Assembly: GCF_000153465.1 (NCBI RefSeq)
Contig: NZ_CH672387.1
Span: 2,457,903 to 2,521,902, forward strand
Origin: Aurantimonas manganoxydans SI85-9A1
GTDB taxonomy: Bacteria > Pseudomonadota > Alphaproteobacteria > Rhizobiales > Rhizobiaceae
Direction of reading: 5' to 3'
DNA: 64,000 nucleotides
The position numbers and the translations under genes are program-made. The notes under the pieces are model-generated. The model was not told the DNA's origin. It saw nothing but the letters and a program-made list of their open reading frames with translations, and did not search any database. Below, in pieces: positions 1 through 64,000 of the stretch. Every line of letters begins with the position of its first letter. Position 1 is the first letter of the stretch.

Positions 1-750
1 TTGGTCCTGCATCCAGTCGGTATCGAAGGACAGCGCCGTTCCCACGGCCGTTCGCCTCGCCTCGCCGCTTCCGGCAACGATCAGGAGGTTGCGGGTTTTC
101 TCGACCCTTACAGATCCCGGCCTGATGGCAAAGCCGTCGATCAACCGCGTAAGGGTTTGCGCCGAGACATATTTCAGCGGAATAACGGAAAGTCCGTGGC
201 CGGCAGTTGCCTGCCCCCTTTCAATGGGAGTGGCCGCGGTGGAAGCATCGGTCGTAATGCGGTAAAGCTCGCCTGCCTTGACAAGCGCAAGGCCATTGCC
301 AGAAAGAACGCTTTCCAGGATCGCTAAAAGATCATCACGCGCCACTGGCCTTGCCGTCGACAGCGTCACCTCTCCCGTCACGTCCGGATCGAGGGTATAG
401 CCAATCCCAAGGGCCTCTCCTAGAATGGCCTCAACTACCTCGGGGATTGCGGCGCCTTGGAAGTTCAAGTTTACTTCCCCTACGGAACTGGCAGAAACAC
501 CAGGAGGAAGTGGCGGCGCGTTCCTCGCTTCGGGCCCAAAAAAGGCTCCCGCAGCATCCTGCGAGGTAGCTTGTCCTGGAAATCCGCTCGGATCTGCACG
601 AGGTTGCCTGGCGGAGAAATCCGGCCCGAATGCAGCCCCGTAAATCCCGGAACGATCCGTCGTCTCCATGATCCCGTCGAGGCCAGCGCAGCCGCCGGCA
701 AAAAGCAGAACGCTGATGACGGGAATTGACGGAAGCATCTCAGAGCGCAT
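1..750 (-). CDS. gspD: Type II secretion secretin GspD, N-terminal part (cut by window edge)
   Basis: The reverse frame stays open for 250 codons from an ATG at 750 to base 1, so the gene is truncated by the window. The N-terminus has a hydrophobic stretch and a lipobox-like LFAGGC (Cys about residue 21), suggesting an outer-membrane lipoprotein. It is followed by a secretin N0-like domain (residues about 75-150: VNLNFQGAAIPEVVEAILGE, then YTLDPDVTGEVTL) and the start of an N1-like domain (GLSVIPLKYVSAQTLTRLI). Secretins form the outer-membrane gate of the T2SS. GGGAG sits 6 bases before the ATG. It diverges from gspE, and the other gsp genes lie at 2.6-8.7 kb. The membrane-embedded secretin domain is outside the window, so the identification rests on the N domains and context. 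Confidence 0.85.
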   Translation of the reverse strand, partial: MRSEMLPSIPVISVLLFAGGCAGLDGIMETTDRSGIYGAAFGPDFSARQPRADPSGFPGQATSQDAAGAFFGPEARNAPPLPPGVSASSVGEVNLNFQGAAIPEVVEAILGEALGIGYTLDPDVTGEVTLSTARPVARDDLLAILESVLSGNGLALVKAGELYRITTDASTAATPIERGQATAGHGLSVIPLKYVSAQTLTRLIDGFAIRPGSVRVEKTRNLLIVAGSGEARRTAVGTALSFDTDWMQDQ

Positions 751-933
751 GATCTCCCTCTCCAGCAGGCGGCTCGAAACCCGTCGTAGCTGTTTGCCCA
801 ACGCTTCCGTGAAGCGGCGCATTCAGTAATCCGTTTTGGGGATGCCCCCAAAGGTCCAAGCTCACTTTAATCGCAGAGTTCTATCACGTAACTATCGAAC
901 TTGGCCGTCGAAATCTTCGAATGGATTTGAATC
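751..933. promoter_or_regulatory. Divergent intergenic region between gspD and gspE
   Basis: This 183-bp gap separates the divergent starts of gspD (reverse) and gspE (forward) and must hold the upstream signals of both. I see no confident -35/-10 pair and no clear operator palindrome. Confidence 0.35.
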
Positions 934-2601
934 ATGGCTTCCAATCAGACGGTTGATGATAAATTTGTCACAGAGATTCGTAAGCGTACCGGAATTCCGT
1001 GCGCGTTTGATGCCGGAGAAAGGCTGACCTATCGCGACTATTGGGAGCAGCGGATACTTGCAGCGGACGCGCTGGCAGACGCAATAGCCGCATTTCATAA
1101 TTTGCCTCGAGCGCAGCCCGCCTCGATCAAATATCGAGCGGAACTTTTTGAAGACCTATCTCTGCAATTCCTAAGGGAAGCATGGATTTTCCCATACGAA
1201 TTCGGAGAAGAGACGGTGCTCGCCGTAGCAGACCCGACCAGGTTCGAAGCCATCCGATCCGCGAGGCTGGCAACAGGCGCCGTGTCGGAACTTCGCATCG
1301 CCGCGTTCGACGAGCTGGAGGTTCTTTTCGAGCAAGCCTTTGCGTCGGGACGCGCAGCGGCTTCATTGCCAGCGAGCACACTAATGCAGGACGCCAGATC
1401 CGAAGATGATCTGCAGAGATTGCAGGACCTCGCCAGCGGCGCTCCGGTCGTTCGGGCCGTAGATGAGATTTTCGACGCAGCTGTGATGCTGTCGGCGACG
1501 GATATTCACATTGAGTCCCAGGAAGATGGGCTGGCTATCCGCCTGCGTGTCGACGGCCTACTCCGGCCTTACGGGTTTCTCCCCGCCGCGCAGTCCCGCC
1601 CAGTCATCTCGCGTGTGAAAATCCTAGCGGGCCTTGACATTGCGGAACGCCGGCTGCCGCAGGATGGTCGAACGCGTATTCGCGTCGGCGGCGCTGACGT
1701 CGATCTCCGGGTTGCCACGGTTGCCGGGCTCCATGGGGAAACGGCGGTCGTCCGCCTGCTGAGCAGAGATGCAAAATTCCTGGATCTTGCGGCGCTCGGC
1801 ATGGCCGAAGATGATCTCGCGGCGGTGAATGTGCAGATTCAGGAACCGCATGGCCTAGTCATTGTGGCGGGTCCGACCGGCAGCGGGAAGACCACGACGC
1901 TCGCCTCTATCCTGTCGGTCCTGAACACGCCCGACCGCAAGATCATCACAGTTGAGGATCCGGTCGAATATCAGATTCCCGGTCTCGTCCAGACCCAAGT
2001 CAAGCCCGCGATCGGCTACACGTTCGCCACAGCGATCCGTTCATTTCTGCGACACGATCCGAACGTGCTCATGGTCGGCGAGATGCGGGACCGCGAGACC
2101 GCAGACATCGCCATCCAAGCAGCATTGACGGGGCATCTGCTTCTGACGACGCTCCACACCAACAGTGCGGCGGAAGCGGTGGTCCGCCTCGCGGACCTGG
2201 GCATAGACTCGTTCCTGCTACGGTCAACTTTACGCTGCGTCGTCGGCCAACGTCTGGTACGCCAGCTCTGTGCCCGCTGCCGCAGACCCACCGAGGAATG
2301 CTCTGCGTCAGCTTCGGCGTTGGCAGATGCAGGTCGATTCCAACCGCGACCGGAAGACTCCTATTTCGTCGCGGTCGGATGTAGCTGGTGCGGCGGTACC
2401 GGATACCGGGGTCGTATCGGGCTCTTCGAGGTGATCCGACTGGATGAGGGTCTGCGTACTCTTATCCGCAGCGACGTCGACGCGAGTAAGCTGGCACAGG
2501 AAGCCAGTACTCGAGGCATGCGAACCATGCTCCAGGACGGGATGGAGAAATATCGGTGCGGCATCACCACAGTCGAGGAAGTGCTGCGCGCGACGATCTG
2601 A
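934..2601 (+). CDS. gspE: Type II secretion ATPase GspE
   Basis: 555 aa. This is the cytoplasmic hexameric ATPase that powers pseudopilus assembly. An N-terminal GspE/MshE-like domain (about 1-150) precedes the motor domain. The motor has Walker A GPTGSGKTT (about 313-321), an Asp box (ITVEDPVEYQIPG), Walker B (VLMVGEMRD), and a His box (TGHLLLTTLHTNS). A zinc-binding tetracysteine region follows, with CARC at about 447 and CSWC at about 482. All catalytic motifs look intact and the length is normal for the family. It is the only gsp gene on the forward strand. Its stop lies 15 bp from the convergent end of the gspC/N-like gene. The ribosome-binding site before the ATG is weak. Confidence 0.95.
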   Translation: MASNQTVDDKFVTEIRKRTGIPCAFDAGERLTYRDYWEQRILAADALADAIAAFHNLPRAQPASIKYRAELFEDLSLQFLREAWIFPYEFGEETVLAVADPTRFEAIRSARLATGAVSELRIAAFDELEVLFEQAFASGRAAASLPASTLMQDARSEDDLQRLQDLASGAPVVRAVDEIFDAAVMLSATDIHIESQEDGLAIRLRVDGLLRPYGFLPAAQSRPVISRVKILAGLDIAERRLPQDGRTRIRVGGADVDLRVATVAGLHGETAVVRLLSRDAKFLDLAALGMAEDDLAAVNVQIQEPHGLVIVAGPTGSGKTTTLASILSVLNTPDRKIITVEDPVEYQIPGLVQTQVKPAIGYTFATAIRSFLRHDPNVLMVGEMRDRETADIAIQAALTGHLLLTTLHTNSAAEAVVRLADLGIDSFLLRSTLRCVVGQRLVRQLCARCRRPTEECSASASALADAGRFQPRPEDSYFVAVGCSWCGGTGYRGRIGLFEVIRLDEGLRTLIRSDVDASKLAQEASTRGMRTMLQDGMEKYRCGITTVEEVLRATI

Positions 2602-2616
2602 ACGGGCCGAGACCGG

Positions 2617-3072
2617 CTATTTTGGCTCGAAAAGCCGAAAGGTCTGGCTTCGACCTGCCATCTGAAATTCGAGCGTCTTCAGGTTTGGTATGGTGGCCGT
2701 CCAGCCTTCGTATTGCTCACCGGTCTTCAAGCGCACGGTTCCTGTCCCGGGAATGGCAACCAAGGCCGTTCTTTTGCCACCGATGGCGATCACGCCGAGC
2801 AGATGGATATCAGGCGGCGGTGGCGGGACCGGCGGAGCGGGCAGGCGAATGGCGACGGGACGGGGGATAGGCGCCGGCGGGGGAAGAGGCTGGCGCCGCG
2901 AGGGGGCAAACAGGGGACGGGCGCGGGTTTGCGTCAAATTGGTCAAGTCCGCGTCATCCAGCGGGAGCCCCAGTTCAAGATCGCCGTCTTCGCTCGCGGC
3001 ATACTCGGCCAAGGTCCTAATCGGCCCGGTAACGCAAAGCAGGAGTGCCAGCAGGTAGGCGAGAGAGCGCAT
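2617..3072 (-). CDS. GspC/GspN-like inner-membrane T2SS component with HR domain
   Basis: 151 aa, the last gene of the reverse-strand gsp run, starting one base after the gspM stop. It has an N-terminal signal/anchor (SLAYLLALLLCVTGPIRTLA). A Pro-rich linker (about 58-88) leads to a C-terminal homology-region (HR)-like fold (LLGVIAIGGKRTALVAI, then VRLKTGEQYEGWTATIPNLK). HR domains of GspC link the inner-membrane platform to the secretin GspD. It is shorter than classical GspC and has no PDZ domain. Rhizobial T2SS loci often carry such a short protein annotated GspN, so C-type versus N-type naming is uncertain; membership in the T2SS is well supported by position. Confidence 0.7.
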   Translation of the reverse strand: MRSLAYLLALLLCVTGPIRTLAEYAASEDGDLELGLPLDDADLTNLTQTRARPLFAPSRRQPLPPPAPIPRPVAIRLPAPPVPPPPPDIHLLGVIAIGGKRTALVAIPGTGTVRLKTGEQYEGWTATIPNLKTLEFQMAGRSQTFRLFEPK

Positions 3073-3630
3073 TCAGTTGCCCTCGGGACTCAGGTAGCCT
3101 TCGACCGCCACCACAGTTCGAAGCATGTCCTCGCCATCCGGGACGTCCCCATCCGTCGACGATCCCCGCAGCGACAGGGAGGAAATGAGCATCAGCGGCT
3201 GCCGGCTTTCGATGTCGTAGAGAATGTCCTGCACATTCTCCAGTTTGGCGAGGAACGAGAGCCTGAGCGTCGCACGACGATCCGTGTCCTCTTGCTGGGT
3301 AAGGAATTCGACCTGCGACACCGCTCCTCCATGATCCTCGACGATCCGGGTCAAGATATTCTGCAGGGTGGCCTCCGCGATAGGAACGGTGTCGCCGGCA
3401 ATGTAGAAACCGGGCCGATCCTCGGATGCTCCGGCTGGGGCGGACATGGGCGCAGAGGCAACTCGGTGACGCAGATCCGCAAGGATGTTCGACTTGTCCG
3501 CGGTTTCCGTTGCAATATCCTGGGACAATCGGTACTCGTTCAGAGCTAGAATGAGCATGCCCGGGGCGAGACAACCAACCGCCGCCCTCGCCCACCAGCG
3601 CATCTTCGATGGAGCTACATGGGAAGCCAT
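3073..3630 (-). CDS. gspM: Type II secretion protein GspM-like
   Basis: 185 aa. A short cytoplasmic N-terminus and one membrane segment (about 13-33, AAVGCLAPGMLILALN) are followed by a coiled-coil-prone periplasmic stretch (YRLSQDIATETADKSNILADL) and a ferredoxin-like C-terminal region (RATLRLSFLAKLENVQDILYDIE). This is the layout of GspM/PilO proteins that pair with GspL. The ATG at 3630 overlaps the gspL stop as TGATG; GTG codons at 3633 and 3636 are possible alternative starts. It is followed immediately by the HR-domain gene. The sequence is divergent, so the call depends partly on gene order. Confidence 0.75.
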   Translation of the reverse strand: MASHVAPSKMRWWARAAVGCLAPGMLILALNEYRLSQDIATETADKSNILADLRHRVASAPMSAPAGASEDRPGFYIAGDTVPIAEATLQNILTRIVEDHGGAVSQVEFLTQQEDTDRRATLRLSFLAKLENVQDILYDIESRQPLMLISSLSLRGSSTDGDVPDGEDMLRTVVAVEGYLSPEGN

Positions 3631-4691
3631 CACCACGCCGACCTTTCGACGATCACGGCTTCGATCTCGAAGCTGTCCCTGTCCCCGTTTCGATCCCGCG
3701 TCACGGGAGCAGTGAAGCGCACGTGTGCCAGCAGCGCAGAGCCGTCCAGTATGGCGATCAGATCGGATGGCGCACTCGACAGACCGGATATTCGGAGCGT
3801 CCGGCCGTCCACCGACAGGTCGGTCAGGTATGTGCCATCCGGCAGTACGGCGGATAGGTCTTCCAAGACCAAGACCATCGGCCAGCTCCGCCGTTTGCGA
3901 TCGAGCACCACGACGGTTCCCCCTGTCTTCGATGCCGCTCCGGTTCCGGCGAGAGCTCCACGAAGATGTTCGATCTCCTGCGTCATGATCGAGGACTGCA
4001 CCTGACGCTGGTGGTTAGCCCAAGCCTGAAAAGCAAACGCCGCGGTCGCCGCGCCCGCGATAGCGGCCGCGATAAAGATGCCATACCCGCGGTGCGTCCT
4101 ATGCAAAGGATCAACGTTGGGTTTCAGGTTGAGGATACTCGGACGATCGAGAGGATCATCGCTTACCCCGACCAACGCCGGTCGCAGACCAGCTTCGATC
4201 AGGGGAGCAGTTCGCGCCGAGAAGATGGCGCGGGACATCACGGTCAGACGCACCGTCAACTCACCCGGAGCGGCGGACGGGCTCTTCTCCAGGATCACGT
4301 GCCCATAGACAGCCTTCTCCGACGACCACGGTGTCAGTCGGTCGACCTGATGCTGAACGATCGAAGCGATGTGGTTCCGACCGGCCGCCGGAAGGCAGAT
4401 CACGGTGGTGACCGTGTTCGCAGCGTCGAGCCTCAAGTCGAACGACTGACGCCGAAGGATGCGAGCCGTTCGTCCCGTCGGAACATCCTCGAAGGCCCCG
4501 CTGTCAATCAACGCCAGTTGACCGTTGCGCCGTCTACGGAAGCATTCGAACCGCCCGTCACGTTCCACAAGAAGAAGCGACGGTTGCCCGGCCTTGGAGA
4601 CGACAAGCTGTGATAGCCATCTGGCCCAGCCCCGCCATGACACTGCAGGGGCAATTCTCGCCTCACTATTGACGGGGGAAACGAGGCTCAT
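3630..4691 (-). CDS. gspL: Type II secretion protein GspL-like (PilM/PilN-type platform protein)
   Basis: 353 aa from the ATG at 4691, which overlaps the gspK stop as ATGA. The N-terminal half is cytoplasmic and actin-like (LLLVERDGRFECFRRR; ICLPAAGRNHIASIVQHQVD). A membrane helix at about 225-245 (IFIAAAIAGAATAAFAFQA) leads to a periplasmic PilN-like part (LEDLSAVLPDGTYLTDLSVD, then LRISGLSSAPSDLIAILDGS). GspL anchors the ATPase GspE to the inner-membrane platform and pairs with GspM, the next gene. An upstream in-frame GTG at 4736 would lie inside gspK and looks unlikely. Confidence 0.85.
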   Translation of the reverse strand: MSLVSPVNSEARIAPAVSWRGWARWLSQLVVSKAGQPSLLLVERDGRFECFRRRRNGQLALIDSGAFEDVPTGRTARILRRQSFDLRLDAANTVTTVICLPAAGRNHIASIVQHQVDRLTPWSSEKAVYGHVILEKSPSAAPGELTVRLTVMSRAIFSARTAPLIEAGLRPALVGVSDDPLDRPSILNLKPNVDPLHRTHRGYGIFIAAAIAGAATAAFAFQAWANHQRQVQSSIMTQEIEHLRGALAGTGAASKTGGTVVVLDRKRRSWPMVLVLEDLSAVLPDGTYLTDLSVDGRTLRISGLSSAPSDLIAILDGSALLAHVRFTAPVTRDRNGDRDSFEIEAVIVERSAW

Positions 4692-5548
4692 GTTTGGCCA
4701 TCCCCACTTCCGACACCGTCTTGCAGCCGTGACCACATCAAAACCGCAAACGGCTTAGGAGCCTTATTCCTTTTTGCGATCACGGCCTCAGAGATTCCCA
4801 CAGCGCCCATTATGGTCCGCGCGGTCAGGCGAACCCGGAACACGCCAGACCGCGCGTCCGTCTGTTCGTTATCCGCCGTAAGGTCATCGGCGCTTACATC
4901 CTTGTCGGCAATTCTCGCGGCTGATTTTTCGACTGCGGCCCTGACGGTGGCCGACGCGCCCTTCTCGAGGACGTGCGAACTCGGGCTAAAGACGGTTAGG
5001 AAGGGGCGCAGCCTCTGAAAATCCGTCGCGTCCAGCCCGTGCAGAAAGCGAAGCTCGTCGACCGAGCGGAAGAGCCGATTGGGGGGCATTCCGACCCTAC
5101 CCGCGGCTGCATAGTCGAACCCCTCTGCTCCGTAGATCGAACTGAGACTATCCTCGTCGCGCCAATCCATCACCCTATCAGCAAAGGCTTTTGGGTCCAG
5201 CGAGGTGCCGCCCGCAGCATCGAAGAGGCTGGCGAGCAACGTGGGAGTGGCCTTGTTGAGATCGACCCGGATCGCTTCATCGACGACCTCCATTTCAACC
5301 GATCCCCCGCCCAGAGACAGGACCGTGGCATTCACGTCGTCGGGCTCCTGATTTTCAACGAACAGAAAATATCCGGCGCCCGTCAGACCGCTATCCAGCA
5401 GGGATTCGACCTGCAGCGCCTGACTACCTATCGACATCCTCTGGATGCCTTGCCCAGTCAAATGGACGAGGCCGACGGCGACCACCGACATGAGCCCGGC
5501 AAATCCCAGCACCGCGAGAGTGATGTAGCCGTCATCTTCACCGCGCAT
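4688..5548 (-). CDS. gspK: Type II secretion minor pseudopilin GspK
   Basis: 286 aa. A short leader ends in a G|YITLA cleavage context (Gly7) followed by a hydrophobic helix (LAVLGFAGLMSVVAVGLV). GspK lacks the Glu5 of other pseudopilins, as here. The long soluble domain has GspK hallmarks: VDLNKATPTLLASLFDAAGG, then DRVMDWRDEDS, and VDELRFLHGLD, consistent with helix-hairpin-helix (SAM-like) modules. GspK caps the GspI-J-K tip complex. I chose the ATG at 5548 because GGAG lies 8-9 bases upstream; an ATG at 5560 is an alternative. It overlaps gspJ by 11 bases and gspL by 4. Confidence 0.9.
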   Translation of the reverse strand: MRGEDDGYITLAVLGFAGLMSVVAVGLVHLTGQGIQRMSIGSQALQVESLLDSGLTGAGYFLFVENQEPDDVNATVLSLGGGSVEMEVVDEAIRVDLNKATPTLLASLFDAAGGTSLDPKAFADRVMDWRDEDSLSSIYGAEGFDYAAAGRVGMPPNRLFRSVDELRFLHGLDATDFQRLRPFLTVFSPSSHVLEKGASATVRAAVEKSAARIADKDVSADDLTADNEQTDARSGVFRVRLTARTIMGAVGISEAVIAKRNKAPKPFAVLMWSRLQDGVGSGDGQT

Positions 5549-6230
5549 CTTCGGCTCCATTCGGGGGCGAATTTTCCTCCCCCCGACAGATCCCTTCGAG
5601 AGTAACGCAGTCGAAAACTGCGTCGACATGCGTGGCGGCGATCATGCTGGTCGCCAGTCCACGTGTTTTCGCGTCAGTGATATCCAGTCGAAGCAATGCC
5701 GGCAACGCGCTCCGCCCGTTCCATCCGGCGTTCCACAGCGACGCTTTGCCAGTACCGTCATGGGCATATGCAAACCGGAAGATCCAAGGGCCGGACATCA
5801 GGATCGCGGGGTTTCGCCGATGCAGGCGCGCCCGCGTCGGATCACCCGGGATGAGCGGGGTCTCCCAACGTAGCAACGTGCCGATACCAGACTCATAGTG
5901 ACTCTCGATCCAGACCATCGTCTCCGGCACTTGGCCGTCGGCGGCGACCGCGTAGACGATGGACGTCTGAGATCCGCTGAAGAGCAGCGGACTGTCTTTC
6001 GTCGGACCAGTGCGGACGGCGATCATGCCTGAGACATCCCGCTTCAGCCGTGCAACGCCTGCGGCAAGCACCTCCATCTGGTTGTTCTTTGCGTTGGCAG
6101 CCTCGGAATGGCGGACTACCACGCCTGTCGCCAACGACAGCGTCGCAATCACCAGGGCGGACAGGGACAGAACACAGACCGCTTCGATCAGCGCGAAGCC
6201 GCCATTGTGCGGAGAGCGTTGACGGCTCAC
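5538..6230 (-). CDS. gspJ: Type II secretion minor pseudopilin GspJ
   Basis: 230 aa, GTG start overlapping the gspI stop (GTGA). The prepilin signal is clear: an 11-residue leader ending in Gly, then FALIE with Glu at +5, followed by a hydrophobic helix (AVCVLSLSALVIATLSLATG). The C-terminal region, with paired strands such as SGPWIFRFAYAHDGTGK and LPALLRLDI, fits GspJ. It is a part of the pseudopilus tip complex. Confidence 0.88.
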   Translation of the reverse strand: MSRQRSPHNGGFALIEAVCVLSLSALVIATLSLATGVVVRHSEAANAKNNQMEVLAAGVARLKRDVSGMIAVRTGPTKDSPLLFSGSQTSIVYAVAADGQVPETMVWIESHYESGIGTLLRWETPLIPGDPTRARLHRRNPAILMSGPWIFRFAYAHDGTGKASLWNAGWNGRSALPALLRLDITDAKTRGLATSMIAATHVDAVFDCVTLEGICRGEENSPPNGAEDAR

Positions 6231-6598
6231 TGCGATACTCCCAGGGTGAGCGCCTCGAGCGTGATGACATGCCCGGACCTTGCCTCGACCGATACCCGGA
6301 TAGCGAGCAGATCTGAGAATGCAAAATCCCCGTCATCCGCATCGGGTTCAGGCCCATCCCGGTAAAAGCGGGTTTCGGCCACCCATCTCAAGCCATTCTT
6401 TGTCCCGCTGCGGACACCAGCGCTTAGGGAGGTATCGCGTTGCTCCGCGGACAGCACTGCCTCCGCGACGATCTGCGCTTGGACCGTTTCTTCGATCCGT
6501 TCGATTCCGGCGCGGGACGATGCGACCGCCCGCGGCGCCAGCGAAACAAGACCGGTGAGAATGGCGGCCGCGACGATCATCTCAAGGAGGGTGGTCAT
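6227..6598 (-). CDS. gspI: Type II secretion minor pseudopilin GspI (unusual leader)
   Basis: 123 aa. The N-terminal helix MTTLLEMIVAAAILTGLVSL has the pseudopilin core with Glu in the right register. No Gly precedes the helix: the residue at -1 is the initiator Met itself, so the usual prepilin-peptidase leader is missing. The ATG at 6598 overlaps the gspH stop as ATGA, the same coupling seen at neighbouring junctions, which supports this start. A longer upstream reading would overlap gspH and give EEGPM before the helix, which still lacks Gly at -1. GspI nucleates the pseudopilus tip with J and K. Confidence 0.8.
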   Translation of the reverse strand: MTTLLEMIVAAAILTGLVSLAPRAVASSRAGIERIEETVQAQIVAEAVLSAEQRDTSLSAGVRSGTKNGLRWVAETRFYRDGPEPDADDGDFAFSDLLAIRVSVEARSGHVITLEALTLGVSQ

Positions 6599-7077
6599 AG
6601 GCCCCTCCTCGTTCGGTCCGTGTCGATGATGACGCTCGATGTCAGTGGGTTGATGGACACCTGCGCTGCAGCCTGTTGCCACCGGAGCGTCAAAACTCCT
6701 CCGGAGGATCGTCCGTCGGGCGAAAATCGAATGTGGGCATGTCCGTCCCGGATTATGCGGCCGCCCTGCCCAAGCTCCGTGGCGATGCCATCCGGGATTC
6801 TGAAGTGCGTGGATTGCAGGCCTGATGCGATGAGGCCCGTCTCTAGATCCAGCGTGGTGGCCACCTCGGCACCCGTTCGAGCCGCGCCATGCCGGTCGAT
6901 CATGAGGACGTTTGCGATCGCCGTCGCCGTTTCCCGCAGATCGGCAAGCCCTTTCATCGGCAGGGCACGCGGCAGGGCGATTACTGCGACCAGTGCGGCA
7001 ATCGCCAGCGCGACCACCACTTCCAGAAGGCTGAAGCCACCGCCGTGGTCAGCGGCTCGTGATGTCGATCGTTCCAC
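6595..7077 (-). CDS. gspH: Type II secretion minor pseudopilin GspH
   Basis: About 160 aa from a GTG at 7077 (another in-frame GTG is at 7089). Leader ending GGG|FSLLE with Glu at +5, then a hydrophobic helix (VVVALAIAALVAVIALP). A soluble GspH-type domain follows (THFRIPDGIATELGQGGRI, then IRFSPDGRSSGGVLTL). The start lies inside the last 29 bases of gspG and the end overlaps gspI by 4, so it is translationally embedded in the gsp operon. The start codon choice is an inference from leader length. Confidence 0.85.
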   Translation of the reverse strand: MERSTSRAADHGGGFSLLEVVVALAIAALVAVIALPRALPMKGLADLRETATAIANVLMIDRHGAARTGAEVATTLDLETGLIASGLQSTHFRIPDGIATELGQGGRIIRDGHAHIRFSPDGRSSGGVLTLRWQQAAAQVSINPLTSSVIIDTDRTRRGL

Positions 7078-7513
7078 TGCCGCCTCCACTGCCTTCAGGC
7101 CCCAGCGAGCGGATATCGAACTTGGTCCCGGTCGCCGTAGATCGGTACTGGTAGGGCTTCCCCCACGGGTCGACGGGGACTCTCCCCTGCTGCACGTAGG
7201 GTCCGTTCCAACCCGGAATACTGCTCGGCTCGACCAAGGCCGCCAGGCCCTCCCGTTCGGTCGGGTATCGGCCGATGTCCAGGAAGAAGAGATCGAGCGC
7301 CGATGACAAGGATTCGATCTGCATCTGTGCGGTCTTGGCGCGGGCATCGCCGAGATAGCTCAGGACCCGCGGTCCCACGAGCCCCATCACCAGACTCAGG
7401 ATCACGAGGACGACCAGCAGCTCGACCAGCGTGAATCCGCCGTCGCGATCGCGTGGATGCGAGTAATCCGCCTTAGGCCTTTGGCGATGCGAGGTTTCGT
7501 ATGGCTGGATCAT
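7049..7513 (-). CDS. gspG: Type II secretion major pseudopilin GspG
   Basis: 154 aa. The leader ends in GG|FTLVE (Gly26, Glu at +5) before the hydrophobic helix (LLVVLVILSLVMGLVGPRV). Family hallmarks follow: a helix with AQMQIESLSSALDLFFLDIG, RYPTEREGLAALV, then WNGPYV and VPVDPWGKPYQYR, the conserved segment that carries the calcium site in major pseudopilins. It forms the bulk of the pseudopilus. The ATG overlaps the gspF stop (ATGA). Confidence 0.95.
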   Translation of the reverse strand: MIQPYETSHRQRPKADYSHPRDRDGGFTLVELLVVLVILSLVMGLVGPRVLSYLGDARAKTAQMQIESLSSALDLFFLDIGRYPTEREGLAALVEPSSIPGWNGPYVQQGRVPVDPWGKPYQYRSTATGTKFDIRSLGPEGSGGGSGTIDITSR

Positions 7514-8724
7514 AGGATCATCTCATTCATCGAAAGCAGGGCGGTCATAACCGAGATGATGATCCACGCGATCAGGCCGCTGACGAGCAACAGGATGGTG
7601 GGACCGAGAATGGCGACGGCACGGGTCATGCCGCGATCCAGCCTGGCTTCGTAATACAGCGCCGTTCGTGTCGCCGCGGCGCCCAGCCCCGACTCTTCCC
7701 CGACGCGCAGCATATGGACGGCATAAGTTGGCAGCAGGGACCTGGACTCGAGTGAATCGCTCAACCTGCGGCCTTGGCGAACTTCCGCCAGTACGGCGTC
7801 GATCGATTGGCGGTCGCGGTCGAAGATCATCGTGTCGCGGATCAACCGGAGAGCGGAGGAAATGTCGACATCGCTGCGGATCAGCAGGCCGAGATTGGCG
7901 CAGAACGTGACCGTGCGCGCATCGGACGCCAGTCTTCTCAGTCCCGGCAGACGGCAGAACAGTTCATAGCTGCGCTCTCTGATCGCCCGGCTGCGAGCAC
8001 CCCACAGCCCGGCCAACAGTGCTACGATAGTCACGATCACGATCTCGGTGCCGTTGGTGCGGAATGTGCGAGACAGCCAGAATATCGTCTGGGCCGGGCC
8101 TTCCGGTGACCCGCTCCCCGAGAGGGCGCGATCGAACTCAGGGATGACCACTGCCAGCACGAACGCCAGTACGCCCACGGCTGCGGCGGCGAGGAAGCCG
8201 GGATAGGCGAGAGCCGAGGAGATGCGCCGTCGGAGTTCCTCGCTGCGCTGCCGCTCGCGAGCCAGGACGGCGAGTGTCTCCGGCAGGGTGCCTGCAGCCT
8301 CTGCGACCTGGACGATCTTGACGTAGTTCGCCGGGAAGGCGGTCGGGTGATTGCCAGTCGCCTCAGCGAGGCTCTGTCCCATCGAGATCGCTTGATGCAG
8401 GTCCCGAAGCAAAACGGCGATGACTGGCTTCGTGGCCGTCTGCGATATGATCAGAATAGCGCGATCCAGCGCCACGCCGGCCGTGAGGAGCGCCGACAGG
8501 TCTTCGGTGACGCGGGTGACGTCGCCGGCGCCAGGCCGCTGCGCGAAGAGTGCGGTGATCCCGGAGCTGAGGGATTGCCGGCGGGGCACGTCCTTGGCGA
8601 TCTCGATGGGCAGCAACGACTGGCGCTCCAGCTCGATGCTGATCGCGGCCCTGGTCGGACCTTCGAGAGTGCCGGCGACGATGTGGCCGGTAGGGGTCAG
8701 TGCCTGGTAGGCGAAACTCGTCAT
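7510..8724 (-). CDS. gspF: Type II secretion inner-membrane platform protein GspF
   Basis: 404 aa. It starts FAYQALTPTGHIVAGTLEG, the usual GspF N-terminus, and contains two homologous cytoplasmic GspF domains (about 65-190 and 270-390). These are separated by and followed by membrane segments (FLAAAAVGVLAFVLAVVIP, IVIVTIVALLAGLWG, ILGPTILLLVSGLIAWIIIS). The motifs MGQSLAEA, IVQVAEAAGTLPETL and MLRVGEESGLG are typical. It is the polytopic platform that couples GspE to the pseudopilus. It lies 51 bp after the SCO/cytochrome c gene and overlaps gspG, joining the copper genes and the gsp genes into one probable transcript. Confidence 0.95.
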   Translation of the reverse strand: MTSFAYQALTPTGHIVAGTLEGPTRAAISIELERQSLLPIEIAKDVPRRQSLSSGITALFAQRPGAGDVTRVTEDLSALLTAGVALDRAILIISQTATKPVIAVLLRDLHQAISMGQSLAEATGNHPTAFPANYVKIVQVAEAAGTLPETLAVLARERQRSEELRRRISSALAYPGFLAAAAVGVLAFVLAVVIPEFDRALSGSGSPEGPAQTIFWLSRTFRTNGTEIVIVTIVALLAGLWGARSRAIRERSYELFCRLPGLRRLASDARTVTFCANLGLLIRSDVDISSALRLIRDTMIFDRDRQSIDAVLAEVRQGRRLSDSLESRSLLPTYAVHMLRVGEESGLGAAATRTALYYEARLDRGMTRAVAILGPTILLLVSGLIAWIIISVMTALLSMNEMIL

Positions 8725-8775
8725 GTCACCCTACCCTCTTGTGAACGCGACTTACAGGTCTGCTGATCGGGGCGA

Positions 8776-9858
8776 TCAGTCGTGATGTGAACTCCGGGCA
8801 CGGCCGCGTCCGCGGTCACGATGGTCGTGGGCGGAGTTGGGGTCGGTTGCGCCGTCATGGTGGTCGTGATGTGCGGCTGGCTGCGCCATGCCATGGTCGT
8901 GGGAGGGATTGCGGAGCGCCTCCTGTTCTCGCTCCTTGAAAAGCGCGGAACCCACCGCATCGACATAGGCAACGAGATCGGTGGCATCGTTGTCCGACAG
9001 GCCCAGCGTCGGCATGCGCACTCCTGGAAAGCGGGCGACAAGGGCGGCCAATTCCGGATCGGCGGTGGCGCGCTGCCGGTCCGGGCTGCGGATGAACGAA
9101 ACCAGCCAGTCATGATCCCGCCGGTTCGTCGCCCCGAGAAGATCGGGACCCGCCCGATCGCCGGCCCCGATGGTGTGACAACCCGCACAGAGCTTCTTGT
9201 AGAGTGCCTGTCCAGGCTGTTCGCTAATCTGCCCGGCAACCGCTTCCCGAGACATGGATCTGTCCGAGAGTGCCCGGCCCGTCCGCCGCCATTCAGGATC
9301 CATAGCTAGGATGTCGACGACGAGGCGCTCGAGGTCGCCGAAGGTGCTGTTCCTGGCCCATTCTCCCGTCAGGTCGTTGCCGAGCACCACCTCGTTGCGA
9401 TGTTCCGACAGCGAACGGCTCCTGTCGCCGAGTGCATGATTGATGACCTTCATGTCCTCCGGCATGCCGGTCACGAAAGTCCATCCGGATCCGACGTCGA
9501 ACGCATCCGCAAAGGCATTGAGGCGTTCGGGCGTATCCCGCTCGGGATCGACGCTCAGGGAAACGAACGAGATGTTCGTGCCACCTCTTTCAGCTAGGCG
9601 GCGTTGCACTTCGACAAGACGGGCCGTCGTCAACGGACACAAATCAAGACAACTCGTGTAGATGAAACTGACGACGACGATGCGATCCTTGATGAGGTCG
9701 TCGTAGAAACGCAACTTTTCGCCGTTATGGGTCACGACCGGGCGGTTGGTGAAATAGTCGGCATTGTAGCGGGAGGATCCCGCCTCGGCATCGATCTCGC
9801 CCGTCATCGCAAGCAAGCCAAGCAGCAATGCGACCATTCTTTTGCGGAGGATACTCAT
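8776..9858 (-). CDS. SCO1/SenC-cytochrome c fusion with His-rich tail
   Basis: 360 aa. A signal peptide (about 1-26) precedes a thioredoxin-fold SCO1/SenC domain. Its copper-ligand motif is C70-x3-C74-P (SCLDLCP), and the likely third ligand is His153 (LSEHRNEVVLGND). SVDPERDTPERL is also a family motif. A class I cytochrome c domain follows with haem site C224-AGC-H228 and probable axial Met282. The last 41 residues contain about 10 His, suggesting a metal-binding tail. SCO proteins deliver copper to cuproenzymes, and the fused haem could carry electrons. It sits 48 bp after the multicopper oxidase and 51 bp before gspF on the same strand, so it probably serves that oxidase; this is inference from position. 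Confidence 0.88.
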   Translation of the reverse strand: MSILRKRMVALLLGLLAMTGEIDAEAGSSRYNADYFTNRPVVTHNGEKLRFYDDLIKDRIVVVSFIYTSCLDLCPLTTARLVEVQRRLAERGGTNISFVSLSVDPERDTPERLNAFADAFDVGSGWTFVTGMPEDMKVINHALGDRSRSLSEHRNEVVLGNDLTGEWARNSTFGDLERLVVDILAMDPEWRRTGRALSDRSMSREAVAGQISEQPGQALYKKLCAGCHTIGAGDRAGPDLLGATNRRDHDWLVSFIRSPDRQRATADPELAALVARFPGVRMPTLGLSDNDATDLVAYVDAVGSALFKEREQEALRNPSHDHGMAQPAAHHDHHDGATDPNSAHDHRDRGRGRARSSHHD

Positions 9859-9906
9859 CGAAATGACCTCATGCCGCTGAGATGCCGGTCAATCGTCGGA
9901 GGCGAC

Positions 9907-12264
9907 CTAGTCATCGTCGTCACCGCTGGCGATCGTTGTCTGGAGTTGTGCGGTGCGCACACCTTCGTCGCTCCAGCCGCGAGGCAGACCCTCAGGCAGA
10001 ATCTCGGGGTCGGTGAAAAATACGCCGTCCGGTGTCGGATTGGGCGTCGGCGTGATCGATGTCTGTGGTGACCCGGCAACGCCTGTCAGAAGCTGGATAC
10101 GGGCCAGCATGGCGAAGTCCTCGTGGACCGTGTTGTGACAGTGGTTCACATATGAGCCGCCAAATTCTCCGAACTGCACCTGAAAAGTAACACTGCCACC
10201 CTCACCAAGTCGCCAGACATCCTTGCGTGCCAAGCGTTCCGTATCCGGCAATTGCATGCCGTTGCGACCCATGGTGATGCCTTCTTCGAAATGCAGATGG
10301 ATCGGGTGGTCCCAGCCGCCTCCCCCGTTTTCATAGGTCCAATGCTCAACCTCACCGGGCGCCGGGATCAGCATCGAGATTCGGTTGGCGTTCATCGAAT
10401 GATGGTCTTCACCATTGATGCGAATGGTCCAGGGAAAGGTTGCGTATTCCGGGCAGTCGGGAATGCATTTGCCGTCCGCGCCGCGGGAATCGCCTCCCGA
10501 TTTCTTGAATTCCACATGACGCGTCCGAACAGGCGCAACGATCGGAATCTGCTCGGTCAGCAATGGGGGTATCTGGCTCTTGTCCGGATCGCTAGCCCTA
10601 TGGAACACACCCGGGACGTCGACGCTCTCCACTTTGTTGACAATTCGGAATTCCATAAAGGCGCCCACTACAGGATCCTTATCGTCTCCGCGAATTGCCT
10701 GCTTAAGCGACAGCTCTTCCTTCATCCGCCGGCCATCGCGGTGCAGCGCCTGATTGACTAGGTATATTCTGTCGCCCTTCCGGAACTGCGAGAAGTCGAC
10801 GATGATATCGAAGCGTTCCCCCATTCCCTGTGGTCCGAGGGTCGGGATTTGCAGGGGAGAAACGACAAGGTTTCCGTCGTTAGCTATGAAATGAACCGGC
10901 ACCGCCCGCCCTTGTTGGTCGGCGAGCCCGATCTTCCAAAAGCGCGACATGCTCGCGTTCAAGAGGCGGAAGCGATACTTTCTCGGTAGAACCTCGAAGA
11001 ATGGCGCATACGAACCATTGACTGCTGGAATATCGCCCAGCATTCCTTCCGTATCGAATATATCGAAGAACAATTGACCGCTGGCATCGTAGCAACAATC
11101 CCAGATCACCAAGTTGACGTCGAAATCCGTATTGCCCCAGTCAAGAAGCGTTCCGCTGGGTAGCCTCAGGTTGACGCCGTCGTCCATCTCCTCATTACCG
11201 CGATCGGGACCACTATAATAGTTGATGGCTCCGAAGTTTCCCTTGTAAACGTTCTCGGCTGTGAAGAAGAAACGATGGTCGTGCGCCCACATAGATCCCT
11301 GGATCTCTCGGAAGTCACCTGGCACGAGGTTAAGACCGCCATTGCCATCGGGGCCGGAAGCTCGCCTGTCCGACGCATCCGTGTTGATTTTGTCGGCACG
11401 GGCAAGTGTCGTGCTCCAGCGATAGTCATAGAAGGTACCTGGGAAATGATGGACGTTTGCGGCACCGTCGCTCTCGGCGCCGTTATGGGCGTTGTGGAAA
11501 TGAAGCTGTGTCTCATTGCGGCCGAAACCGGCATTCTGTGACCGGTCAACTGGCATGTTGTTGTAGACACGGGTCAGCATCGGCTCACTGTACCGTGCCT
11601 TGATCAAGAACGGTGGCATACTTCCGACCGCGCTTCGGCCTGAGCCATAGCACCAGAAGCTATCGGAGTTTTGATAAGGAAAACTCTCGTGCATGTAGGT
11701 GTCGCCTGCGCATTGGCCGATCGACAGAAGGTAGCCAACCTCGGGGAAGTATTCTTCCCAACGCTGATGCGCGAAAATCTCGCCCGGCGGGCGACCTTCG
11801 ATTGGTCCCCTTCCGGTCAGCGGATTGCGAAATTTGGCATTGTCCGGATTCTTCGAGAATTGCGTGTGATAGGATTTCCGCCGGCCTGGCAATTCGCCCA
11901 ACTCGTTGGGAAATTTGGCAATCGACTCACCGTTGTTTGCGACTTTTCGCCGGAGTGGGATCGGTGCCTGTAACTGGCAGCGATGCAATTCCGTCGTGAA
12001 TTTCTTCGCACCGAACAGCGGACTACGCGGAGCGCCGGTGGGAATGTCGGCAAAGGCGCTGCGGGCGAAGGGACTCAACCCATTGACCATTGCCAGCGTC
12101 CCGACCGTGGTAAACAAGCCCCATTTAAATAGTTCCCTGCGAGTGACCTGCTCCTGGTTGAGCGCCCGCACGATCTCGGCTCGGTTCTCTCGGGCTCTTT
12201 CCGCTTCGCGGTAGCGAATTCTCGATGCATTCTGCAGGATATACATGGGATCGCTCCGGTCCAT
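9907..12264 (-). CDS. Tat-exported multicopper oxidase
   Basis: 785 aa. A twin-arginine motif TRRELFK (residues 41-47) is followed by a hydrophobic stretch and an AFA site, so the folded enzyme should reach the periplasm by Tat. All four copper-ligand clusters are present: HFH (255-257), HDH (328-330), HPIHLH (653-658) and HCHNTVHEDFAM (708-719), the last with an axial Met for the type 1 copper. Substrates of such enzymes include Mn(II), Cu(I), Fe(II) and phenolics; the sequence does not decide between them. It is the first gene of a reverse-strand run continuing into SCO/cytochrome c and gspF-M. An ATG at 12246 with GGAG upstream is an alternative start. I infer that the T2SS exports it. Confidence 0.92.
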   Translation of the reverse strand: MDRSDPMYILQNASRIRYREAERARENRAEIVRALNQEQVTRRELFKWGLFTTVGTLAMVNGLSPFARSAFADIPTGAPRSPLFGAKKFTTELHRCQLQAPIPLRRKVANNGESIAKFPNELGELPGRRKSYHTQFSKNPDNAKFRNPLTGRGPIEGRPPGEIFAHQRWEEYFPEVGYLLSIGQCAGDTYMHESFPYQNSDSFWCYGSGRSAVGSMPPFLIKARYSEPMLTRVYNNMPVDRSQNAGFGRNETQLHFHNAHNGAESDGAANVHHFPGTFYDYRWSTTLARADKINTDASDRRASGPDGNGGLNLVPGDFREIQGSMWAHDHRFFFTAENVYKGNFGAINYYSGPDRGNEEMDDGVNLRLPSGTLLDWGNTDFDVNLVIWDCCYDASGQLFFDIFDTEGMLGDIPAVNGSYAPFFEVLPRKYRFRLLNASMSRFWKIGLADQQGRAVPVHFIANDGNLVVSPLQIPTLGPQGMGERFDIIVDFSQFRKGDRIYLVNQALHRDGRRMKEELSLKQAIRGDDKDPVVGAFMEFRIVNKVESVDVPGVFHRASDPDKSQIPPLLTEQIPIVAPVRTRHVEFKKSGGDSRGADGKCIPDCPEYATFPWTIRINGEDHHSMNANRISMLIPAPGEVEHWTYENGGGGWDHPIHLHFEEGITMGRNGMQLPDTERLARKDVWRLGEGGSVTFQVQFGEFGGSYVNHCHNTVHEDFAMLARIQLLTGVAGSPQTSITPTPNPTPDGVFFTDPEILPEGLPRGWSDEGVRTAQLQTTIASGDDDD

Positions 12265-12534
12265 TCGGGCCGGCCTGGCCCAAACCCAGACCTACTCGCC
12301 AGGCTCCATAACACCGTAGGCGTCATTTCGCCCTGTCCTTAGGGCACTTTGTCTTATCAAATATCAGACTTTATGCCGGTTCGTCGTAAGACCAAGGTCG
12401 TAATTGCCTACTGTCAATCGCCAGACGAGTGCGCCACCTCGGCTAGTTTGCTTGTTGGGTAGCCTTCAGCGCGTGCCTTTATTTGGTTTGCCCCCACTGA
12501 AGTGCGGCATTAGGTAGCAAAAGCCACAAGATCG

Positions 12535-13020
12535 ATGCGCCGTTTCCGGGTACAAATCCGCGAGTTTCGCGGGAGTTTGGGCAATGGGTTTCGAGGACGA
12601 TCTGAAGGCCCGAGGGCCAGTGTAGCGGCGGAGATTGCCAAGCTCAGTGCGAGGATTTCGGCGCTGGAGGAGGTTCTGTCATCCTTCGACGGCATTATCC
12701 GCTTCTACGACCCGTCGGCGGCCGTAGCGGTACCGTCACCGAAGGCTCAGGTCCAGCGGCAACCATTGCCGCTTCAGCTCCAGCAGATCAACAAAGCCGA
12801 GGCAGTGTTCCAGACGCTGCGCGAGGCCGGGCGGCCGATCTCGACGGGCGAGTGTGCGGAAACCATCGGCATGCGCCGCGGTGTTGATCCCGCAGATCCC
12901 GCACTGAAACGCTTCTCCAGTAACCTCTCCGCGACCCTCAGTAGCCTGAGGAAGCGCGAGCGTGTGCGTCAGGTGTCGTCCGCCGACGGTACCAAAAAAC
13001 TTTGGGAAATCGCCGCATAG
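12535..13020 (+). CDS. Uncharacterised protein with coiled-coil and winged-helix-like C-terminus, possibly 5'-frameshifted
   Basis: 161 aa as an open frame. The body begins ASVAAEIAKLSARISALEEV (coiled coil). A C-terminal half follows that looks like a small DNA-binding fold (KAEAVFQTLREAGRPISTGE, then SATLSSLRKRERVRQV). The first 28 residues of this frame look random. A better start is the ATG at 12584, with GGGAG upstream, which reads MGFEDDLKAR before meeting a stop after about 13 codons. Joining the two frames near 12613 gives a sensible N-terminus, so a one-base deletion there is likely. No function can be assigned. About 320 bases between the multicopper oxidase start and 12584 hold no other gene, only a 15-bp sequence shared with 37.9 kb. 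Confidence 0.45.
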   Translation: MRRFRVQIREFRGSLGNGFRGRSEGPRASVAAEIAKLSARISALEEVLSSFDGIIRFYDPSAAVAVPSPKAQVQRQPLPLQLQQINKAEAVFQTLREAGRPISTGECAETIGMRRGVDPADPALKRFSSNLSATLSSLRKRERVRQVSSADGTKKLWEIAA

Positions 13021-13095
13021 TGGAAACCTCACACTTGGTGCCCAAGCGGAACGGCAGGTCGACCCAATGCGGACCTACGGGTCGTCGCAGACGAA

Positions 13096-14380
13096 GCTGG
13101 ACACCCGCAAGAACCCTCCGCTTTGGCGGTTTCACCGCGGGATCATGCGGAGCGCGGGTCTGGCGCCGTCCTTGGAGCGATCCAAGGTGTTCGCATGACG
13201 TTTCTGCCCGTTTCTGAACGGACTCATGCCGTGGTCGCGCGACGTTCGTGGAAGATCAGGCGCTCCATGTTGTAGGCGATGTTGGCGAGCATCAGTTTTG
13301 CCTCGGCTCGGGCAAGGCCGATGGTGCGAATGAAGAGACCGAAGCGGATCTTCTGGTGCGCGAACACATGCTCGACGGCAGCCCGAATGGATGACTTTTT
13401 CGCATTCGCCTTTGCCATCGCTCTCGGCATCGATTTGCCCGCTGGCTTGCGTCGGTGGATGCGGCTGGTCAGCATCCGTTCCGCTAGCCACTTCTCGTTC
13501 TCCCCCGAACGATAGGCGCTGTCGGCCCAGACTTGCGAACCGGTGTTCTGTCGGCTCACGAGATGCCGAAGTTGCCGTCCGTCCGGGGCCGCCGCAGAGG
13601 TAACCGCGCTCTCGCGGATGAAGCCGAAGCGCTGGTCGATGCTGATGTGGGACTTGTAGCCAAAGACCGGCGTCGCGATCATCGGCAGCGGCGTACCGCC
13701 CGGGCGATACCGAACCTTGCCGCCGATCTTCAGTGTCCAGCGGGCGTCGACATCCTTCTGAGCCGCCTTGGCCGGCTCGTTGGGCCAGATTTCGCGGGCG
13801 GACTTTCCGGCCTTGATCGCCGCCTTCTCGCCCTCGGTGATGCGTTGCTTCGGCGCCGGAACCAGCGAGGCGTCTACGATCTGGCCAGCCATCGGGATGT
13901 AGCCCTTCTTCTGCAGTTGCCAGTCGAAGGCCTTCATCACCCGCTTCAAAGTTCCCGTCTCGGTCAGCCTGTTGCGAAAGTGCCGGATGGTGTTCTCGTC
14001 CGGTGTCGGAGCGCCTAGGTCGAACCCAAGGAACCGCGTCCAGGAAAGCCGCTCACGGATCATGAATTCCATGCGCGCGTCAGAGAGGTTGTGTTGCGCC
14101 TGCAGGATCAACGCCTTGAACATCGCTACGGGGTCGAACGGCGGCCGCCCGCCTTTGGAGCCGTCGCCGTAGCCTAGCCCCTCGACCAACCAGCCGCGGA
14201 AATGCTCGAAATCCACGGTCGTCTCGAGCGTCTCAAGCGGATCGCCGTTCTTGCTCAGGCGTTCCAGATGCTCCGAGAGCCCGAAAAACGACCGCTGATC
14301 CATCGACCTGCCTCCAAATCAAGACAGCCCGAGTGAATCACGAAATCCCCCGCCAAGCGAGGTTCTTGCGGGTGTCCAGC
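13096..14380 (-). mobile_element. IS5-family insertion sequence (1285 bp)
   Basis: The element is bounded by a 20-bp perfect terminal inverted repeat, GCTGGACACCCGCAAGAACC at 13096-13115, with its complement at 14361-14380. An imperfect extension with TGGCGG runs further inside. It encodes one full-length transposase on the reverse strand. I do not see a clear target duplication (GAA to the left, TAA to the right). It looks intact. Confidence 0.85.
13224..14303 (-). CDS. IS5-family transposase
   Basis: 359 aa, full length. The N-terminal domain (GGRPPFDPVAMFKALILQAQ, then RFLGFDLGAPTPDENTIRHF) and the DDE catalytic core (GQIVDASLVPAPKQ; VTSAAAPDGRQL; VWADSAYRSGENE) are typical of the IS5 family. 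The C-terminal region (RAAVEHVFAHQKIRFGLFIR) carries the conserved Glu. The start codon sits 77 bases inside the right inverted repeat and no frameshift is visible, so it may be active. Confidence 0.92.
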   Translation of the reverse strand: MDQRSFFGLSEHLERLSKNGDPLETLETTVDFEHFRGWLVEGLGYGDGSKGGRPPFDPVAMFKALILQAQHNLSDARMEFMIRERLSWTRFLGFDLGAPTPDENTIRHFRNRLTETGTLKRVMKAFDWQLQKKGYIPMAGQIVDASLVPAPKQRITEGEKAAIKAGKSAREIWPNEPAKAAQKDVDARWTLKIGGKVRYRPGGTPLPMIATPVFGYKSHISIDQRFGFIRESAVTSAAAPDGRQLRHLVSRQNTGSQVWADSAYRSGENEKWLAERMLTSRIHRRKPAGKSMPRAMAKANAKKSSIRAAVEHVFAHQKIRFGLFIRTIGLARAEAKLMLANIAYNMERLIFHERRATTA

Positions 14381-14449
14381 TAACAGAACCAACCCTTGTA
14401 TGCGAGTACAAGATCAAAAATTTGGTCGATCGCATCTAATCTATATGCG

Positions 14450-15078
14450 TCACCATTGCGAAGTGCTGGGCTTGAAATTAGCTTCTGCGCTCCGCATGGC
14501 TCGATATATGCGGAGGATCGCGTTCGAGGTGAACTCGGTCCCGTGGTCGGAAACGATCATCTCCGGCTTGCCGCGATGCCTGATCAGATCGGTCAGTTCA
14601 CGTGCCACCCGCCGACCGGAGATCGAAGTGTCGGGGATCGCCGCCAGGGATTCGCGCGTGACGTCATCGACGATGTTGAGCACACGGAAGCGCCGCCCGC
14701 AGGCGAACTGGTCGTGCACGAAGTCATTGGACCAGCGCGCGTTCGGTCTCGCCGCGACCAGGATCGGCGCCCGCGTCCCCGGGCCCGGCGCTTGCGCACC
14801 GTCAGCCCTTCCTCCCGGTAGAGCCGATAGATGCGGTTGATCCCTGACGGCTCACCCTCCCGCCGCAGCAGGACGAACAGGCGTCGATAGCCGAAGCGCC
14901 GTCGCTCATTGGCAAGGTCACGTAGCCGGCCGCGCAGTTCGATCTCCGGCGGACGGCACGACTGGTAGCGGATCATCTTGCGATCGGCGCCGACGAAGGA
15001 ACAGGCCCGACGCTCCGACAGGCCCATGACGGCCTTCAGATGCGCGACGGCTTCGCGCTTGGCGGCGGGCCCTACCAT
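14450..15078 (-). pseudogene. IS3-family transposase OrfB remnant, frameshifted and truncated
   Basis: The upstream piece (from 15078) reads LSERRACSFVGADRKMIRY and ERRRFGYRRLFVLLRREGEP, typical of IS3 OrfB. The catalytic-core piece in another frame (14719 down to 14450) reads MHDQFACGRRFRVLNIVDDV and MIVSDHGTEFTSNAIL. The frames break near 14750. The first two catalytic acidic residues remain, but the end with the final Glu is gone and there is no orfA. Both ends abut other IS elements. Confidence 0.85.
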
Positions 15079-15143
15079 TAATGGGATGATCCGCCCCGCC
15101 CTCTCGCAGCATTATCTGGTTGGTCACACCGAAGGAGGTTGCA

Positions 15144-16196
15144 ATGTCCCCACGCAATGCGCCGCGTCCTGCGGCAGTCTACGGGATCGATATCGGCAAA
15201 AACGTCTTCCACGTCGTGGGCCTGAACAGCGGCGGTGAGCCGGTCCAGCGCGCTCGCTTCCGGCGCGATACGCTGCTGCAGTTCTTTGAGCGCGCCGCGC
15301 CGGCGATCGTCGGCATGGAATCGTGCGCTGGATCACAATGGATGGCGAGGAGACTGCAGGCGCTGGGACACAAGGTTCGCCTGATCCCGGCGCAGTTCGT
15401 GAAGCCTTACGTGAAGTCGAACAAGAGCGACATCATCGATGCCGAGGCCATCGCCGAGGCAGCCACTCGGCCGACAATGCGGTTTGCGACGATCAAGAGC
15501 GAGGAACAGGCTGACCTCCAGGCGTTGCATCGGGTACGCGATCAGATGATCGGCACGAGAACTCGTCTCATCAACCAGATGCGGGCTTTCTGCCTGGAGT
15601 ACGGCCTTGCATTGAGACAGGGAGCGGGCCTGTTCAAGCTCGACTTGCCGCGTGTCCTCGACGATGCGTCGAACGACCTCTCGCCGGCGATGCGCAGACT
15701 TCTCACGGACTTGTTCGCCGATCTGCGCCGGCTGGAGCAGCGTATCGACGGGATGACGAAAGAGATCGCTGCGATTGCGGACCGAGAAGATGTTGCCCGC
15801 CGGCTTATGACGATCCCCGGGATCGGGGCATTAGGCGCCACAGCCCTTCTTGCGGCCGTCGGCAATGGACGCCAGTTCCGGAAGGCTCGTGATCTGGCTG
15901 CATGGCTGGGCCTGGTTCCGAGGGAACATTCGACCGGAGGTAAGCAGAAGCTCCTCGGCATCAGCAAGCGCGGGAACCGCTACGTCCGCAAACTTCTTGT
16001 GCACGGCGCTCGATCCTGTTTCCGGCACCTGGATCGAACCCGGGACCGTCTTGGAAATTGGCTTGATGGGCTACAGAGTCGAATGCACCCGAACAAGGCG
16101 GTTGTCGCGCTCGCCGCCAAGATGGCGCGCATCGTTTGGGTTGTCCTGACCAAGCCGGGAGCGCTCTACGAACGCAGGGATCCTGCATTCGCCTGA
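15144..16196 (+). CDS. IS110-family transposase
   Basis: About 350 aa from an ATG at 15144 preceded by AAGGAGG. The RuvC-like N-terminal DEDD domain begins YGIDIGKNVFHVVGL and continues with GMESCAGSQWMARRLQALGH and KSDIIDAEAIAEAATRP. The C-terminal transposase_20 domain reads LMTIPGIGALGATALLAAVG, then RDLAAWLGLVPREHSTGGKQ and LGISKRGNRYVRKLLVHGAR. All elements of the family are present. IS110 elements lack simple terminal repeats and use a bridge RNA, so the ends cannot be set by eye. Confidence 0.92.
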   Translation: MSPRNAPRPAAVYGIDIGKNVFHVVGLNSGGEPVQRARFRRDTLLQFFERAAPAIVGMESCAGSQWMARRLQALGHKVRLIPAQFVKPYVKSNKSDIIDAEAIAEAATRPTMRFATIKSEEQADLQALHRVRDQMIGTRTRLINQMRAFCLEYGLALRQGAGLFKLDLPRVLDDASNDLSPAMRRLLTDLFADLRRLEQRIDGMTKEIAAIADREDVARRLMTIPGIGALGATALLAAVGNGRQFRKARDLAAWLGLVPREHSTGGKQKLLGISKRGNRYVRKLLVHGARSCFRHLDRTRDRLGNWLDGLQSRMHPNKAVVALAAKMARIVWVVLTKPGALYERRDPAFA

Positions 16197-16399
16197 ATGC
16201 TTCCGGCTCGATTGCAAGGCTCGGGAATAGCGATGACGAAACAGTGGGTCAGCATGCCGTAAGCCCTGTGCAAAAAAGCGGGCTTCGTGCCCGAACCATT
16301 TATTGGGAACGGCGTGCGCGGATCTCATCATGGCCTGGCTGCAACGTACGTCTGCGGTGAAGGCCGCCTTGCGGGAGAGATGTTTTCGGCCTGAGAACA

Positions 16400-16801
16400 G
16401 TGCGTATGGACAGGAATACGCACAGAGCCTTTGAGCGGCTTGAGATCGTCGAGATGGGTCGGCGTCGTCGCTGGAGCGACGAGGAGAAGCTGAAGATCGT
16501 CGTCGAGAGCATGGCGGCCCCGCGGCTGGCGTCGGCGACGGCACGTCGATACGGGATATCGCGATCGCAACTGGCGACATGGCGGCGGACTTTTCGAGAC
16601 GAGCCAGCCGGACCGGATCCCGTGCCGACGTTCGTCCCCGCGGTGCTCGCACCGGCACCGGAGTTGCCGAGGCAAGAGAGCGTGGCGACATCCTCTCGCA
16701 TGGAGATCATCCTGACGGGCGGTCGGCGGATCGTTGTCGACGCCGGTGTCGCTCCCGAGGCTCTGGCGCGGGTCATCGCCGTTGTGGATCGGCGCCGATG
16801 A
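16400..16801 (+). CDS. tnpA: IS66-family accessory protein TnpA
   Basis: 133 aa. The N-terminal helix-turn-helix resembles IS3/IS66 OrfA (RRRRWSDEEKLKIVVESMAA, then ASATARRYGISRSQLATWRR). A Pro-rich linker and a short C-terminal domain follow (MEIILTGGRRIVVDAGVAPE). The GTG at 16400 and the ATG at 16406 are both possible starts. The stop overlaps the tnpB start as ATGA. Confidence 0.88.
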   Translation: MRMDRNTHRAFERLEIVEMGRRRRWSDEEKLKIVVESMAAPRLASATARRYGISRSQLATWRRTFRDEPAGPDPVPTFVPAVLAPAPELPRQESVATSSRMEIILTGGRRIVVDAGVAPEALARVIAVVDRRR

Positions 16802-17145
16802 TCCCGGTCCCGAGCGGGGTACGGGTCTGGCTGGCGACGGGGCATGTCGACATGCGCAAGGGCTTTCCCGGCCTGTCGCTGCTGGTGCAGGAGACGCTGA
16901 AGCGTGATCCTGCGAGCGGCCATCTCTTCGTCTTTCGTGGCCGGCGCGGGGACCTGATCAAGGTCATCTGGCATGACGGCCAGGGCGCCTGCCTGTTCGT
17001 GAAGCGGCTGGAGCGGGGCCGCTTCATCTGGCCGTCGCCGGCGGATGGAGCAGTGACGATCTCGCCGGCGCAGCTCGGCTATCTGCTCGAGGGGATCGAC
17101 TGGCGTCATCCGCAGAGAACCTGGCGCCCGAGCGCGGGGGGATAG
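16798..17145 (+). CDS. tnpB: IS66-family accessory protein TnpB (Orf2)
   Basis: 115 aa. The sequence is a textbook IS66 Orf2: VRVWLATGHVDMRKGFPGLS, then GHLFVFRGRRGDLIKVIWHD and GACLFVKRLERGRFIWP. It is required for transposition in studied IS66 elements although its role is unclear. The start ATG overlaps the tnpA stop by 4 bases. Confidence 0.92.
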   Translation: MIPVPSGVRVWLATGHVDMRKGFPGLSLLVQETLKRDPASGHLFVFRGRRGDLIKVIWHDGQGACLFVKRLERGRFIWPSPADGAVTISPAQLGYLLEGIDWRHPQRTWRPSAGG

Positions 17146-17157
17146 AACAAACTCCTT

Positions 17158-18850
17158 GTGTTGCAGGGGTTCTATGGCAGAATCGGCTTTGTCACGAACT
17201 GCTTCGGGCCTTCCGCCATGGCCGCCGCGCCGGACGACATCGCCACCCTGAAGGCCGCCCTCGCGGCGGCCGAACGGCGTGCCGATCGGGCGGAAGCCGA
17301 AGTGGCCAACAGAAGGGCGAAGGCCTCGCACGCCGAAGCCCTGATCGCGCATCTGACGCTGGAGATCGAGAAGCTCAAGCGCGAGCTCTACGGGACGCGT
17401 TCCGAGAAGAAGGCGCGTCTCCTCGACCAGCTCGAGATGCAGCTCGAAGACGCGCAGGCTGCCGCTACCGAGGACGAACTCGCGGCCGAGCAGGCCGCGG
17501 CGAAGACGACCAGCGTTCAGGCATTCATTCGCAAGCGCCCCTCGAAGAAGCCGTTTCCCGAGCATGTGCCGAGAGAGCGGGTGGTCGTTCCGGCGCCGAC
17601 CGAATGCCCGTGCTGCGGCTCGGGCCGCCTGTCGAAGCTCGGTGAGGACATTACCGAGACGCTGGAGCGTGATCCCGCGACAGTGGAAGGTGATCCAGAC
17701 CGTGCGGGAGAAGTTCACCTGCCGGGAGTGCAAGAAGATCACCCAGCCGCCAGCGCCGTTCCATCCCACGCCCCGCGGCTTCCTCGGCCCGAGCCTGCTC
17801 GCGATGATCCTGTTCGAGAAGTACGGCCAGCATCAGCCGCTGAACCGGCAATCCGAGCGCTATGCCCGCGAGGGGATCGACCTCAGCCTGTCGACGCTGG
17901 CAGACCAGGTTGGCGCATGCGTCCCTGTCCTTCGCCCGCTGCACGACCTGATCGAGCGGCATGTTCTCGCTGCAGAGCGCCTGCACGGCGACGACACGAC
18001 GGTGCCGATCCTGACCAAGGGCAAGACGGTGACCGGCCGGGTCTGGGTCTATGTCCGTGATGATCGGCCGTTTGACGGTCCGGCGCCGCCGGCAGCCCTG
18101 TTCTACGCCTCCCGCGACCGCACAGCCAAGCATCCCGAGCGCCACCTCACAGGCTATGGCGGGATTCTTCAGGCCGACGCCTACTCGGGATATGGCCGCC
18201 TCTATGACGGCAACCGGCATCCGCGGCCGCTGACCCAGGCGCTGTGCTGGAGCCACGCTCGCCGCAAGTTCTTCGAACTCGCCGACATCGACCGGAGCGC
18301 CCGGCGGGGAAAGAACGCGGCACCGATCTCGCCGCTGGCGCTGGAGGCGGTGAAGCGCATCGACGTTCTGTTCGACATCGAGCGCGAGGTGAACGGCCGT
18401 TCTGCCGAAGAGCGTCTTGCCGTCCGGCAGGAGCGGAGCGTTTCCGTTCTCGCCGATCTGGAGGACTGGATGCGAACCGAGCGGGCGCGCCTGTCGCGCC
18501 ACGCGCCGGTCGCCAAGGCCATGGACTACATGCTGACGCGCTCGGAGGGCTTTGCCCGCTTCACCACCGACGGCCGGATCTGCCTCAGCAACAATGCGGC
18601 GGAGCGGGCGATCCGCGGCCTGGCGCTCGGCCGCAAGTCGTGGCTCTTCGCCGGCTGCGATCGTGGAGCCGACCGCTGCGCCTTCATGCTGACACTGATC
18701 GCCACCGCCAAGCTGAACGACGTCGATCCGCAGGCCTGGCTCGCCGACGTGCTCGCTCGCATCGCCGACACACCGCAGTCCCGCCTCGGCGAGCTCCTGC
18801 CGTGGAACTGGCCGGCCAAACATCACCGGGTCGAGCGGGCAGCCGCGTAG
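17158..18850 (+). pseudogene. tnpC: IS66-family transposase TnpC, frameshifted
   Basis: The N-terminal part (17158 to about 17668) has a coiled coil (ALAAAERRADRAEAEVANRR) and a zinc-binding CPCCGSGRL. The rest continues in the next frame: REKFTCRECKKITQPPAPFH, a DDE core (ERLHGDDTTVPILTKGK; GILQADAYSGYGRLY) and the C-terminal signature CLSNNAAERAIRGLALGRKS. The junction reads ETLE then RDP in one frame but ETLE then VIPRQW in the other. A single extra C at about 17668 explains the break. Otherwise the protein is complete, so this is a recent disabling change or a sequencing error. Confidence 0.88.
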
Positions 18851-19019
18851 CCGATGCTCAGCCCTCGCCCGCCGCGGTTCAGGCCGGATGGTTACGCTGC
18901 AACAGCAGTCCACTCGCGAGAGGCCGGATACATTTATGCAACTGGAATCGTCATCCGCGATGTCGCGATCCCTTGCACGGACGGGGCGGACCATACATTT
19001 TTTGATAATGGGAGACCGT

Positions 19020-19172
19020 AGATCGGACGTCGCGGAGTGCCGAGGCTTCCAGCATCTGGTCAGCGAGCAGCTTCTTCAGCTTCGCGTTCCCGTCTTCCAG
19101 TGCCTTCAGGCGCTTGGCGTCGGACACATCCATTCCGCCATACTTCGCCTTCCAGTTATACAGCGTAGCCTC
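19020..19172 (-). pseudogene. IS3-family OrfA fragment
   Basis: The reverse strand reads EATLYNWKAKYGGMDVSDAK, then RLKALEDGNAKLKKLLADQM and LEASALRDV, the middle and end of an IS3-family OrfA with its helix-turn-helix exit and leucine-zipper region. It has no start and butts against an oppositely oriented OrfB fragment, so it is a scar of rearrangement. Confidence 0.8.
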
Positions 19173-19175
19173 ATC

Positions 19176-19460
19176 CGCTACACCGAGCGGTTGGCCGAGG
19201 CCGGCATCGCGCCCTCCGTCGGAAGCGTCGGCGACAGCTACGACAATGTCCTGGCCGAGACGATCAACGGTCTCTTCAAGGCCGAGGTGATCCATCGGCA
19301 CGGGCCGTGGCGCAGCTTCGAAGCCGTCGAGTTTGCCACCCTCGAATGGGTCGCCTGGTTCAATCATCGCCGGCTGCTCGAACCGATCGGCAACCTCCCG
19401 CCCGCCGAGGCGGAAGACGCATACTACGCCAAGTTTGAGGCCGTGCCGATAGCCGCGTAG
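19176..19460 (+). pseudogene. IS3-family OrfB C-terminal fragment
   Basis: The forward frame reads RYTERLAEAGIAPSVGSVGD, then SYDNVLAETINGLFKAEVIH and VEFATLEWVAWFNHRRLLEP. This is the end of an IS3-family OrfB, including the conserved Glu of the catalytic triad. The upstream catalytic part is missing. A second copy of the same tail, inverted, lies at 23.7-23.8 kb. Confidence 0.85.
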
Positions 19461-19506
19461 GACTTGAAAAAAATGTTCTCCGGGAAACCCGGGGCGGTTC
19501 ACCCTG

Positions 19507-19614
19507 ATGCTTGAGACCAACGATGAATGGGCCGTGGCGCGACGCTACATGAGCCTTGAAACGCTCGCCCGCATCGCCGACAATCCATCCGTCAATCTGC
19601 CCGCCCTGGCCGCT
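19507..19614 (+). pseudogene. IS256-family transposase C-terminal remnant
   Basis: About 36 codons read MLETNDEWAVARRYMSLETL and ARIADNPSVNLPALAA, resembling the last residues of a mutator-type (IS256) transposase. It differs from the tail of the intact IS256 element at 22.2-23.5 kb, so it comes from another subgroup. Nothing upstream continues it. Confidence 0.55.
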
Positions 19615-19760
19615 CGATCAGTTCGAACCTCTCTGAAGGTCGGCGCTCCTACACAACGCCCCGGGACACGATCCGCGCCCAATCACGGCGTCAGCTATGG
19701 TGACTGAGCCATTTCTAGCCCCACGCCACAACGAACCGTCCTTGTTCAAGGTATTTTCCA

Positions 19761-20771
19761 TTGAAACGCATTCTGATTACCGGCACCGCTGGTTTTATCG
19801 GCTTCCATCTTGCCAAGCTGCTGCTTTCTGAGGGTTTCGTTGTGCACGGTTACGACGGGATCACCGATTATTACGATGTGAGGCTGAAGCAGCGGCGTCA
19901 TCAGATGCTTCTGCAAAACGCGAACTTTGCTGCAACCGAAGGCATGCTGGAGGACCAGGCGCTGTTCGTCCAGGTGGCGGACGACTTCGCGCCGGATGTC
20001 ATAGTTCACCTCGCCGCCCAGGCCGGCGTTCGGTACAGCCTCGAGAACCCGCGCGCCTATCTCGACAGCAATGTCATCGGCACATTCAATGTAATGGAGA
20101 CAGCACGCAGGCTGCGGGTGCAGCATCTGCTGATGGCCTCGACCTCATCGGTCTATGGTGCCAATACCGACATGCCGTTCGTCGAGACGGAAAGGGCCGA
20201 CACCCAGCTCACGATCTATGCCGCGACGAAAAAGGCCAACGAGAGCATGGGGCATGCCTATGCTCACCTGCATGATTTGCCCACCACGATGTTCCGGTTC
20301 TTTACTGTCTACGGTCCGTGGGGAAGGCCGGATCTTGCGCTGTACAAGTTCGTCGACGCGATCCTCGATGGTCGCCCGATCGACATCTACAATCACGGCG
20401 ACATGTACCGGGACTTTACATATGTCGATGATCTGGTCCGTGCCATCCGCCTGTTGATGGATGCGGTACCTGTTCGGACCGCAGATGGCGTCGTGCCAGA
20501 TGGCGACAGTCTTTCGCCCGTGGCGCCCTACCGCGTGGTCAACATCGGCAATTCCGACAAGGTGCGCCTTTTGGATTTCGTGGACGCGATCGAGGAATGC
20601 CTCGGCCAGAAAGCCTCACGGAACTACATGGGCATGCAGACGGGCGACGTGCCCGCGACCTGGGCCAATGCCGAACTTCTGAAAAAATTGACCGGCTATC
20701 GACCCCAGACCGATTTCCGAGTCGGGATCGCGCGATTTGTCGACTGGTACAGAGAGTATTCGGGGAAATGA
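19761..20771 (+). CDS. UDP-glucuronate 4-epimerase (NAD-dependent)
   Basis: 336 aa, extended SDR. The TTG start at 19761 is supported by AAGG upstream and by the protein beginning [20 protein letters not shown], with the NAD-binding GxxGxxG at residues 8-14. Catalytic residues are visible: the Ser/Thr run in MASTSSVYG and Y153-x3-K157 (IYAATKK). [20 protein letters not shown] and the 336-aa length match UDP-GlcA 4-epimerases (Cap1J/LspL type), which make UDP-galacturonate for surface polysaccharides. Its stop overlaps the next gene's start (ATGA), so the pair is an operon. It is isolated among IS elements, suggesting the remains of a larger polysaccharide locus. Confidence 0.88.
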
Positions 20772-22042
20772 TGTCAGATACCCACGCAATAGCCGTCATC
20801 GGCCTAGGCTACGTCGGCCTCCCCCTCGCCGTGGAGTTTGGCAAGACCCGCCCTGTCATCGGCTTTGACGTCAATGCGGGGCGTATCGACGCGCTGCGCA
20901 AGGGCAGCGACAGCACATTAGAGGTCTCGGAGGATGAACTTCGAAACGCTGCGCATTTGTCCTTCACAACCGACCCTGCAGATCTTGCAGCGGCGACCAT
21001 TTACATCGTCACCGTTCCGACGCCGATCGACGCGTACAAGCGCCCAGATTTGACGCCGTTGCTCAGGGCGTCCGAAACGTTGGGCATGGTCCTGAAGCCT
21101 GGCGATATCGTGATCTACGAATCCACTGTCTATCCCGGTGCCACGGAGGACGACTGCGTACCCGTACTGGAGCGTGAATCGGGGCTGACCTTCAACGACG
21201 AGTTCTTCGTCGGTTACTCCCCCGAACGGGTCAATCCCGGCGACAAGACGCACCGGCTGACCGATATCCGCAAGGTGACATCCGGCTCTACCCCCGATGT
21301 CGCGGATACGGTCGACGCGCTCTATGCCAGCATCGTCACGGCAGGCACCTACAAGGCCGAAAGCATTCGGGTGGCCGAGGCTGCCAAGGTGATCGAGAAC
21401 ACCCAGCGCGACCTGAACATCGCGCTGGTCAACGAGTTGGCAATCATCTTCAACAAGATGGGCATCGACACCGAGGCCGTGCTGAAGGCAGCCGGCACCA
21501 AGTGGAATTTCCTGCCCTTCCGTCCGGGGCTCGTCGGTGGCCACTGCATCGGCGTGGACCCCTATTACCTGACCCACAAGGCCGAAGTGATCGGCTATCA
21601 CCCCCAGGTGATCCTTGCCGGACGGCGCATCAACGATGGCATGGGTGCCTATGTTGCCGGGCAACTGGTCAAGGCCATGCTCAAACGCCGGATCCAGGTG
21701 GATGGCGCGCGGGTCTTGGTCCTTGGATTGACGTTCAAGGAAAACTGCCCTGACCTGCGCAACACCCGCGTCGTCGACGTGGTCCGTGAGCTGCAGGACT
21801 ACGGTGTCCAGGTTGATGCGCACGATCCTTGGTCGGATGCGGAAGAGGCGCGTCACGAATACGGCCTCGATCTTGTTCAGATCCCGCAGGACGGCGTCTA
21901 TGACGGGATCGTTCTGGCCGTGGCACATGAGGAGTTCAAGGCGATGGGTGCAGGCGCGATGCGCTGTTTCGGCAAGGCCGATCACGTACTGTATGACCTC
22001 AAAAACGTGCTTGATGTGCAGGAAAGCGATCTGAGGCTGTGA
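20768..22042 (+). CDS. tviB: UDP-N-acetyl-hexosamine 6-dehydrogenase (TviB/WbpA type)
   Basis: 424 aa. The NAD-binding start [19 protein letters not shown] lies within the first 25 residues. The nucleotide-sugar dehydrogenase core has [12 protein letters not shown] and [19 protein letters not shown]. The catalytic Cys is C260 in [17 protein letters not shown]. The C-terminal UDP-binding domain contains [18 protein letters not shown]. The order of motifs matches Vi-antigen TviB and Pseudomonas WbpA/WbpO, which oxidise UDP-HexNAc to the uronic acid. Substrate (GlcNAc versus GalNAc) cannot be read by eye. It overlaps the epimerase upstream and the broken acetyltransferase downstream, forming a three-gene sugar-nucleotide operon. 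Confidence 0.88.
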
Positions 22043-22180
22043 TGCATGCGCCTTTGTCCCGTATCGACGGCATTCGCCTTTCTCTGCGGCTCGGCCTGCC
22101 GGACGACGCTGCTTACATGCACGGGCTGCGGATGGATCCGCGCTACAGCGGCCATCTGTCCACCGTCACAGGTACGGTCG

Positions 22181-22189
22181 AGGACCAGC
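22181..22189. repeat. Target site duplication, left copy
   Basis: AGGACCAGC lies directly before the left end of the IS256 element and is repeated exactly at 23511-23519. Confidence 0.9.
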
Positions 22190-23510
22190 GGGACTGTCAG
22201 GAATTCCGTGTGTGGGCGGGCGGTTGAACAATTTCAGGCCATGGCCTGTGTGAAGCGCTCACCGTAGAGGATGGCGAACTGCGCTTTGGCCATTGCCCAC
22301 TCACGAGGCGGCATTTTCCACTCCTTCTCCGATTGATTCAAGACCAGGAAGAGAAGCTTCATCGCAGCGTCGTCGGTCGGGAAGTGGCCTCGAGCCCGGA
22401 CAGCCCTGCGCAGTTTTGAGTTCAAAGCCTCAATAGCGTTGGTCGTATAGACCATTCTGCGGACCTCCTCGGGGAAGCCATAGAACGGAACGACCTCGGC
22501 CCAGGCCCGGCGCCAGCTCTGCCCAATGGCTGCGTATCGGTGGCCCCATTCGCCTTCCTCAAAGGCCGTCAGGGCCTTCTCGGCTGCCACCGCGTCGGCC
22601 GCTCGGTAAATGTCCTTTAGCGCGGCCGCGACGGCCTTGCGGTCCTTGTAGGACGTGAAGTCGAGGCTGTGGCGCAGGAGATGGACAATACAGGTCTGGA
22701 CGGTGGCTTCAGGGAAGACGGCGACGATGGCCTCAGGAAAGCCCTTCAGCCCGTCGACGATGGCAAGCAGGACGTCCTCAACGCCGCGGTGCTTCATCTC
22801 GTTCATGACCCGCAGCCAGAACTTGGCGCCCTCGTTCTGCTCGAGCCAGAGGCCGAGGATCTCCTTGGTGCCGTCGGCGCGCACGCCAAGGGCGATGTGG
22901 ACCGCCTTGTTTCTGACGAAGCCTTCGTCGCGGATCTTCACACGCAGAGCATCGAAGAACACGATCGGATAGACCGCCTCCAGTGGCCTGGCCTGCCAGG
23001 CGGCGACCTCTTCCAGAACGGCGTCCGTGACCACCGAAATCAGGTCCGCAGAAACATCGACGCCGTAGAGATCGTGAAGGTGCCCAACAATCTCCCGATT
23101 GCTCATTCCCCGGGCATACATCGAGATGATCTTCTCGTCGAAGCCCGGGAACCGCCGCTGATATTTGGCAATGAGCTGCGGGTCGAAGCTGCCCTGCCGA
23201 TCCCGCGGCACGGCAAGATTGAACTTGCCGCTGTCCGTCGTCACGGTCTTGCGGCCGTAGCCATTACGGCCGTTTCCGGCGCCGTTCTCGCCGGCCAGAT
23301 GGTGATCCATCTCGGCGTTCAGGGCACGCTCGGCGAATGCCTTCTTCAGGCCGTCGAGCAAACCGCCCGGGTCGAAGGCAGTCTTCGGATCGGCGCCAGA
23401 CAGAAGCTGGTCGAGAAGCGCGTCAGGAATGCTGGGTTCTTTGCGGCGGGCCATGGGTCTCTCCTTCGGTCCCATTATGCCCGCTCACACACGGAATTCC
23501 TGACAGTCCC
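22190..23510 (-). mobile_element. Intact IS256-family insertion sequence (1321 bp)
   Basis: The ends are perfect inverted repeats of 25 bp starting GGGACTGTCAGGAATTCCGT, at 22190-22214 and 23486-23510, with near-identity continuing a few bases further. A 9-bp target duplication (AGGACCAGC) flanks it. It encodes a complete transposase on the reverse strand. Ends, duplication and gene are all intact, so the insertion looks recent. Confidence 0.95.
22234..23454 (-). CDS. IS256-family (mutator-type) transposase
   Basis: 406 aa from the ATG at 23454, preceded by AAGGAGAG; an upstream in-frame ATG at 23475 would include that ribosome-binding site and is rejected. Family features: NGYGRKTVTTDSGKFNLAVP, then RDRQGSFDPQLIAKYQRRFP, the DDE core (YPIVFFDALRVKIRDEGFVR; LLAIVDGLKGFPEAI), and the closing signature RRMVYTTNAIEALNSKLRRA with the catalytic Glu. 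It is full length. Confidence 0.95.
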   Translation of the reverse strand: MARRKEPSIPDALLDQLLSGADPKTAFDPGGLLDGLKKAFAERALNAEMDHHLAGENGAGNGRNGYGRKTVTTDSGKFNLAVPRDRQGSFDPQLIAKYQRRFPGFDEKIISMYARGMSNREIVGHLHDLYGVDVSADLISVVTDAVLEEVAAWQARPLEAVYPIVFFDALRVKIRDEGFVRNKAVHIALGVRADGTKEILGLWLEQNEGAKFWLRVMNEMKHRGVEDVLLAIVDGLKGFPEAIVAVFPEATVQTCIVHLLRHSLDFTSYKDRKAVAAALKDIYRAADAVAAEKALTAFEEGEWGHRYAAIGQSWRRAWAEVVPFYGFPEEVRRMVYTTNAIEALNSKLRRAVRARGHFPTDDAAMKLLFLVLNQSEKEWKMPPREWAMAKAQFAILYGERFTQAMA

Positions 23511-23519
23511 AGGACCAGC
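23511..23519. repeat. Target site duplication, right copy
   Basis: AGGACCAGC lies directly after the right end of the IS256 element and matches 22181-22189 exactly. Confidence 0.9.
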
Positions 23520-23717
23520 TCAGATGGATCGAAGCGTACAAGGCGCGCGAGGCCGCCGGTACGGAACATTACTTTGTGACCTAGCGGAAGGACAGGGTTC
23601 GCTGCGGGGTCGTGCGTCCTTACGACATTGCGGGTGATCGGTTCACCTGGGGCAGTTGGATCCTCGATCACAACAAGCTGAAGCGGGCCGGGTTTCCCGG
23701 AGACCGTTTGGTTTGTC

Positions 23718-23802
23718 CTACGCAGCGATCGGCATGGCCTCAAGATCGGGATAGTATGCAGCTTCTGCTTCAGCGGGCGGGATGTTGCCGATCGGTTCGT
23801 TG
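23718..23802 (-). pseudogene. IS3-family OrfB tail fragment (inverted relative to 19.4 kb)
   Basis: The reverse strand reads NEPIGNIPPAEAEAAYYPDL and EAMPIAA followed by a stop, nearly the same as the end of the OrfB fragment at 19.4 kb (IGNLPPAEAEDAYYAKFEAV). Only the last 28 codons remain. The sequence just beyond its stop (GTTTCCCGGAGA on the forward strand) also matches the region after the 19.46-kb stop, so the IS right end is included. Confidence 0.75.
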
Positions 23803-23833
23803 AATAGCCCCTAGTTTCTCGGACGCCCTCGGG

Positions 23834-24045
23834 CTAGATTTTTTCCTGCCGTTCGAAATCGACGGGAGACAGCACCCCGTTTCTGGCGTGCGTTCGCTTT
23901 GGGTTGTAGAACATCTCAATGTAGTCGAACACGTCCTGCCTGGCTTCTTCACGCGTCCGGTAGACCCTTCTCCGGATCCCCTCCGTTTGAGCAGGTTGAA
24001 GAAGCTCTCCGCCACGGCGTCGTGACAGTTTCCCCGCCGGCTCAT
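23834..24045 (-). pseudogene. Second IS3-family OrfB tail, frameshifted
   Basis: From 24045 the reverse strand reads MSRRGNCHDAVAESFFNLLK, the conserved motif around the third catalytic residue of IS3 transposases. It then goes out of frame and ends SPVDFERQEKI and a stop at 23834-23836. At least one small deletion separates the parts. It is from a different IS3 subgroup than the neighbouring scar. Confidence 0.8.
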
Positions 24046-24149
24046 CGAATGCTCAAGATTGTGGTGCTTGAGGAAGGCGGCCCAAGTCCATGCTGGACTT
24101 GCCTCAAAATTAGGGAAGAAGGCGTCTACAAATCTAGGGGCTATTCACG

Positions 24150-24325
24150 GCTCTCAGGATCGGATCACACAAGCAGGACGCGGCGAAGAGGTTATGAAGG
24201 CGCTCATGGGACATGCCGAGACCGGCATGACAAAGCGCTATGGGACGAAGAAGGCGCCGAGGCCGGTTGATATCGTCAAACTGAATGACGTCATACAGTC
24301 CCTGCCTTGGCCGTTCCTGCAAAAT
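24150..24325 (+). pseudogene. Tyrosine recombinase (integrase) C-terminal remnant
   Basis: The forward frame reads EEVMKALMGHAETGMTKRYG, then TKKAPRPVDIVKLNDVIQSL and PWPFLQ. The LMGHAETGMTKRYG core carries the conserved His and the catalytic Tyr of phage/island tyrosine recombinases. The upstream catalytic residues are absent and the frame starts at no plausible start codon. It is the trace of an integrated element. Confidence 0.65.
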
Positions 24326-24662
24326 GTCCGCGCAGGCAATTCCGCTAGCGAGAGCGCACCGACGCAGGCGACGCGAGGGAGCAAGCCCTCAACAGCGCGC
24401 GATCGAGCGGCGCCGGTCCGCAAAGAACTTTGCGCAGAGAAAGCGCACCAGTGTGAATGAATGGTCGAAGGCCGATCCAGGCTTTCGGCAACATGATGAG
24501 AGAAGCCCAAACGACCCCGTCGCCAGTCGGATCTCCCCTGACTGCAGCTTTAGTGCGTATGGTGTGGTGGGGGAAAAATATGGCGTTTTCTATGGTCGGT
24601 ATATGGTCGTTATGACGACCTCATATTCGGCGAAGCAGCCCCTCTTGCTGCAATTGTGAGTG
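24326..24662. other. Gene-free stretch between integrase remnant and the amyloid locus
   Basis: About 340 bases lie between the integrase remnant and the stop of the AprI/Inh-SH3 gene. I see no coding potential, IS end, RNA gene or terminator with a T run. A short GCAGC/GCTGC hairpin near 24645 is too weak to call. Confidence 0.4.
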
Positions 24663-25394
24663 TCAGTTCACCATCTGGCACTGTCCGGCGAAGGTGAGGA
24701 CCGGCCAGCGGCCCTGCCGGACCGCCTTCTGCGGGATCCAGCCGGTGTAGCTGGCGACCTGGGCCTTGCACCACAACCCGTCTGACGCCGTCGTGCACTG
24801 GTCGACGACGACGCAGGTGTTGGCCGGGATGGTGGAGACGATTGGGGCGTCGGGGCGGGCTTCCGCCCGGGCGTTGAGGCGCACGAGCACCGAGGCCTTG
24901 GCCGCTTCGCCGGGCGCGGCGGACTCGGGCTGCACGAAGTCCTCCGGCTTGGCGCAGCTCGCGGTGTAGCCGTAGAAGACGCATTCCTCGTCGTTCACCG
25001 GCCGTGCCGGCGCGACCGCCGTCTCGCGGATGCGCTCGAAGACCAGCGCCTTGCCGGTCTCGGTGTCGCCGCTCATGCGGATCTGGTTGCCGCCCATGCG
25101 GGCCAGCACCTGATCGTCGGCGCCGAGCAGCGCGAGCTGCTTGCCGACGATGCCCCAGCCACCGATGCCGGCAAGGTCGCCGCCGCAATTGCGCGCCGTC
25201 AGTGCGTAATTGGCGCCCGACTTCTCGGACGCCAGCGACACGCGACAGGCGCCGCCGTCCGAATAGGCCGGATCCAGCGTCTGCCAGTCGCCGGAGAACG
25301 CGGCGACGAAGTCGCTTTCGCTCTGGGCCTTGGCCGCCGAATGGCCCGCCAGGGCCATGACGAGCGACAGCCCGGCAATATTCATGATGTTCAT
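24663..25394 (-). CDS. AprI/Inh-like protease inhibitor domain fused to a bacterial SH3 domain
   Basis: 243 aa with a signal peptide (about 1-23). Residues about 30-110 resemble the AprI/Inh inhibitor fold: FSGDWQTLDPAYSDGGACRV, then ALTARNCGGDLAGIGGWGIV and LALLGADDQVLARMGGNQIR. Cys50 and Cys70 are placed for the usual disulfide. The C-terminal region (about 155-243; VLVRLNARAEARPDAPIVST, then GLWCKAQVASYTGWIPQKAV) is an SH3_3/SH3b-like domain. Inh proteins inhibit metalloproteases in the periplasm. It lies 119 bp after csgH on the same strand, so it may protect or tether the amyloid; that is inference. Confidence 0.7.
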   Translation of the reverse strand: MNIMNIAGLSLVMALAGHSAAKAQSESDFVAAFSGDWQTLDPAYSDGGACRVSLASEKSGANYALTARNCGGDLAGIGGWGIVGKQLALLGADDQVLARMGGNQIRMSGDTETGKALVFERIRETAVAPARPVNDEECVFYGYTASCAKPEDFVQPESAAPGEAAKASVLVRLNARAEARPDAPIVSTIPANTCVVVDQCTTASDGLWCKAQVASYTGWIPQKAVRQGRWPVLTFAGQCQMVN

Positions 25395-25513
25395 TCTTCC
25401 CCGTCCCCGTCCCTGGCCGTCTGACCGCGCTCTCTTGCGGCAGTCCGGCTTGTTCCTCGCGAAAACCGTCCGGCCGGAAGCGCTCCGGGCCGGACGGGTC
25501 GATCTCGTGTCCG

Positions 25514-25891
25514 CTACGGTGCCGTCTCGACGACGCTCCGCGCGATCGTCCGGCCGTCGACGCTCAGCACCAGTTCCACCGAGAGCGCGTCGCCCGCCGC
25601 CATGGACAGCCCGACCGTGGCCACGTCGGCACTCTCGCCCTTTTCGAGCGTGAAGCGCCCGCCCTGCGACGTCGAGGTGCGGCCGCCGCTGCCCGACCGC
25701 TCGATGGTCATCTTCGCGTCCACCGACAAAACCGAAAGCGCCACGGCCCGGCCGGTCATCCGCACGCCGTCGTCCGTCGGCTCCACCACGATCGCCGCGA
25801 TCGCGCCCGGCTCGGCCGCCCGGCTCGCACCGCCGGTCACCAGCATGATCCCGGCGGCGAGGAGGGCCGAATGTCGTCCTGCCGCGCGCAT
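25514..25891 (-). CDS. csgH: CsgH-like curli chaperone/amyloid inhibitor
   Basis: 125 aa, exported (signal to about residue 25). The mature part is about 100 residues of predicted beta-sandwich: AIVVEPTDDGVRMTGRAVAL, then VDAKMTIERSGSGGRTSTSQ and LSMAAGDALSVELVLSVDGR. Size and pattern fit CsgH, the alphaproteobacterial counterpart of CsgC. CsgH from Rhodopseudomonas has been shown to block CsgA-type amyloid formation in the periplasm. The ATG is 8 bp after a curlin stop, inside the amyloid gene run, which strongly supports the call. Confidence 0.75.
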   Translation of the reverse strand: MRAAGRHSALLAAGIMLVTGGASRAAEPGAIAAIVVEPTDDGVRMTGRAVALSVLSVDAKMTIERSGSGGRTSTSQGGRFTLEKGESADVATVGLSMAAGDALSVELVLSVDGRTIARSVVETAP

Positions 25892-25899
25892 CGCCGCAC

Positions 25900-26685
25900 T
25901 CAGCGTGCGGTCTGGGTGACGGTCACGGCGCCGCGGGTCGCGACGCTGCCGAAGCCGGTCTGGGTCACCGTCACCGTGCCCGGCACGGTGGTGAAAACCT
26001 GGGCGCTGGTCCCCGGCGTCAGGTTGTTGCCGATCTGGGTGTAGACGACCGACGTGCCCGGCGGGGAGCCCTCGATGTCGAGCTCGTTGGTGTTGCCGCT
26101 GCCGAGCTGGACGACGGTGCCCTGCGTGCCGGCGCCGGCGTTGACGCTGCCGAGATTGCCGTTGCCGACCTGGATGACCGTCCCGTTGATGGCCTCGCCG
26201 CCGGTCAGGGTGCCGGAAAGCGGTCCTGTCACGTTGACCGTGGCATTGTTGCCGACGCCGTACTGGCCGACGAGCGCGTTGCTGCCGTTGAGGGCGTTGA
26301 TGGTCGCGACGTTGGCTCCGTCGAGGTCGCCGACACGGGCCCCGCCCGGCTGGGTCGCCCCGACGGTCTGGCCGGTGTTGTTCTGGTAGAGATAGACCTC
26401 GCCGCCGTTCGCGACTGCATCTGCGCCGTCGTCGGTGACGGTGATCGTGGCGCGGTTGTTGCCGCCCAGCTGCGACGAGCTCTCGTCGAGGCTGAGAAGG
26501 CTTCCGAACCGACCGAGCGAGAGGCCGCCGATCGTGCTGCCGCTGGCTTGCGACTGGTCAACGAAGAGCGAGTTGCCCGTGCCGGTCTGCAGGATCGTCA
26601 GCGTGTTGTCCTCGGCGCTCGCCGGAACGACCGCGGACCACATGGCCAGGGCCGCGATGGCTGAGCCAAGAAGGGAGGGACGCAT
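25900..26685 (-). CDS. Curlin-repeat amyloid protein 6
   Basis: 261 aa with a signal peptide (cut near ASA/EDN, about residue 25). Curlin-type units with Q-x-G-x-x-N spacing recur: NTLTILQTGTGNSLFVDQS, VIQVGNGNLGSVNAGAGTQ and VVQLGSGNTNELDIEG. Unlike the other five paralogs it lacks the shared end motif and instead finishes TVTVTQTGFGSVATRGAVTV then TQTAR. It is 32 bp after the 166-aa curlin and 8 bp before csgH, so these three genes are probably co-translated. It may be a nucleator or minor fibre component, but no sequence feature proves this. Confidence 0.82.
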   Translation of the reverse strand: MRPSLLGSAIAALAMWSAVVPASAEDNTLTILQTGTGNSLFVDQSQASGSTIGGLSLGRFGSLLSLDESSSQLGGNNRATITVTDDGADAVANGGEVYLYQNNTGQTVGATQPGGARVGDLDGANVATINALNGSNALVGQYGVGNNATVNVTGPLSGTLTGGEAINGTVIQVGNGNLGSVNAGAGTQGTVVQLGSGNTNELDIEGSPPGTSVVYTQIGNNLTPGTSAQVFTTVPGTVTVTQTGFGSVATRGAVTVTQTAR

Positions 26686-26717
26686 GCCGGAACCTTTCCG
26701 AATGCGAGATCCCTGCC

Positions 26718-27218
26718 TTAGCGGGACCTCTGGGTGATGCTGACATTGTTCCCCATCCCGGTCTGGGAGAAGGAGGCGAAGTTGTTGCCGCCGAACTGCT
26801 GGACGGCCGCCTGGTTGCCGATGCCCGAGATCGAGCCGACGATGGTGTTGCCGTCGCCCTGCTGCAGCATGGCGAAGAGATTGTTCGAGCCTATTACGTC
26901 GAGGCTCATCATGTTGCCCTGTCCGCGCTGCGTCAGCGTGCCCGGCATCAGGCCGGAGCTCAAGGCCGCACTGGTGAAGGTCGACCCCACCGGACCGCCA
27001 TTGCGGTCGCCCGTCAGGCTGACGCGGACCTTGTTCGTCACGGCGGCGCTCAGCGGGACTTCCTGTAAGATGCTGAGGCCGTTGCCGCTGCCGGCGATCG
27101 TCAGTTCCGTAGCGTTCAGCGAATTCGGATCCGTCAGGATCACAAGAGAATTGTCGGCCGCGGCCGGAAAGGTCGTCAACAGGACCGCGACAGTGAGGCA
27201 TGCACGCATCCGATACAT
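26718..27218 (-). CDS. Curlin-repeat amyloid protein 5 (small)
   Basis: 166 aa from the ATG at 27218, preceded by GGAG; an upstream ATG at 27260 gives an unlikely Arg-rich start. The signal peptide is followed by DNSLVILTDPNSLNATEL and curlin units including LTQRGQGNMMSLDVIGSNN and MLQQGDGNTIVGSISGIGN. It ends in the family motif: GNQAAVQQFGGNNFASFSQT, then GMGNNVSITQ. It is the paralog closest in size to E. coli CsgA/CsgB (about 150 aa), so it is the best candidate for a minor subunit or nucleator; this is inference. Confidence 0.85.
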   Translation of the reverse strand: MYRMRACLTVAVLLTTFPAAADNSLVILTDPNSLNATELTIAGSGNGLSILQEVPLSAAVTNKVRVSLTGDRNGGPVGSTFTSAALSSGLMPGTLTQRGQGNMMSLDVIGSNNLFAMLQQGDGNTIVGSISGIGNQAAVQQFGGNNFASFSQTGMGNNVSITQRSR

Positions 27219-27342
27219 CGAACTGCTCCGGGTTGATCTTACCCGGATTATGGCGCGCAAGCCTTAATAACATTTTTCGCCCACCTCTGGAATTTTGAGC
27301 AACAGCAGCATTTTCCGCACATCGGCGGCGCATTGTCGGCTT

Positions 27343-28863
27343 CTACTGCTGAATCACCAAGCCGTTCCCCTTTCCTCGCTGCGAGAAAGACGCAACGTTT
27401 GCAGTTCCCGCCTGGGTCACCACGGCCTGGTTCCCGGTGCCCGAGGCGAGGCCGTAGATCCGGTTGTCCTGGTCCTTCTGCGAGAAGGCGAAGGCGTTCA
27501 GGTCGCCGGTGACGATGACGTCCACCGTGTTGAGCGTGCCGGCCTGCACGATGTCGCCGGGCTTCAGCCCCTCGGCGGTGGCCACCGCCAGGCGGTCGCC
27601 GGTGAAGCCGGTCACCTGCAGGGCGTTGTTGCTGTTGCCGCTGACCGAGACGACCGCGAGATTGCCGGTGCCGTTCTGCCTGAGGGCGACCCGGTTGCGC
27701 TCCCCGGCGAAGTCCGCCGCGGCGGCGTTCGCCGTGCCGTTCTGCAGGAAGGTGAAGCTGTTGTCGTCGCCGATCTGCCGGACCGCCATCTCGTTCTCGT
27801 CACCCGACACGGTGCCGGTCGCGCCGTTGCCGTCGCCTTCCTGCGAGAAGCCGTAGAGGTTCCCGGTGCTGTCGTCGGAGGTGACGTAGCTGACGCTGTT
27901 GTCGTCGCCGATCTGCAAGATCATGGCCTGGTAGACGGCCGCGGCGTTGCGGATGATGCTGAAATTGTCGGTGGCGCCGTTGCCGCCATTGTCGCTGCCG
28001 GCGAGCGTCAGGGTGACCCTGTTGCCGGAGATCCCGACGCCGTCGTTGTTCTGCAGGATCTGCGCGACCTGGTTGCGCGAGCCGCTCTGCAGCAGTTCCA
28101 GGCGGTTGAGGATGCCGCTCTGCTCGACGCTGAGGACGGCGTTGTCGAGGCCGTTGGACTGCTCGATCCCGGCGGCGTTCTCGGTGCCGATCTGCCGGAC
28201 CGTCCCGATCTGCTGGCCGGCCTGGGTCTGGAGGATGCCAGCGTTGTTGCCGGCGCCGTTCTGCAGGACGGTCACCACGGTGTTGTCGCCGGCGATGTCG
28301 CCGGTCTGCGTGATGGCGACGCGGTTGGTGACCCGTTCGTCCGGTCCGGCCGCGGTGTTGGTCTGGATCACCTGCCCGACCGACTGGGCGCCGGCCAGCG
28401 AGGACTGGCGCAGCACCAGCTCGTTCGAGGCGGCGCCGGCGGCGCTGAAGGCGGCGAGCGCCTGCTGCTGGATCGCCTCGATCGCCGTGCTGGCGAAGCC
28501 GAAGAAGGGCGTGTCCTGGATGATGTCGATGACGTTGCGGTTGCCGAGCTGGCCGGTGCCGGTGGCGACCAGCCCGAGGCTCGGCCGCACGCCCGTACGG
28601 GTGTTGGTGGCGACGGAATTGTTCGATCCGGTCTGCCGGATGGTGATCTGGTTGTCGCGGCCGTCCTGGCCGAGCGGCAAGCCGTCCGTCGGGCCGCCGA
28701 CGACGTTGCCGTTGCCGTCCTGCTCGATGGCGATCGCGTTGGTGTTGCCGGTCTGGCCGATGAAGACGGAGTTGTCGCCGGCGGTCTGGGCGTTGGCGGC
28801 GGCAAGCGGAACAAGCATGGCGGACGCGATCAGCATCAAACCGGGTAAAGGCCGTCGGACCAT
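27343..28863 (-). CDS. Curlin-repeat amyloid protein 4
   Basis: 506 aa from the ATG at 28863 (GGAG upstream); a farther in-frame ATG at 28944 gives a non-signal-like start. The signal peptide ends at about ANA/QTAGDN. Repeats have the Q-x-G-x-x-N pattern: FIGQTGNTNAIAIEQDGNGN, ITIRQTGSNNSVATN, VLQNGAGNNAGILQTQAG, and VRQIGTENAAGIEQSNGLDN. It ends GNQAVVTQAGTANVASFSQR, then GKGNGLVIQQ. Some units are irregular, with inserted segments around residues 145-190. It is secreted through CsgG by inference. Confidence 0.88.
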   Translation of the reverse strand: MVRRPLPGLMLIASAMLVPLAAANAQTAGDNSVFIGQTGNTNAIAIEQDGNGNVVGGPTDGLPLGQDGRDNQITIRQTGSNNSVATNTRTGVRPSLGLVATGTGQLGNRNVIDIIQDTPFFGFASTAIEAIQQQALAAFSAAGAASNELVLRQSSLAGAQSVGQVIQTNTAAGPDERVTNRVAITQTGDIAGDNTVVTVLQNGAGNNAGILQTQAGQQIGTVRQIGTENAAGIEQSNGLDNAVLSVEQSGILNRLELLQSGSRNQVAQILQNNDGVGISGNRVTLTLAGSDNGGNGATDNFSIIRNAAAVYQAMILQIGDDNSVSYVTSDDSTGNLYGFSQEGDGNGATGTVSGDENEMAVRQIGDDNSFTFLQNGTANAAAADFAGERNRVALRQNGTGNLAVVSVSGNSNNALQVTGFTGDRLAVATAEGLKPGDIVQAGTLNTVDVIVTGDLNAFAFSQKDQDNRIYGLASGTGNQAVVTQAGTANVASFSQRGKGNGLVIQQ

Positions 28864-28977
28864 TTTACGTCTCCTGCCACTGTGATGCGATCGACCGTCT
28901 CGACCGCCTTCTGATCGAATGGCGGGGCGGTCGGATGCACGCATCCAGCCGCCCCAACCGGTTTCTCGTCGCCTGGC

Positions 28978-30399
28978 TTACTGCCGGACGCCGATGTTGT
29001 TGAAGCTGCCGTTCTGGGTGAAGGTCGCCATGTCGCCACCCGACTGCGAGACGACGGCCTGGTTGTTGCTGCCCATGATAGTGCCGTTGATCGTGTTGTT
29101 GGAAGACGACTGGCGCATCGAGAACAGGTTGTTGTCGGACGGCGAACCGACCGCGCCCACCTTCAGTTCCATCGTGTTGTTGCTGCCGCCCTGCTCCAGG
29201 TAGCCCGGGGTCCGGTTGAAGAAGATCGACCCTGCATCGCCGGTGAAGCCGCCGAGCGACGTCGCGTTGTTGCCGGAACCGACTAGCGAAACGACCAGCG
29301 AGGACGTTGCATTGCCGTTCTGCGTCTGGGTGATGCCGAGCCGGTTGTTGCTGCCGTCGATGTCGATGTCGGCAGATACCCGCGCCGAGGCGCCGCTGTT
29401 GGTCGTCTGGTTGAGGCCGACGTCGTTGCCCGACCCCGTGATGGTGACGATCGCGTCGTCGCGCAGTGCCTGGCCGATGCCGATGTTCTGGCCGACCGCG
29501 AGCTGGTTGTCGGAGCCCCTGACCGAGGCCGTCAGACCCGCCGTCCCGGTCTGGATGAAGCCATAGGCATTGTCGTTGCCGTTGATGGTGACGTCGAGGC
29601 CGTTGGAGCCGGTCTGCCGAACGACGCTGCGCTCGAGTCCGGCCACGACGAAGCGCGAGTCCATGCCGAGGCCGGCCGCGAAGCCGGTGCCGAAGCCCGT
29701 CTGCCCGTTGTCGGAGCCCAGGATCTCGAGGCTCGCCTGGTTGCCTGCGGCAAAGCCCGTGGAATTCTGCGCCGCGACGTAGGTGCGGTTGCGATCGCCC
29801 ACCGTCGAGATGGTCAGCGTGTTGTTGCCGCCGTTCTGGTAGATGCCGCTCTCCGTCTCGTTTTGGCTGCTCCGCGGCAGCGCACGGTACTGGCTGCGAC
29901 CGACGAGGTTCTGGCTGCCGGTCTGGGTGACCGACACGCTGTTGCCGTCGCTCGACTGGGAAATCGAGGTGACGCCGTTGAAGCTGCCGGTCTGGCTCAC
30001 AGTCGCGCCGTTGTCGTTCCCGATCTGCTTGAGCTGGAAGACGCGGTTCCGGTCGCCGTCCTGGCGGATCGTGGCGGTGTTGTCGTCTCCCTGCTGCAGG
30101 AAGCCGGCGTAATCATTGTCGACAGCGTCCACCGAACCGGCGCCGACGAAGTTCTGCCGGCCGCCCCGGATGTCGTCCGCGATCTGCTCGATCCGCAGCG
30201 TGTTGTCGTCGCCGTCCTGAGTGATGGCGTGATCGCTGGAGCCGGCGACGTTGCTGCCGACGCCGCTCTGAAGGATGAGGGCAGTGTTGTCCTGGCCCGA
30301 CTGCAGGGTGAAAGCGTCGTTGTCGTCGGCGAAGGCGATGCTGGCGCCGAGGGCGAGGATGGACGCCGAGAGCAGCGTCGCCTTGAGGGACTTCTTCAT
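28978..30399 (-). CDS. Curlin-repeat amyloid protein 3
   Basis: 473 aa from the ATG at 30399 with AAGGA upstream. Signal peptide MKKSLKATLLSASILALGA, cut before DDNDAF. Curlin units: FTLQSGQDNTALILQSGVG, AITQDGDDNTLRIEQIADD, FLQQGDDNTATIRQDGDRN and VSQTGSFNGVTSISQSSDGN. It ends GNQAVVSQSGGDMATFTQNG, then SFNNIGVRQ. The first about 35 codons are almost identical to those of the next upstream curlin gene, showing recent duplication or gene conversion. Central repeats are more diverged. Confidence 0.9.
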   Translation of the reverse strand: MKKSLKATLLSASILALGASIAFADDNDAFTLQSGQDNTALILQSGVGSNVAGSSDHAITQDGDDNTLRIEQIADDIRGGRQNFVGAGSVDAVDNDYAGFLQQGDDNTATIRQDGDRNRVFQLKQIGNDNGATVSQTGSFNGVTSISQSSDGNSVSVTQTGSQNLVGRSQYRALPRSSQNETESGIYQNGGNNTLTISTVGDRNRTYVAAQNSTGFAAGNQASLEILGSDNGQTGFGTGFAAGLGMDSRFVVAGLERSVVRQTGSNGLDVTINGNDNAYGFIQTGTAGLTASVRGSDNQLAVGQNIGIGQALRDDAIVTITGSGNDVGLNQTTNSGASARVSADIDIDGSNNRLGITQTQNGNATSSLVVSLVGSGNNATSLGGFTGDAGSIFFNRTPGYLEQGGSNNTMELKVGAVGSPSDNNLFSMRQSSSNNTINGTIMGSNNQAVVSQSGGDMATFTQNGSFNNIGVRQ

Positions 30400-30522
30400 G
30401 ATCTTTTCCTTTGCTGGCGAGGGCATCGGCCTGACCGCTGTCGCGGTTCGAGGCACTGCCGCAGCGCGCTGGTGAAACGGGTCAAGGGGACGAGGGGCAG
30501 CCCGAAGGCCGCCCCCGGCTGA

Positions 30523-31623
30523 TCACTGCCTCACGCCGAGGGTGTTGCCGGATCCGACCTGCGAGAAGGTCGCGGTGTTCGAGACCCCGTCCTGGTTGAC
30601 GACGGCCTGGTTGCCGTCGCCCGCGATGCTGCCCGTGGCGCGGTTGCCGCGATTGGCCTGGTTGACCGAGAAGCGGTTGGAGTCGCCATCGACGTCGAGC
30701 GAGACGAGCTGGTTCGAGCCGAACTGCTGGATCAGCCCCGGACGCTGGAAGCCGTAGGCCGCCGAGCGGGCGTCGCCGGAGAAGCCGCCAAGGCCGTTGC
30801 TGTTGTTGAGGTCGCCAGTGATGGTGACATCCGCGATGATCCCGGCGCCGCCCTGGTTGAAGACCAGCGCGTTGCTGTCGCCGGCGATGGTGGCGGTTGC
30901 CACCGCGCCGTTTGCCTGACGCGCCAAGAGCTGGTTCGAGTCGCCGACCACGGAAGCGACGAGCGAGGTATTGCCGCCCGTCTGGCGCACGGCGAACTGG
31001 TTCGAGTTGCCGTCAGCACGATAGTTGAAGTTGTTGTTCGCGCCGCTCTGCGAGACCGAGGCGAGCTGCAGTCCGTTCTGCGCGGCGAATTCGGCGGCCA
31101 AGCTGAACCGCTGGAAGCCGCCGACGCCGTTGGAGGAGCCGTCCTGGACGATGGTCATGAAGTTCTGCGGGCCGGCGGCGGTCATCGTCTGCGAGATCGT
31201 GTCGACGACATTGCCGGTCCCGCCGGTCTGGGAGACCGATGCGACGTTCGTCGAGGTCGAGTTGGTCGTGAAGTTCGCGGTCTGCTGCACGTTCAGCACT
31301 GCATTGCCGCTCGATCCGGCGAACTGGATGATCGTCAGCTTGTTCATGGTGCCGGTCTGGTCGACGCCGAGCGTGCCCGTTCCGACCTGGCTGGTGGACC
31401 CGAGCTGCTTGATCGACAGCATGTTGCCGCTGCCGGCCTGCGTTGCGTTCTGCGCGACCGGCGCAAGACCGCCCTGGTTGCCCGACCCGCTCTGCTGGAT
31501 GAGAGCGGTATTGTCCGTGCCCGACTGCAGGGTGAAGGCGTCGTTGTCGTCGGCGAACGCGCTGCCGGCGCCGAGGGCGAGGATGGACGCCGAGAGCAGC
31601 GTCGCCTTGAGGGACTTCTTCAT
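30523..31623 (-). CDS. Curlin-repeat amyloid protein 2
   Basis: 366 aa from the ATG at 31623 with AAGGAG upstream. Signal peptide MKKSLKATLLSASILALGA, nearly identical to that of the paralog at 28978-30399. Repeats: FTLQSGTDNTALIQQSGSGN, ATQAGSGNMLSIKQLGSTS, SVSQTGGTGNVVDTISQ and ARQANGAVATATIAGDSN. It ends GNQAVVNQDGVSNTATFSQV, then GSGNTLGVRQ. The gap to each neighbour is about 124 bp, a regular spacing kept along the array. Confidence 0.9.
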   Translation of the reverse strand: MKKSLKATLLSASILALGAGSAFADDNDAFTLQSGTDNTALIQQSGSGNQGGLAPVAQNATQAGSGNMLSIKQLGSTSQVGTGTLGVDQTGTMNKLTIIQFAGSSGNAVLNVQQTANFTTNSTSTNVASVSQTGGTGNVVDTISQTMTAAGPQNFMTIVQDGSSNGVGGFQRFSLAAEFAAQNGLQLASVSQSGANNNFNYRADGNSNQFAVRQTGGNTSLVASVVGDSNQLLARQANGAVATATIAGDSNALVFNQGGAGIIADVTITGDLNNSNGLGGFSGDARSAAYGFQRPGLIQQFGSNQLVSLDVDGDSNRFSVNQANRGNRATGSIAGDGNQAVVNQDGVSNTATFSQVGSGNTLGVRQ

Positions 31624-31747
31624 GATCGGCTCCTTCGACGAGGGGCTTGGCCTGGCCGCCTTCGGCGGGGTGAGGCACGGCCGCAACGCCGGCTATGAAA
31701 TGGGATGAGGCAAGGAAGGGGCGGCTGACGCCGCCCCTTCGCAGGAC

Positions 31748-33340
31748 TTACTGGCTGACGCCGAGGACGTTGCCCGAGCCGGTCTGGCTGAAGGTCGCGC
31801 TGTTGCCGTTGCCGGCCTGAACGACCGCGGCCTGGTTGCCCGTGCTGATACCGGTTCCGGCACCGCCGTTGCCGTTGATCGAGCCGTCGATCATGTTGTC
31901 ATCGCCGATCTGGGAGAAGGCGAAGACGTTGCCGTTCGAGGCACCGGCGTCACCGACACTCATGGTGATGTCGTTGCCCGCGCCGGCCTGGATCAGGTTG
32001 CCGGAGGTTAGGCCGAGCGAGCCGGCATCGTTACCGCCGAAGGCGCCGACGTTGTTGAAGCTGCCCCAGAGGGTGACGGTCGCCTCGTTGCGCTCGCCGA
32101 AGAACGAGCCGGTCTGGTCGATGTTCAGCTGGTTGCTGTTGCCGGCGGTGAGCGAGACGGTGGCGGTGTTGTTGCCGCCGAACAACGACGACGTCTGCTG
32201 GACCGTGAACGTGTTGTCCGAGCCGTTGTTGATGGTCACCGTGGCGTCGTTCGTCCGGCCGAAGCTGCCGATCGGGCCGTCCTGGCTGATGCCCACCTGG
32301 TTGCCGTTGGAAACCCCGTTGATCGAGACGCTGGCGTCGTTGCCGAAATCGAACTGCTCGATGCCGACATTGTTGGCGAGGCCGGCGATCATGGAGAGGC
32401 TTACGGCATTCTCGGTACCGATCTGACGGATGCCGAGCTGGTTGTTCGTGCCGGCGAGGTCGATGCCCGTCGCCGCGTTGTCGGAGCCGCTCTGGGTGAT
32501 GCCGAACTGGGCGGTCGTGCCGGAGACGATCATGCCGATCGCGTTGCCTTCGCCGGTCTGCGACAGGGTGCTCGCGGTCGCACCGGAAGCGGCGGCCTGG
32601 CCGGAGAGTCCGCCGCCGCCATTGCCGTTGCCGGTCATGTCGATGGTCAGCGTGTTCTTGCCGCCGAGACGGTCGCTACGCTGGCTGACCGATGCGAGGA
32701 CGTTGTTTTCGCCCGACTGCGTGACGGTCGCTTCGTTGCCGGGACGGGTGGTGGGGAGCCCGAAGAAGCTGCCGGGAACCTCGGTCTGCGAGAACGAGGT
32801 GACCAGGTTGCCGCCGCCGGACTGGTCGATCGAACCTTCGTTGTTCCGGCCGGTCTGGCTGGCGGTGGTCACGGTGTTCAGGGTCGCACCCTGCACGATC
32901 GTCAGGACGTTGGCGCCGCTGGTGCCGCGGCCCGCCTGCTGGACGTTGCTGATGGTGTTGTCCGTGCCGGTCTGGGTGAGCGTCGCCTCGTTCCGGCCGA
33001 CAGTCTGGTCGACGCCGGCGCCGCCGGTGCCGATTTCGTTGCCCGAACCGACCTGCTCGACGTCGAGGACGTTCGACGTGCCCGTCTGGGTCATGGCATT
33101 GCCTTCAACGCCAGCGATGTTGTCGCCCGCACCCGACTGCAGGATGTCGGCCTCGTTGGTGGTGCCGTTCTGCAGAAGAAACGCTTCGTTGCCGGAGCTG
33201 TTCGACTGGGTGACGGAAGCGGTGTTGCCCTGCTGGATCTGTTCGACATCGGCGACGTTGCCGTTCGACTGGGCGTGAGCGGCGCCAGCCATCATGCCCA
33301 TGGCCGTCGCGGCCAGAAGTACGCTCTTCAGGTTCGTCAT
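31748..33340 (-). CDS. Curlin-repeat amyloid protein 1 (largest)
   Basis: 530 aa, the first gene of the six-curlin array. The signal peptide (MTNLKSVLLAATAMGMMAGA) is cut at AHA/QSNGN. Repeats show strong Q-x-G-x-x-N periodicity: IQQGNTASVTQSNSSGNEAF, LLQNGTTNEADILQSGAGDN, AMTQTGTSNVLDVEQVGSGN and ATLTQTGTDNTISNVQQAG. It ends GNQAAVVQAGNGNSATFSQT, then GSGNVLGVSQ. Gln/Asn/Gly richness and size suggest the main fibre subunit, much longer than E. coli CsgA. A long upstream region (33341-34462) probably carries its promoter. Confidence 0.9.
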   Translation of the reverse strand: MTNLKSVLLAATAMGMMAGAAHAQSNGNVADVEQIQQGNTASVTQSNSSGNEAFLLQNGTTNEADILQSGAGDNIAGVEGNAMTQTGTSNVLDVEQVGSGNEIGTGGAGVDQTVGRNEATLTQTGTDNTISNVQQAGRGTSGANVLTIVQGATLNTVTTASQTGRNNEGSIDQSGGGNLVTSFSQTEVPGSFFGLPTTRPGNEATVTQSGENNVLASVSQRSDRLGGKNTLTIDMTGNGNGGGGLSGQAAASGATASTLSQTGEGNAIGMIVSGTTAQFGITQSGSDNAATGIDLAGTNNQLGIRQIGTENAVSLSMIAGLANNVGIEQFDFGNDASVSINGVSNGNQVGISQDGPIGSFGRTNDATVTINNGSDNTFTVQQTSSLFGGNNTATVSLTAGNSNQLNIDQTGSFFGERNEATVTLWGSFNNVGAFGGNDAGSLGLTSGNLIQAGAGNDITMSVGDAGASNGNVFAFSQIGDDNMIDGSINGNGGAGTGISTGNQAAVVQAGNGNSATFSQTGSGNVLGVSQ

Positions 33341-34462
33341 GTGTTACCCCTGTTCCCCCGCCCGGCATCACGCCGCAGCGTCGTTGACCTTGCTTGTTGA
33401 CCGGGGCCTCCCAGGCCTTCCGGGTCTGTTCGAGACACGTCTGGCGCCTCGGCATCGGCCACTGACGCGGCCAAGGTGGGAGAGGTCGTCGCCGTGGCGA
33501 AGCACGGACAAGCCGAAGGCGCTCGCAGAAATCTCTCCCTGCGTCGATCCCGTAAGATTTTCTTCGGACTTTCTCCCTCCCCTTTGCCGCTACTTCAGGA
33601 TCGTTGTCTTTACCGTCCCTTTAACGACTTCCTAACCCTTTAGAAGATTTGCTGTCGAAGGGTCAATCACGGAACGTCGAGTGAGTCCTTTTACCCCTTG
33701 GTAACGTTAAGGGTGCGCTCGTTCGAAGTGGCGGCCCCCATCGCCGACGTCGGCCACGGATGCATTGAGCGGCATCGGTGCACCTGAGATAGATCAATAG
33801 TAACAGATGGATAGCGCAGCTCTATTCGCCCAAGACTGCCCCTTGGCTGAGCGACCTAGCCGAATGGATGAAGACTTGAGCCGTCTGACCAGGCTGAATG
33901 GCCGTCGATAAGAAGGGCCGGGATAACGGCCAGGCCGTTCAAAGCAGTCGGGCGGCCTCGAAGCGTGGCAAGGGGCATTTCAGCGAAAATGTCCTGCGGC
34001 AAACTGCCTGTGCATCCGATCGCGGATCGATTTCAAGAATTTTCTGAGGTTCTTGTGATGGGATTGGGTTCTGCATGTTACCAGTCACGACGAATTCTTC
34101 CGGCTTGCTATACGGCCCGATTTGTCGTTGCGCCTCAGCTCACAATGTGCACACGGATGACGCCCGCACGGGGGTTCAGCGATCGCTGCGGCGGCGACCG
34201 ACAAGCTCCGTGCTAAGGAAATGATGGCTACCCGAAGCACTGCGGGTCAGGTCCGGGGCCAGACGCGATTCGGGGACGGGCGCACGAGGCGGCGAACCCG
34301 TCGGCTTCTTGCCGGGTGTGGCTGCGGATGGCGTCGTTGGCGAAACGGTGATCGGCTCTCCACCGGCGCCTGAGAGCTCCGGTGGCCCGCTCGTCGGCGC
34401 GACCTGCCACCACGCGATGGCCGGGTGCTCGCCAGATACCCAGACCTGGCGCGCGAGCACCG
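33341..34462. other. 1.1-kb gene-free regulatory gap between response regulator and curlin array
   Basis: No convincing gene lies between the response regulator stop and the first curlin start. Short frames here (for example reverse 34176-34460) have unusual composition and no recognisable motif. The part next to the curlin gene is lower in GC in places (33590-33660, 33790-34160), as expected for a promoter/upstream region. I suspect binding sites for the neighbouring regulator but see no clear repeated operator. Confidence 0.4.
33638..33666 (-). promoter_or_regulatory. Candidate sigma-70-like promoter for the curlin array
   Basis: On the reverse strand TTGACC (33666-33661) and CTAAAG (33643-33638) are 17 bp apart. 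The -35 box fits well and the -10 poorly. It would give a leader of roughly 290 nt before the 33340 ATG. This is a visual match only. Confidence 0.25.
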
Positions 34463-35242
34463 CTAATCCTGTCCGACGTTGGAACCTTCGGGTTCGGCGT
34501 CGGAGCCCAGGCGCCGGTCAGGCCTCGCCGCGCCGTCCACGCCATTCGTCTCGTCGCGATCACCGCGATGCTGCCACGGCGCATCGCCACTCGTCCAGCC
34601 GACCGCGCCGGCGCGCACCAGCGCCTCCGTCCGGTTGCGCGCGCCAAGCAGACGCAGAAGTCCCGCCACATGCGCCTTTACGGCGCCTTCGGAAAGGCCG
34701 AGCGAGCGGGCAATTTGCTTGTTGGAGGCGCCTTTGGCGAGGTGGTTCCACACCTCCGCCTGGCGCGCCGTCAGCGAAACGCGCTGCGGATCGGGGCGCT
34801 CGCCTGCCCGCACCCGTGGGAGCAGCGACAGGATCGTCGGCGGCAGATAGAATCCGCCGGCGAGGATGAGGTTCAGGGCCTGGATCATCAGGCGCGGCGA
34901 AGAATCCTTGGGAATGAACCCTGCGGCCCCGTCATCCAGCGCAGCACGGATCATTGCGGGCTCGTCCTTGCCCGACACGACCGCGACGGGTGCCCCGCCC
35001 GTGCGGCGGCGAATATTGCCGATCTCCGACCCGTGTTCCAGGCCGCCAAGAAGATGGTCGACGAGGATCAGGTCGTAGCTGCCGGCTGACAACAACTGCC
35101 AGAGTTCGTCGGCAGTGGCAGCCTCGTGGACTTCGACGACATCCGCCAGCTCCTGCAGGAGATAGCGCAAACCTGCCCGGAACAGCGCGTGCCCGTCCGC
35201 CACCACCAGTTTCAATGGCGTCGCCAACCCAGGATGAGACAT
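34463..35242 (-). CDS. NarL/FixJ-type response regulator of the curli locus
   Basis: 259 aa from the ATG at 35242 (AGGA upstream); an upstream in-frame start at 35335 is possible. The receiver domain (about 10-130) has the phospho-acceptor Asp in YDLILVDHLLGG and Lys in GFIPKDSSPR. The usual acidic pair is reduced: VVADGHALFRAGL has Gly where most relatives have a second Asp. A LuxR-type HTH follows: VSLTARQAEVWNHLAKGASN, then KQIARSLGLSEGAVKAHVAG. A charged tail of about 40 residues is unusual. It lies 101 bp after csgG on the same strand, the place that CsgD holds functionally in enterics, so I infer it controls the amyloid genes. Confidence 0.85.
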   Translation of the reverse strand: MSHPGLATPLKLVVADGHALFRAGLRYLLQELADVVEVHEAATADELWQLLSAGSYDLILVDHLLGGLEHGSEIGNIRRRTGGAPVAVVSGKDEPAMIRAALDDGAAGFIPKDSSPRLMIQALNLILAGGFYLPPTILSLLPRVRAGERPDPQRVSLTARQAEVWNHLAKGASNKQIARSLGLSEGAVKAHVAGLLRLLGARNRTEALVRAGAVGWTSGDAPWQHRGDRDETNGVDGAARPDRRLGSDAEPEGSNVGQD

Positions 35243-35343
35243 CCTGTCCTGAGCTCCCGTTTTCGCCGAGACCTGAGCCAAGCGTTGCGCGACGGGTGGG
35301 GCACAGGACAACGGAGGGGAGACTGATCCATTCACCGGCCGGT

Positions 35344-36546
35344 TCAGCCGACGTTGGCTGCGACCCGTGCCGGGTTCGCCTCGCTCGGTTCCATCGATCC
35401 GACCGCGTCTTCGTCAGGAGCCGGTGCAGGCGGCAATTGCCGCGGTGCCTGTTCCTCGATCTGGCGCTGGATCGGCGCATTGCTCGGAACACCGGGCAAC
35501 TGCCGCAGATTCTGCTGCGCAGGCGGCTGCGTTACCACGCGCGGCGCGGCTGCCGGCGAGCTCGCCGGACGGGCAGAGCGCTGGGAAACGCGCACCGGGG
35601 CCGCCGGGACCGTCTGCACGGAATCGGCGGCAGCCTCGGTCGCCGGACGCGGCAGGGTCTGGGCCGCCGCAGTCAGCTGTTCGCCGTACTCCTGCGCCTT
35701 GTAGGCCTCGACATAGGCGCGGCCGGCCGCCGGATCGCTGAACTCCCAGATCGAGAGATCGGCGCCCTCGACGATGAGCCCCTCGACGGCCTTCTCGATC
35801 GCCGACTGGACCGCGATCTGCTTCGGCTCGTTGTAGGTGACGCCGGCCTCGGCCATGAAGAGCTCGTCAATCTTCACGTAGCGGAATGCGCCGCCTTGGA
35901 GGGCATAGGATGCGACCGCCTTGCGGACCGTCACCGTGGTCAGGACCTCGCCGGTCTTCGTCGACACGGCCCGGAGCGTCACGGTCACGACGTCGTGGAT
36001 GTATTTGGTGTCGGCGCTGATCCCGAGGAAGCCGGCGCCCACGCCACCCGTCATGATGTTGGTGTCGTAGCCGATGATGCCGCCCTCGATGATGATGTTG
36101 GCATGCAGAAGCGGCGGAACCACTTTCGGATCGAGCTGCGTCTCGTTACGGTACAGCCGGCGCATCTCCGTGATGATCTGACGCTCCTTCAGGAGGTTAT
36201 CCAGCTCGGCGCGCTCCAGCACGGTGAACCAGCGCCGCTCGCCGGCGTCCTGCAATGCCTGGATCAGCATCGAGGCGCCACCCTGCGTCACCGCGCGCGA
36301 TAGCGACTGGACGTTTTCCCGTTCCTTGAACTGGCCGGTCAGATCCTCATAGCCATAGACCGCGACGACGGTCTTCTGCCTCGGTGGCGGCACGCGACGG
36401 AGATCGTCATTAGGCCGCGATACCGGCGCGATCACGGGCGGCGTATCCGTGAACGCCTCCTGGGTCACGCAGCCGGAAAGCGAAGCCAGGGCGACGATCA
36501 TCACTGCCAGCCGCGGGCCACCCCGGGTCCAGATACAACTCAACAT
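35344..36546 (-). CDS. csgG: Curli secretion channel CsgG with C-terminal extension
   Basis: 400 aa. Lipobox LSGC (Cys26) marks an outer-membrane lipoprotein. The CsgG core is clear: TVVAVYGYEDLTGQFKEREN, then GERRWFTVLERAELDNLLKE, ERQIITEMRRLYRNE, and IIIEGGIIGYDTNIMTGGVG. The transmembrane-barrel strands are in GAGFLGISADTKYIHDVVTV and LRAVSTKTGEVLTTVTVRK. E. coli CsgG is 277 aa; here about 120 extra residues rich in Pro, Ala and Gln follow (for example VTQPPAQQNLRQLPGVPSN). CsgG forms the nonameric pore that exports curlins. It is 54 bp after csgF. Confidence 0.95.
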   Translation of the reverse strand: MLSCIWTRGGPRLAVMIVALASLSGCVTQEAFTDTPPVIAPVSRPNDDLRRVPPPRQKTVVAVYGYEDLTGQFKERENVQSLSRAVTQGGASMLIQALQDAGERRWFTVLERAELDNLLKERQIITEMRRLYRNETQLDPKVVPPLLHANIIIEGGIIGYDTNIMTGGVGAGFLGISADTKYIHDVVTVTLRAVSTKTGEVLTTVTVRKAVASYALQGGAFRYVKIDELFMAEAGVTYNEPKQIAVQSAIEKAVEGLIVEGADLSIWEFSDPAAGRAYVEAYKAQEYGEQLTAAAQTLPRPATEAAADSVQTVPAAPVRVSQRSARPASSPAAAPRVVTQPPAQQNLRQLPGVPSNAPIQRQIEEQAPRQLPPAPAPDEDAVGSMEPSEANPARVAANVG

Positions 36547-36600
36547 GGTTTCCCCTCAGGCAAGCACGACCAGGTTCTGACGAACAGGGCCTCCTGCAGA

Positions 36601-37080
36601 TCAATTTAGGCTTGACGTGACGAGTTGCGGAACGACGATGTCCGTCACGGTGCCGTCCGCGCCGTTCACGATGGTCAAACGGATCGAATCCAGCGTCCGC
36701 GAGAAGGTAACGCTCGTGTCGCCGAAGGTCACGGTGCCGCTATCCTGCGGGTTCTCGCCGAAGATCGCCTCGGTGACCTGGGAGGCGAGCGCCGAGAGCA
36801 GCCGCCCCTGAAGCTGGCTGACGAATAGATCAGCCTGGCTGTTGCCCGCTCCGCCGCCGCCGCCGCCGATGCTGCTGCCCCCCGACAGGCCATCGTCGGC
36901 ATCGCTCGCCGTCGCGTCACGCTGGGCGTTGGCAATCGCGAAAAGGTGCGAGGAATTGAGCGGATTGCCGCCAAACGACGGGTTCACCGGCGTGTAGACG
37001 AGATCGCCGGCTGTCGCCGTATGCGACGCAGCAGCGAAAATAAGCACTGCCCAGCAAACGACGCCAATCTTCCTCACCAT
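36601..37080 (-). CDS. csgF: Curli assembly protein CsgF
   Basis: 159 aa from the ATG at 37080, with GAGGGGAAG upstream. The signal peptide ends near TATAGD. The mature start LVYTPVNPSFGGNPLNSSHL matches the CsgF N-terminus that plugs into the CsgG barrel (NPxFGGNP motif). A Gly/Ser-rich linker (GGSSIGGGGGGAGN) leads to a C-terminal beta domain (GTVTFGDTSVTFSRTLDSIR). It couples secretion to surface nucleation. It is the first gene of the csgF-csgG-regulator block. Confidence 0.93.
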   Translation of the reverse strand: MVRKIGVVCWAVLIFAAASHTATAGDLVYTPVNPSFGGNPLNSSHLFAIANAQRDATASDADDGLSGGSSIGGGGGGAGNSQADLFVSQLQGRLLSALASQVTEAIFGENPQDSGTVTFGDTSVTFSRTLDSIRLTIVNGADGTVTDIVVPQLVTSSLN

Positions 37081-37379
37081 TTTCTTCCCCTCGGCCAAAA
37101 GTTGCTCCGCATGCTCCCTGAGCACCCGACCCTTACGTCACCTAGCACGCTGCAACCTGAAATAGGGAGTCCATGAACAGGCATTATGCCGACGTTGCGG
37201 CATTTTCGTCACACATCATGAACGACGTCTGCAGACGATTGGTGTCCACGACGGACGTTGTAGGTGCGCAGCAAGGAGCTCGGCGCGCATTGATGCTATG
37301 CCTTTTTCCTTTCTGTACACCGTTGATCAGGGCTACTGCTTCGCCGAAGTCGGCTTGCTATTCGCCGCTCGTAGCCGAC

Positions 37380-37897
37380 GGAGCCTATATCGAGTGCAGG
37401 AGGCGGGATGCCGTGCTCGAGAGTGACGGGCGCCTGCGCCAGTTCTTCATCGAGCGCCTGTCGGAAGGCTGCTCGCCGGAGCAGGTCGCGGGCTGACTGA
37501 AGAATGGTGCGGAGCCGAAATTGCGCGTGCTCGCCACCGAGACCATCTACGCCTCCGTCTATCGCGCCTCGCTGAAGGCCCAGGAGCTCTGGCGCTATCT
37601 CCTGCGCCGGCGCAGGACGCGCCGCCCGATGAGAGCACGCCTGTCGCGCGATACGATCAAGAACCGCCGCTCCATCCATGACCGTCCGGCCGAGGTCGAG
37701 GATCGCCGACAGGTCGAGCATTGGGAGGTTGATCTTGTCATCTGCAAGCGCGCTCGCCCGGTTCTCGTCCTTCATGAGCGAAAGACCCGTGTGACGCTCG
37801 CCACGAGGCTGAACGGAAAGACCGCCGCCGAAACCATCGCAGCGATGACAGCCGTCTTCCGGCGTGTTGCTCCCGGCCTGCGCTCCTCGGTGTGGTC
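37380..37897 (+). pseudogene. IS30-family transposase remnant
   Basis: Forward-strand fragments read RLSEGCSPEQVAG (then a stop at 37494-37496), TETIYASVYRASLKAQELWR, IKNRRSIHDRPAEVEDRRQV and HWEVDLVICKRARPVLVLHE, all IS30-like. The first catalytic Asp is present, but the N-terminus and the C-terminal catalytic part are missing. The right edge coincides with a 15-bp sequence also found at 12489-12503. Confidence 0.8.
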
Positions 37898-38144
37898 TGC
37901 CCCCACTGAAGTTCTCTAATCGCATGGGTCAAGGGTCGTTTGTAACGTAAGTACACACGCCGGGCTTCTTGGTTCTCTCCGCGGTCGATCTCGATGGTCG
38001 CCGCATGTTGGCGTCAGATGGTGGATCAGCCAAAGTGGTCCTCGCAGTTACCGGTTTGGCACTGCATTCAGAGGGTCGGCCTAATCCGCGCCATACGTCC
38101 CGGCGGGGACGCATCCGTTGGTCAGTCTGGCAGCATTTCGGTCA

Positions 38145-39179
38145 TCATGCTGTCACTTGGCTCCAACGGAATGGGGCGTTTGTTTTCCACATGGCGTGGA
38201 GGATGACGGCGATATTTCTGGCTACGGCGATGCGCGCCTTCTTGAAGCCGGAAGCCTTGGCAATTTTCATTCCCCAGGCCTTGAGCGTGGAGAACTTCAG
38301 ATTGCGCGTCAGCAAGGTCGTGGCAGCCTCGTACAGATGCTTCCGCGTCATGCAGTTTCCCTGCTTTGATATTCGCCCGTTGCGGCTCGTTTCGCCGGAC
38401 TCATATCGACGCGGCGTCAGTCCGAGATAGGCTCCTGCGCTCGATGAATGTTTGAAGCGTGAGGCGTTATCGAACGCGGAGGCGACTGAAAGGGCGGTGA
38501 TGACACCGAAACCTGGCGCCGTCATGAACAGGCGGGCGGTCGGCGTTGTCTTGGCGATCGCCATGAGACGCTTGTCTAGCAACCGAATCTGATCGTGGAC
38601 CGAGCTTCTGGCCTTCATCAGCGCCTCGGCGATCAGGCGCATCTGGGGGAGACATCAAGTTCGCCATCAATGATCTCGTCGGCACGGCCTTCAAAGCCAT
38701 CGACGCGCTTGCCGAATAGCACGCCGAAGGTGCGCAGAAGACCACGGATCTCGTTCTCGATTTTGACCCGTATGCGAACGAGCGTTTCTCGGGCTACGAG
38801 AAGAGAGCGGATTTGATAGCTGTTCGCGGCTCTTGATGCGCACCTGCTTGAACCAGCCTATCCGCATGATCTGCGCCAGCCCGGCAGCATCGTTGCGATC
38901 CGTCTTGATGGGGCGCATCTTCAAGGCGGCGTTCGCATGTCGTGCGTCGATGCACACGATCGGCAGTTCTCTGATCGCCAGCTCGTTCCACAGCCACACC
39001 GCCAACGGACCGGTTTCGAGACCAACCCTTTCCAGGTTGGGCGCGCTGATCTTCAAACAATCGGCAATCGCATCGGGACAGGTCGGGACTTTCTTCTCCA
39101 GGAGGATCTGACCGGCTTCGTCGACAATACAAATCGCGGTCATCGCTTGTGAGACATCAAGGGCGGCATAACAGGACAT
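38145..39179 (-). pseudogene. IS110-family transposase with multiple frameshifts
   Basis: The N-terminal part (39179 downwards) reads YAALDVSQAMTAICIVDEAG, then GLETGPLAVWLWNELAIREL and IKTDRNDAAGLAQIMRIGWF, a DEDD IS110 domain. The middle (about 38645-38810) is in another frame (TLVRIRVKIENEIRGLLRTF). The C-terminal part (38642-38145) reads FMTAPGFGVITALSVASAFD, then SSAGAYLGLTPRRYESGETS and GNCMTRKHLYEAATTLLTR. Frame breaks near 38810 and 38645 imply at least two indels. It belongs to a different subgroup from the IS110 gene at 15.1 kb. Confidence 0.88.
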
Positions 39180-39328
39180 CGAGGCTCTCCTTCATTCGTC
39201 GGCAAAGCCGATCGTTGCTGCCTGACCACTCTGGAGGAACCGTTCTCGTCCAGGGAGAGGTGCCACCTGCGATTACGCTAAGTGGTCCTCCCTGAAGTAT
39301 GGTTTTTGAGCCATTGGAGGACGAGAGC

Positions 39329-39660
39329 ATGCCGCAGAAGAAGCACAAGCCTGAAGAGATCGTCGCGAAGCTGCGGCAGTTCGATGTCCTGGTATCGCAG
39401 GGGCGATCGGTTGCTGAAGCCGTGCGCGCGATCAGCGTGACGCAGTTCACCTATTATCGTTGGCGGAAGGAGTACGGCGGCCTGAAGGGCAACCAGGTCA
39501 AGCGCCTGAAGGACCTCGAGAAGGAGAAGGATCGCCTTCGAAAGGCGGTCTCCGACCTGACCTTGGAGAAGCTGATCCTTCGAGAGGCCGCATCGGGAAA
39601 CTTCTGTGCCCTTCCCGCCGCCGGCGTCGCATCGAACATGTCAGGACGATGTTCAAGGAG
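39329..39660 (+). pseudogene. IS3-family OrfA with truncated OrfB start
   Basis: OrfA from the ATG at 39329: KKHKPEEIVAKLRQFDVLVS, then EAVRAISVTQFTYYRWRKEY (helix-turn-helix) and LKDLEKEKDRLRKAVSDLTL (leucine zipper), ending EAASGNF. The usual stop after GNF is absent (TGT instead of an expected TGA; inference), so the frame runs on. The start of OrfB (PSRRRRRIEHVRTMFKE) is visible in the overlapping frame and stops at about 39660. All of the OrfB catalytic domain is missing. Confidence 0.82.
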
Positions 39661-39762
39661 CGATAGCTCTCTTCCATGTTATGCACGATGTTATGCAGTT
39701 CGGGCTCTGTCGAGTCCGAATTCGCGAAAACTGCAAGCGATTGCAATCACTTAGGTAGATCT

Positions 39763-39839
39763 TGGTGGGCCCGGCAGGACTCGAACCTGCAACCAAGCGG
39801 TTATGAGCCGCCGGCTCTGACCAATTGAGCTACAGGCCC
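39763..39839 (-). tRNA. tRNA with CAU anticodon, probably tRNA-Ile2 (lysidine-modified)
   Basis: A complete cloverleaf reads on the reverse strand from GGGCCTG at 39839 to an encoded CCA at 39763. The acceptor stem pairs GGGCCTG with CGGGCCC, the T arm is GCAGG-TTCGAGT-CCTGC, and the anticodon loop is CTCATAA. CAU can be Met or Ile2. The anticodon stem (GGCGGCTCATAACCGC) and the following TTGGT resemble E. coli Ile2 more than elongator Met. Its 3' end faces the IS-rich side, a common island attachment site. Confidence 0.88.
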
Positions 39840-40007
39840 GCCGGGGATCGGCGTAGCGCAAAGGCTGGCGCCACTCAAGCGGGAGCGTGGTGGGCGGGAA
39901 GCGCCACGCGGGTTCTGCGGGCGCAGCGAGCGATTTCGTGTTGACGCCGCAATGCGACCATAGAAGAGCGGTTCCTGTCACCTTCCATCAACGGAGAGTC
40001 AGCGTCC

Positions 40008-40757
40008 ATGAACCGCCGCTTCAGTCCCCTGATCGCCACCCTGATTCTCGTCGCTTCGCCGGCCGTCGCGCTGGCGCAGGCCGGCGCGACGCAGCCCGCC
40101 GCCGAGGCGGCCGCGCGCACCCTTGTCGTGACCGGAACCGGCGAGGCCCGGGCGACGCCCGACGTCGCCATGACAAGTTTCACGGTGCTGCGCTCGGCCG
40201 AGACCGCACGCGAGGCCCTTGATGCGGCAAATGCCGCGATGCACGAGGTGACGACCGGCATGGGCGAGATAGGCGTCGCGGACCGCGACCTGCAGACCTC
40301 CGGCTTCTCGATCAATCCGCAATATCGCTACGACAACCAGAACGACGGCACCCAGAAGCCGCCGGAGATCGCCGCCTATGAGGTGCGCAACAGCCTGACC
40401 GTGCGCGTGCGCGACATTGCGAAGCTCGGCGAGATCCTCGACCGGGCGGTCACGCTCGGGGTCAATCAGGGCGGCGAGATCAGTTTCGATGTCGCCGAGC
40501 CACAGGAGGCGCGCAATGCGGCACGGCAGGAGGCGGTCGCGGACGCCATGGCCACGGCGGAGGTCCTGGCCGAAGCGGCGGGCGTGACGCTCGGCCCGGT
40601 GCGCGAGATCAGCGAAAGCGGCGGGCAGATGCCGCCGCAGCCCTTGGGCCGGTCGATGAAGATGATGGCGGCGGAGGCGGCGCCCAGCGTTCCGGTCGAG
40701 ACCGGTGAGAACAGCTTCAATGCCAGCGTGCGCATGGTCTTTTCCATCGCCGACTGA
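40008..40757 (+). CDS. SIMPL-domain (DUF541) periplasmic protein
   Basis: 249 aa with a signal peptide (MNRRFSPLIATLILVASPAV, cut near ALA/QAG). The SIMPL domain shows its hallmarks: TLVVTGTGEARATPDVAMTS near the N-terminus, DLQTSGFSINPQYRYDNQND, and YEVRNSLTVRVRDIAKLGEI, ending in ENSFNASVRMVFSIAD. Family members are periplasmic or outer-membrane associated with unclear roles, sometimes in oxidative stress. It stands alone between the tRNA and a convergent small secreted gene. Confidence 0.9.
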   Translation: MNRRFSPLIATLILVASPAVALAQAGATQPAAEAAARTLVVTGTGEARATPDVAMTSFTVLRSAETAREALDAANAAMHEVTTGMGEIGVADRDLQTSGFSINPQYRYDNQNDGTQKPPEIAAYEVRNSLTVRVRDIAKLGEILDRAVTLGVNQGGEISFDVAEPQEARNAARQEAVADAMATAEVLAEAAGVTLGPVREISESGGQMPPQPLGRSMKMMAAEAAPSVPVETGENSFNASVRMVFSIAD

Positions 40758-40831
40758 CACGCCGCGGTCCAAGCCGCGGACAGAACAGCGGTCCCCGCAG
40801 CGGCATCAGCCGCACGCGGGGGCTAAAACGG

Positions 40832-41182
40832 TCAGCGAAGGCGGAAGCTGATCACCGGGCAGCCGCGCTCGCGGGCAAAGCGCACCACGGCACGGTGGCC
40901 GCGCGAGTGACCGGCGACGACGACGGCGCGACGGTTGGCCCGGCGGACATGGGCCCGGTGGACGCCCATGTTGCGTGCCTTGCGCACGGCGCGGCGGGGC
41001 GAACAGGCGACACGGCCGTGGTGGCCGCGGCGGACATGGCGCACGGGCTGGGCCGCATGGCCGGAGCCGATGGTGACGCCGAAGCGCAGGCCGTCGGCGA
41101 CAGCCGGGGCGGTTGCCGTCGCGACACCGCCGGTGGCGAGCGCGGCAACGACACAGATCGAGCGGGCGAAAGACTGGAACAT
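40832..41182 (-). CDS. Small secreted basic protein of unknown function
   Basis: 116 aa. Signal peptide (FARSICVVAALATGGVATAT, cut at VADG), then a His- and Arg-rich mature part: VRHVRRGHHGRVACSPRRAV, then RKARNMGVHRAHVRRANRRA and VVVAGHSRGHRAVVRFARER, ending GCPVISFRLR with two Cys. I recognise the pattern (CSPRxAVxKARxxGV) as a conserved rhizobial exported family without known function. It is monocistronic. Confidence 0.75.
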   Translation of the reverse strand: MFQSFARSICVVAALATGGVATATAPAVADGLRFGVTIGSGHAAQPVRHVRRGHHGRVACSPRRAVRKARNMGVHRAHVRRANRRAVVVAGHSRGHRAVVRFARERGCPVISFRLR

Positions 41183-41373
41183 CGGGGCGTCTCCTCTTTG
41201 GGGTCCGGCGGGCAGACACGCCGCCGGGACCGCATTGGCCGAAGTCCGATCGCAAGGCCGCTGGACAGCGCGTGGCGGATGATGCGATCGCCTCCCCGCC
41301 CGTTCGGCAAGAAGTGATCCGACATTAGGAGAGCGGGACTGAATGCTGCCGGAACCGGCCGTTCATCGACGGT

Positions 41374-41997
41374 TCAGCCGGCATCCGCCGGGACGGCGCG
41401 CATCCAGAACTGCATGGTCTTGTCGCTCTCGGCCGCCTCGCCGAGATCGCGCCACGCCATGGTCGCCGTCAGTCCCGACACCGGCCGATAGCCGCGCTTG
41501 TGCCAGAAGCCATCCAGGGGCCGGTAGTCCGCGGGCCGCGCCGGGTGATCAACCGGACGCTCGACAGCGCAGAAGGCGGTGACGGCAAAGCCCTGTTCGG
41601 CCGCGGCCGCCTCGCGTCCGTCGAAGAAGCGGTGGCCGATGCCCCTGCCCCGCCATCGTGGATCGAGGACCGATTCGCCGAGATAGAAGACGCCGGCCGG
41701 GTCGATGCCTTGAGCGGCGAAACTCGCGGCCAGTTGCGGCTGGTGATCGCCCAGCGGCGCCGCTGTCGCGGCACCGACGAGCTGGCCGTCCCCGGCGCGG
41801 GCAGCGACGATCACCGCCCCCGGCGACGCGGCATAGGTGGCAAGGTAACGTCGCTCGTAGTCCCGATCGCCCTCATAGAGATAGGGAAAGGCGCTGAAGA
41901 CGGAGATCCGCAGGCCCGCCAGTTCGTCCAGCACGGCCTCGGCGGCCGCGCCCTGCAGCGTTGCGCCCGACAGACCGCCGGTGTCGTCCCGCGTCAT
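41374..41997 (-). CDS. GNAT-family N-acetyltransferase
   Basis: 207 aa from the ATG at 41997, which overlaps the SnoaL-like gene's stop as ATGA; a longer start would invade that gene. The GNAT core is visible: AVIVAARAGDGQLVGAATAA, then FYLGESVLDPRWRGRGIGHR with the acetyl-CoA-binding R-G-R-G-I-G loop. The C-terminal DGFWHKRGYRPVSGLTATMA fits the last strand. The acceptor substrate is unknown. Confidence 0.85.
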   Translation of the reverse strand: MTRDDTGGLSGATLQGAAAEAVLDELAGLRISVFSAFPYLYEGDRDYERRYLATYAASPGAVIVAARAGDGQLVGAATAAPLGDHQPQLAASFAAQGIDPAGVFYLGESVLDPRWRGRGIGHRFFDGREAAAAEQGFAVTAFCAVERPVDHPARPADYRPLDGFWHKRGYRPVSGLTATMAWRDLGEAAESDKTMQFWMRAVPADAG

Positions 41998-42401
41998 CGC
42001 GCCGAGACAGCCGCGATCCAAGCCTTGAGATTGTAGTAGGTGGTGACCCGCGTAATCTTGCCGTCGTCGATCTCGAAGAACTGGCCGGCGGGCACCGTAT
42101 AGCGCTGTCCGTTCGCTTCGGGCAGGCCCGGGGCGGTCGCCAGATATTCGCCATGGACGGTGTATTCGGCGGCCGCGCGGCCGGAGTTCGCGGCAGTCAT
42201 GACGACGATGTCGCTCAGCGTCTCGCGGTATTGGCGAGCCATCATGGCGAGGAAGTCGCGGAAGGCGGCGTGGCCGATCTCGCGACCGCTCTCGTTCAAA
42301 TCATGGGCGACGTCCTCGTGCAGGCAGTCGAGCATGGCGCTCCAGTCGCTGGCGTTGAAGGCCGCGAGATAGCGCTCGATCAGCGCCGCATTGTCGTTCA
42401 T
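41994..42401 (-). CDS. SnoaL-like/NTF2-fold protein (ketosteroid-isomerase related)
   Basis: 135 aa. Cone-shaped NTF2-like fold: ALIERYLAAFNASDWSAMLD, then CLHEDVAHDLNESGREIG, FRDFLAMMARQYRETLSDIV, and the closing FFEIDDGKITRVTTYYNLKA. It may be a polyketide-cyclase-like enzyme or a binding protein; no catalytic assignment is possible. It is coupled to the GNAT gene by a 4-bp overlap and lies 47 bp after the SDR gene. Confidence 0.85.
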   Translation of the reverse strand: MNDNAALIERYLAAFNASDWSAMLDCLHEDVAHDLNESGREIGHAAFRDFLAMMARQYRETLSDIVVMTAANSGRAAAEYTVHGEYLATAPGLPEANGQRYTVPAGQFFEIDDGKITRVTTYYNLKAWIAAVSAR

Positions 42402-42448
42402 CGGAAGGCTCCGTCGGTTGGGCTGGGTGGGCTGCGGCCGTCTCGGGT

Positions 42449-43318
42449 TCAGCCGAGCAGGCGCTGCAGCTTGGTCGGCAGGGATTCGATCACCGCGTCG
42501 GGCACGAAGAAGTCCGCGACCGGATCGCCCCCGCCCTCAGGTCCGTAGACCGAGAAATCGGTGACGCCCGTCTCTCGCAGCAGCACCTCGTCGACGAAGA
42601 AATTGCCGGTGCATTCGCGCGACGGCCGGGTCAGGATCGCATGGGCGGCATCGGCGACGATCTGCGGCGAGCGGCTCATCCGCGCCATCTGGTCGCCGCC
42701 CAGAACGTTGCGAACTGCCGCTGTGTCGATGGCGGTCAGCGGCCAGAGCGAGTTGACCGCGATGCCGTCGCGGCGGAACTCCTCGGCCATGCCGAGGGTG
42801 CACATGGACATGCCGAACTTCGCCATGGTGTAGGCGACGTTGTTGCGGAACCATTTCGGGTCCATGTCGAGCGGCGGCGACAGGTTGAGGATATGCGGGT
42901 TTGCCGCTGCCTTCAGATGCGGAATGCAGGTCTTCGAGACGAGGAAGGTGCCCCGCGCATTGACGCCGTTCATCAGGTCGTAGCGCTTCATCGGCGTGTC
43001 GAGCGTGCCGGTGAGCTGGATCGCCGAGGCGTTGTTGATGCAGATATCGATGCCGCCGAAGCGGGCGACCGCCTGGTCGACGGCGGCCTGTACCTGGTCC
43101 TCGTCGCGGATGTCGCAGACGACGGCGAGGCCCCTGCCGCCGGCCGCCTCGATTTCCTCGACCGCGGTATGGATGGTGCCCGGCAGCTTGGGATGCGGCG
43201 TGTCGGTCTTGGCCGCCACGACCACATTGGCGCCGTCCGCGGCTGCCTTCAGTGCGATCGCGAGGCCGATGCCGCGCGAACCGCCGGACATGAAGATGGT
43301 CTTGTTTCGAAGTGTCAC
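42449..43318 (-). CDS. Short-chain dehydrogenase (HSDL2-like SDR)
   Basis: 289 aa from a GTG at 43318, preceded by GGGGAGG; an upstream reading to 43390 lacks a good ribosome site. NAD(P)-binding motif SGGSRGIGLAIALKAAA, NNASAIQL (NNAG-like), the catalytic Ser region ILNLSPPLDMDPK, and YTMAKFGMSMC (Y-x3-K). The SPPL segment, with the NPHILNLSPPL pattern and C-terminal FFVDEVLLRETGVTDF, matches HSDL2-type SDRs, linked to fatty-acid metabolism in eukaryotes. The bacterial substrate is unknown. Confidence 0.88.
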   Translation of the reverse strand: MTLRNKTIFMSGGSRGIGLAIALKAAADGANVVVAAKTDTPHPKLPGTIHTAVEEIEAAGGRGLAVVCDIRDEDQVQAAVDQAVARFGGIDICINNASAIQLTGTLDTPMKRYDLMNGVNARGTFLVSKTCIPHLKAAANPHILNLSPPLDMDPKWFRNNVAYTMAKFGMSMCTLGMAEEFRRDGIAVNSLWPLTAIDTAAVRNVLGGDQMARMSRSPQIVADAAHAILTRPSRECTGNFFVDEVLLRETGVTDFSVYGPEGGGDPVADFFVPDAVIESLPTKLQRLLG

Positions 43319-43451
43319 GGTTGGCCTCCCCGTTCGCCTGACCGGCGGGACATCATCATACTCGCCGGCACGTGTCGACCGCCGCTCCAAGGCCGCGTCG
43401 TGCGGTGGCGGGCGCTTCCCGGCAGGGCCCGATCACCTGCCCAGGGCGGCA

Positions 43452-43745
43452 TCAGCCGGCGAAGATCGCCTCGCCCTGTTCGTCGATCACCTGCCGGCCC
43501 TTCATCAGCGCGAAGCGGGCCGCTTCATCCTCGCTCTGGAACAGGTCGGCGCGCACCAGCCGGTGCGTTCGGGTCTCGCCGTCGATGGTCCGGGTGATGG
43601 TGGCGCAGAGCCGGAACTGGCCGCCCTCGGCGATCGGTGTCGCGGCGATGTGGAACCCGTCATAGGTCTCTTCGGCAACAACCCGCGCCGGCTTCGGCGC
43701 GGATGGCGCGGAACCTCTGCCGAACAGCTTCTTGAGAAAGGACAT
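43452..43745 (-). CDS. HlyU-family protein
   Basis: 97 aa. MSFLKKLFGRG at the start, then EETYDGFHIAATPIAEGGQF, RLCATITRTIDGETRTHRLV and RADLFQSEDEAARFALMKGR, with ending VIDEQGEAIF. This matches the small alphaproteobacterial proteins annotated as HlyU-family regulators; the name is by homology and regulation has not been shown for this type. It is a single gene convergent with nothing nearby. Confidence 0.82.
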   Translation of the reverse strand: MSFLKKLFGRGSAPSAPKPARVVAEETYDGFHIAATPIAEGGQFRLCATITRTIDGETRTHRLVRADLFQSEDEAARFALMKGRQVIDEQGEAIFAG

Positions 43746-43946
43746 GGCTTTCCTTCGCGTGCTGGTGGCACCGGGCGCTGATGCGCCATCGACAGGAGGA
43801 GATAGCGGCCTTGCCGGTTCGGCAAGCCCGGGCGGGTGTCGGCCATATCATGGAAGGAGATCGTGCCGGGTCGAAAGGGACCGCGCGGCGCCGGCGTGGA
43901 GCGGGCGCAGGGCTGCGCGAGGCAGCAGGCGGGCGTCAGCGCCCCC

Positions 43947-43990
43947 AACAAAAACGGCGCGCCGGTCCGGATGGCCGGAACCGACGCGCC
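43947..43990 (-). terminator. Rho-independent terminator of rpoD
   Basis: Just after the rpoD stop the reverse strand has a long GC stem (GGCGCG...CGCGCC arms at 43956-43990, with inner CCGG pairs and a CCAT loop) followed by a run of five T (43954-43950). Confidence 0.8.
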
Positions 43991-44002
43991 GCCGATGATC
44001 GA

Positions 44003-46009
<2,007 letters not shown>

Positions 46010-46306
46010 TCTCCAATTCGCGCGTACCGCGCTGTCCGCCGTCGCGGACCGCGGACGCTGCGGTCATCTCGCCCGCCACCATGCGGCACGAGCCGTAAAC
46101 TTTCGCTTAACCATAAAGCGCCGTGCCACACGGCGCTGATCAAGCAGGACGACGCCCCCAAGAAGGGGCATGTAGCGGCAATTTCAAGCGCGGAGACCGG
46201 ACGATTGCCCACGACCTCATCCATATGATGAGTCAAGTGCTTGAAAGCAATGGTCTACCTGCACGCAGCGGCAGTGCTCCAGGCTGCGGGCCGTCCGTCA
46301 GAATGG

Positions 46307-48271
46307 TTATATGGCCTTCGCAGGCCGCCCCGACAAGGTGCCGAAGCCCTCGATCAGGGCTTCCGTGCCGTCGACGCGCTCCAGTTCGCGCTTGACCTCC
46401 ATCAGATGGGCGAAGGCCGCTTCCGAGGATTCGCGGCCTAGCGCCTCCTCGGCAAGTTTCAGCTCAGACGCCAGGGCCCGCGACCGGTGATGCAGGTGCA
46501 GCGCCTGGCGAACCGCCTCGCGCGCGTCCTCGGGCGCGGCGTCCGACAGGAAGGGCCAGAGCCGCACCATCCGGGCCTTGTTCTCGTAGCTCTCGAAGAT
46601 GTCGCGGGCGCCGCGGGCCTGCAGTTCCGCCAGAAGCGCATCGCGATCGGCCGGCGGACTTTCGGCATAGGCGTCGAGGACGCAGGAGCGCAGCCGGTCG
46701 AGATCGCCTGTCGGCAGGTCGAGATCGGCGAAATAATCGAACTCCTCGTGGATCAGCGCCGGATGATTGACGAAGCCGAGGACGATGGCGATTTCGCGCA
46801 GCGACGGCTGCGGCCCCTGTTGCGGGCGCATCAGGCTGGAGCGCGCGAGGCGGTCCGAGATGGCCGAGCGCCGGCCGCCGGCCGCACCGCCGCGGCGCGG
46901 CCCGCCGCCGTGATCGTCCCTGTCCCGGCCCCCGCCCCGGTTGTCGCGTCCGTCGCGGCGATTGCCGTAGCCGGCCGTCTTGGCCGATCCGCCGAAGAAG
47001 GAGCGCAGCCGCTCCTCGACGTCCTGCAGATAGTGCCGGCGCACGCTCTCGTCGCCGACCTGGCGCAGCAGCGCCTTGACCCGGTGTTCGAGGTCGGCGC
47101 GGCGCTCCGGCGTGTCGAAATCGCCGCCGGCGGTCTCGCGCATCCACAAGAGATCGGCGAGCGGCCGGGCCGCGCCCTGGATCTCGCGGAACGCGTCCGG
47201 CCCGCCCTCGCGCACCAGATCGTCCGGGTCCTTGCCCGGCGGCATCAGGGCAAAGCGCAGCGACCGCCCGGGTTTCAGTGCCGGCAGCGCCAGTTCGGCG
47301 GAGCGGTGCGCCGCCTTCAATCCTGCAGAGTCGCCGTCGAAACACAGGATCGGCTCGCCGGTGGAGCGCCACAAAAGGTCGAGCTGGCGCTCGGTCAGCG
47401 CCGTGCCGAGGGGCGCCACGACATTCTCGAAGCCGGCCTGCGCCAGGGCGATCACGTCCATGTAGCCTTCGACGACGACGAGCGTGCCGGCCGCTTTCGC
47501 CGCGCGTCGGGCCTGGCCGAGATTGTAGAGCACCTGCCCCTTGTGGAAGATCTCGGTCTCCGGCGAGTTCAGATATTTCGCCTGGGCCTCGGCCGACATC
47601 GCGCGGCCGCCAAAGGCGATCGGCTTGTCATGCAGGTCGACGATGGGGAACATGATGCGGTCGCGGAAGCGGTCGTAGGAAACGGCAATCCCCTCGCCGT
47701 GGACGACGAGCCCGGCTGCCTCGATCTCGCTGCGGCCGACGCCCTTGGAGGCCAGATATTCCTTCAGCCGATTGCGCGAATTGGGCGCATAGCCGAGGCC
47801 GAATTTCTTCTGGGTGTGCGGGGTCAGGCCACGGTCGCGCAGATAGGCGCGGGCCTTGGCGCCCTCGGGCTCCTGCAGCATCGCCTGGAAGAAGCTGCTG
47901 GCATGGCGCATGGCGTCGACGATGGTCGCCTTGGCCGCCTCGCGCTGCTCGGCCTGAGCGTCGCGCGCCGGCATCGGCACGCCGGCCTCGGCGGCCAGCC
48001 GCTCCACCGCCTCCGGGAAGGACAGCCCCTCCAGCTCGGTCAGGAAGCGGAAATGATCGCCGGACACGCCGCAGCCGAAGCAATGGTAGCGGCCCTTGGC
48101 ATCCTCGCAGTGGAAGGACGGCGTCTTCTCGCCGTGGAACGGGCAACAGGCCCAGTGGTCGCCGCGGCCCGGCTGCGACTTGCGCCGGTCCCAGGTCACA
48201 CGCCGGCCGATCACGTCCGAGATCGGGATCCGGTCGCGGATGTCGTCGAGAAAGGCGGGAGAGAAGCGCAT
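46307..48271 (-). CDS. dnaG: DNA primase DnaG
   Basis: 654 aa. The CHC2 zinc-finger ligands are C43, H46, C64 and C67 (CPFHGEKTPSF then YHCFGCG). The TOPRIM/catalytic core shows YDRFRDRIMFPIVDLHDKPI, then GQVLYNLGQARRAAKAAGTL, VVEGYMDVIALAQAGFENVV and CFDGDSAGLKAA. A Gly/Arg/Asp-rich linker (about 430-460; DGRDNRGGGRDRDDHGGG) joins the C-terminal helicase-binding region. It synthesises primers at the replication fork. Divergent from lrgA, upstream of rpoD. Confidence 0.97.
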   Translation of the reverse strand: MRFSPAFLDDIRDRIPISDVIGRRVTWDRRKSQPGRGDHWACCPFHGEKTPSFHCEDAKGRYHCFGCGVSGDHFRFLTELEGLSFPEAVERLAAEAGVPMPARDAQAEQREAAKATIVDAMRHASSFFQAMLQEPEGAKARAYLRDRGLTPHTQKKFGLGYAPNSRNRLKEYLASKGVGRSEIEAAGLVVHGEGIAVSYDRFRDRIMFPIVDLHDKPIAFGGRAMSAEAQAKYLNSPETEIFHKGQVLYNLGQARRAAKAAGTLVVVEGYMDVIALAQAGFENVVAPLGTALTERQLDLLWRSTGEPILCFDGDSAGLKAAHRSAELALPALKPGRSLRFALMPPGKDPDDLVREGGPDAFREIQGAARPLADLLWMRETAGGDFDTPERRADLEHRVKALLRQVGDESVRRHYLQDVEERLRSFFGGSAKTAGYGNRRDGRDNRGGGRDRDDHGGGPRRGGAAGGRRSAISDRLARSSLMRPQQGPQPSLREIAIVLGFVNHPALIHEEFDYFADLDLPTGDLDRLRSCVLDAYAESPPADRDALLAELQARGARDIFESYENKARMVRLWPFLSDAAPEDAREAVRQALHLHHRSRALASELKLAEEALGRESSEAAFAHLMEVKRELERVDGTEALIEGFGTLSGRPAKAI

Positions 48272-48406
48272 GAGGTGCCTGATACAGCCTTTGACGGCCG
48301 CTTGTCATCGACTCTCGACGTCGCGTCGGACGGATCGCCATCGCCGGTCGTCGCGAAGGGTCTGCAAAGCCTTGCGAAGCGTGCCCGGGGCAATGATAGC
48401 TGATCC

Positions 48407-48790
48407 GTGTCGCGACGAAGAGGTGCCCCCTTGCTGCAAGCCCTGACCGCCATCTTCCTGTGCCAACTCGCCGGCGAAGCGATCACGGTCGCCACCGGCC
48501 TGCCCCTGCCCGGGCCGGTCATCGGCATGGCGCTGCTGTTCGCCGTCCTTCTCATCAAGCGCAAGGTGCCGGACGATCTGGGCCGCGTCGGCGACGGCCT
48601 GCTGTCGCATCTGTCGCTGCTGTTCGTGCCGGCCGGCGCCGGGATCATGATGCATGTGGGGCGGCTGGAGGGCGAGATCCTGTCGGTCGGGGTGACGCTC
48701 GTCGTCTCGACCTTGGCGACCATCGCGGTCACCGCCTTCCTGATGAACCGTTTCGGCCCCGGCCGGAAGGCGGCGGCGCGCCGTGGGTGA
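48407..48790 (+). CDS. lrgA: CidA/LrgA-family membrane protein
   Basis: 127 aa, GTG start at 48407. Four hydrophobic helices are visible (LLQALTAIFLCQLAGEAITV; PGPVIGMALLFAVLLI; HLSLLFVPAGAGIMMHV; GVTLVVSTLATIAVTAFLM). The motif LPLPGPVIGMALLF is the LrgA signature. LrgA/CidA are holin-like proteins tied to murein hydrolase control or to transport of small metabolites. Its end overlaps lrgB by 8 bases, so the two are one operon, divergent from dnaG. Confidence 0.9.
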   Translation: MSRRRGAPLLQALTAIFLCQLAGEAITVATGLPLPGPVIGMALLFAVLLIKRKVPDDLGRVGDGLLSHLSLLFVPAGAGIMMHVGRLEGEILSVGVTLVVSTLATIAVTAFLMNRFGPGRKAAARRG

Positions 48791-49502
48791 GACACTCGTC
48801 GACGTCTGGGTCTATCTGGCCGCCAGCCCGCTTTTGTTCCTGACCATGACGCTGGTCGCCTATCAGGCCGCGACCTGGCTCTACCGCAAGGCCGGCTCGA
48901 CCGCGCTGCTCAACCCTGTGTTCCTGACCGTGGCGGCGATCGTTGCGGTGCTGACGCTGACCGGCACCAGTTACCCGACCTATTTCGAGGGGGCGCAGTT
49001 CATCCATTTCCTGCTGGGGCCGGCCACCGTGTCGCTGGCGATTCCGCTCTATCGCCAGTTCGACCGGGTGCGCGACAGCGCGCTGGCGGTTGCGGCGAGC
49101 CTGTTTGCCGGCTCGCTGACGGCGCTCGCCTCGGCGATCGGGCTCGGCGTCCTCCTGCGGGCGGATGCGGTGAGTCTGGTCTCGATGGCGCCGAAATCGG
49201 TCACGGCGCCGGTCGCCATGGGCATCGCCGAGAAGCTCGGCGGCCTGCCCTCGCTGACCGCGGTCTTCGTCATCGCGACGGGAATTCTCGGCGCCTCGCT
49301 GGGGCCGGTGCTGCTGGACCTGATGGGGATTCGCGATCCGGCGGCGCGGGGCTTTGCCATGGGCACGGCCTCGCATGGCATCGGCACAGCCCGGGCCCTG
49401 CAGGAAAGCGAGATCGCCGGGGCCTTCTCGGGCCTCGCCATGGGCCTCAACGCCCTCGCGACGGCGATCATCCTGCCGCTGCTCTGGACGTTTCTGTTCT
49501 AG
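48783..49502 (+). CDS. lrgB: CidB/LrgB-family membrane protein
   Basis: 239 aa, GTG start at 48783 inside lrgA. Multiple membrane helices. Signature region: LLGPATVSLAIPLYRQFDRV, SVSMAPKSV-like text (VSMAPKSVTAPVAMGIAEKL), then RGFAMGTASHGIGTARALQE, which is highly conserved in LrgB. It is the anti-holin-like partner of LrgA. The TAG stop at 49500-49502 is the exact insertion point of an IS630 element: TA is target and the final G is the first base of the element, so the protein is unchanged. Confidence 0.93.
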   Translation: MGETLVDVWVYLAASPLLFLTMTLVAYQAATWLYRKAGSTALLNPVFLTVAAIVAVLTLTGTSYPTYFEGAQFIHFLLGPATVSLAIPLYRQFDRVRDSALAVAASLFAGSLTALASAIGLGVLLRADAVSLVSMAPKSVTAPVAMGIAEKLGGLPSLTAVFVIATGILGASLGPVLLDLMGIRDPAARGFAMGTASHGIGTARALQESEIAGAFSGLAMGLNALATAIILPLLWTFLF

Positions 49503-50553
49503 AGCGTCGGACTGAATCTCAGAATCCCCGGCCCGCTTCCCTTTAAGCCTTCACCGTGATTCCCTCGTGTTGGAGGTGGATCATGAGCAAAAGCTATTCG
49601 ATTGATCTGCGTGAACGGGTCGCCGGCTTCATCGACAAGGGTCAGTCTCGTCGGGCGGCGGCTCGCCATTTTGGCGTTAGCGAGAGCTTTGCGATCAAGC
49701 TGGACCAGCGGCGGGTCCGGTCAGGATCGATCGCACCGCACAAGCAGGGCCGCCCTCGCGGTAGCGGAAAGCTGGAGGTGTTTGAGGCCTTCCTGATCGG
49801 CGCCGTCGAAGCCAAGCCCGACATCACCATGCCGGAACTGGCCGCGCTGCTGATGGAGGTGCACAGCGTGACCGCCGCCCCGGCGGTGCTGTCGCGCTTT
49901 CTGTGCCGGCGCGGCTTCACATATAAAAAAATGCCTGATGGCGTCGGAATGCGCACGCGCCGGCGTGCGTGAGGAGCGCCGGGTCTGGAAGACCAAGCGC
50001 CAGCCCCGGATGCGATTGGCGCCGCAGCGTCTGGTGTTCATCGACGAGACGTCGGTGACGACCAAGATGGCCCGGCTGCGCGGCCGTAGCCGGCGCGGCC
50101 GGAGACTGCGCGCCGACGCACCCTTCGGCCACTGGGGCACCCAGACCTTCATTGCCGGCCTGCGCTGCCACGAACTAACCGCACCCTGGGTCATCGACCG
50201 GCCGCTCAACCGATCCGCCTTCGACACCTACATCGAGACCCAGCTCGCGCCGACGCTGCGCAAAGGCGACATCGTCATTCTCGACAATCTTGCTGTCCAC
50301 AAAAGTCAGCGGGCGGCCGAGTGCCTTCGACGAAGAGGCGCCTGGTTCCTATTCCTGCCACCCTATTCGCCGGATCTGAACCCGATCGAGATGGCGTTCT
50401 CAAAGCTGAAGGCACATCTGCGCAAGGCTGCCGCCAGAACATTCGACGATCTCTGGAAGGCCATCGGCGATATCTGCGGCCTCTTTGAACCAGAAGAGTG
50501 CTGGAACTACCTCAAGGCCGCGGGATATGCGTCTGATTAAGCGTCCGACGCTC
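49502..50553 (+). mobile_element. IS630-family element inserted at the lrgB stop codon
   Basis: Terminal inverted repeats start GAGCGTCGGAC at 49502 and end as its complement GTCCGACGCTC at 50553. Both sides carry the dinucleotide TA (49500-49501 and 50554-50555), the usual IS630/Tc1 target duplication. Without the element, lrgB would end TAG followed by CTTGCGGG. The internal transposase is complete across two frames. Confidence 0.9.
49583..50540 (+). CDS. IS630-family transposase in two overlapping frames
   Basis: Frame 1 from the ATG at 49583 (TTGGAGGTGG upstream) encodes the helix-turn-helix half: [20 protein letters not shown], then [19 protein letters not shown] and [11 protein letters not shown]. 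Frame 2 (to 50540) encodes the DDE half: [19 protein letters not shown], then [20 protein letters not shown] and [20 protein letters not shown]. The shift is at a run of seven A (49925-49931), reading AAA AAA ATG in one frame and AAA TGC CTG in the next. This suggests programmed frameshifting or transcriptional slippage, known in the family; a simple mutation is the alternative. Confidence 0.88.
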
Positions 50554-50586
50554 TAGCTTGCGGGAATCGTCGTTCGGTCGCGGCGC

Positions 50587-51036
50587 CTAGCGCAGCAGGC
50601 CCTTCACCACGGTGGAGGCCTTGCCCATGTCCATCTTGCCCGGATAGCGCTCCTTGAGCGCGTTCATGCAGCGCCCGACGTCACGCAGACCGCGCGACTC
50701 GGTGTCTTCCACCACTTCGCGGCAGGCCTGTTCCATTTCGCCGGAATTGAGCTGCGGCGGCAGCAATTCGCGAATCACCGCGATTTCGCGGCGCTCCTGA
50801 TCGGCGAGCGCCGGCTGGCCGGTCTCGTCGAAGCCCTTGGCCGATTCGATCCGCTGCTTGATCATCTTCGACAGGATCTGCAGCACCTCGTCGTCGCTGA
50901 CCGGATCGCGCCCGGCTGTGCGATTGGCGACGTCGCGATCCTTGATGGCGGCGTGGATGAGCCGCAGCGTGGAGCAGCGGGTCTTGTCCTGGCCATTGGT
51001 CGCGGATTTGAGGGCGTCCGCAAGATGCTCGCGCAT
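50587..51036 (-). CDS. yqeY: GatB/YqeY-domain protein
   Basis: 149 aa from the ATG at 51036; a longer start at 51090 adds an atypical 18 residues. YqeY pattern: HLADALKSATNGQDKTRCST, then LRLIHAAIKDRDVANRTAGR, VLQILSKMIKQRIESAKGFD, IAVIRELLPPQLNSGEME, and GRCMNALKERYPGKMDMGKA. The fold resembles the C-terminal domain of GatB, which binds tRNA; cellular role is unclear. In rhizobia it usually sits between carA and dnaG, as here, divergent from carA. Confidence 0.92.
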   Translation of the reverse strand: MREHLADALKSATNGQDKTRCSTLRLIHAAIKDRDVANRTAGRDPVSDDEVLQILSKMIKQRIESAKGFDETGQPALADQERREIAVIRELLPPQLNSGEMEQACREVVEDTESRGLRDVGRCMNALKERYPGKMDMGKASTVVKGLLR

Positions 51037-51451
51037 GGGGTCTTTGTCTTTCAGGTTTCGTGAACAGTCTGCATGACCGACGAATGCCACCAGTCCGATA
51101 CTAATCCATACCTAACGGATGAAAAGGTAAAGCCGGGTCCGGGCGGCGATTCCAGCCTCGGCACAGGAGAGTGCCGCTGGTCCATGTCTGATCGGGCCGT
51201 CGAGGCCGCCGTTTTGCAATCCTGTCATCGTGCCGATCTGCGCGAATGCCGGTCCGGCACCCGCCGGCTTCTTGCCGTGCAGCGTGGCGCGCATGTAGAA
51301 AATCGCGGAAGACTCCGCAAGGTCCCTTGCAACGACCGCCGTCTCGGCAGATATCGCGGGGACATGCCGGCGCCGATTGTAGGCCTGCCGATGCGACGCT
51401 GCGGCCGCGATGGCTGGCCCGGCACGGACCCATAGACGAAAGAGGCGCCCC
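51037..51451. other. Intergenic region between yqeY and carA
   Basis: A 415-bp divergent gap. Short frames exist on both strands but none has a family-like pattern. Any carAB control element such as an upstream leader would be here; I see no confident riboswitch, attenuator or terminator. Confidence 0.35.
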
Positions 51452-52639
51452 ATGACCGAAGGCTGGACAATCCGCGAGCCGACCGCAGTTCTGGTGCTGG
51501 CAGACGGGACGGTCATTGACGGTTTCGGTCTCGGCGCCACCGGCGCGATCGAAGGCGAGGTGTGCTTCAACACCGCCCTCACCGGCTATCAGGAGATTCT
51601 CACCGATCCCTCCTATGCGCGGCAGATCGTCACCTTCACCTTCCCGCATATCGGCAATGTCGGAGCGAATGACGAGGACCAGGAAGACCTGGTTCCGGCC
51701 AACGCGACCGGCGCGGTCGGCGCGATCTTCCGGGCCGACGTGTCCGAGCCGTCGAACTATCGCTCCTCCGGCCACCTCAATGCCTGGCTCAAGGACCGCG
51801 GCGTCATCGCCCTGTCAGGCGTCGACACCCGCGCCCTCACCGCGCTGATTCGCGAAAAGGGTGCCGTGAACGCGGTCATCGCGCACGATCCGGACGGCCA
51901 GTTCGACATCGACGCCCTGAAGGCGCGCGCCGCCGCCTGGAGCGGCCTTGTCGGCCTCGATCTCGCCAAGGAAGCGGCGGGCTCCGACGCGGTGATCTGG
52001 GACGAGAAGCCCTGGGTCTGGAATGCCGGCTACGCCGCCGAGGCCGAGCCGCGCTACACCATCGTGGCCATCGACTACGGCACCAAGCGCAACATCCTGC
52101 GCCGGATGGCCGGCGAAGGCGCACGGGTGATACTGGTGCCGCCGACGACCAGCGCCGAGGACATTCTCGCCCACAATCCCGACGGCGTCTTCCTGTCGAA
52201 CGGCCCCGGCGATCCGGCGGCGACCGGCGACTACGCCGTGCCGACCATCAAGACGCTGATCGAGAAGGATGTGCCGGTCTTCGGCATCTGCCTCGGCCAC
52301 CAGATGCTGGCGCTGGCGCTCGGCGCCCAGACCGAGAAGATGCATCAGGGTCACCACGGCGCCAACCATCCGGTGAAGGACTTCACCACCGGCAAGGTCG
52401 AGATCGTGTCGATGAACCACGGGTTTGCCGTCGCAGCCGATTCGCTGCCCGAGGGCGTCGAGGAAACCCATCGCTCGCTGTTCGACGGGTCCAATTGCGG
52501 CCTGCGGCTCACCGGCAAGCCGGTGTTCTCGGTCCAGCACCATCCCGAGGCCTCGCCTGGCCCGCAGGATTCGCACTACCTCTTCGACCGGTTCTTCCGG
52601 ATGATCGACGAGCACAAGGGCCGCAAGGCCGCCGCCTGA
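51452..52639 (+). CDS. carA: Carbamoyl-phosphate synthase small (glutaminase) subunit CarA
   Basis: 395 aa from the ATG at 51452. N-terminal CPSase_sm_chain domain (TAVLVLADGTVIDGFGLGAT, then GEVCFNTALTGYQEILTDPS). The class I glutamine amidotransferase domain has nucleophile C280 in FGICLGHQMLALALG. The catalytic His and Glu are in QHHPEASPGP near the end. CarA hydrolyses glutamine and channels ammonia to CarB for arginine and pyrimidine synthesis. Separated from carB by a small XRE gene. Confidence 0.97.
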   Translation: MTEGWTIREPTAVLVLADGTVIDGFGLGATGAIEGEVCFNTALTGYQEILTDPSYARQIVTFTFPHIGNVGANDEDQEDLVPANATGAVGAIFRADVSEPSNYRSSGHLNAWLKDRGVIALSGVDTRALTALIREKGAVNAVIAHDPDGQFDIDALKARAAAWSGLVGLDLAKEAAGSDAVIWDEKPWVWNAGYAAEAEPRYTIVAIDYGTKRNILRRMAGEGARVILVPPTTSAEDILAHNPDGVFLSNGPGDPAATGDYAVPTIKTLIEKDVPVFGICLGHQMLALALGAQTEKMHQGHHGANHPVKDFTTGKVEIVSMNHGFAVAADSLPEGVEETHRSLFDGSNCGLRLTGKPVFSVQHHPEASPGPQDSHYLFDRFFRMIDEHKGRKAAA

Positions 52640-52858
52640 CAGCGGCGACGAGGCCATGGCTACGACGAGCGCCCCCTGGCTGACTGGCCGCCTGCAAAAC
52701 GTCGGGCGACAGCACCCAGAGATGCGCCGCCGCGACGGCGCCCCGGGCGCTCTGTTTCATCGCCTTGGCCGACGCGATAGCATCGGTGCGGATCTCGTTT
52801 CGGGCGCCGGCCGGCAGCGGCCGGTCGCAGATGTGCCGGTCCGGTCACGGGAGGGCTC

Positions 52859-53119
52859 ATGAACGCTGATGGCTTCAGGGCCTGGCGCAAGGCGCTCGGC
52901 CTGAAACAGAAGGACGCGGCGGAGAAGCTCGGCCTGAAGAAGCGGGTCATCCAGTATTACGAAAAGGGTGCGCGCGACGGAAAGAGCGTCGAGATCCCGA
53001 AGACGGTCGAACTGTCCTGCCTGGCGCTGTCGCTCGGCATCGAGACCTATGACGGCCGCGGTCTGCCGCGCAGTGCCTCGGAGCTGTTCTCGGCCAAACC
53101 GCCGCTCCCGGACGCATGA
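52859..53119 (+). CDS. Small XRE-type helix-turn-helix protein between carA and carB
   Basis: 86 aa with a strong ribosome site (GGGAGGG) before the ATG. The first about 65 residues are an XRE/Cro [23 protein letters not shown], then [20 protein letters not shown] and [20 protein letters not shown]. It probably binds DNA as a dimer; target unknown. It lies 219 bp after carA and 215 bp before carB on the same strand, so it may regulate or merely be carried with these genes. Confidence 0.82.
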
Positions 53120-53334
53120 GCGACCTGCCGGTCACACAGGCAGGGGACGCCGTCTTACCGCCCCTGCCGACCGACCGATCGCGTCGCACACAAGATTCCG
53201 GACGATCTACCCTTTCGCCATCCACGCCGGTTGCCTATAAGCCGGCCTCAGCCTCGACAGAACCTGAAGCGACCGGCCGTCACATCGTGCAGCCGGGCTT
53301 TTTGGCGCGCAACATAACCGGACGAAGCCTCGCC

Positions 53335-56765
<3,431 letters not shown>

Positions 56766-56766
<1 letters not shown>

Positions 56767-56807
56767 TTGAAACGGCGCCCGACGCCCGGGCGCCCGGGCG
56801 TTCAATC
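56766..56807 (+). terminator. Hairpin after carB (possible terminator without T run)
   Basis: An 8-bp perfect stem ACGCCCGG-GCGC-CCGGGCGT (56782-56801) sits inside an outer pairing of GATTGAA (56765-56771) with TTCAATC (56801-56807), overlapping the carB stop. No T tract follows, so it may be a processing or weak termination structure. Confidence 0.4.
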
Positions 56808-56948
56808 TGGATAACCAAGCTGGTTCCAGCGACCCCGGTCGTATGGGACCGGTTTGTTATTGTGCTCCGGCCTGGCGCGTTCGCCGTCCGGCAATCAAAG
56901 AATAATGCAGATGCCGCGGCAGGGCCGCGCATCGGAAAGGTGGAGGCC

Positions 56949-57422
56949 ATGGAAAAGGTCCCGATGACGAACCACGGTTACGACGCTCTGCGCGAGGAGC
57001 TCCGTCGTCGCCAGCAGGAGGAGCGTCCGCGGATCATCGCGGCGATTTCCGAGGCGCGCGCCCATGGCGACCTGTCGGAGAACGCCGAGTACCATGCCGC
57101 CAAGGAATCCCAGAGCCTGAACGAGGGCCGGATCTCCGAACTGGAAGACCTGACGGCCCGCGCCGAGGTCATCGACGTGACCAAGATGTCCGGCGCGACG
57201 ATCAAGTTCGGCGCCACGGTCAAGCTGATCGACGAGGACACCGAGGAAGAGAAGACCTACCAGATCGTCGGCGATCAGGAAGCCGACGTGAAGAAGGGCC
57301 GCATCTCGATCTCCTCGCCCATCGCCCGCGCGCTGATCGGCAAGACCGACGGCGACACCATCGAGGTCGCTGCGCCCGGCGGTGCCCGCTCCTACGAGAT
57401 CCTCGAGGTTCGCTGGGCCTGA
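56949..57422 (+). CDS. greA: Transcription elongation factor GreA
   Basis: 157 aa from the ATG at 56949 with GGAGG upstream. N-terminal coiled coil: [20 protein letters not shown], then [20 protein letters not shown] (the conserved DLSENAEY tip with the acidic residues that stimulate RNA polymerase cleavage). The C-terminal FKBP-like domain has [20 protein letters not shown] and [20 protein letters not shown]. It rescues backtracked RNA polymerase. Confidence 0.97.
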
Positions 57423-57556
57423 TCGCTTCTGTCTCCGCCCGCCCGTCGGCGCCGCGCCCTGGCGCACGCTGACACGGGTGGGCCCTTCCAAGACCGGCAG
57501 GCGGACGCGTCTCGCGCCCGCCGCCCCTGCCCGGCAATCGCAGAAGAACGGCCGCC

Positions 57557-58603
57557 ATGGACATCCGGGACGTCGAGGTCATCGCCCCGAACTTCAAGCG
57601 CCGGCTGTCGGGCGTCACCTCCACCATCGTCCAGCTGCTGCCGCTGCAGGCCCGCACCCTCGGCATCGCCACCATGGGTCCGGACGTCCTGCCGCCCGGC
57701 GTTCCCCGCCTGGCCTGGTCGGCGCTGCCGAAGCTCTGGACGCGGCCGCGCCATCGCCGCCACCGCATCTGGCATGCCCGCCGCAATATCGAGATGATCG
57801 CCGGCATCGTCCTGCGCGACATTCTCCGCATGCCGCTGAAACTTGTCTTCACCTCGGCCGCCCAGCGCCATCACAAGGGCCCGACCCGCTTCCTCATCCG
57901 CCGGATGGACGCGGTGATCGCCACCAGCGCACGCAGCGCCGCCTTTCTGCAGGTGCGCTCGCGAATCGTCATGCATGGCATCGATCTCGACCGTTTCGGC
58001 CCGCACGGTCCGCTCCCCGAAGGCCCGCAGGGGCAGGCGCTCGAAGGCCGCAGGATCGTCGGATGCTCCGGCCGCATCCGGCACCAGAAGGGTACCGATC
58101 TCTTCGTCGAGGCGATGATCGCGCTGCTGCCCGCGCGCCCGGACTGGATTGCCGTCATCACCGGTCGCACGACCGCCGAACACGCTGCCTACGAAGCGAG
58201 CCTCCGCCAGCGCATCGCCGATGCCGGGCTTGCCGACCGCATCCTCCTTCTCGGGGAAGTCGCGGACGTCACCGCGTGGTTCCGGCGGTTCGACCTCTAT
58301 GTGGCGCCGCCGCGCAACGAGGGGTTCGGCCTGACGCCGCTGGAAGCGATGGCCAGCGGCACGCCGGTGGTCGCCAGCGACGCCGGCGCCTTTGCCGAGC
58401 AGATCGTGGAGGGCGTGACCGGCCGCGTGGTGCCGGTGGGCGACGCCGGCGCGCTGGCGGATGCGATCGCCCCCTATCTGGACGACGCCGCGCTTCGCCA
58501 GCGTGCCGCGGAGGCAGGCCTTCTGCGGGTCAGGGACGCGTTTCCGCTGACGCGGGAAGCGGCGGAAATCCGCGAGGTCTACGAGACGCTCTGGTCGTCG
58601 TAG
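57557..58603 (+). CDS. Family 4 glycosyltransferase (LPS core, LpcC-like)
   Basis: 348 aa. N-terminal Rossmann start VEVIAPNFKRRLSGVTSTIV, and the GT4 C-terminal domain: GCSGRIRHQKGTDLFVEAMI, then WIAVITGRTTAEHAAYEASL and FDLYVAPPRNEGFGLTPLEA with the EGFGLTPLEAMASG motif (E-x7-E). Length and style fit rhizobial LPS-core mannosyltransferase LpcC. Donor and acceptor cannot be proven from sequence. It follows greA by 134 bp and its last 25 bases overlap the convergent GT25 gene. Confidence 0.85.
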   Translation: MDIRDVEVIAPNFKRRLSGVTSTIVQLLPLQARTLGIATMGPDVLPPGVPRLAWSALPKLWTRPRHRRHRIWHARRNIEMIAGIVLRDILRMPLKLVFTSAAQRHHKGPTRFLIRRMDAVIATSARSAAFLQVRSRIVMHGIDLDRFGPHGPLPEGPQGQALEGRRIVGCSGRIRHQKGTDLFVEAMIALLPARPDWIAVITGRTTAEHAAYEASLRQRIADAGLADRILLLGEVADVTAWFRRFDLYVAPPRNEGFGLTPLEAMASGTPVVASDAGAFAEQIVEGVTGRVVPVGDAGALADAIAPYLDDAALRQRAAEAGLLRVRDAFPLTREAAEIREVYETLWSS

Positions 58604-59439
58604 CGGCGCAATCGCGCAGCCATCGCGTCGCGCGATACCGGCAGGACGGCCGTGAACGCCGCTGCGTCGAAGCCTGCCGGACGAAACTCGACGTCGGCAA
58701 GACGGCGCGCCTGCACCAGCGCCAGCCGTAGCTGCGTGCCGATCCGACGTCCCGTATAGGGCAGATTGGCCCAGCTCAGCGGCAGGCGCTGGCGAGGCTG
58801 ATGGATCGACGTCTGGGTCGACAGGCCGACATCGAAGCCGCGCTCTTCCAGGAGATGAACCTGCATGGTCGCCGCCGGCTCGACCTGCGCCGTCCGCAAG
58901 CGGCAGACGCCGAACATGAAGGCGTCCACCGGGGCGGCCTGCGTCTCGGCCTTCGCCAGCAGCGCCCGGGCGCCGTTCCGGGAGACGAAATAGGCGCCTG
59001 CTCCCGACTTCTCGCGCACCAGTTCGGTGAAACGGACCCCGCCAACGGTGGTGCCGCCGCGCTTGCGAAAGAACTTGCGGCGACCGACCGTCTCGAAATT
59101 GACGAGGTCGAAGTTGCTGGCCGCAGCGTTTGCGACAGCCCGCGGAAAATGCGTGCCGAAGACCGTGTCGTCCTCCAGGACGATCAGGCCGTCCTCGCTG
59201 GCTGCCGCCCGCTCCCACAGCCTGCGATGCGAGAGGAAGGCCGCCAGTTCCGGCCGGGTCATCGGCCGCTCCCAGCTGGTGGAGAGACGCGCGTAGCTCG
59301 CGTCGTCGATACCGGCGACAGTGCAGGCTTCCTGGCGATGCACGTCCAGCCCGATTGCTTCGGCCTGCACCTCGATGAGCGCCCGGCGTTCGCGGGCGTC
59401 GGCGAGATTGATGAACCAGATGTCGGGGATGGCGCGCAC
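58579..59439 (-). CDS. Family 25 glycosyltransferase (LPS biosynthesis)
   Basis: 286 aa. GT25 pattern: DIWFINLADARERRALIEVQ, then PELAAFLSHRRLWERAAASE and DGLIVLEDDTVFGTHFPRAV with the ExD motif of the donor site. AGAYFVSRNGARALLAKAET and PVDAFMFGV follow. It probably adds a sugar to the LPS core, like LgtB/Lex-type enzymes. It lies 10 bp after trkH and overlaps the convergent GT4 gene by 25 bases. Confidence 0.88.
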   Translation of the reverse strand: MRAIPDIWFINLADARERRALIEVQAEAIGLDVHRQEACTVAGIDDASYARLSTSWERPMTRPELAAFLSHRRLWERAAASEDGLIVLEDDTVFGTHFPRAVANAAASNFDLVNFETVGRRKFFRKRGGTTVGGVRFTELVREKSGAGAYFVSRNGARALLAKAETQAAPVDAFMFGVCRLRTAQVEPAATMQVHLLEERGFDVGLSTQTSIHQPRQRLPLSWANLPYTGRRIGTQLRLALVQARRLADVEFRPAGFDAAAFTAVLPVSRDAMAARLRRYDDQSVS

Positions 59440-59449
59440 CGTTGTTGTC

Positions 59450-60976
59450 TCAGTCCGTCCAGACCGACGGGAACAGCAGGATCAGCACCGTCACCAGTTC
59501 GAGACGCCCCAGCAGCATCACGACCGACAGGGTCCACAAAGCGGGGTCCGGCAAGGAGGCAAAATTGCCGGCCGGCCCGATGATCTGGCCGAAGCCCGGA
59601 CCGACATTGGCGATGGCGGTCAAAGTGCCCGAAAAGGCGGTGATCAGGTCGAGCCCGAACATGGTCAAGAGGACGGTGCCGAGGAGCAGCGTCCCGAAGA
59701 ACAGGAAGAAGAAGATCGTCACCGTCTGGATCGTCTCGGACGAGATGTCGTCATTGCCGTATTTCAGCCGGATGATGGCGTGCGGGCGCACCAGCCGGCG
59801 GAAGCTGGAGCGCACGAGGCGGTAGAGGATGACGAGGCGGTTGGCCTTGATTCCGCCCGAGGTCGAGCCGGCACAGCCGCCGAGGAAGGTGGCGAGGAAG
59901 AACAGGCCGATCGCGGCGTTCGACCAGAGCGTATAATCCTCCGAGGCAAAGCCCGTAGTGGTGATCACCGAGACGAGGTTGAAGGCCGACGAGATCAGCG
60001 CCTCGCCGAAGGGCGTGTCGTTGACCACCCGCCGGGTCACGGCGATGGCGAAGCTGAGGACGAGGCAGGTCATCAGGAAGACGGCGATCTGCGGGTCGCG
60101 CCAGAGCTGGAAGCGCCGCGGCAGGAAGGCGCGGATATAGATGACGAAGGGCAGCGCTGCGAGGATCATGAAGAGCGTCGCGGCAACGAGTATGCCGTTG
60201 CTCTCGAAATAGCCCATCGAGGCGTCATGGGTGGAGTAGCCGCCCGTCGCCATGGTGGTCATGGCGTGGTTGACCGCATCGAAGAAGCTCATGCCGAGCG
60301 AGGTATAGGCGGCGGTGCACAGGATGGTGAGCACCGTATAGGCCGCGATCAGGCCACCGGTCAGCTGGTTCACCCGCGGCAGCACCTTGTCCGACTTGTC
60401 GGAGCTTTCCATGTGGAACAGCGCCAGGCCGCCGGCCCGCAGCGACGGCAGGACCAGAAGCACCATGCCGATGATGCCGATGCCGCCGAGCCATTGCAGC
60501 AGCGAGCGCCAAAGGAGAAGGCCGCGCGGCAGGGCGTCGAGGCCGGAGATCACCGTCGAGCCGGTCGTCGTCAGGCCGGACATGGATTCGAAGATCGCCC
60601 CGGCGAAGGTCACGTTGACGGAGGCGATGTAGATCGGCAGCGCCCCGATCAGCGTAGCGAAGAGCCAGACGCTGGTGACGAGCTGGAATCCCAGCCGCTG
60701 GGTGAATTTCGGACGCTCCCCGCGGGTGGCCGTGGCCAGGAGGATGCAGACCATCCCGACCAGCAGGCTGCAGCCGACGAAGACGCGCCAGTCCTCGTTC
60801 TGGTCGGCCACGTCGACGAGCGCAGGAATGAGCATCGCAGCCGCGAGTCCCAGCCCGAAATTCGAGGTGACGTACGCGATGGTCCTGAAAATGGAATGGC
60901 TCCGGGACGTGGCAGCTTCGGGAGGCGAAGGCCTCGCGTGAAGCGGTCTCTTACCCCCTTGGCGCGCGCTCGGCAA
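59450..60976 (-). CDS. trkH: TrkH-family potassium uptake protein
   Basis: 508 aa from the only upstream ATG; relatives are a little shorter, so the first about 25 residues may not be translated. The membrane body has four pore repeats: FESMSGLTTTGSTVISGLDA, FDAVNHAMTTMATGGYSTHD, FNLVSVITTTGFASEDYTLW and FSGTLTAIANVGPGFGQIIG, each with the filter glycine. TFLGGCAGSTSGGIKANRLV is also conserved. TrkH is the K+-translocating subunit working with TrkA (not in this window). Confidence 0.93.
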   Translation of the reverse strand: MPSARQGGKRPLHARPSPPEAATSRSHSIFRTIAYVTSNFGLGLAAAMLIPALVDVADQNEDWRVFVGCSLLVGMVCILLATATRGERPKFTQRLGFQLVTSVWLFATLIGALPIYIASVNVTFAGAIFESMSGLTTTGSTVISGLDALPRGLLLWRSLLQWLGGIGIIGMVLLVLPSLRAGGLALFHMESSDKSDKVLPRVNQLTGGLIAAYTVLTILCTAAYTSLGMSFFDAVNHAMTTMATGGYSTHDASMGYFESNGILVAATLFMILAALPFVIYIRAFLPRRFQLWRDPQIAVFLMTCLVLSFAIAVTRRVVNDTPFGEALISSAFNLVSVITTTGFASEDYTLWSNAAIGLFFLATFLGGCAGSTSGGIKANRLVILYRLVRSSFRRLVRPHAIIRLKYGNDDISSETIQTVTIFFFLFFGTLLLGTVLLTMFGLDLITAFSGTLTAIANVGPGFGQIIGPAGNFASLPDPALWTLSVVMLLGRLELVTVLILLFPSVWTD

Positions 60977-61096
60977 TCGAGCGGGGGATGACCGACGCTA
61001 CGGCAGTCGATCGTGTTGCAGCCCAGCACCCCCTCGTCTATTGAACGGGCGGGCGGCCGTCGCCATCTGCCGGGACGCCAATCCAGCGAGGCCAAC

Positions 61097-62068
61097 ATGA
61101 CCGAACGCCATGCGGAAATCCTGATCGTCGGCTCCGGCCCGGCAGGCTACACCGCCGCCATCTACGCTGCGCGCGCGATGATGAAGCCGCTGCTCGTCGC
61201 CGGCCTTCAGGAAGGCGGCCAGCTGACGATCACGACCGACGTCGAGAACTATCCGGGCTACGCCGATCCCGTCCAGGGTCCCTGGATGATGGAGCAGATG
61301 AAGGCGCAGGCGCTCAATGTGGGTGCCGAGATGGCGAGCGACCTGATCGTGTCGGCCGATCTCGACCGGCGGCCCTTCCGCCTGACCGGCGATTCCGGCA
61401 CCGTCTACACCTGCGACGCGCTGATTATCGCGACGGGGGCCCAGGCCAAGTGGCTCGGCCTGCCCAGCGAGGACCTGTTTCAGGGCTTCGGCGTCTCGGC
61501 CTGCGCCACCTGCGACGGATTCTTCTATCGCGGCAAGGACGTGGTCGTGGTCGGCGGCGGCAATACCGCCATCGAGGAAGCGCTGTATCTGTCGCACATC
61601 GCCAAGTCGGTGACGCTGGTGCATCGCCGCGACGAGTTCCGCGCCGAGCGGATCCTGCAGGAGCGTGTCTTCAAAACCGACAACATCGAGATCGTCTGGA
61701 ACAGCGAGATCGACGAGATCCTCGGCGAGACCAAGCCGATGAAGTCGGTCACCGGCGTGCGGTTGCGTGACCGCGTCACCGGCGAAACCAGCGAGCGGGC
61801 AACCCATGGCGTCTTCGTCGCCATCGGCCATGCGCCGGCGGTCGAACTGTTCACCGGCAAGCTCAAGCAGAAGCCGTCCGGCTATCTGTGGGTCGAGCCG
61901 GGCACGACGCAGACCTCGGTTCCGGGTGTCTTTGCGGCGGGCGACGTTGCCGACGATGTGTACCGTCAGGCGGTGACGGCTGCAGGCATGGGCTGCATGG
62001 CGGCGCTCGAGGCAGAGAAATGGCTGGCCGTTCAGGCCGTGGAAGACAAGCGGCAGGCTGCCGAGTAG
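61097..62068 (+). CDS. trxB: Thioredoxin-disulfide reductase TrxB
   Basis: 323 aa from the ATG at 61097. FAD-binding AEILIVGSGPAGYTAAIYAA, redox-active C136-AT-C139 (ACATCDGFF), NADPH-binding VVVVGGGNTAIEEALYLSHI, and the closing FAAGDVADDVYRQAVTAAGM. It reduces thioredoxin using NADPH. It is followed 57 bp later by a LysR regulator on the same strand. Confidence 0.97.
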   Translation: MTERHAEILIVGSGPAGYTAAIYAARAMMKPLLVAGLQEGGQLTITTDVENYPGYADPVQGPWMMEQMKAQALNVGAEMASDLIVSADLDRRPFRLTGDSGTVYTCDALIIATGAQAKWLGLPSEDLFQGFGVSACATCDGFFYRGKDVVVVGGGNTAIEEALYLSHIAKSVTLVHRRDEFRAERILQERVFKTDNIEIVWNSEIDEILGETKPMKSVTGVRLRDRVTGETSERATHGVFVAIGHAPAVELFTGKLKQKPSGYLWVEPGTTQTSVPGVFAAGDVADDVYRQAVTAAGMGCMAALEAEKWLAVQAVEDKRQAAE

Positions 62069-62125
62069 CTGATGCGGGCAGGCATCGTGCCTGCCGGGCC
62101 TCAGGCCGTCCGGGGATAACGACCT

Positions 62126-63022
62126 ATGGCTCTCGACTGGGATAAACTGCGGATCTTTCACGCCGCCGCCGAAGCGGGATCGTTTACCCATGCGGCGGAC
62201 GTCCTGAATCTCAGCCAGTCGGCGATCAGCCGGCAGGTCGCGGCGCTGGAGCAGGAAGTCGGAACGCCCCTCTTCCACCGCCATGCCCGCGGCCTGGTCC
62301 TGTCGGAACAGGGCGAACTGCTGTTCCACACCGCCAGCGATGTCCTGAAGCGTCTCGAGCAGGTGCGCATGCAGCTCACCGAGACGCGCGAGAAGCCGAC
62401 CGGCAAGCTGCGGGTGACGACCACCGTCGGTCTCGGCTCCGGCTGGCTCACGGAACGCGCCAAGGAGTTCCTCGAGCTCTATCCCGAGCTCGAGCTGCAG
62501 CTTGTCTTCGACAACGAGGAAATCGACCTCACCATGCGCAAGGCCGACGCGGCGATTCGCCTGCGCCAGCCGCAGCAGCCGGACCTGATCCAGCGCCGCC
62601 TGTTCACGGTGCATCTGCATGTCTATGCGTCGCCGGCCTATCTGAACCGCTTCGGCACGCCGGAGACGGTCGAGGATCTCGACAACCACCGGATCATCAC
62701 CTTCGGCGAGCCGGCTCCGAACTATCTGCGCAACCTGAACACGCTGGAGACGGTGGGCTTGCCCGACGGCAAGAGCCGCAGCCCGATCCTGCAGATCAAC
62801 AATCTGATGGCGATCCGGTCGGCGATCGAAAGCGGCATCGGCCTGGCGCTTCTGCCGGACTACATGATCGACAAGCGGGTGAAGCTGGTACAGGTGCTGC
62901 CGGAGATGGAGATGCCGACCTTCGACACCTATCTCTGCTATCCCGAGCAGATGCGGAACGCCGCCAAGCTCAAGGTGTTTCGCGACTTCCTGATTTCCAA
63001 GGCGCGCACCTGGGCCTTCTGA
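62126..63022 (+). CDS. LysR-family transcriptional regulator
   Basis: 298 aa. N-terminal winged HTH: LDWDKLRIFHAAAEAGSFTH, then AADVLNLSQSAISRQVAALE and GTPLFHRHARGLVLSEQGEL. The C-terminal effector-binding domain starts GKLRVTTTVGLGSGWL and contains DLTMRKADAAIRLRQPQQPD. Proximity to trxB hints at a redox-linked role, but the effector is unknown. Confidence 0.93.
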   Translation: MALDWDKLRIFHAAAEAGSFTHAADVLNLSQSAISRQVAALEQEVGTPLFHRHARGLVLSEQGELLFHTASDVLKRLEQVRMQLTETREKPTGKLRVTTTVGLGSGWLTERAKEFLELYPELELQLVFDNEEIDLTMRKADAAIRLRQPQQPDLIQRRLFTVHLHVYASPAYLNRFGTPETVEDLDNHRIITFGEPAPNYLRNLNTLETVGLPDGKSRSPILQINNLMAIRSAIESGIGLALLPDYMIDKRVKLVQVLPEMEMPTFDTYLCYPEQMRNAAKLKVFRDFLISKARTWAF

Positions 63023-63172
63023 GGGCCGGACTGCGCTGTCTTCTCCCGTAGCAAGGAGGCGCGACGTGCGTTGCTGGAAACCCACCGATCGGCACGGTGC
63101 GAGCGAACGCCCCGTGCCGCGCGGCGATCACCGCCGCGAAGGGGAACCGACCGGGTCGGTCCCCGCCGATTG

Positions 63173-63649
63173 CTACATTCCGGCCTTTTCGGTGATGCCC
63201 TTCAGCCCGGCGTCATAGATGCCGAGCATGACCTCTTCGGCCTCGGCATCGGTCGCGCCCTTGGCATCGAAGCTGCCGGTCCAACTGATCTGCGAGCCCT
63301 CGCCCGCTTCCGTCACCGTGATGGTCGATTCGTAATTGTCGACCGGCAGCGGGCCCTCCACGGCGGTGTAGGTGTAGCTCATGGCATCGTCGTCCCAGGC
63401 CACGAGTTCCTCGACGATCATGGCGCCGTCGCCGAGCGTCAGCGTGCGGCGGGTCTTGCCGTCGGCCTCGGCTTCCTCGCATTTGGCCACAGCCGGATGC
63501 CACGCGCCGATCCCGCAGAAATCACCGATCGCAGCCCAGACCGCGGCCGGCTTGGCGTCGACCTCGACCGTTCGGCCGATATCGAGCGCGTAGGCCGGCT
63601 CCGCCAGCATCATCGTCGCCGCGGCCACTCCCCAGGTCAGTTTGCGCAT
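63173..63649 (-). CDS. Secreted SRPBCC-family protein
   Basis: 158 aa from the ATG at 63649, with GGAGGAG upstream. Signal peptide (LTWGVAAATMMLAEPAYAL). The SRPBCC/polyketide-cyclase-like fold has VEVDAKPAAVWAAIGDFCGI, then AWHPAVAKCEEAEADGKTRR, and SYTYTAVEGPLPVDNYESTI, with a C-terminal long helix (EAEEVMLGIYDAGLKGITEK). Such proteins bind hydrophobic ligands. Being exported is less common. Two Cys could form a disulfide in the periplasm. Confidence 0.9.
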   Translation of the reverse strand: MRKLTWGVAAATMMLAEPAYALDIGRTVEVDAKPAAVWAAIGDFCGIGAWHPAVAKCEEAEADGKTRRTLTLGDGAMIVEELVAWDDDAMSYTYTAVEGPLPVDNYESTITVTEAGEGSQISWTGSFDAKGATDAEAEEVMLGIYDAGLKGITEKAGM

Positions 63650-64000
63650 ATGTCGTCTCCTCCGCACGCACGGCACGGCCGCGCGTCATTGCAGTGCCCG
63701 TGACCCAAGCTAGTTCGAACCCCTGGAACTGGAAGGGCGCGACGGGTGATCGACGCGGCGGATGAGGCGGAGACGGCCCCTCCCCCGGTACAATCCGGCG
63801 AGCAGGCAAAAAAATGGGCGGCACTGAGGCCGCCCGAAATTTGGCTGGAGTATCAGGCCATGAAAACCTGATGTCGTTCAAACGTGGCCGATACCGGATG
63901 GTTGCATCCGGGTCGTCGATTCCGTGGATCATGCGGTTTGCGGCCAAAGCGAAGGCGGAACTGTTCGCACCCGCAACCAATGCAGCACGGTGGCGTTAGG
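63650..64000. other. Gene-free end of window
   Basis: No convincing gene from 63650 to the window end. It holds a strong reverse-strand terminator (63808-63835). A further small hairpin ATCAGG...CCTGAT lies near 63855-63873 on the reverse strand, upstream of the terminator. Confidence 0.45.
63808..63835 (-). terminator. Strong Rho-independent terminator for an unseen reverse-strand transcript
   Basis: Reverse strand: perfect 7-bp stem GGGCGGC/GCCGCCC (63829-63835 with 63816-63822), 6-nt loop, then a run of seven T (63814-63808). No reverse-strand gene immediately precedes it inside the window. Confidence 0.85.

What the first reader, a model, noticed from the sequence alone, without database searches (positions are those of the whole stretch)
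2617..12264. Multicopper oxidase, SCO-cytochrome c and T2SS genes form one continuous operon
Eleven reverse-strand genes follow each other with gaps of 51 bp or less: multicopper oxidase, SCO1-cytochrome c fusion, gspF, G, H, I, J, K, L, M and the HR-domain gene. Most gsp junctions overlap. The oxidase leads the transcript and carries a Tat signal. Folded Tat substrates can be T2SS cargo, and T2SS-dependent export of Mn(II)-oxidising multicopper oxidases is reported in Pseudomonas. This suggests a dedicated secretion machine for one copper enzyme plus its copper/electron chaperone, a self-contained metal-oxidising system.
Basis: partly seen in the sequence, partly recalled or inferred. Interest (0 to 1): 0.8.

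Follow-up and report, generated by a model that had tools for sequence, protein, structure and literature searches.

The report
Export island for metal-oxidising copper enzyme
A copper enzyme that probably oxidises metals outside the cell sits beside its copper-delivery partner and a protein-export machine, and the same partnership turns up, in many different gene orders, in other groups of bacteria, often with a giant haem peroxidase of the kind known to oxidise manganese.

Summary
In detail: eleven reverse-strand genes at 2617-12264, gaps of at most 51 bp, no terminator-like site in the two open gaps, and intact copper motifs and a twin-arginine signal in the oxidase. The unit is larger: just left of the window lie the rest of gspD, a prepilin peptidase, a 3331-aa RTX haem peroxidase (MopA-like) and its type I exporter. 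The exact oxidase-SCO-gspF order recurs in one sister species; in Rhizobium and Ensifer the oxidase-SCO pair is divergent from gspF. Linkage itself is widespread: 43 of 65 genomes (best 80 of 299 loci) have T2SS core genes within 10 kb of this oxidase, in about 15 arrangements, in Alphaproteobacteria, Nitrospirota and Acidobacteriota. In 297 genomes of the order, 8 of 8 oxidase-bearers have a T2SS ATPase (39 of 289 others) and a giant peroxidase (9 of 289 others). At matched oxidase identity SCO identity changes little while GspF drops sharply, so the oxidase-SCO pair has probably joined different T2SSs more than once. Best reading: T2SS cargo in an extracellular metal-oxidation island, probably Mn(II). 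Secretion and substrate are unproven. New variant of a known kind (Pseudomonas and Geobacter precedents).

The parts
9907..12264 (-). Multicopper oxidase, 785 aa, twin-arginine signal (TRRELFK, residues 41-47), four copper motifs; proposed T2SS cargo
8776..9858 (-). SCO1/SenC-cytochrome c fusion, 360 aa, His-rich C-terminal tail; proposed copper loader and/or electron carrier for the oxidase
7510..8724 (-). gspF inner-membrane platform protein
7049..7513 (-). gspG major pseudopilin (over the TIGR01710 cut-off)
6595..7101 (-). gspH-like minor pseudopilin (XpsH-like, under cut-off; start uncertain)
6227..6682 (-). gspI-like minor pseudopilin (XpsI/GspI-like, under cut-off; start uncertain)
5538..6230 (-). 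gspJ-like minor pseudopilin (under cut-off)
4688..5629 (-). gspK minor pseudopilin (T2SSK_1st over cut-off; start uncertain)
3630..4736 (-). gspL-like (PilN domain over cut-off; start uncertain)
3073..3636 (-). gspM subtype b
2617..3072 (-). Small proline-rich protein in the place of GspC (by position and a conserved LGVI..GW pattern only; no family match)
934..2601 (+). gspE secretion ATPase, convergent with the operon
1..822 (-). gspD secretin, cut by the window edge; whole gene is L037:15648-17822 (window -1352..822), followed by a prepilin peptidase (L037:15028-15678)

Best explanation
The segment is part of an extracellular metal-oxidation island. The oxidase is exported folded to the periplasm through Tat (inferred from its signal); the SCO-cytochrome c protein loads copper and/or carries electrons for it (inferred from domains and constant neighbourhood); the neighbouring T2SS then moves the holo-enzyme across the outer membrane (inferred from repeated linkage). 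A giant RTX haem peroxidase of the MopA type with its own type I exporter lies beside it and probably acts on the same substrate outside the cell, most likely Mn(II). Shown here: gene content, linkage conserved in many gene orders, and genome-wide co-occurrence. Supported but not proved: separate histories of the oxidase-SCO pair and the T2SS. Not shown: transcription as one unit, secretion, substrate.
For: Linkage: T2SS core genes within the 10-kb flanks in 44 of 80 loci, 27 of 45 with at least 9 kb on both sides, 43 of 65 genomes; SCO within 2 kb downstream in 66 of 80. 26 order signatures, about 15 after my own merging: linkage is kept while order is scrambled. Sister species G303 has the same order. 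Order sample of 297: gspE in 8 of 8 MCO-bearers vs 39 of 289 (p 2e-7); An_peroxidase in open frames of 2000 aa or more in 8 of 8 vs 9 of 289 (p 2e-11; counts and the 2000-aa line are mine, set after seeing the table). At MCO identity 60-65%, SCO identity is 46% within and 43% between T2SS groups while GspF is 47% and 25%. Rhizobiaceae GspF forms one clade (100/100) with GspF of five T2SS clusters that have no MCO beside them (four of those genomes lack the MCO, G142 has it elsewhere). Peroxidase, type I ABC transporter and HlyD lie near the MCO here, in G303 and in Limimaricola; in Fuscovulum the first two. MopA-type peroxidases oxidise Mn(II) in Alphaproteobacteria (PMC6247904, passages).
Against: No experiment. 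18 of 45 fully flanked loci have no T2SS core gene nearby; several are copies without SCO, others (Methylopila, Bradyrhizobium, Microvirga, betaproteobacteria) have SCO. In the order sample only 4 of 8 MCO-bearing genomes show T2SS genes within about 20 kb of an MCO copy (one of the other four is on a 28.5-kb contig). 4 of 36 MCO-bearing genomes gave no GspG. Rank correlation of identities is modest for MCO-SCO (0.40) and not much lower for SCO-GspF (0.31), against 0.81 for GspE-GspF; at MCO identity 65-75% SCO too is lower between groups, 43 against 52%. AU test on GspE p 0.024, group chosen after the tree; one GspF constraint not rejected, p 0.27. The MCO reaches no curated NCBIfam cut-off. 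No promoter located.
Confidence: 0.6

Rival explanations
1. The unit is real and secreted, but the substrate is not manganese: the enzyme is a secreted laccase-like or ferroxidase MCO acting on phenols, humic matter, Fe(II) or Cu(I).
For: Best solved relatives are bilirubin oxidase, other MCOs, CotA and CueO. I could test no metal-substrate site in the sequence. The haem peroxidase could serve other purposes.
Against: Association with giant MopA-like peroxidases across genomes (8 of 8 vs 9 of 289); SCO and cytochrome c partners recur in OmpB/MofA metal-redox MCO clusters (PMC5566968 section 13).
Confidence: 0.28
2. The T2SS is a general exporter with many cargoes; the MCO sits in the same island and may or may not depend on it.
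For: 39 of 289 MCO-less genomes of the order have a gspE of this type, and T2SS clusters akin to the window's stand without an MCO beside them. In genus g38 the gspE is distant from the MCO.
Against: 13 of 18 genomes with a linked MCO copy have a single GspG, and linkage recurs with deeply different T2SSs.
Confidence: 0.2
3. Chance: a horizontally acquired, IS-rich block that holds unrelated genes together.
For: G+C of 0.55-0.66 over 1-12 kb against 0.63-0.71 over 25-64 kb apart from dips at 33-34 and 37-40 kb; 0.56-0.64 over the peroxidase side; transposase genes on both sides; only 2 of 8 genomes of the genus carry the MCO.
Against: The same genes stay together in many arrangements and in three phyla.
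Confidence: 0.05

Closest known systems
Gsp-related pathway needed for the Mn-oxidising factor of Pseudomonas putida GB-1 (de Vrind 2003; the name Xcm is recalled)
   Same: A general secretory pathway was found by mutagenesis to be needed for Mn oxidation (stated in PMC3056050, passages; original paper not read).
   Different: GB-1 uses MnxG and McoA (PMC11930936, passages), larger proteins as I recall; I had no sequences to compare and could not test linkage there.
Geobacter sulfurreducens OmpB multicopper protein and its atypical T2SS
   Same: Outer-membrane MCO; title of Mehta 2006 says it is secreted by an atypical T2SS (seen in reference lists); SCO1/SenC and cytochrome c genes in its cluster (PMC5566968 section 13).
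   Different: OmpB is a MofA homologue with a fibronectin domain, needed for Fe(III) oxide reduction; the section read describes no T2SS cluster beside it.
MofABC of Leptothrix discophora
   Same: MCO in an operon with a cytochrome c partner; homologous clusters sometimes add a SCO chaperone.
   Different: Different MCO; no T2SS in the description read; SCO and cytochrome c are separate there, fused here.
MopA-type long peroxidases of Aurantimonas, Erythrobacter, Roseobacter and P. putida GB-1
   Same: Animal-haem-peroxidase domains, often repeated, plus haemolysin-type calcium repeats.
   Different: Here it is the neighbour of the MCO-T2SS unit; its activity is untested.
SCO1/SenC-cytochrome c fusion with a solved cytochrome domain (PDB 2l4d)
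   Same: Molecule named as such a fusion; E 4e-14 over the cytochrome part.
   Different: Its partner enzyme is not known from a call.

Membership tests
Type II secretion system | Secretin GspD with N0 domain | tested here: met
   Secretin E 2e-42 and type_II_gspD_N0 E 6e-13
Type II secretion system | ATPase GspE and platform GspF | tested here: met
   T2SSE E 2e-122, T2SSF E 9e-40; NCBIfam GspF equivalog cut-off not reached, 224 of 424 bits
Type II secretion system | Major pseudopilin GspG and prepilin peptidase | tested here: met
   TIGR01710 135 bits, cut-off 88.85; Peptidase_A24 E 2e-9
Type II secretion system | Minor pseudopilins H, I, J, K | tested here: inconclusive
   K over the Pfam cut-off; H, I, J only weak family matches, in the usual order
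Type II secretion system | GspC linking protein | tested here: inconclusive
   Candidate 2617-3072 without family or structure match
Multicopper oxidase | Type 1 and trinuclear copper ligand motifs | tested here: met
   Four motifs present; H255, H257, H328, H330, H653, H656, H658, C709, H710, H714 invariant and H708, M719 nearly so in 25 sequences
Known Mn(II)-oxidising MCOs (MnxG, McoA, MofA, MoxA) | Sequence membership | not tested
   None of these sequences was in hand
Known Mn(II)-oxidising MCOs (MnxG, McoA, MofA, MoxA) | Mn(II) oxidation activity | not testable with these tools
   needs an assay
MopA-type long peroxidase (neighbour) | Animal haem peroxidase domains plus haemolysin-type calcium repeats in a very long protein | tested here: met
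   3331 aa, An_peroxidase E 3e-130 in 6 stretches, 14 HemolysinCabind stretches; the six An_peroxidase matches of the genome at E up to 0.001 all lie in this frame
MopA-type long peroxidase (neighbour) | Calcium- and haem-dependent Mn(II) oxidation | not testable with these tools
   needs an assay
Tat substrate | Twin-arginine motif before a hydrophobic stretch | tested here: met
   TRRELFKWG at residues 41-49 of the window protein; R43 is invariant, but the first arginine is lysine in 3 of 15 relatives (L004, L006, L011)

The most novel reading that the evidence does not exclude
A widespread two-enzyme, two-exporter system for extracellular manganese oxidation: the T1SS-exported giant peroxidase makes Mn(III), and a mobile MCO plus SCO-cytochrome c module, which has repeatedly attached itself to whatever T2SS its host owns, carries the oxidation on to Mn(IV) oxide, the cytochrome c possibly returning electrons to the cell.
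Probability: 0.2. Interest if true: 0.78.

Novelty: new variant of a known kind. Interest (0 to 1): 0.6.

Why it matters
As I understand the field, which enzyme oxidises manganese in Alphaproteobacteria, multicopper oxidase or haem peroxidase, and how it gets outside, is unsettled. An island that holds both, each beside an exporter, gives a defined set of genes to delete. It also offers a genomic marker (this MCO with SCO-cytochrome c and a T2SS) for candidate metal oxidisers, including Nitrospira metagenome genomes labelled RSF (which I take for rapid sand filter), and a likely example of cargo and secretion machine being brought together more than once.

Tried and rejected
Disfavoured: pure chance linkage. 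Left open: GspC assignment. A class-wide sample of 385 genomes found the MCO only in the window's genome and so gave no test of co-occurrence (GspG in 60 of 385). A conflict between MCO and GspF trees within Hyphomicrobiales was tried: the MCO side was not decisive without an outgroup (p 0.40 for the clade seen in the larger tree), so the strong GspF rejection of that clade (p 2e-6) is not used as proof. One GspF constraint (linked against unlinked rows) was not rejected, p 0.27; the GspE test gave p 0.024.

Dropped or not seen: 219 of 299 confirmed loci (one search keeps the best 80). L042 left out of alignment A2 (two in-frame stops) though its longest frame is in the MCO tree; L110 left out of that tree (short); L131 gave no GspE row; the GspE test used 43 of 70 rows; the identity comparison used 42 of 47 loci, those with MCO, SCO, GspE and GspF all found. 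Structure prediction never ran: the machine was busy at all 12 tries.

Literature searched in the open library. No passage that I read describes this MCO-SCO-T2SS-peroxidase linkage, but most papers on the lists were seen as titles and abstract starts only, and subscription papers are not held; Dick et al. 2008 on Aurantimonas was not available. Seen: whole text of PMC5122683; section 13 and passages of PMC5566968; passages of PMC11708043, PMC8218464, PMC9040806, PMC6247904, PMC3056050, PMC11930936, PMC9224936, PMC9476993, PMC10367259 and PMC3396595.
Full report
OBSERVATION. Junctions are 48 and 51 bp for MCO-SCO and SCO-gspF and overlaps or abutment elsewhere. No terminator-like site lies in the two gaps, and no sigma-70-type promoter was found in 2500-12700. 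The oxidase has four copper motifs and a twin-arginine signal, TRRELFKWG at residues 41-49; the first arginine is lysine in 3 of 15 relatives. SCO1-SenC and cytochrome c domains are fused; a protein named as the same fusion has a solved cytochrome domain, PDB 2l4d. The 'HR-domain gene' remains unassigned by family and structure.

THE UNIT IS LARGER THAN THE WINDOW. gspE lies on the other strand at 934-2601 and gspD is cut by the window edge. The genome to the left (L037; window coordinate = L037 coordinate minus 17000) holds the rest of gspD, a prepilin peptidase, an IS110-type transposase remnant, a 3331-aa RTX protein with repeated An_peroxidase stretches and a type I ABC transporter; further left are another RTX protein and an HlyD protein. 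All An_peroxidase matches of the genome lie in that one frame. One gspE (E at most 1e-70) and one GspG were found in the genome, and two secretins, one of them in the island. In sister species G303 (MCO 91% identical) gspO, gspD, gspE, the small gene, gspM to gspF, SCO and MCO have the same order and strands, with HlyD, RTX, ABC transporter and peroxidase genes on the other side of the MCO. Only 2 of 8 genomes of the genus have the MCO, and G+C is lower over the island than over most of 25-64 kb, so horizontal gain is likely.

CONSERVATION. A pattern scan of 84,980 species genomes confirmed 299 relatives; the best 80 loci were kept. With profile searches T2SS core genes (gspD, E or F) were found in the available flanks of 44 of 80 loci, and in 27 of the 45 with at least 9 kb on both sides; a SCO gene follows within 2 kb in 66 of 80; a peroxidase lies in the flanks of 15 of 80. 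By genome, 43 of 65 have a linked copy; of 39 genomes with a fully flanked locus 29 have a linked copy in some locus. Several unlinked loci are copies without SCO in genomes that also have a linked copy; others have SCO and are unlinked, for example Methylopila, Bradyrhizobium, Microvirga and the betaproteobacteria. The 26 order signatures, some of which differ only by contig ends, reduce by my own merging to about 15 arrangements. In Rhizobium and Ensifer the MCO-SCO pair is divergent from gspF; in Nitrospira it is co-directional with gspG, gspF and gspE. So the strict operon is so far a trait of this genus, the linkage a trait of the family. On plasmids, Fuscovulum and Limimaricola carry MCO-SCO with T2SS genes and a giant peroxidase, Paraburkholderia carries T2SS genes near the MCO, while Comamonadaceae OTU4NAUVB1 and Skermanella show MCO and SCO without T2SS genes in the stretch seen.

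CO-OCCURRENCE. Among 297 genomes of the order the MCO is in 8, from six genera. A gspE of this type is in these 8 and in 39 of the other 289. An_peroxidase in open frames of at least 2000 aa is in 8 of 8 and, by my count of the table, in 9 of 289; any An_peroxidase at E 1e-15 is in 8 of 8 and 40 of 289. Shared ancestry inflates such p-values; with the MCO-bearers collapsed to six genera they stay below 1e-5. Against: only 4 of these 8 genomes (G000, G187, G001, G167) show T2SS genes within about 20 kb of an MCO copy. In genus g38, G142, G170 and G252 have MCO, SCO, peroxidase and type I exporter together and the gspE far away or on another contig, while G034, G215 and G235 have the gspE without the MCO. 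GspG was found in 32 of 36 MCO-bearing genomes (misses are the genomes of L072, L081, L105 and L116). Of the 18 of these genomes with a linked copy, 13 have exactly one GspG; of the 18 others, 14 have at least one.

DIFFERENT HISTORIES. Over 42 linked loci, mean identities between Rhizobiaceae, Hyphomicrobium/Bosea, Rhodobacterales and Nitrospira are 54-61% for the MCO, 37-44% for SCO, 30-40% for GspE and 20-30% for GspF. At matched MCO identity (50-55, 55-60, 60-65, 65-75%) SCO identity within and between T2SS groups is 42/40, 43/40, 46/43 and 52/43, GspF 38/28, 40/25, 47/25 and 51/24. Rhizobiaceae GspF forms a 100/100 clade with five T2SS clusters that have no MCO beside them. This fits repeated joining of the MCO-SCO pair to local T2SSs. 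It is not proof: rank correlations are 0.40 for MCO-SCO, 0.11 for MCO-GspF, 0.31 for SCO-GspF and 0.81 for GspE-GspF; the AU test on GspE gave p 0.024 after the fact; a GspF constraint was not rejected; and an old linkage with fast T2SS divergence remains possible, since identity near its floor is a poor clock.

MECHANISM. Tat export of a folded oxidase, copper loading by SCO, possible electron traffic through the fused cytochrome c, then T2SS passage: each step is inferred from signals, domains and neighbourhood. The substrate is inferred from the peroxidase association. MopA-type enzymes of Aurantimonas, Erythrobacter and Roseobacter oxidise Mn(II) and give Mn(III) (PMC6247904, passages). 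Need of a general secretory pathway for Mn oxidation in P. putida GB-1 is stated in PMC3056050 (passages); SCO and cytochrome c beside metal-redox MCOs are described in PMC5566968 (section 13).

IDENTITY OF THE GENOME. It has RuBisCO_large matches (three, best E 5e-135), a duplicated second MCO (94% identical DNA over 2.8 kb; best tblastn E of the window's MCO against it 0.17), one giant peroxidase and 4.33 Mb. From memory of the abstract of Dick et al. 2008 (not held) this resembles Aurantimonas manganoxydans SI85-9A1, where duplicated MCO genes and a haemolysin-type peroxidase were reported in connection with Mn oxidation. I could not verify it. If true, the host is a proven Mn oxidiser, the neighbour is MopA itself, and the MCO of this island would be a further candidate that, as far as I recall, was not the one discussed.

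VERDICT. Real, widespread and functionally coherent; strict operon local; secretion and substrate open. The kind (T2SS-exported MCO with copper/electron partners) is known; this family's linkage in scrambled orders and its pairing with a type I-exported peroxidase were not found in what I could search and read.

Noticed in passing
window 12121-12264 (N-terminus of the MCO): The roughly 40 residues before the twin arginines are conserved (E20, A21, N27, R28, I31, L35 invariant in 25 sequences), an unusual conserved extension of a signal peptide.
   Followed up: no
window 13224-16196 and 22234-23475; L037:14079-14717: Transposase genes (DDE, IS110 and Mutator types) lie right of the MCO, and an IS110-type remnant separates the peroxidase from gspO; in sister species G303 the peroxidase block lies on the other side of the MCO, so a rearrangement has happened in one of the two.
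   Followed up: partly
G000:C1:1538929-1539273 and 2062070-2062414 (L168, L169): A duplicated second MCO, 94% identical in DNA between the copies and not akin to the window's MCO.
   Followed up: partly
L042:10001-12337: MCO translation in Ensifer sp. LC163 contig36 contains two in-frame stops; the same genome has another linked copy (L043).
   Followed up: no
L047, L050, L052, L070, L075, L080, L082, L083, L092: MCO copies without SCO or T2SS core genes in the flanks; L047, L075, L080 and L092 lie beside a peroxidase.
   Followed up: partly
window 8776-8900 and 9907-9930: The SCO-cytochrome c protein ends in a His-rich tail and the MCO in an acidic DDDD tail, longer in Limimaricola.
   Followed up: no
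G000:C1:227196-227786: A second secretin outside the island, in an 813-aa frame; which machine it belongs to was not examined.
   Followed up: no
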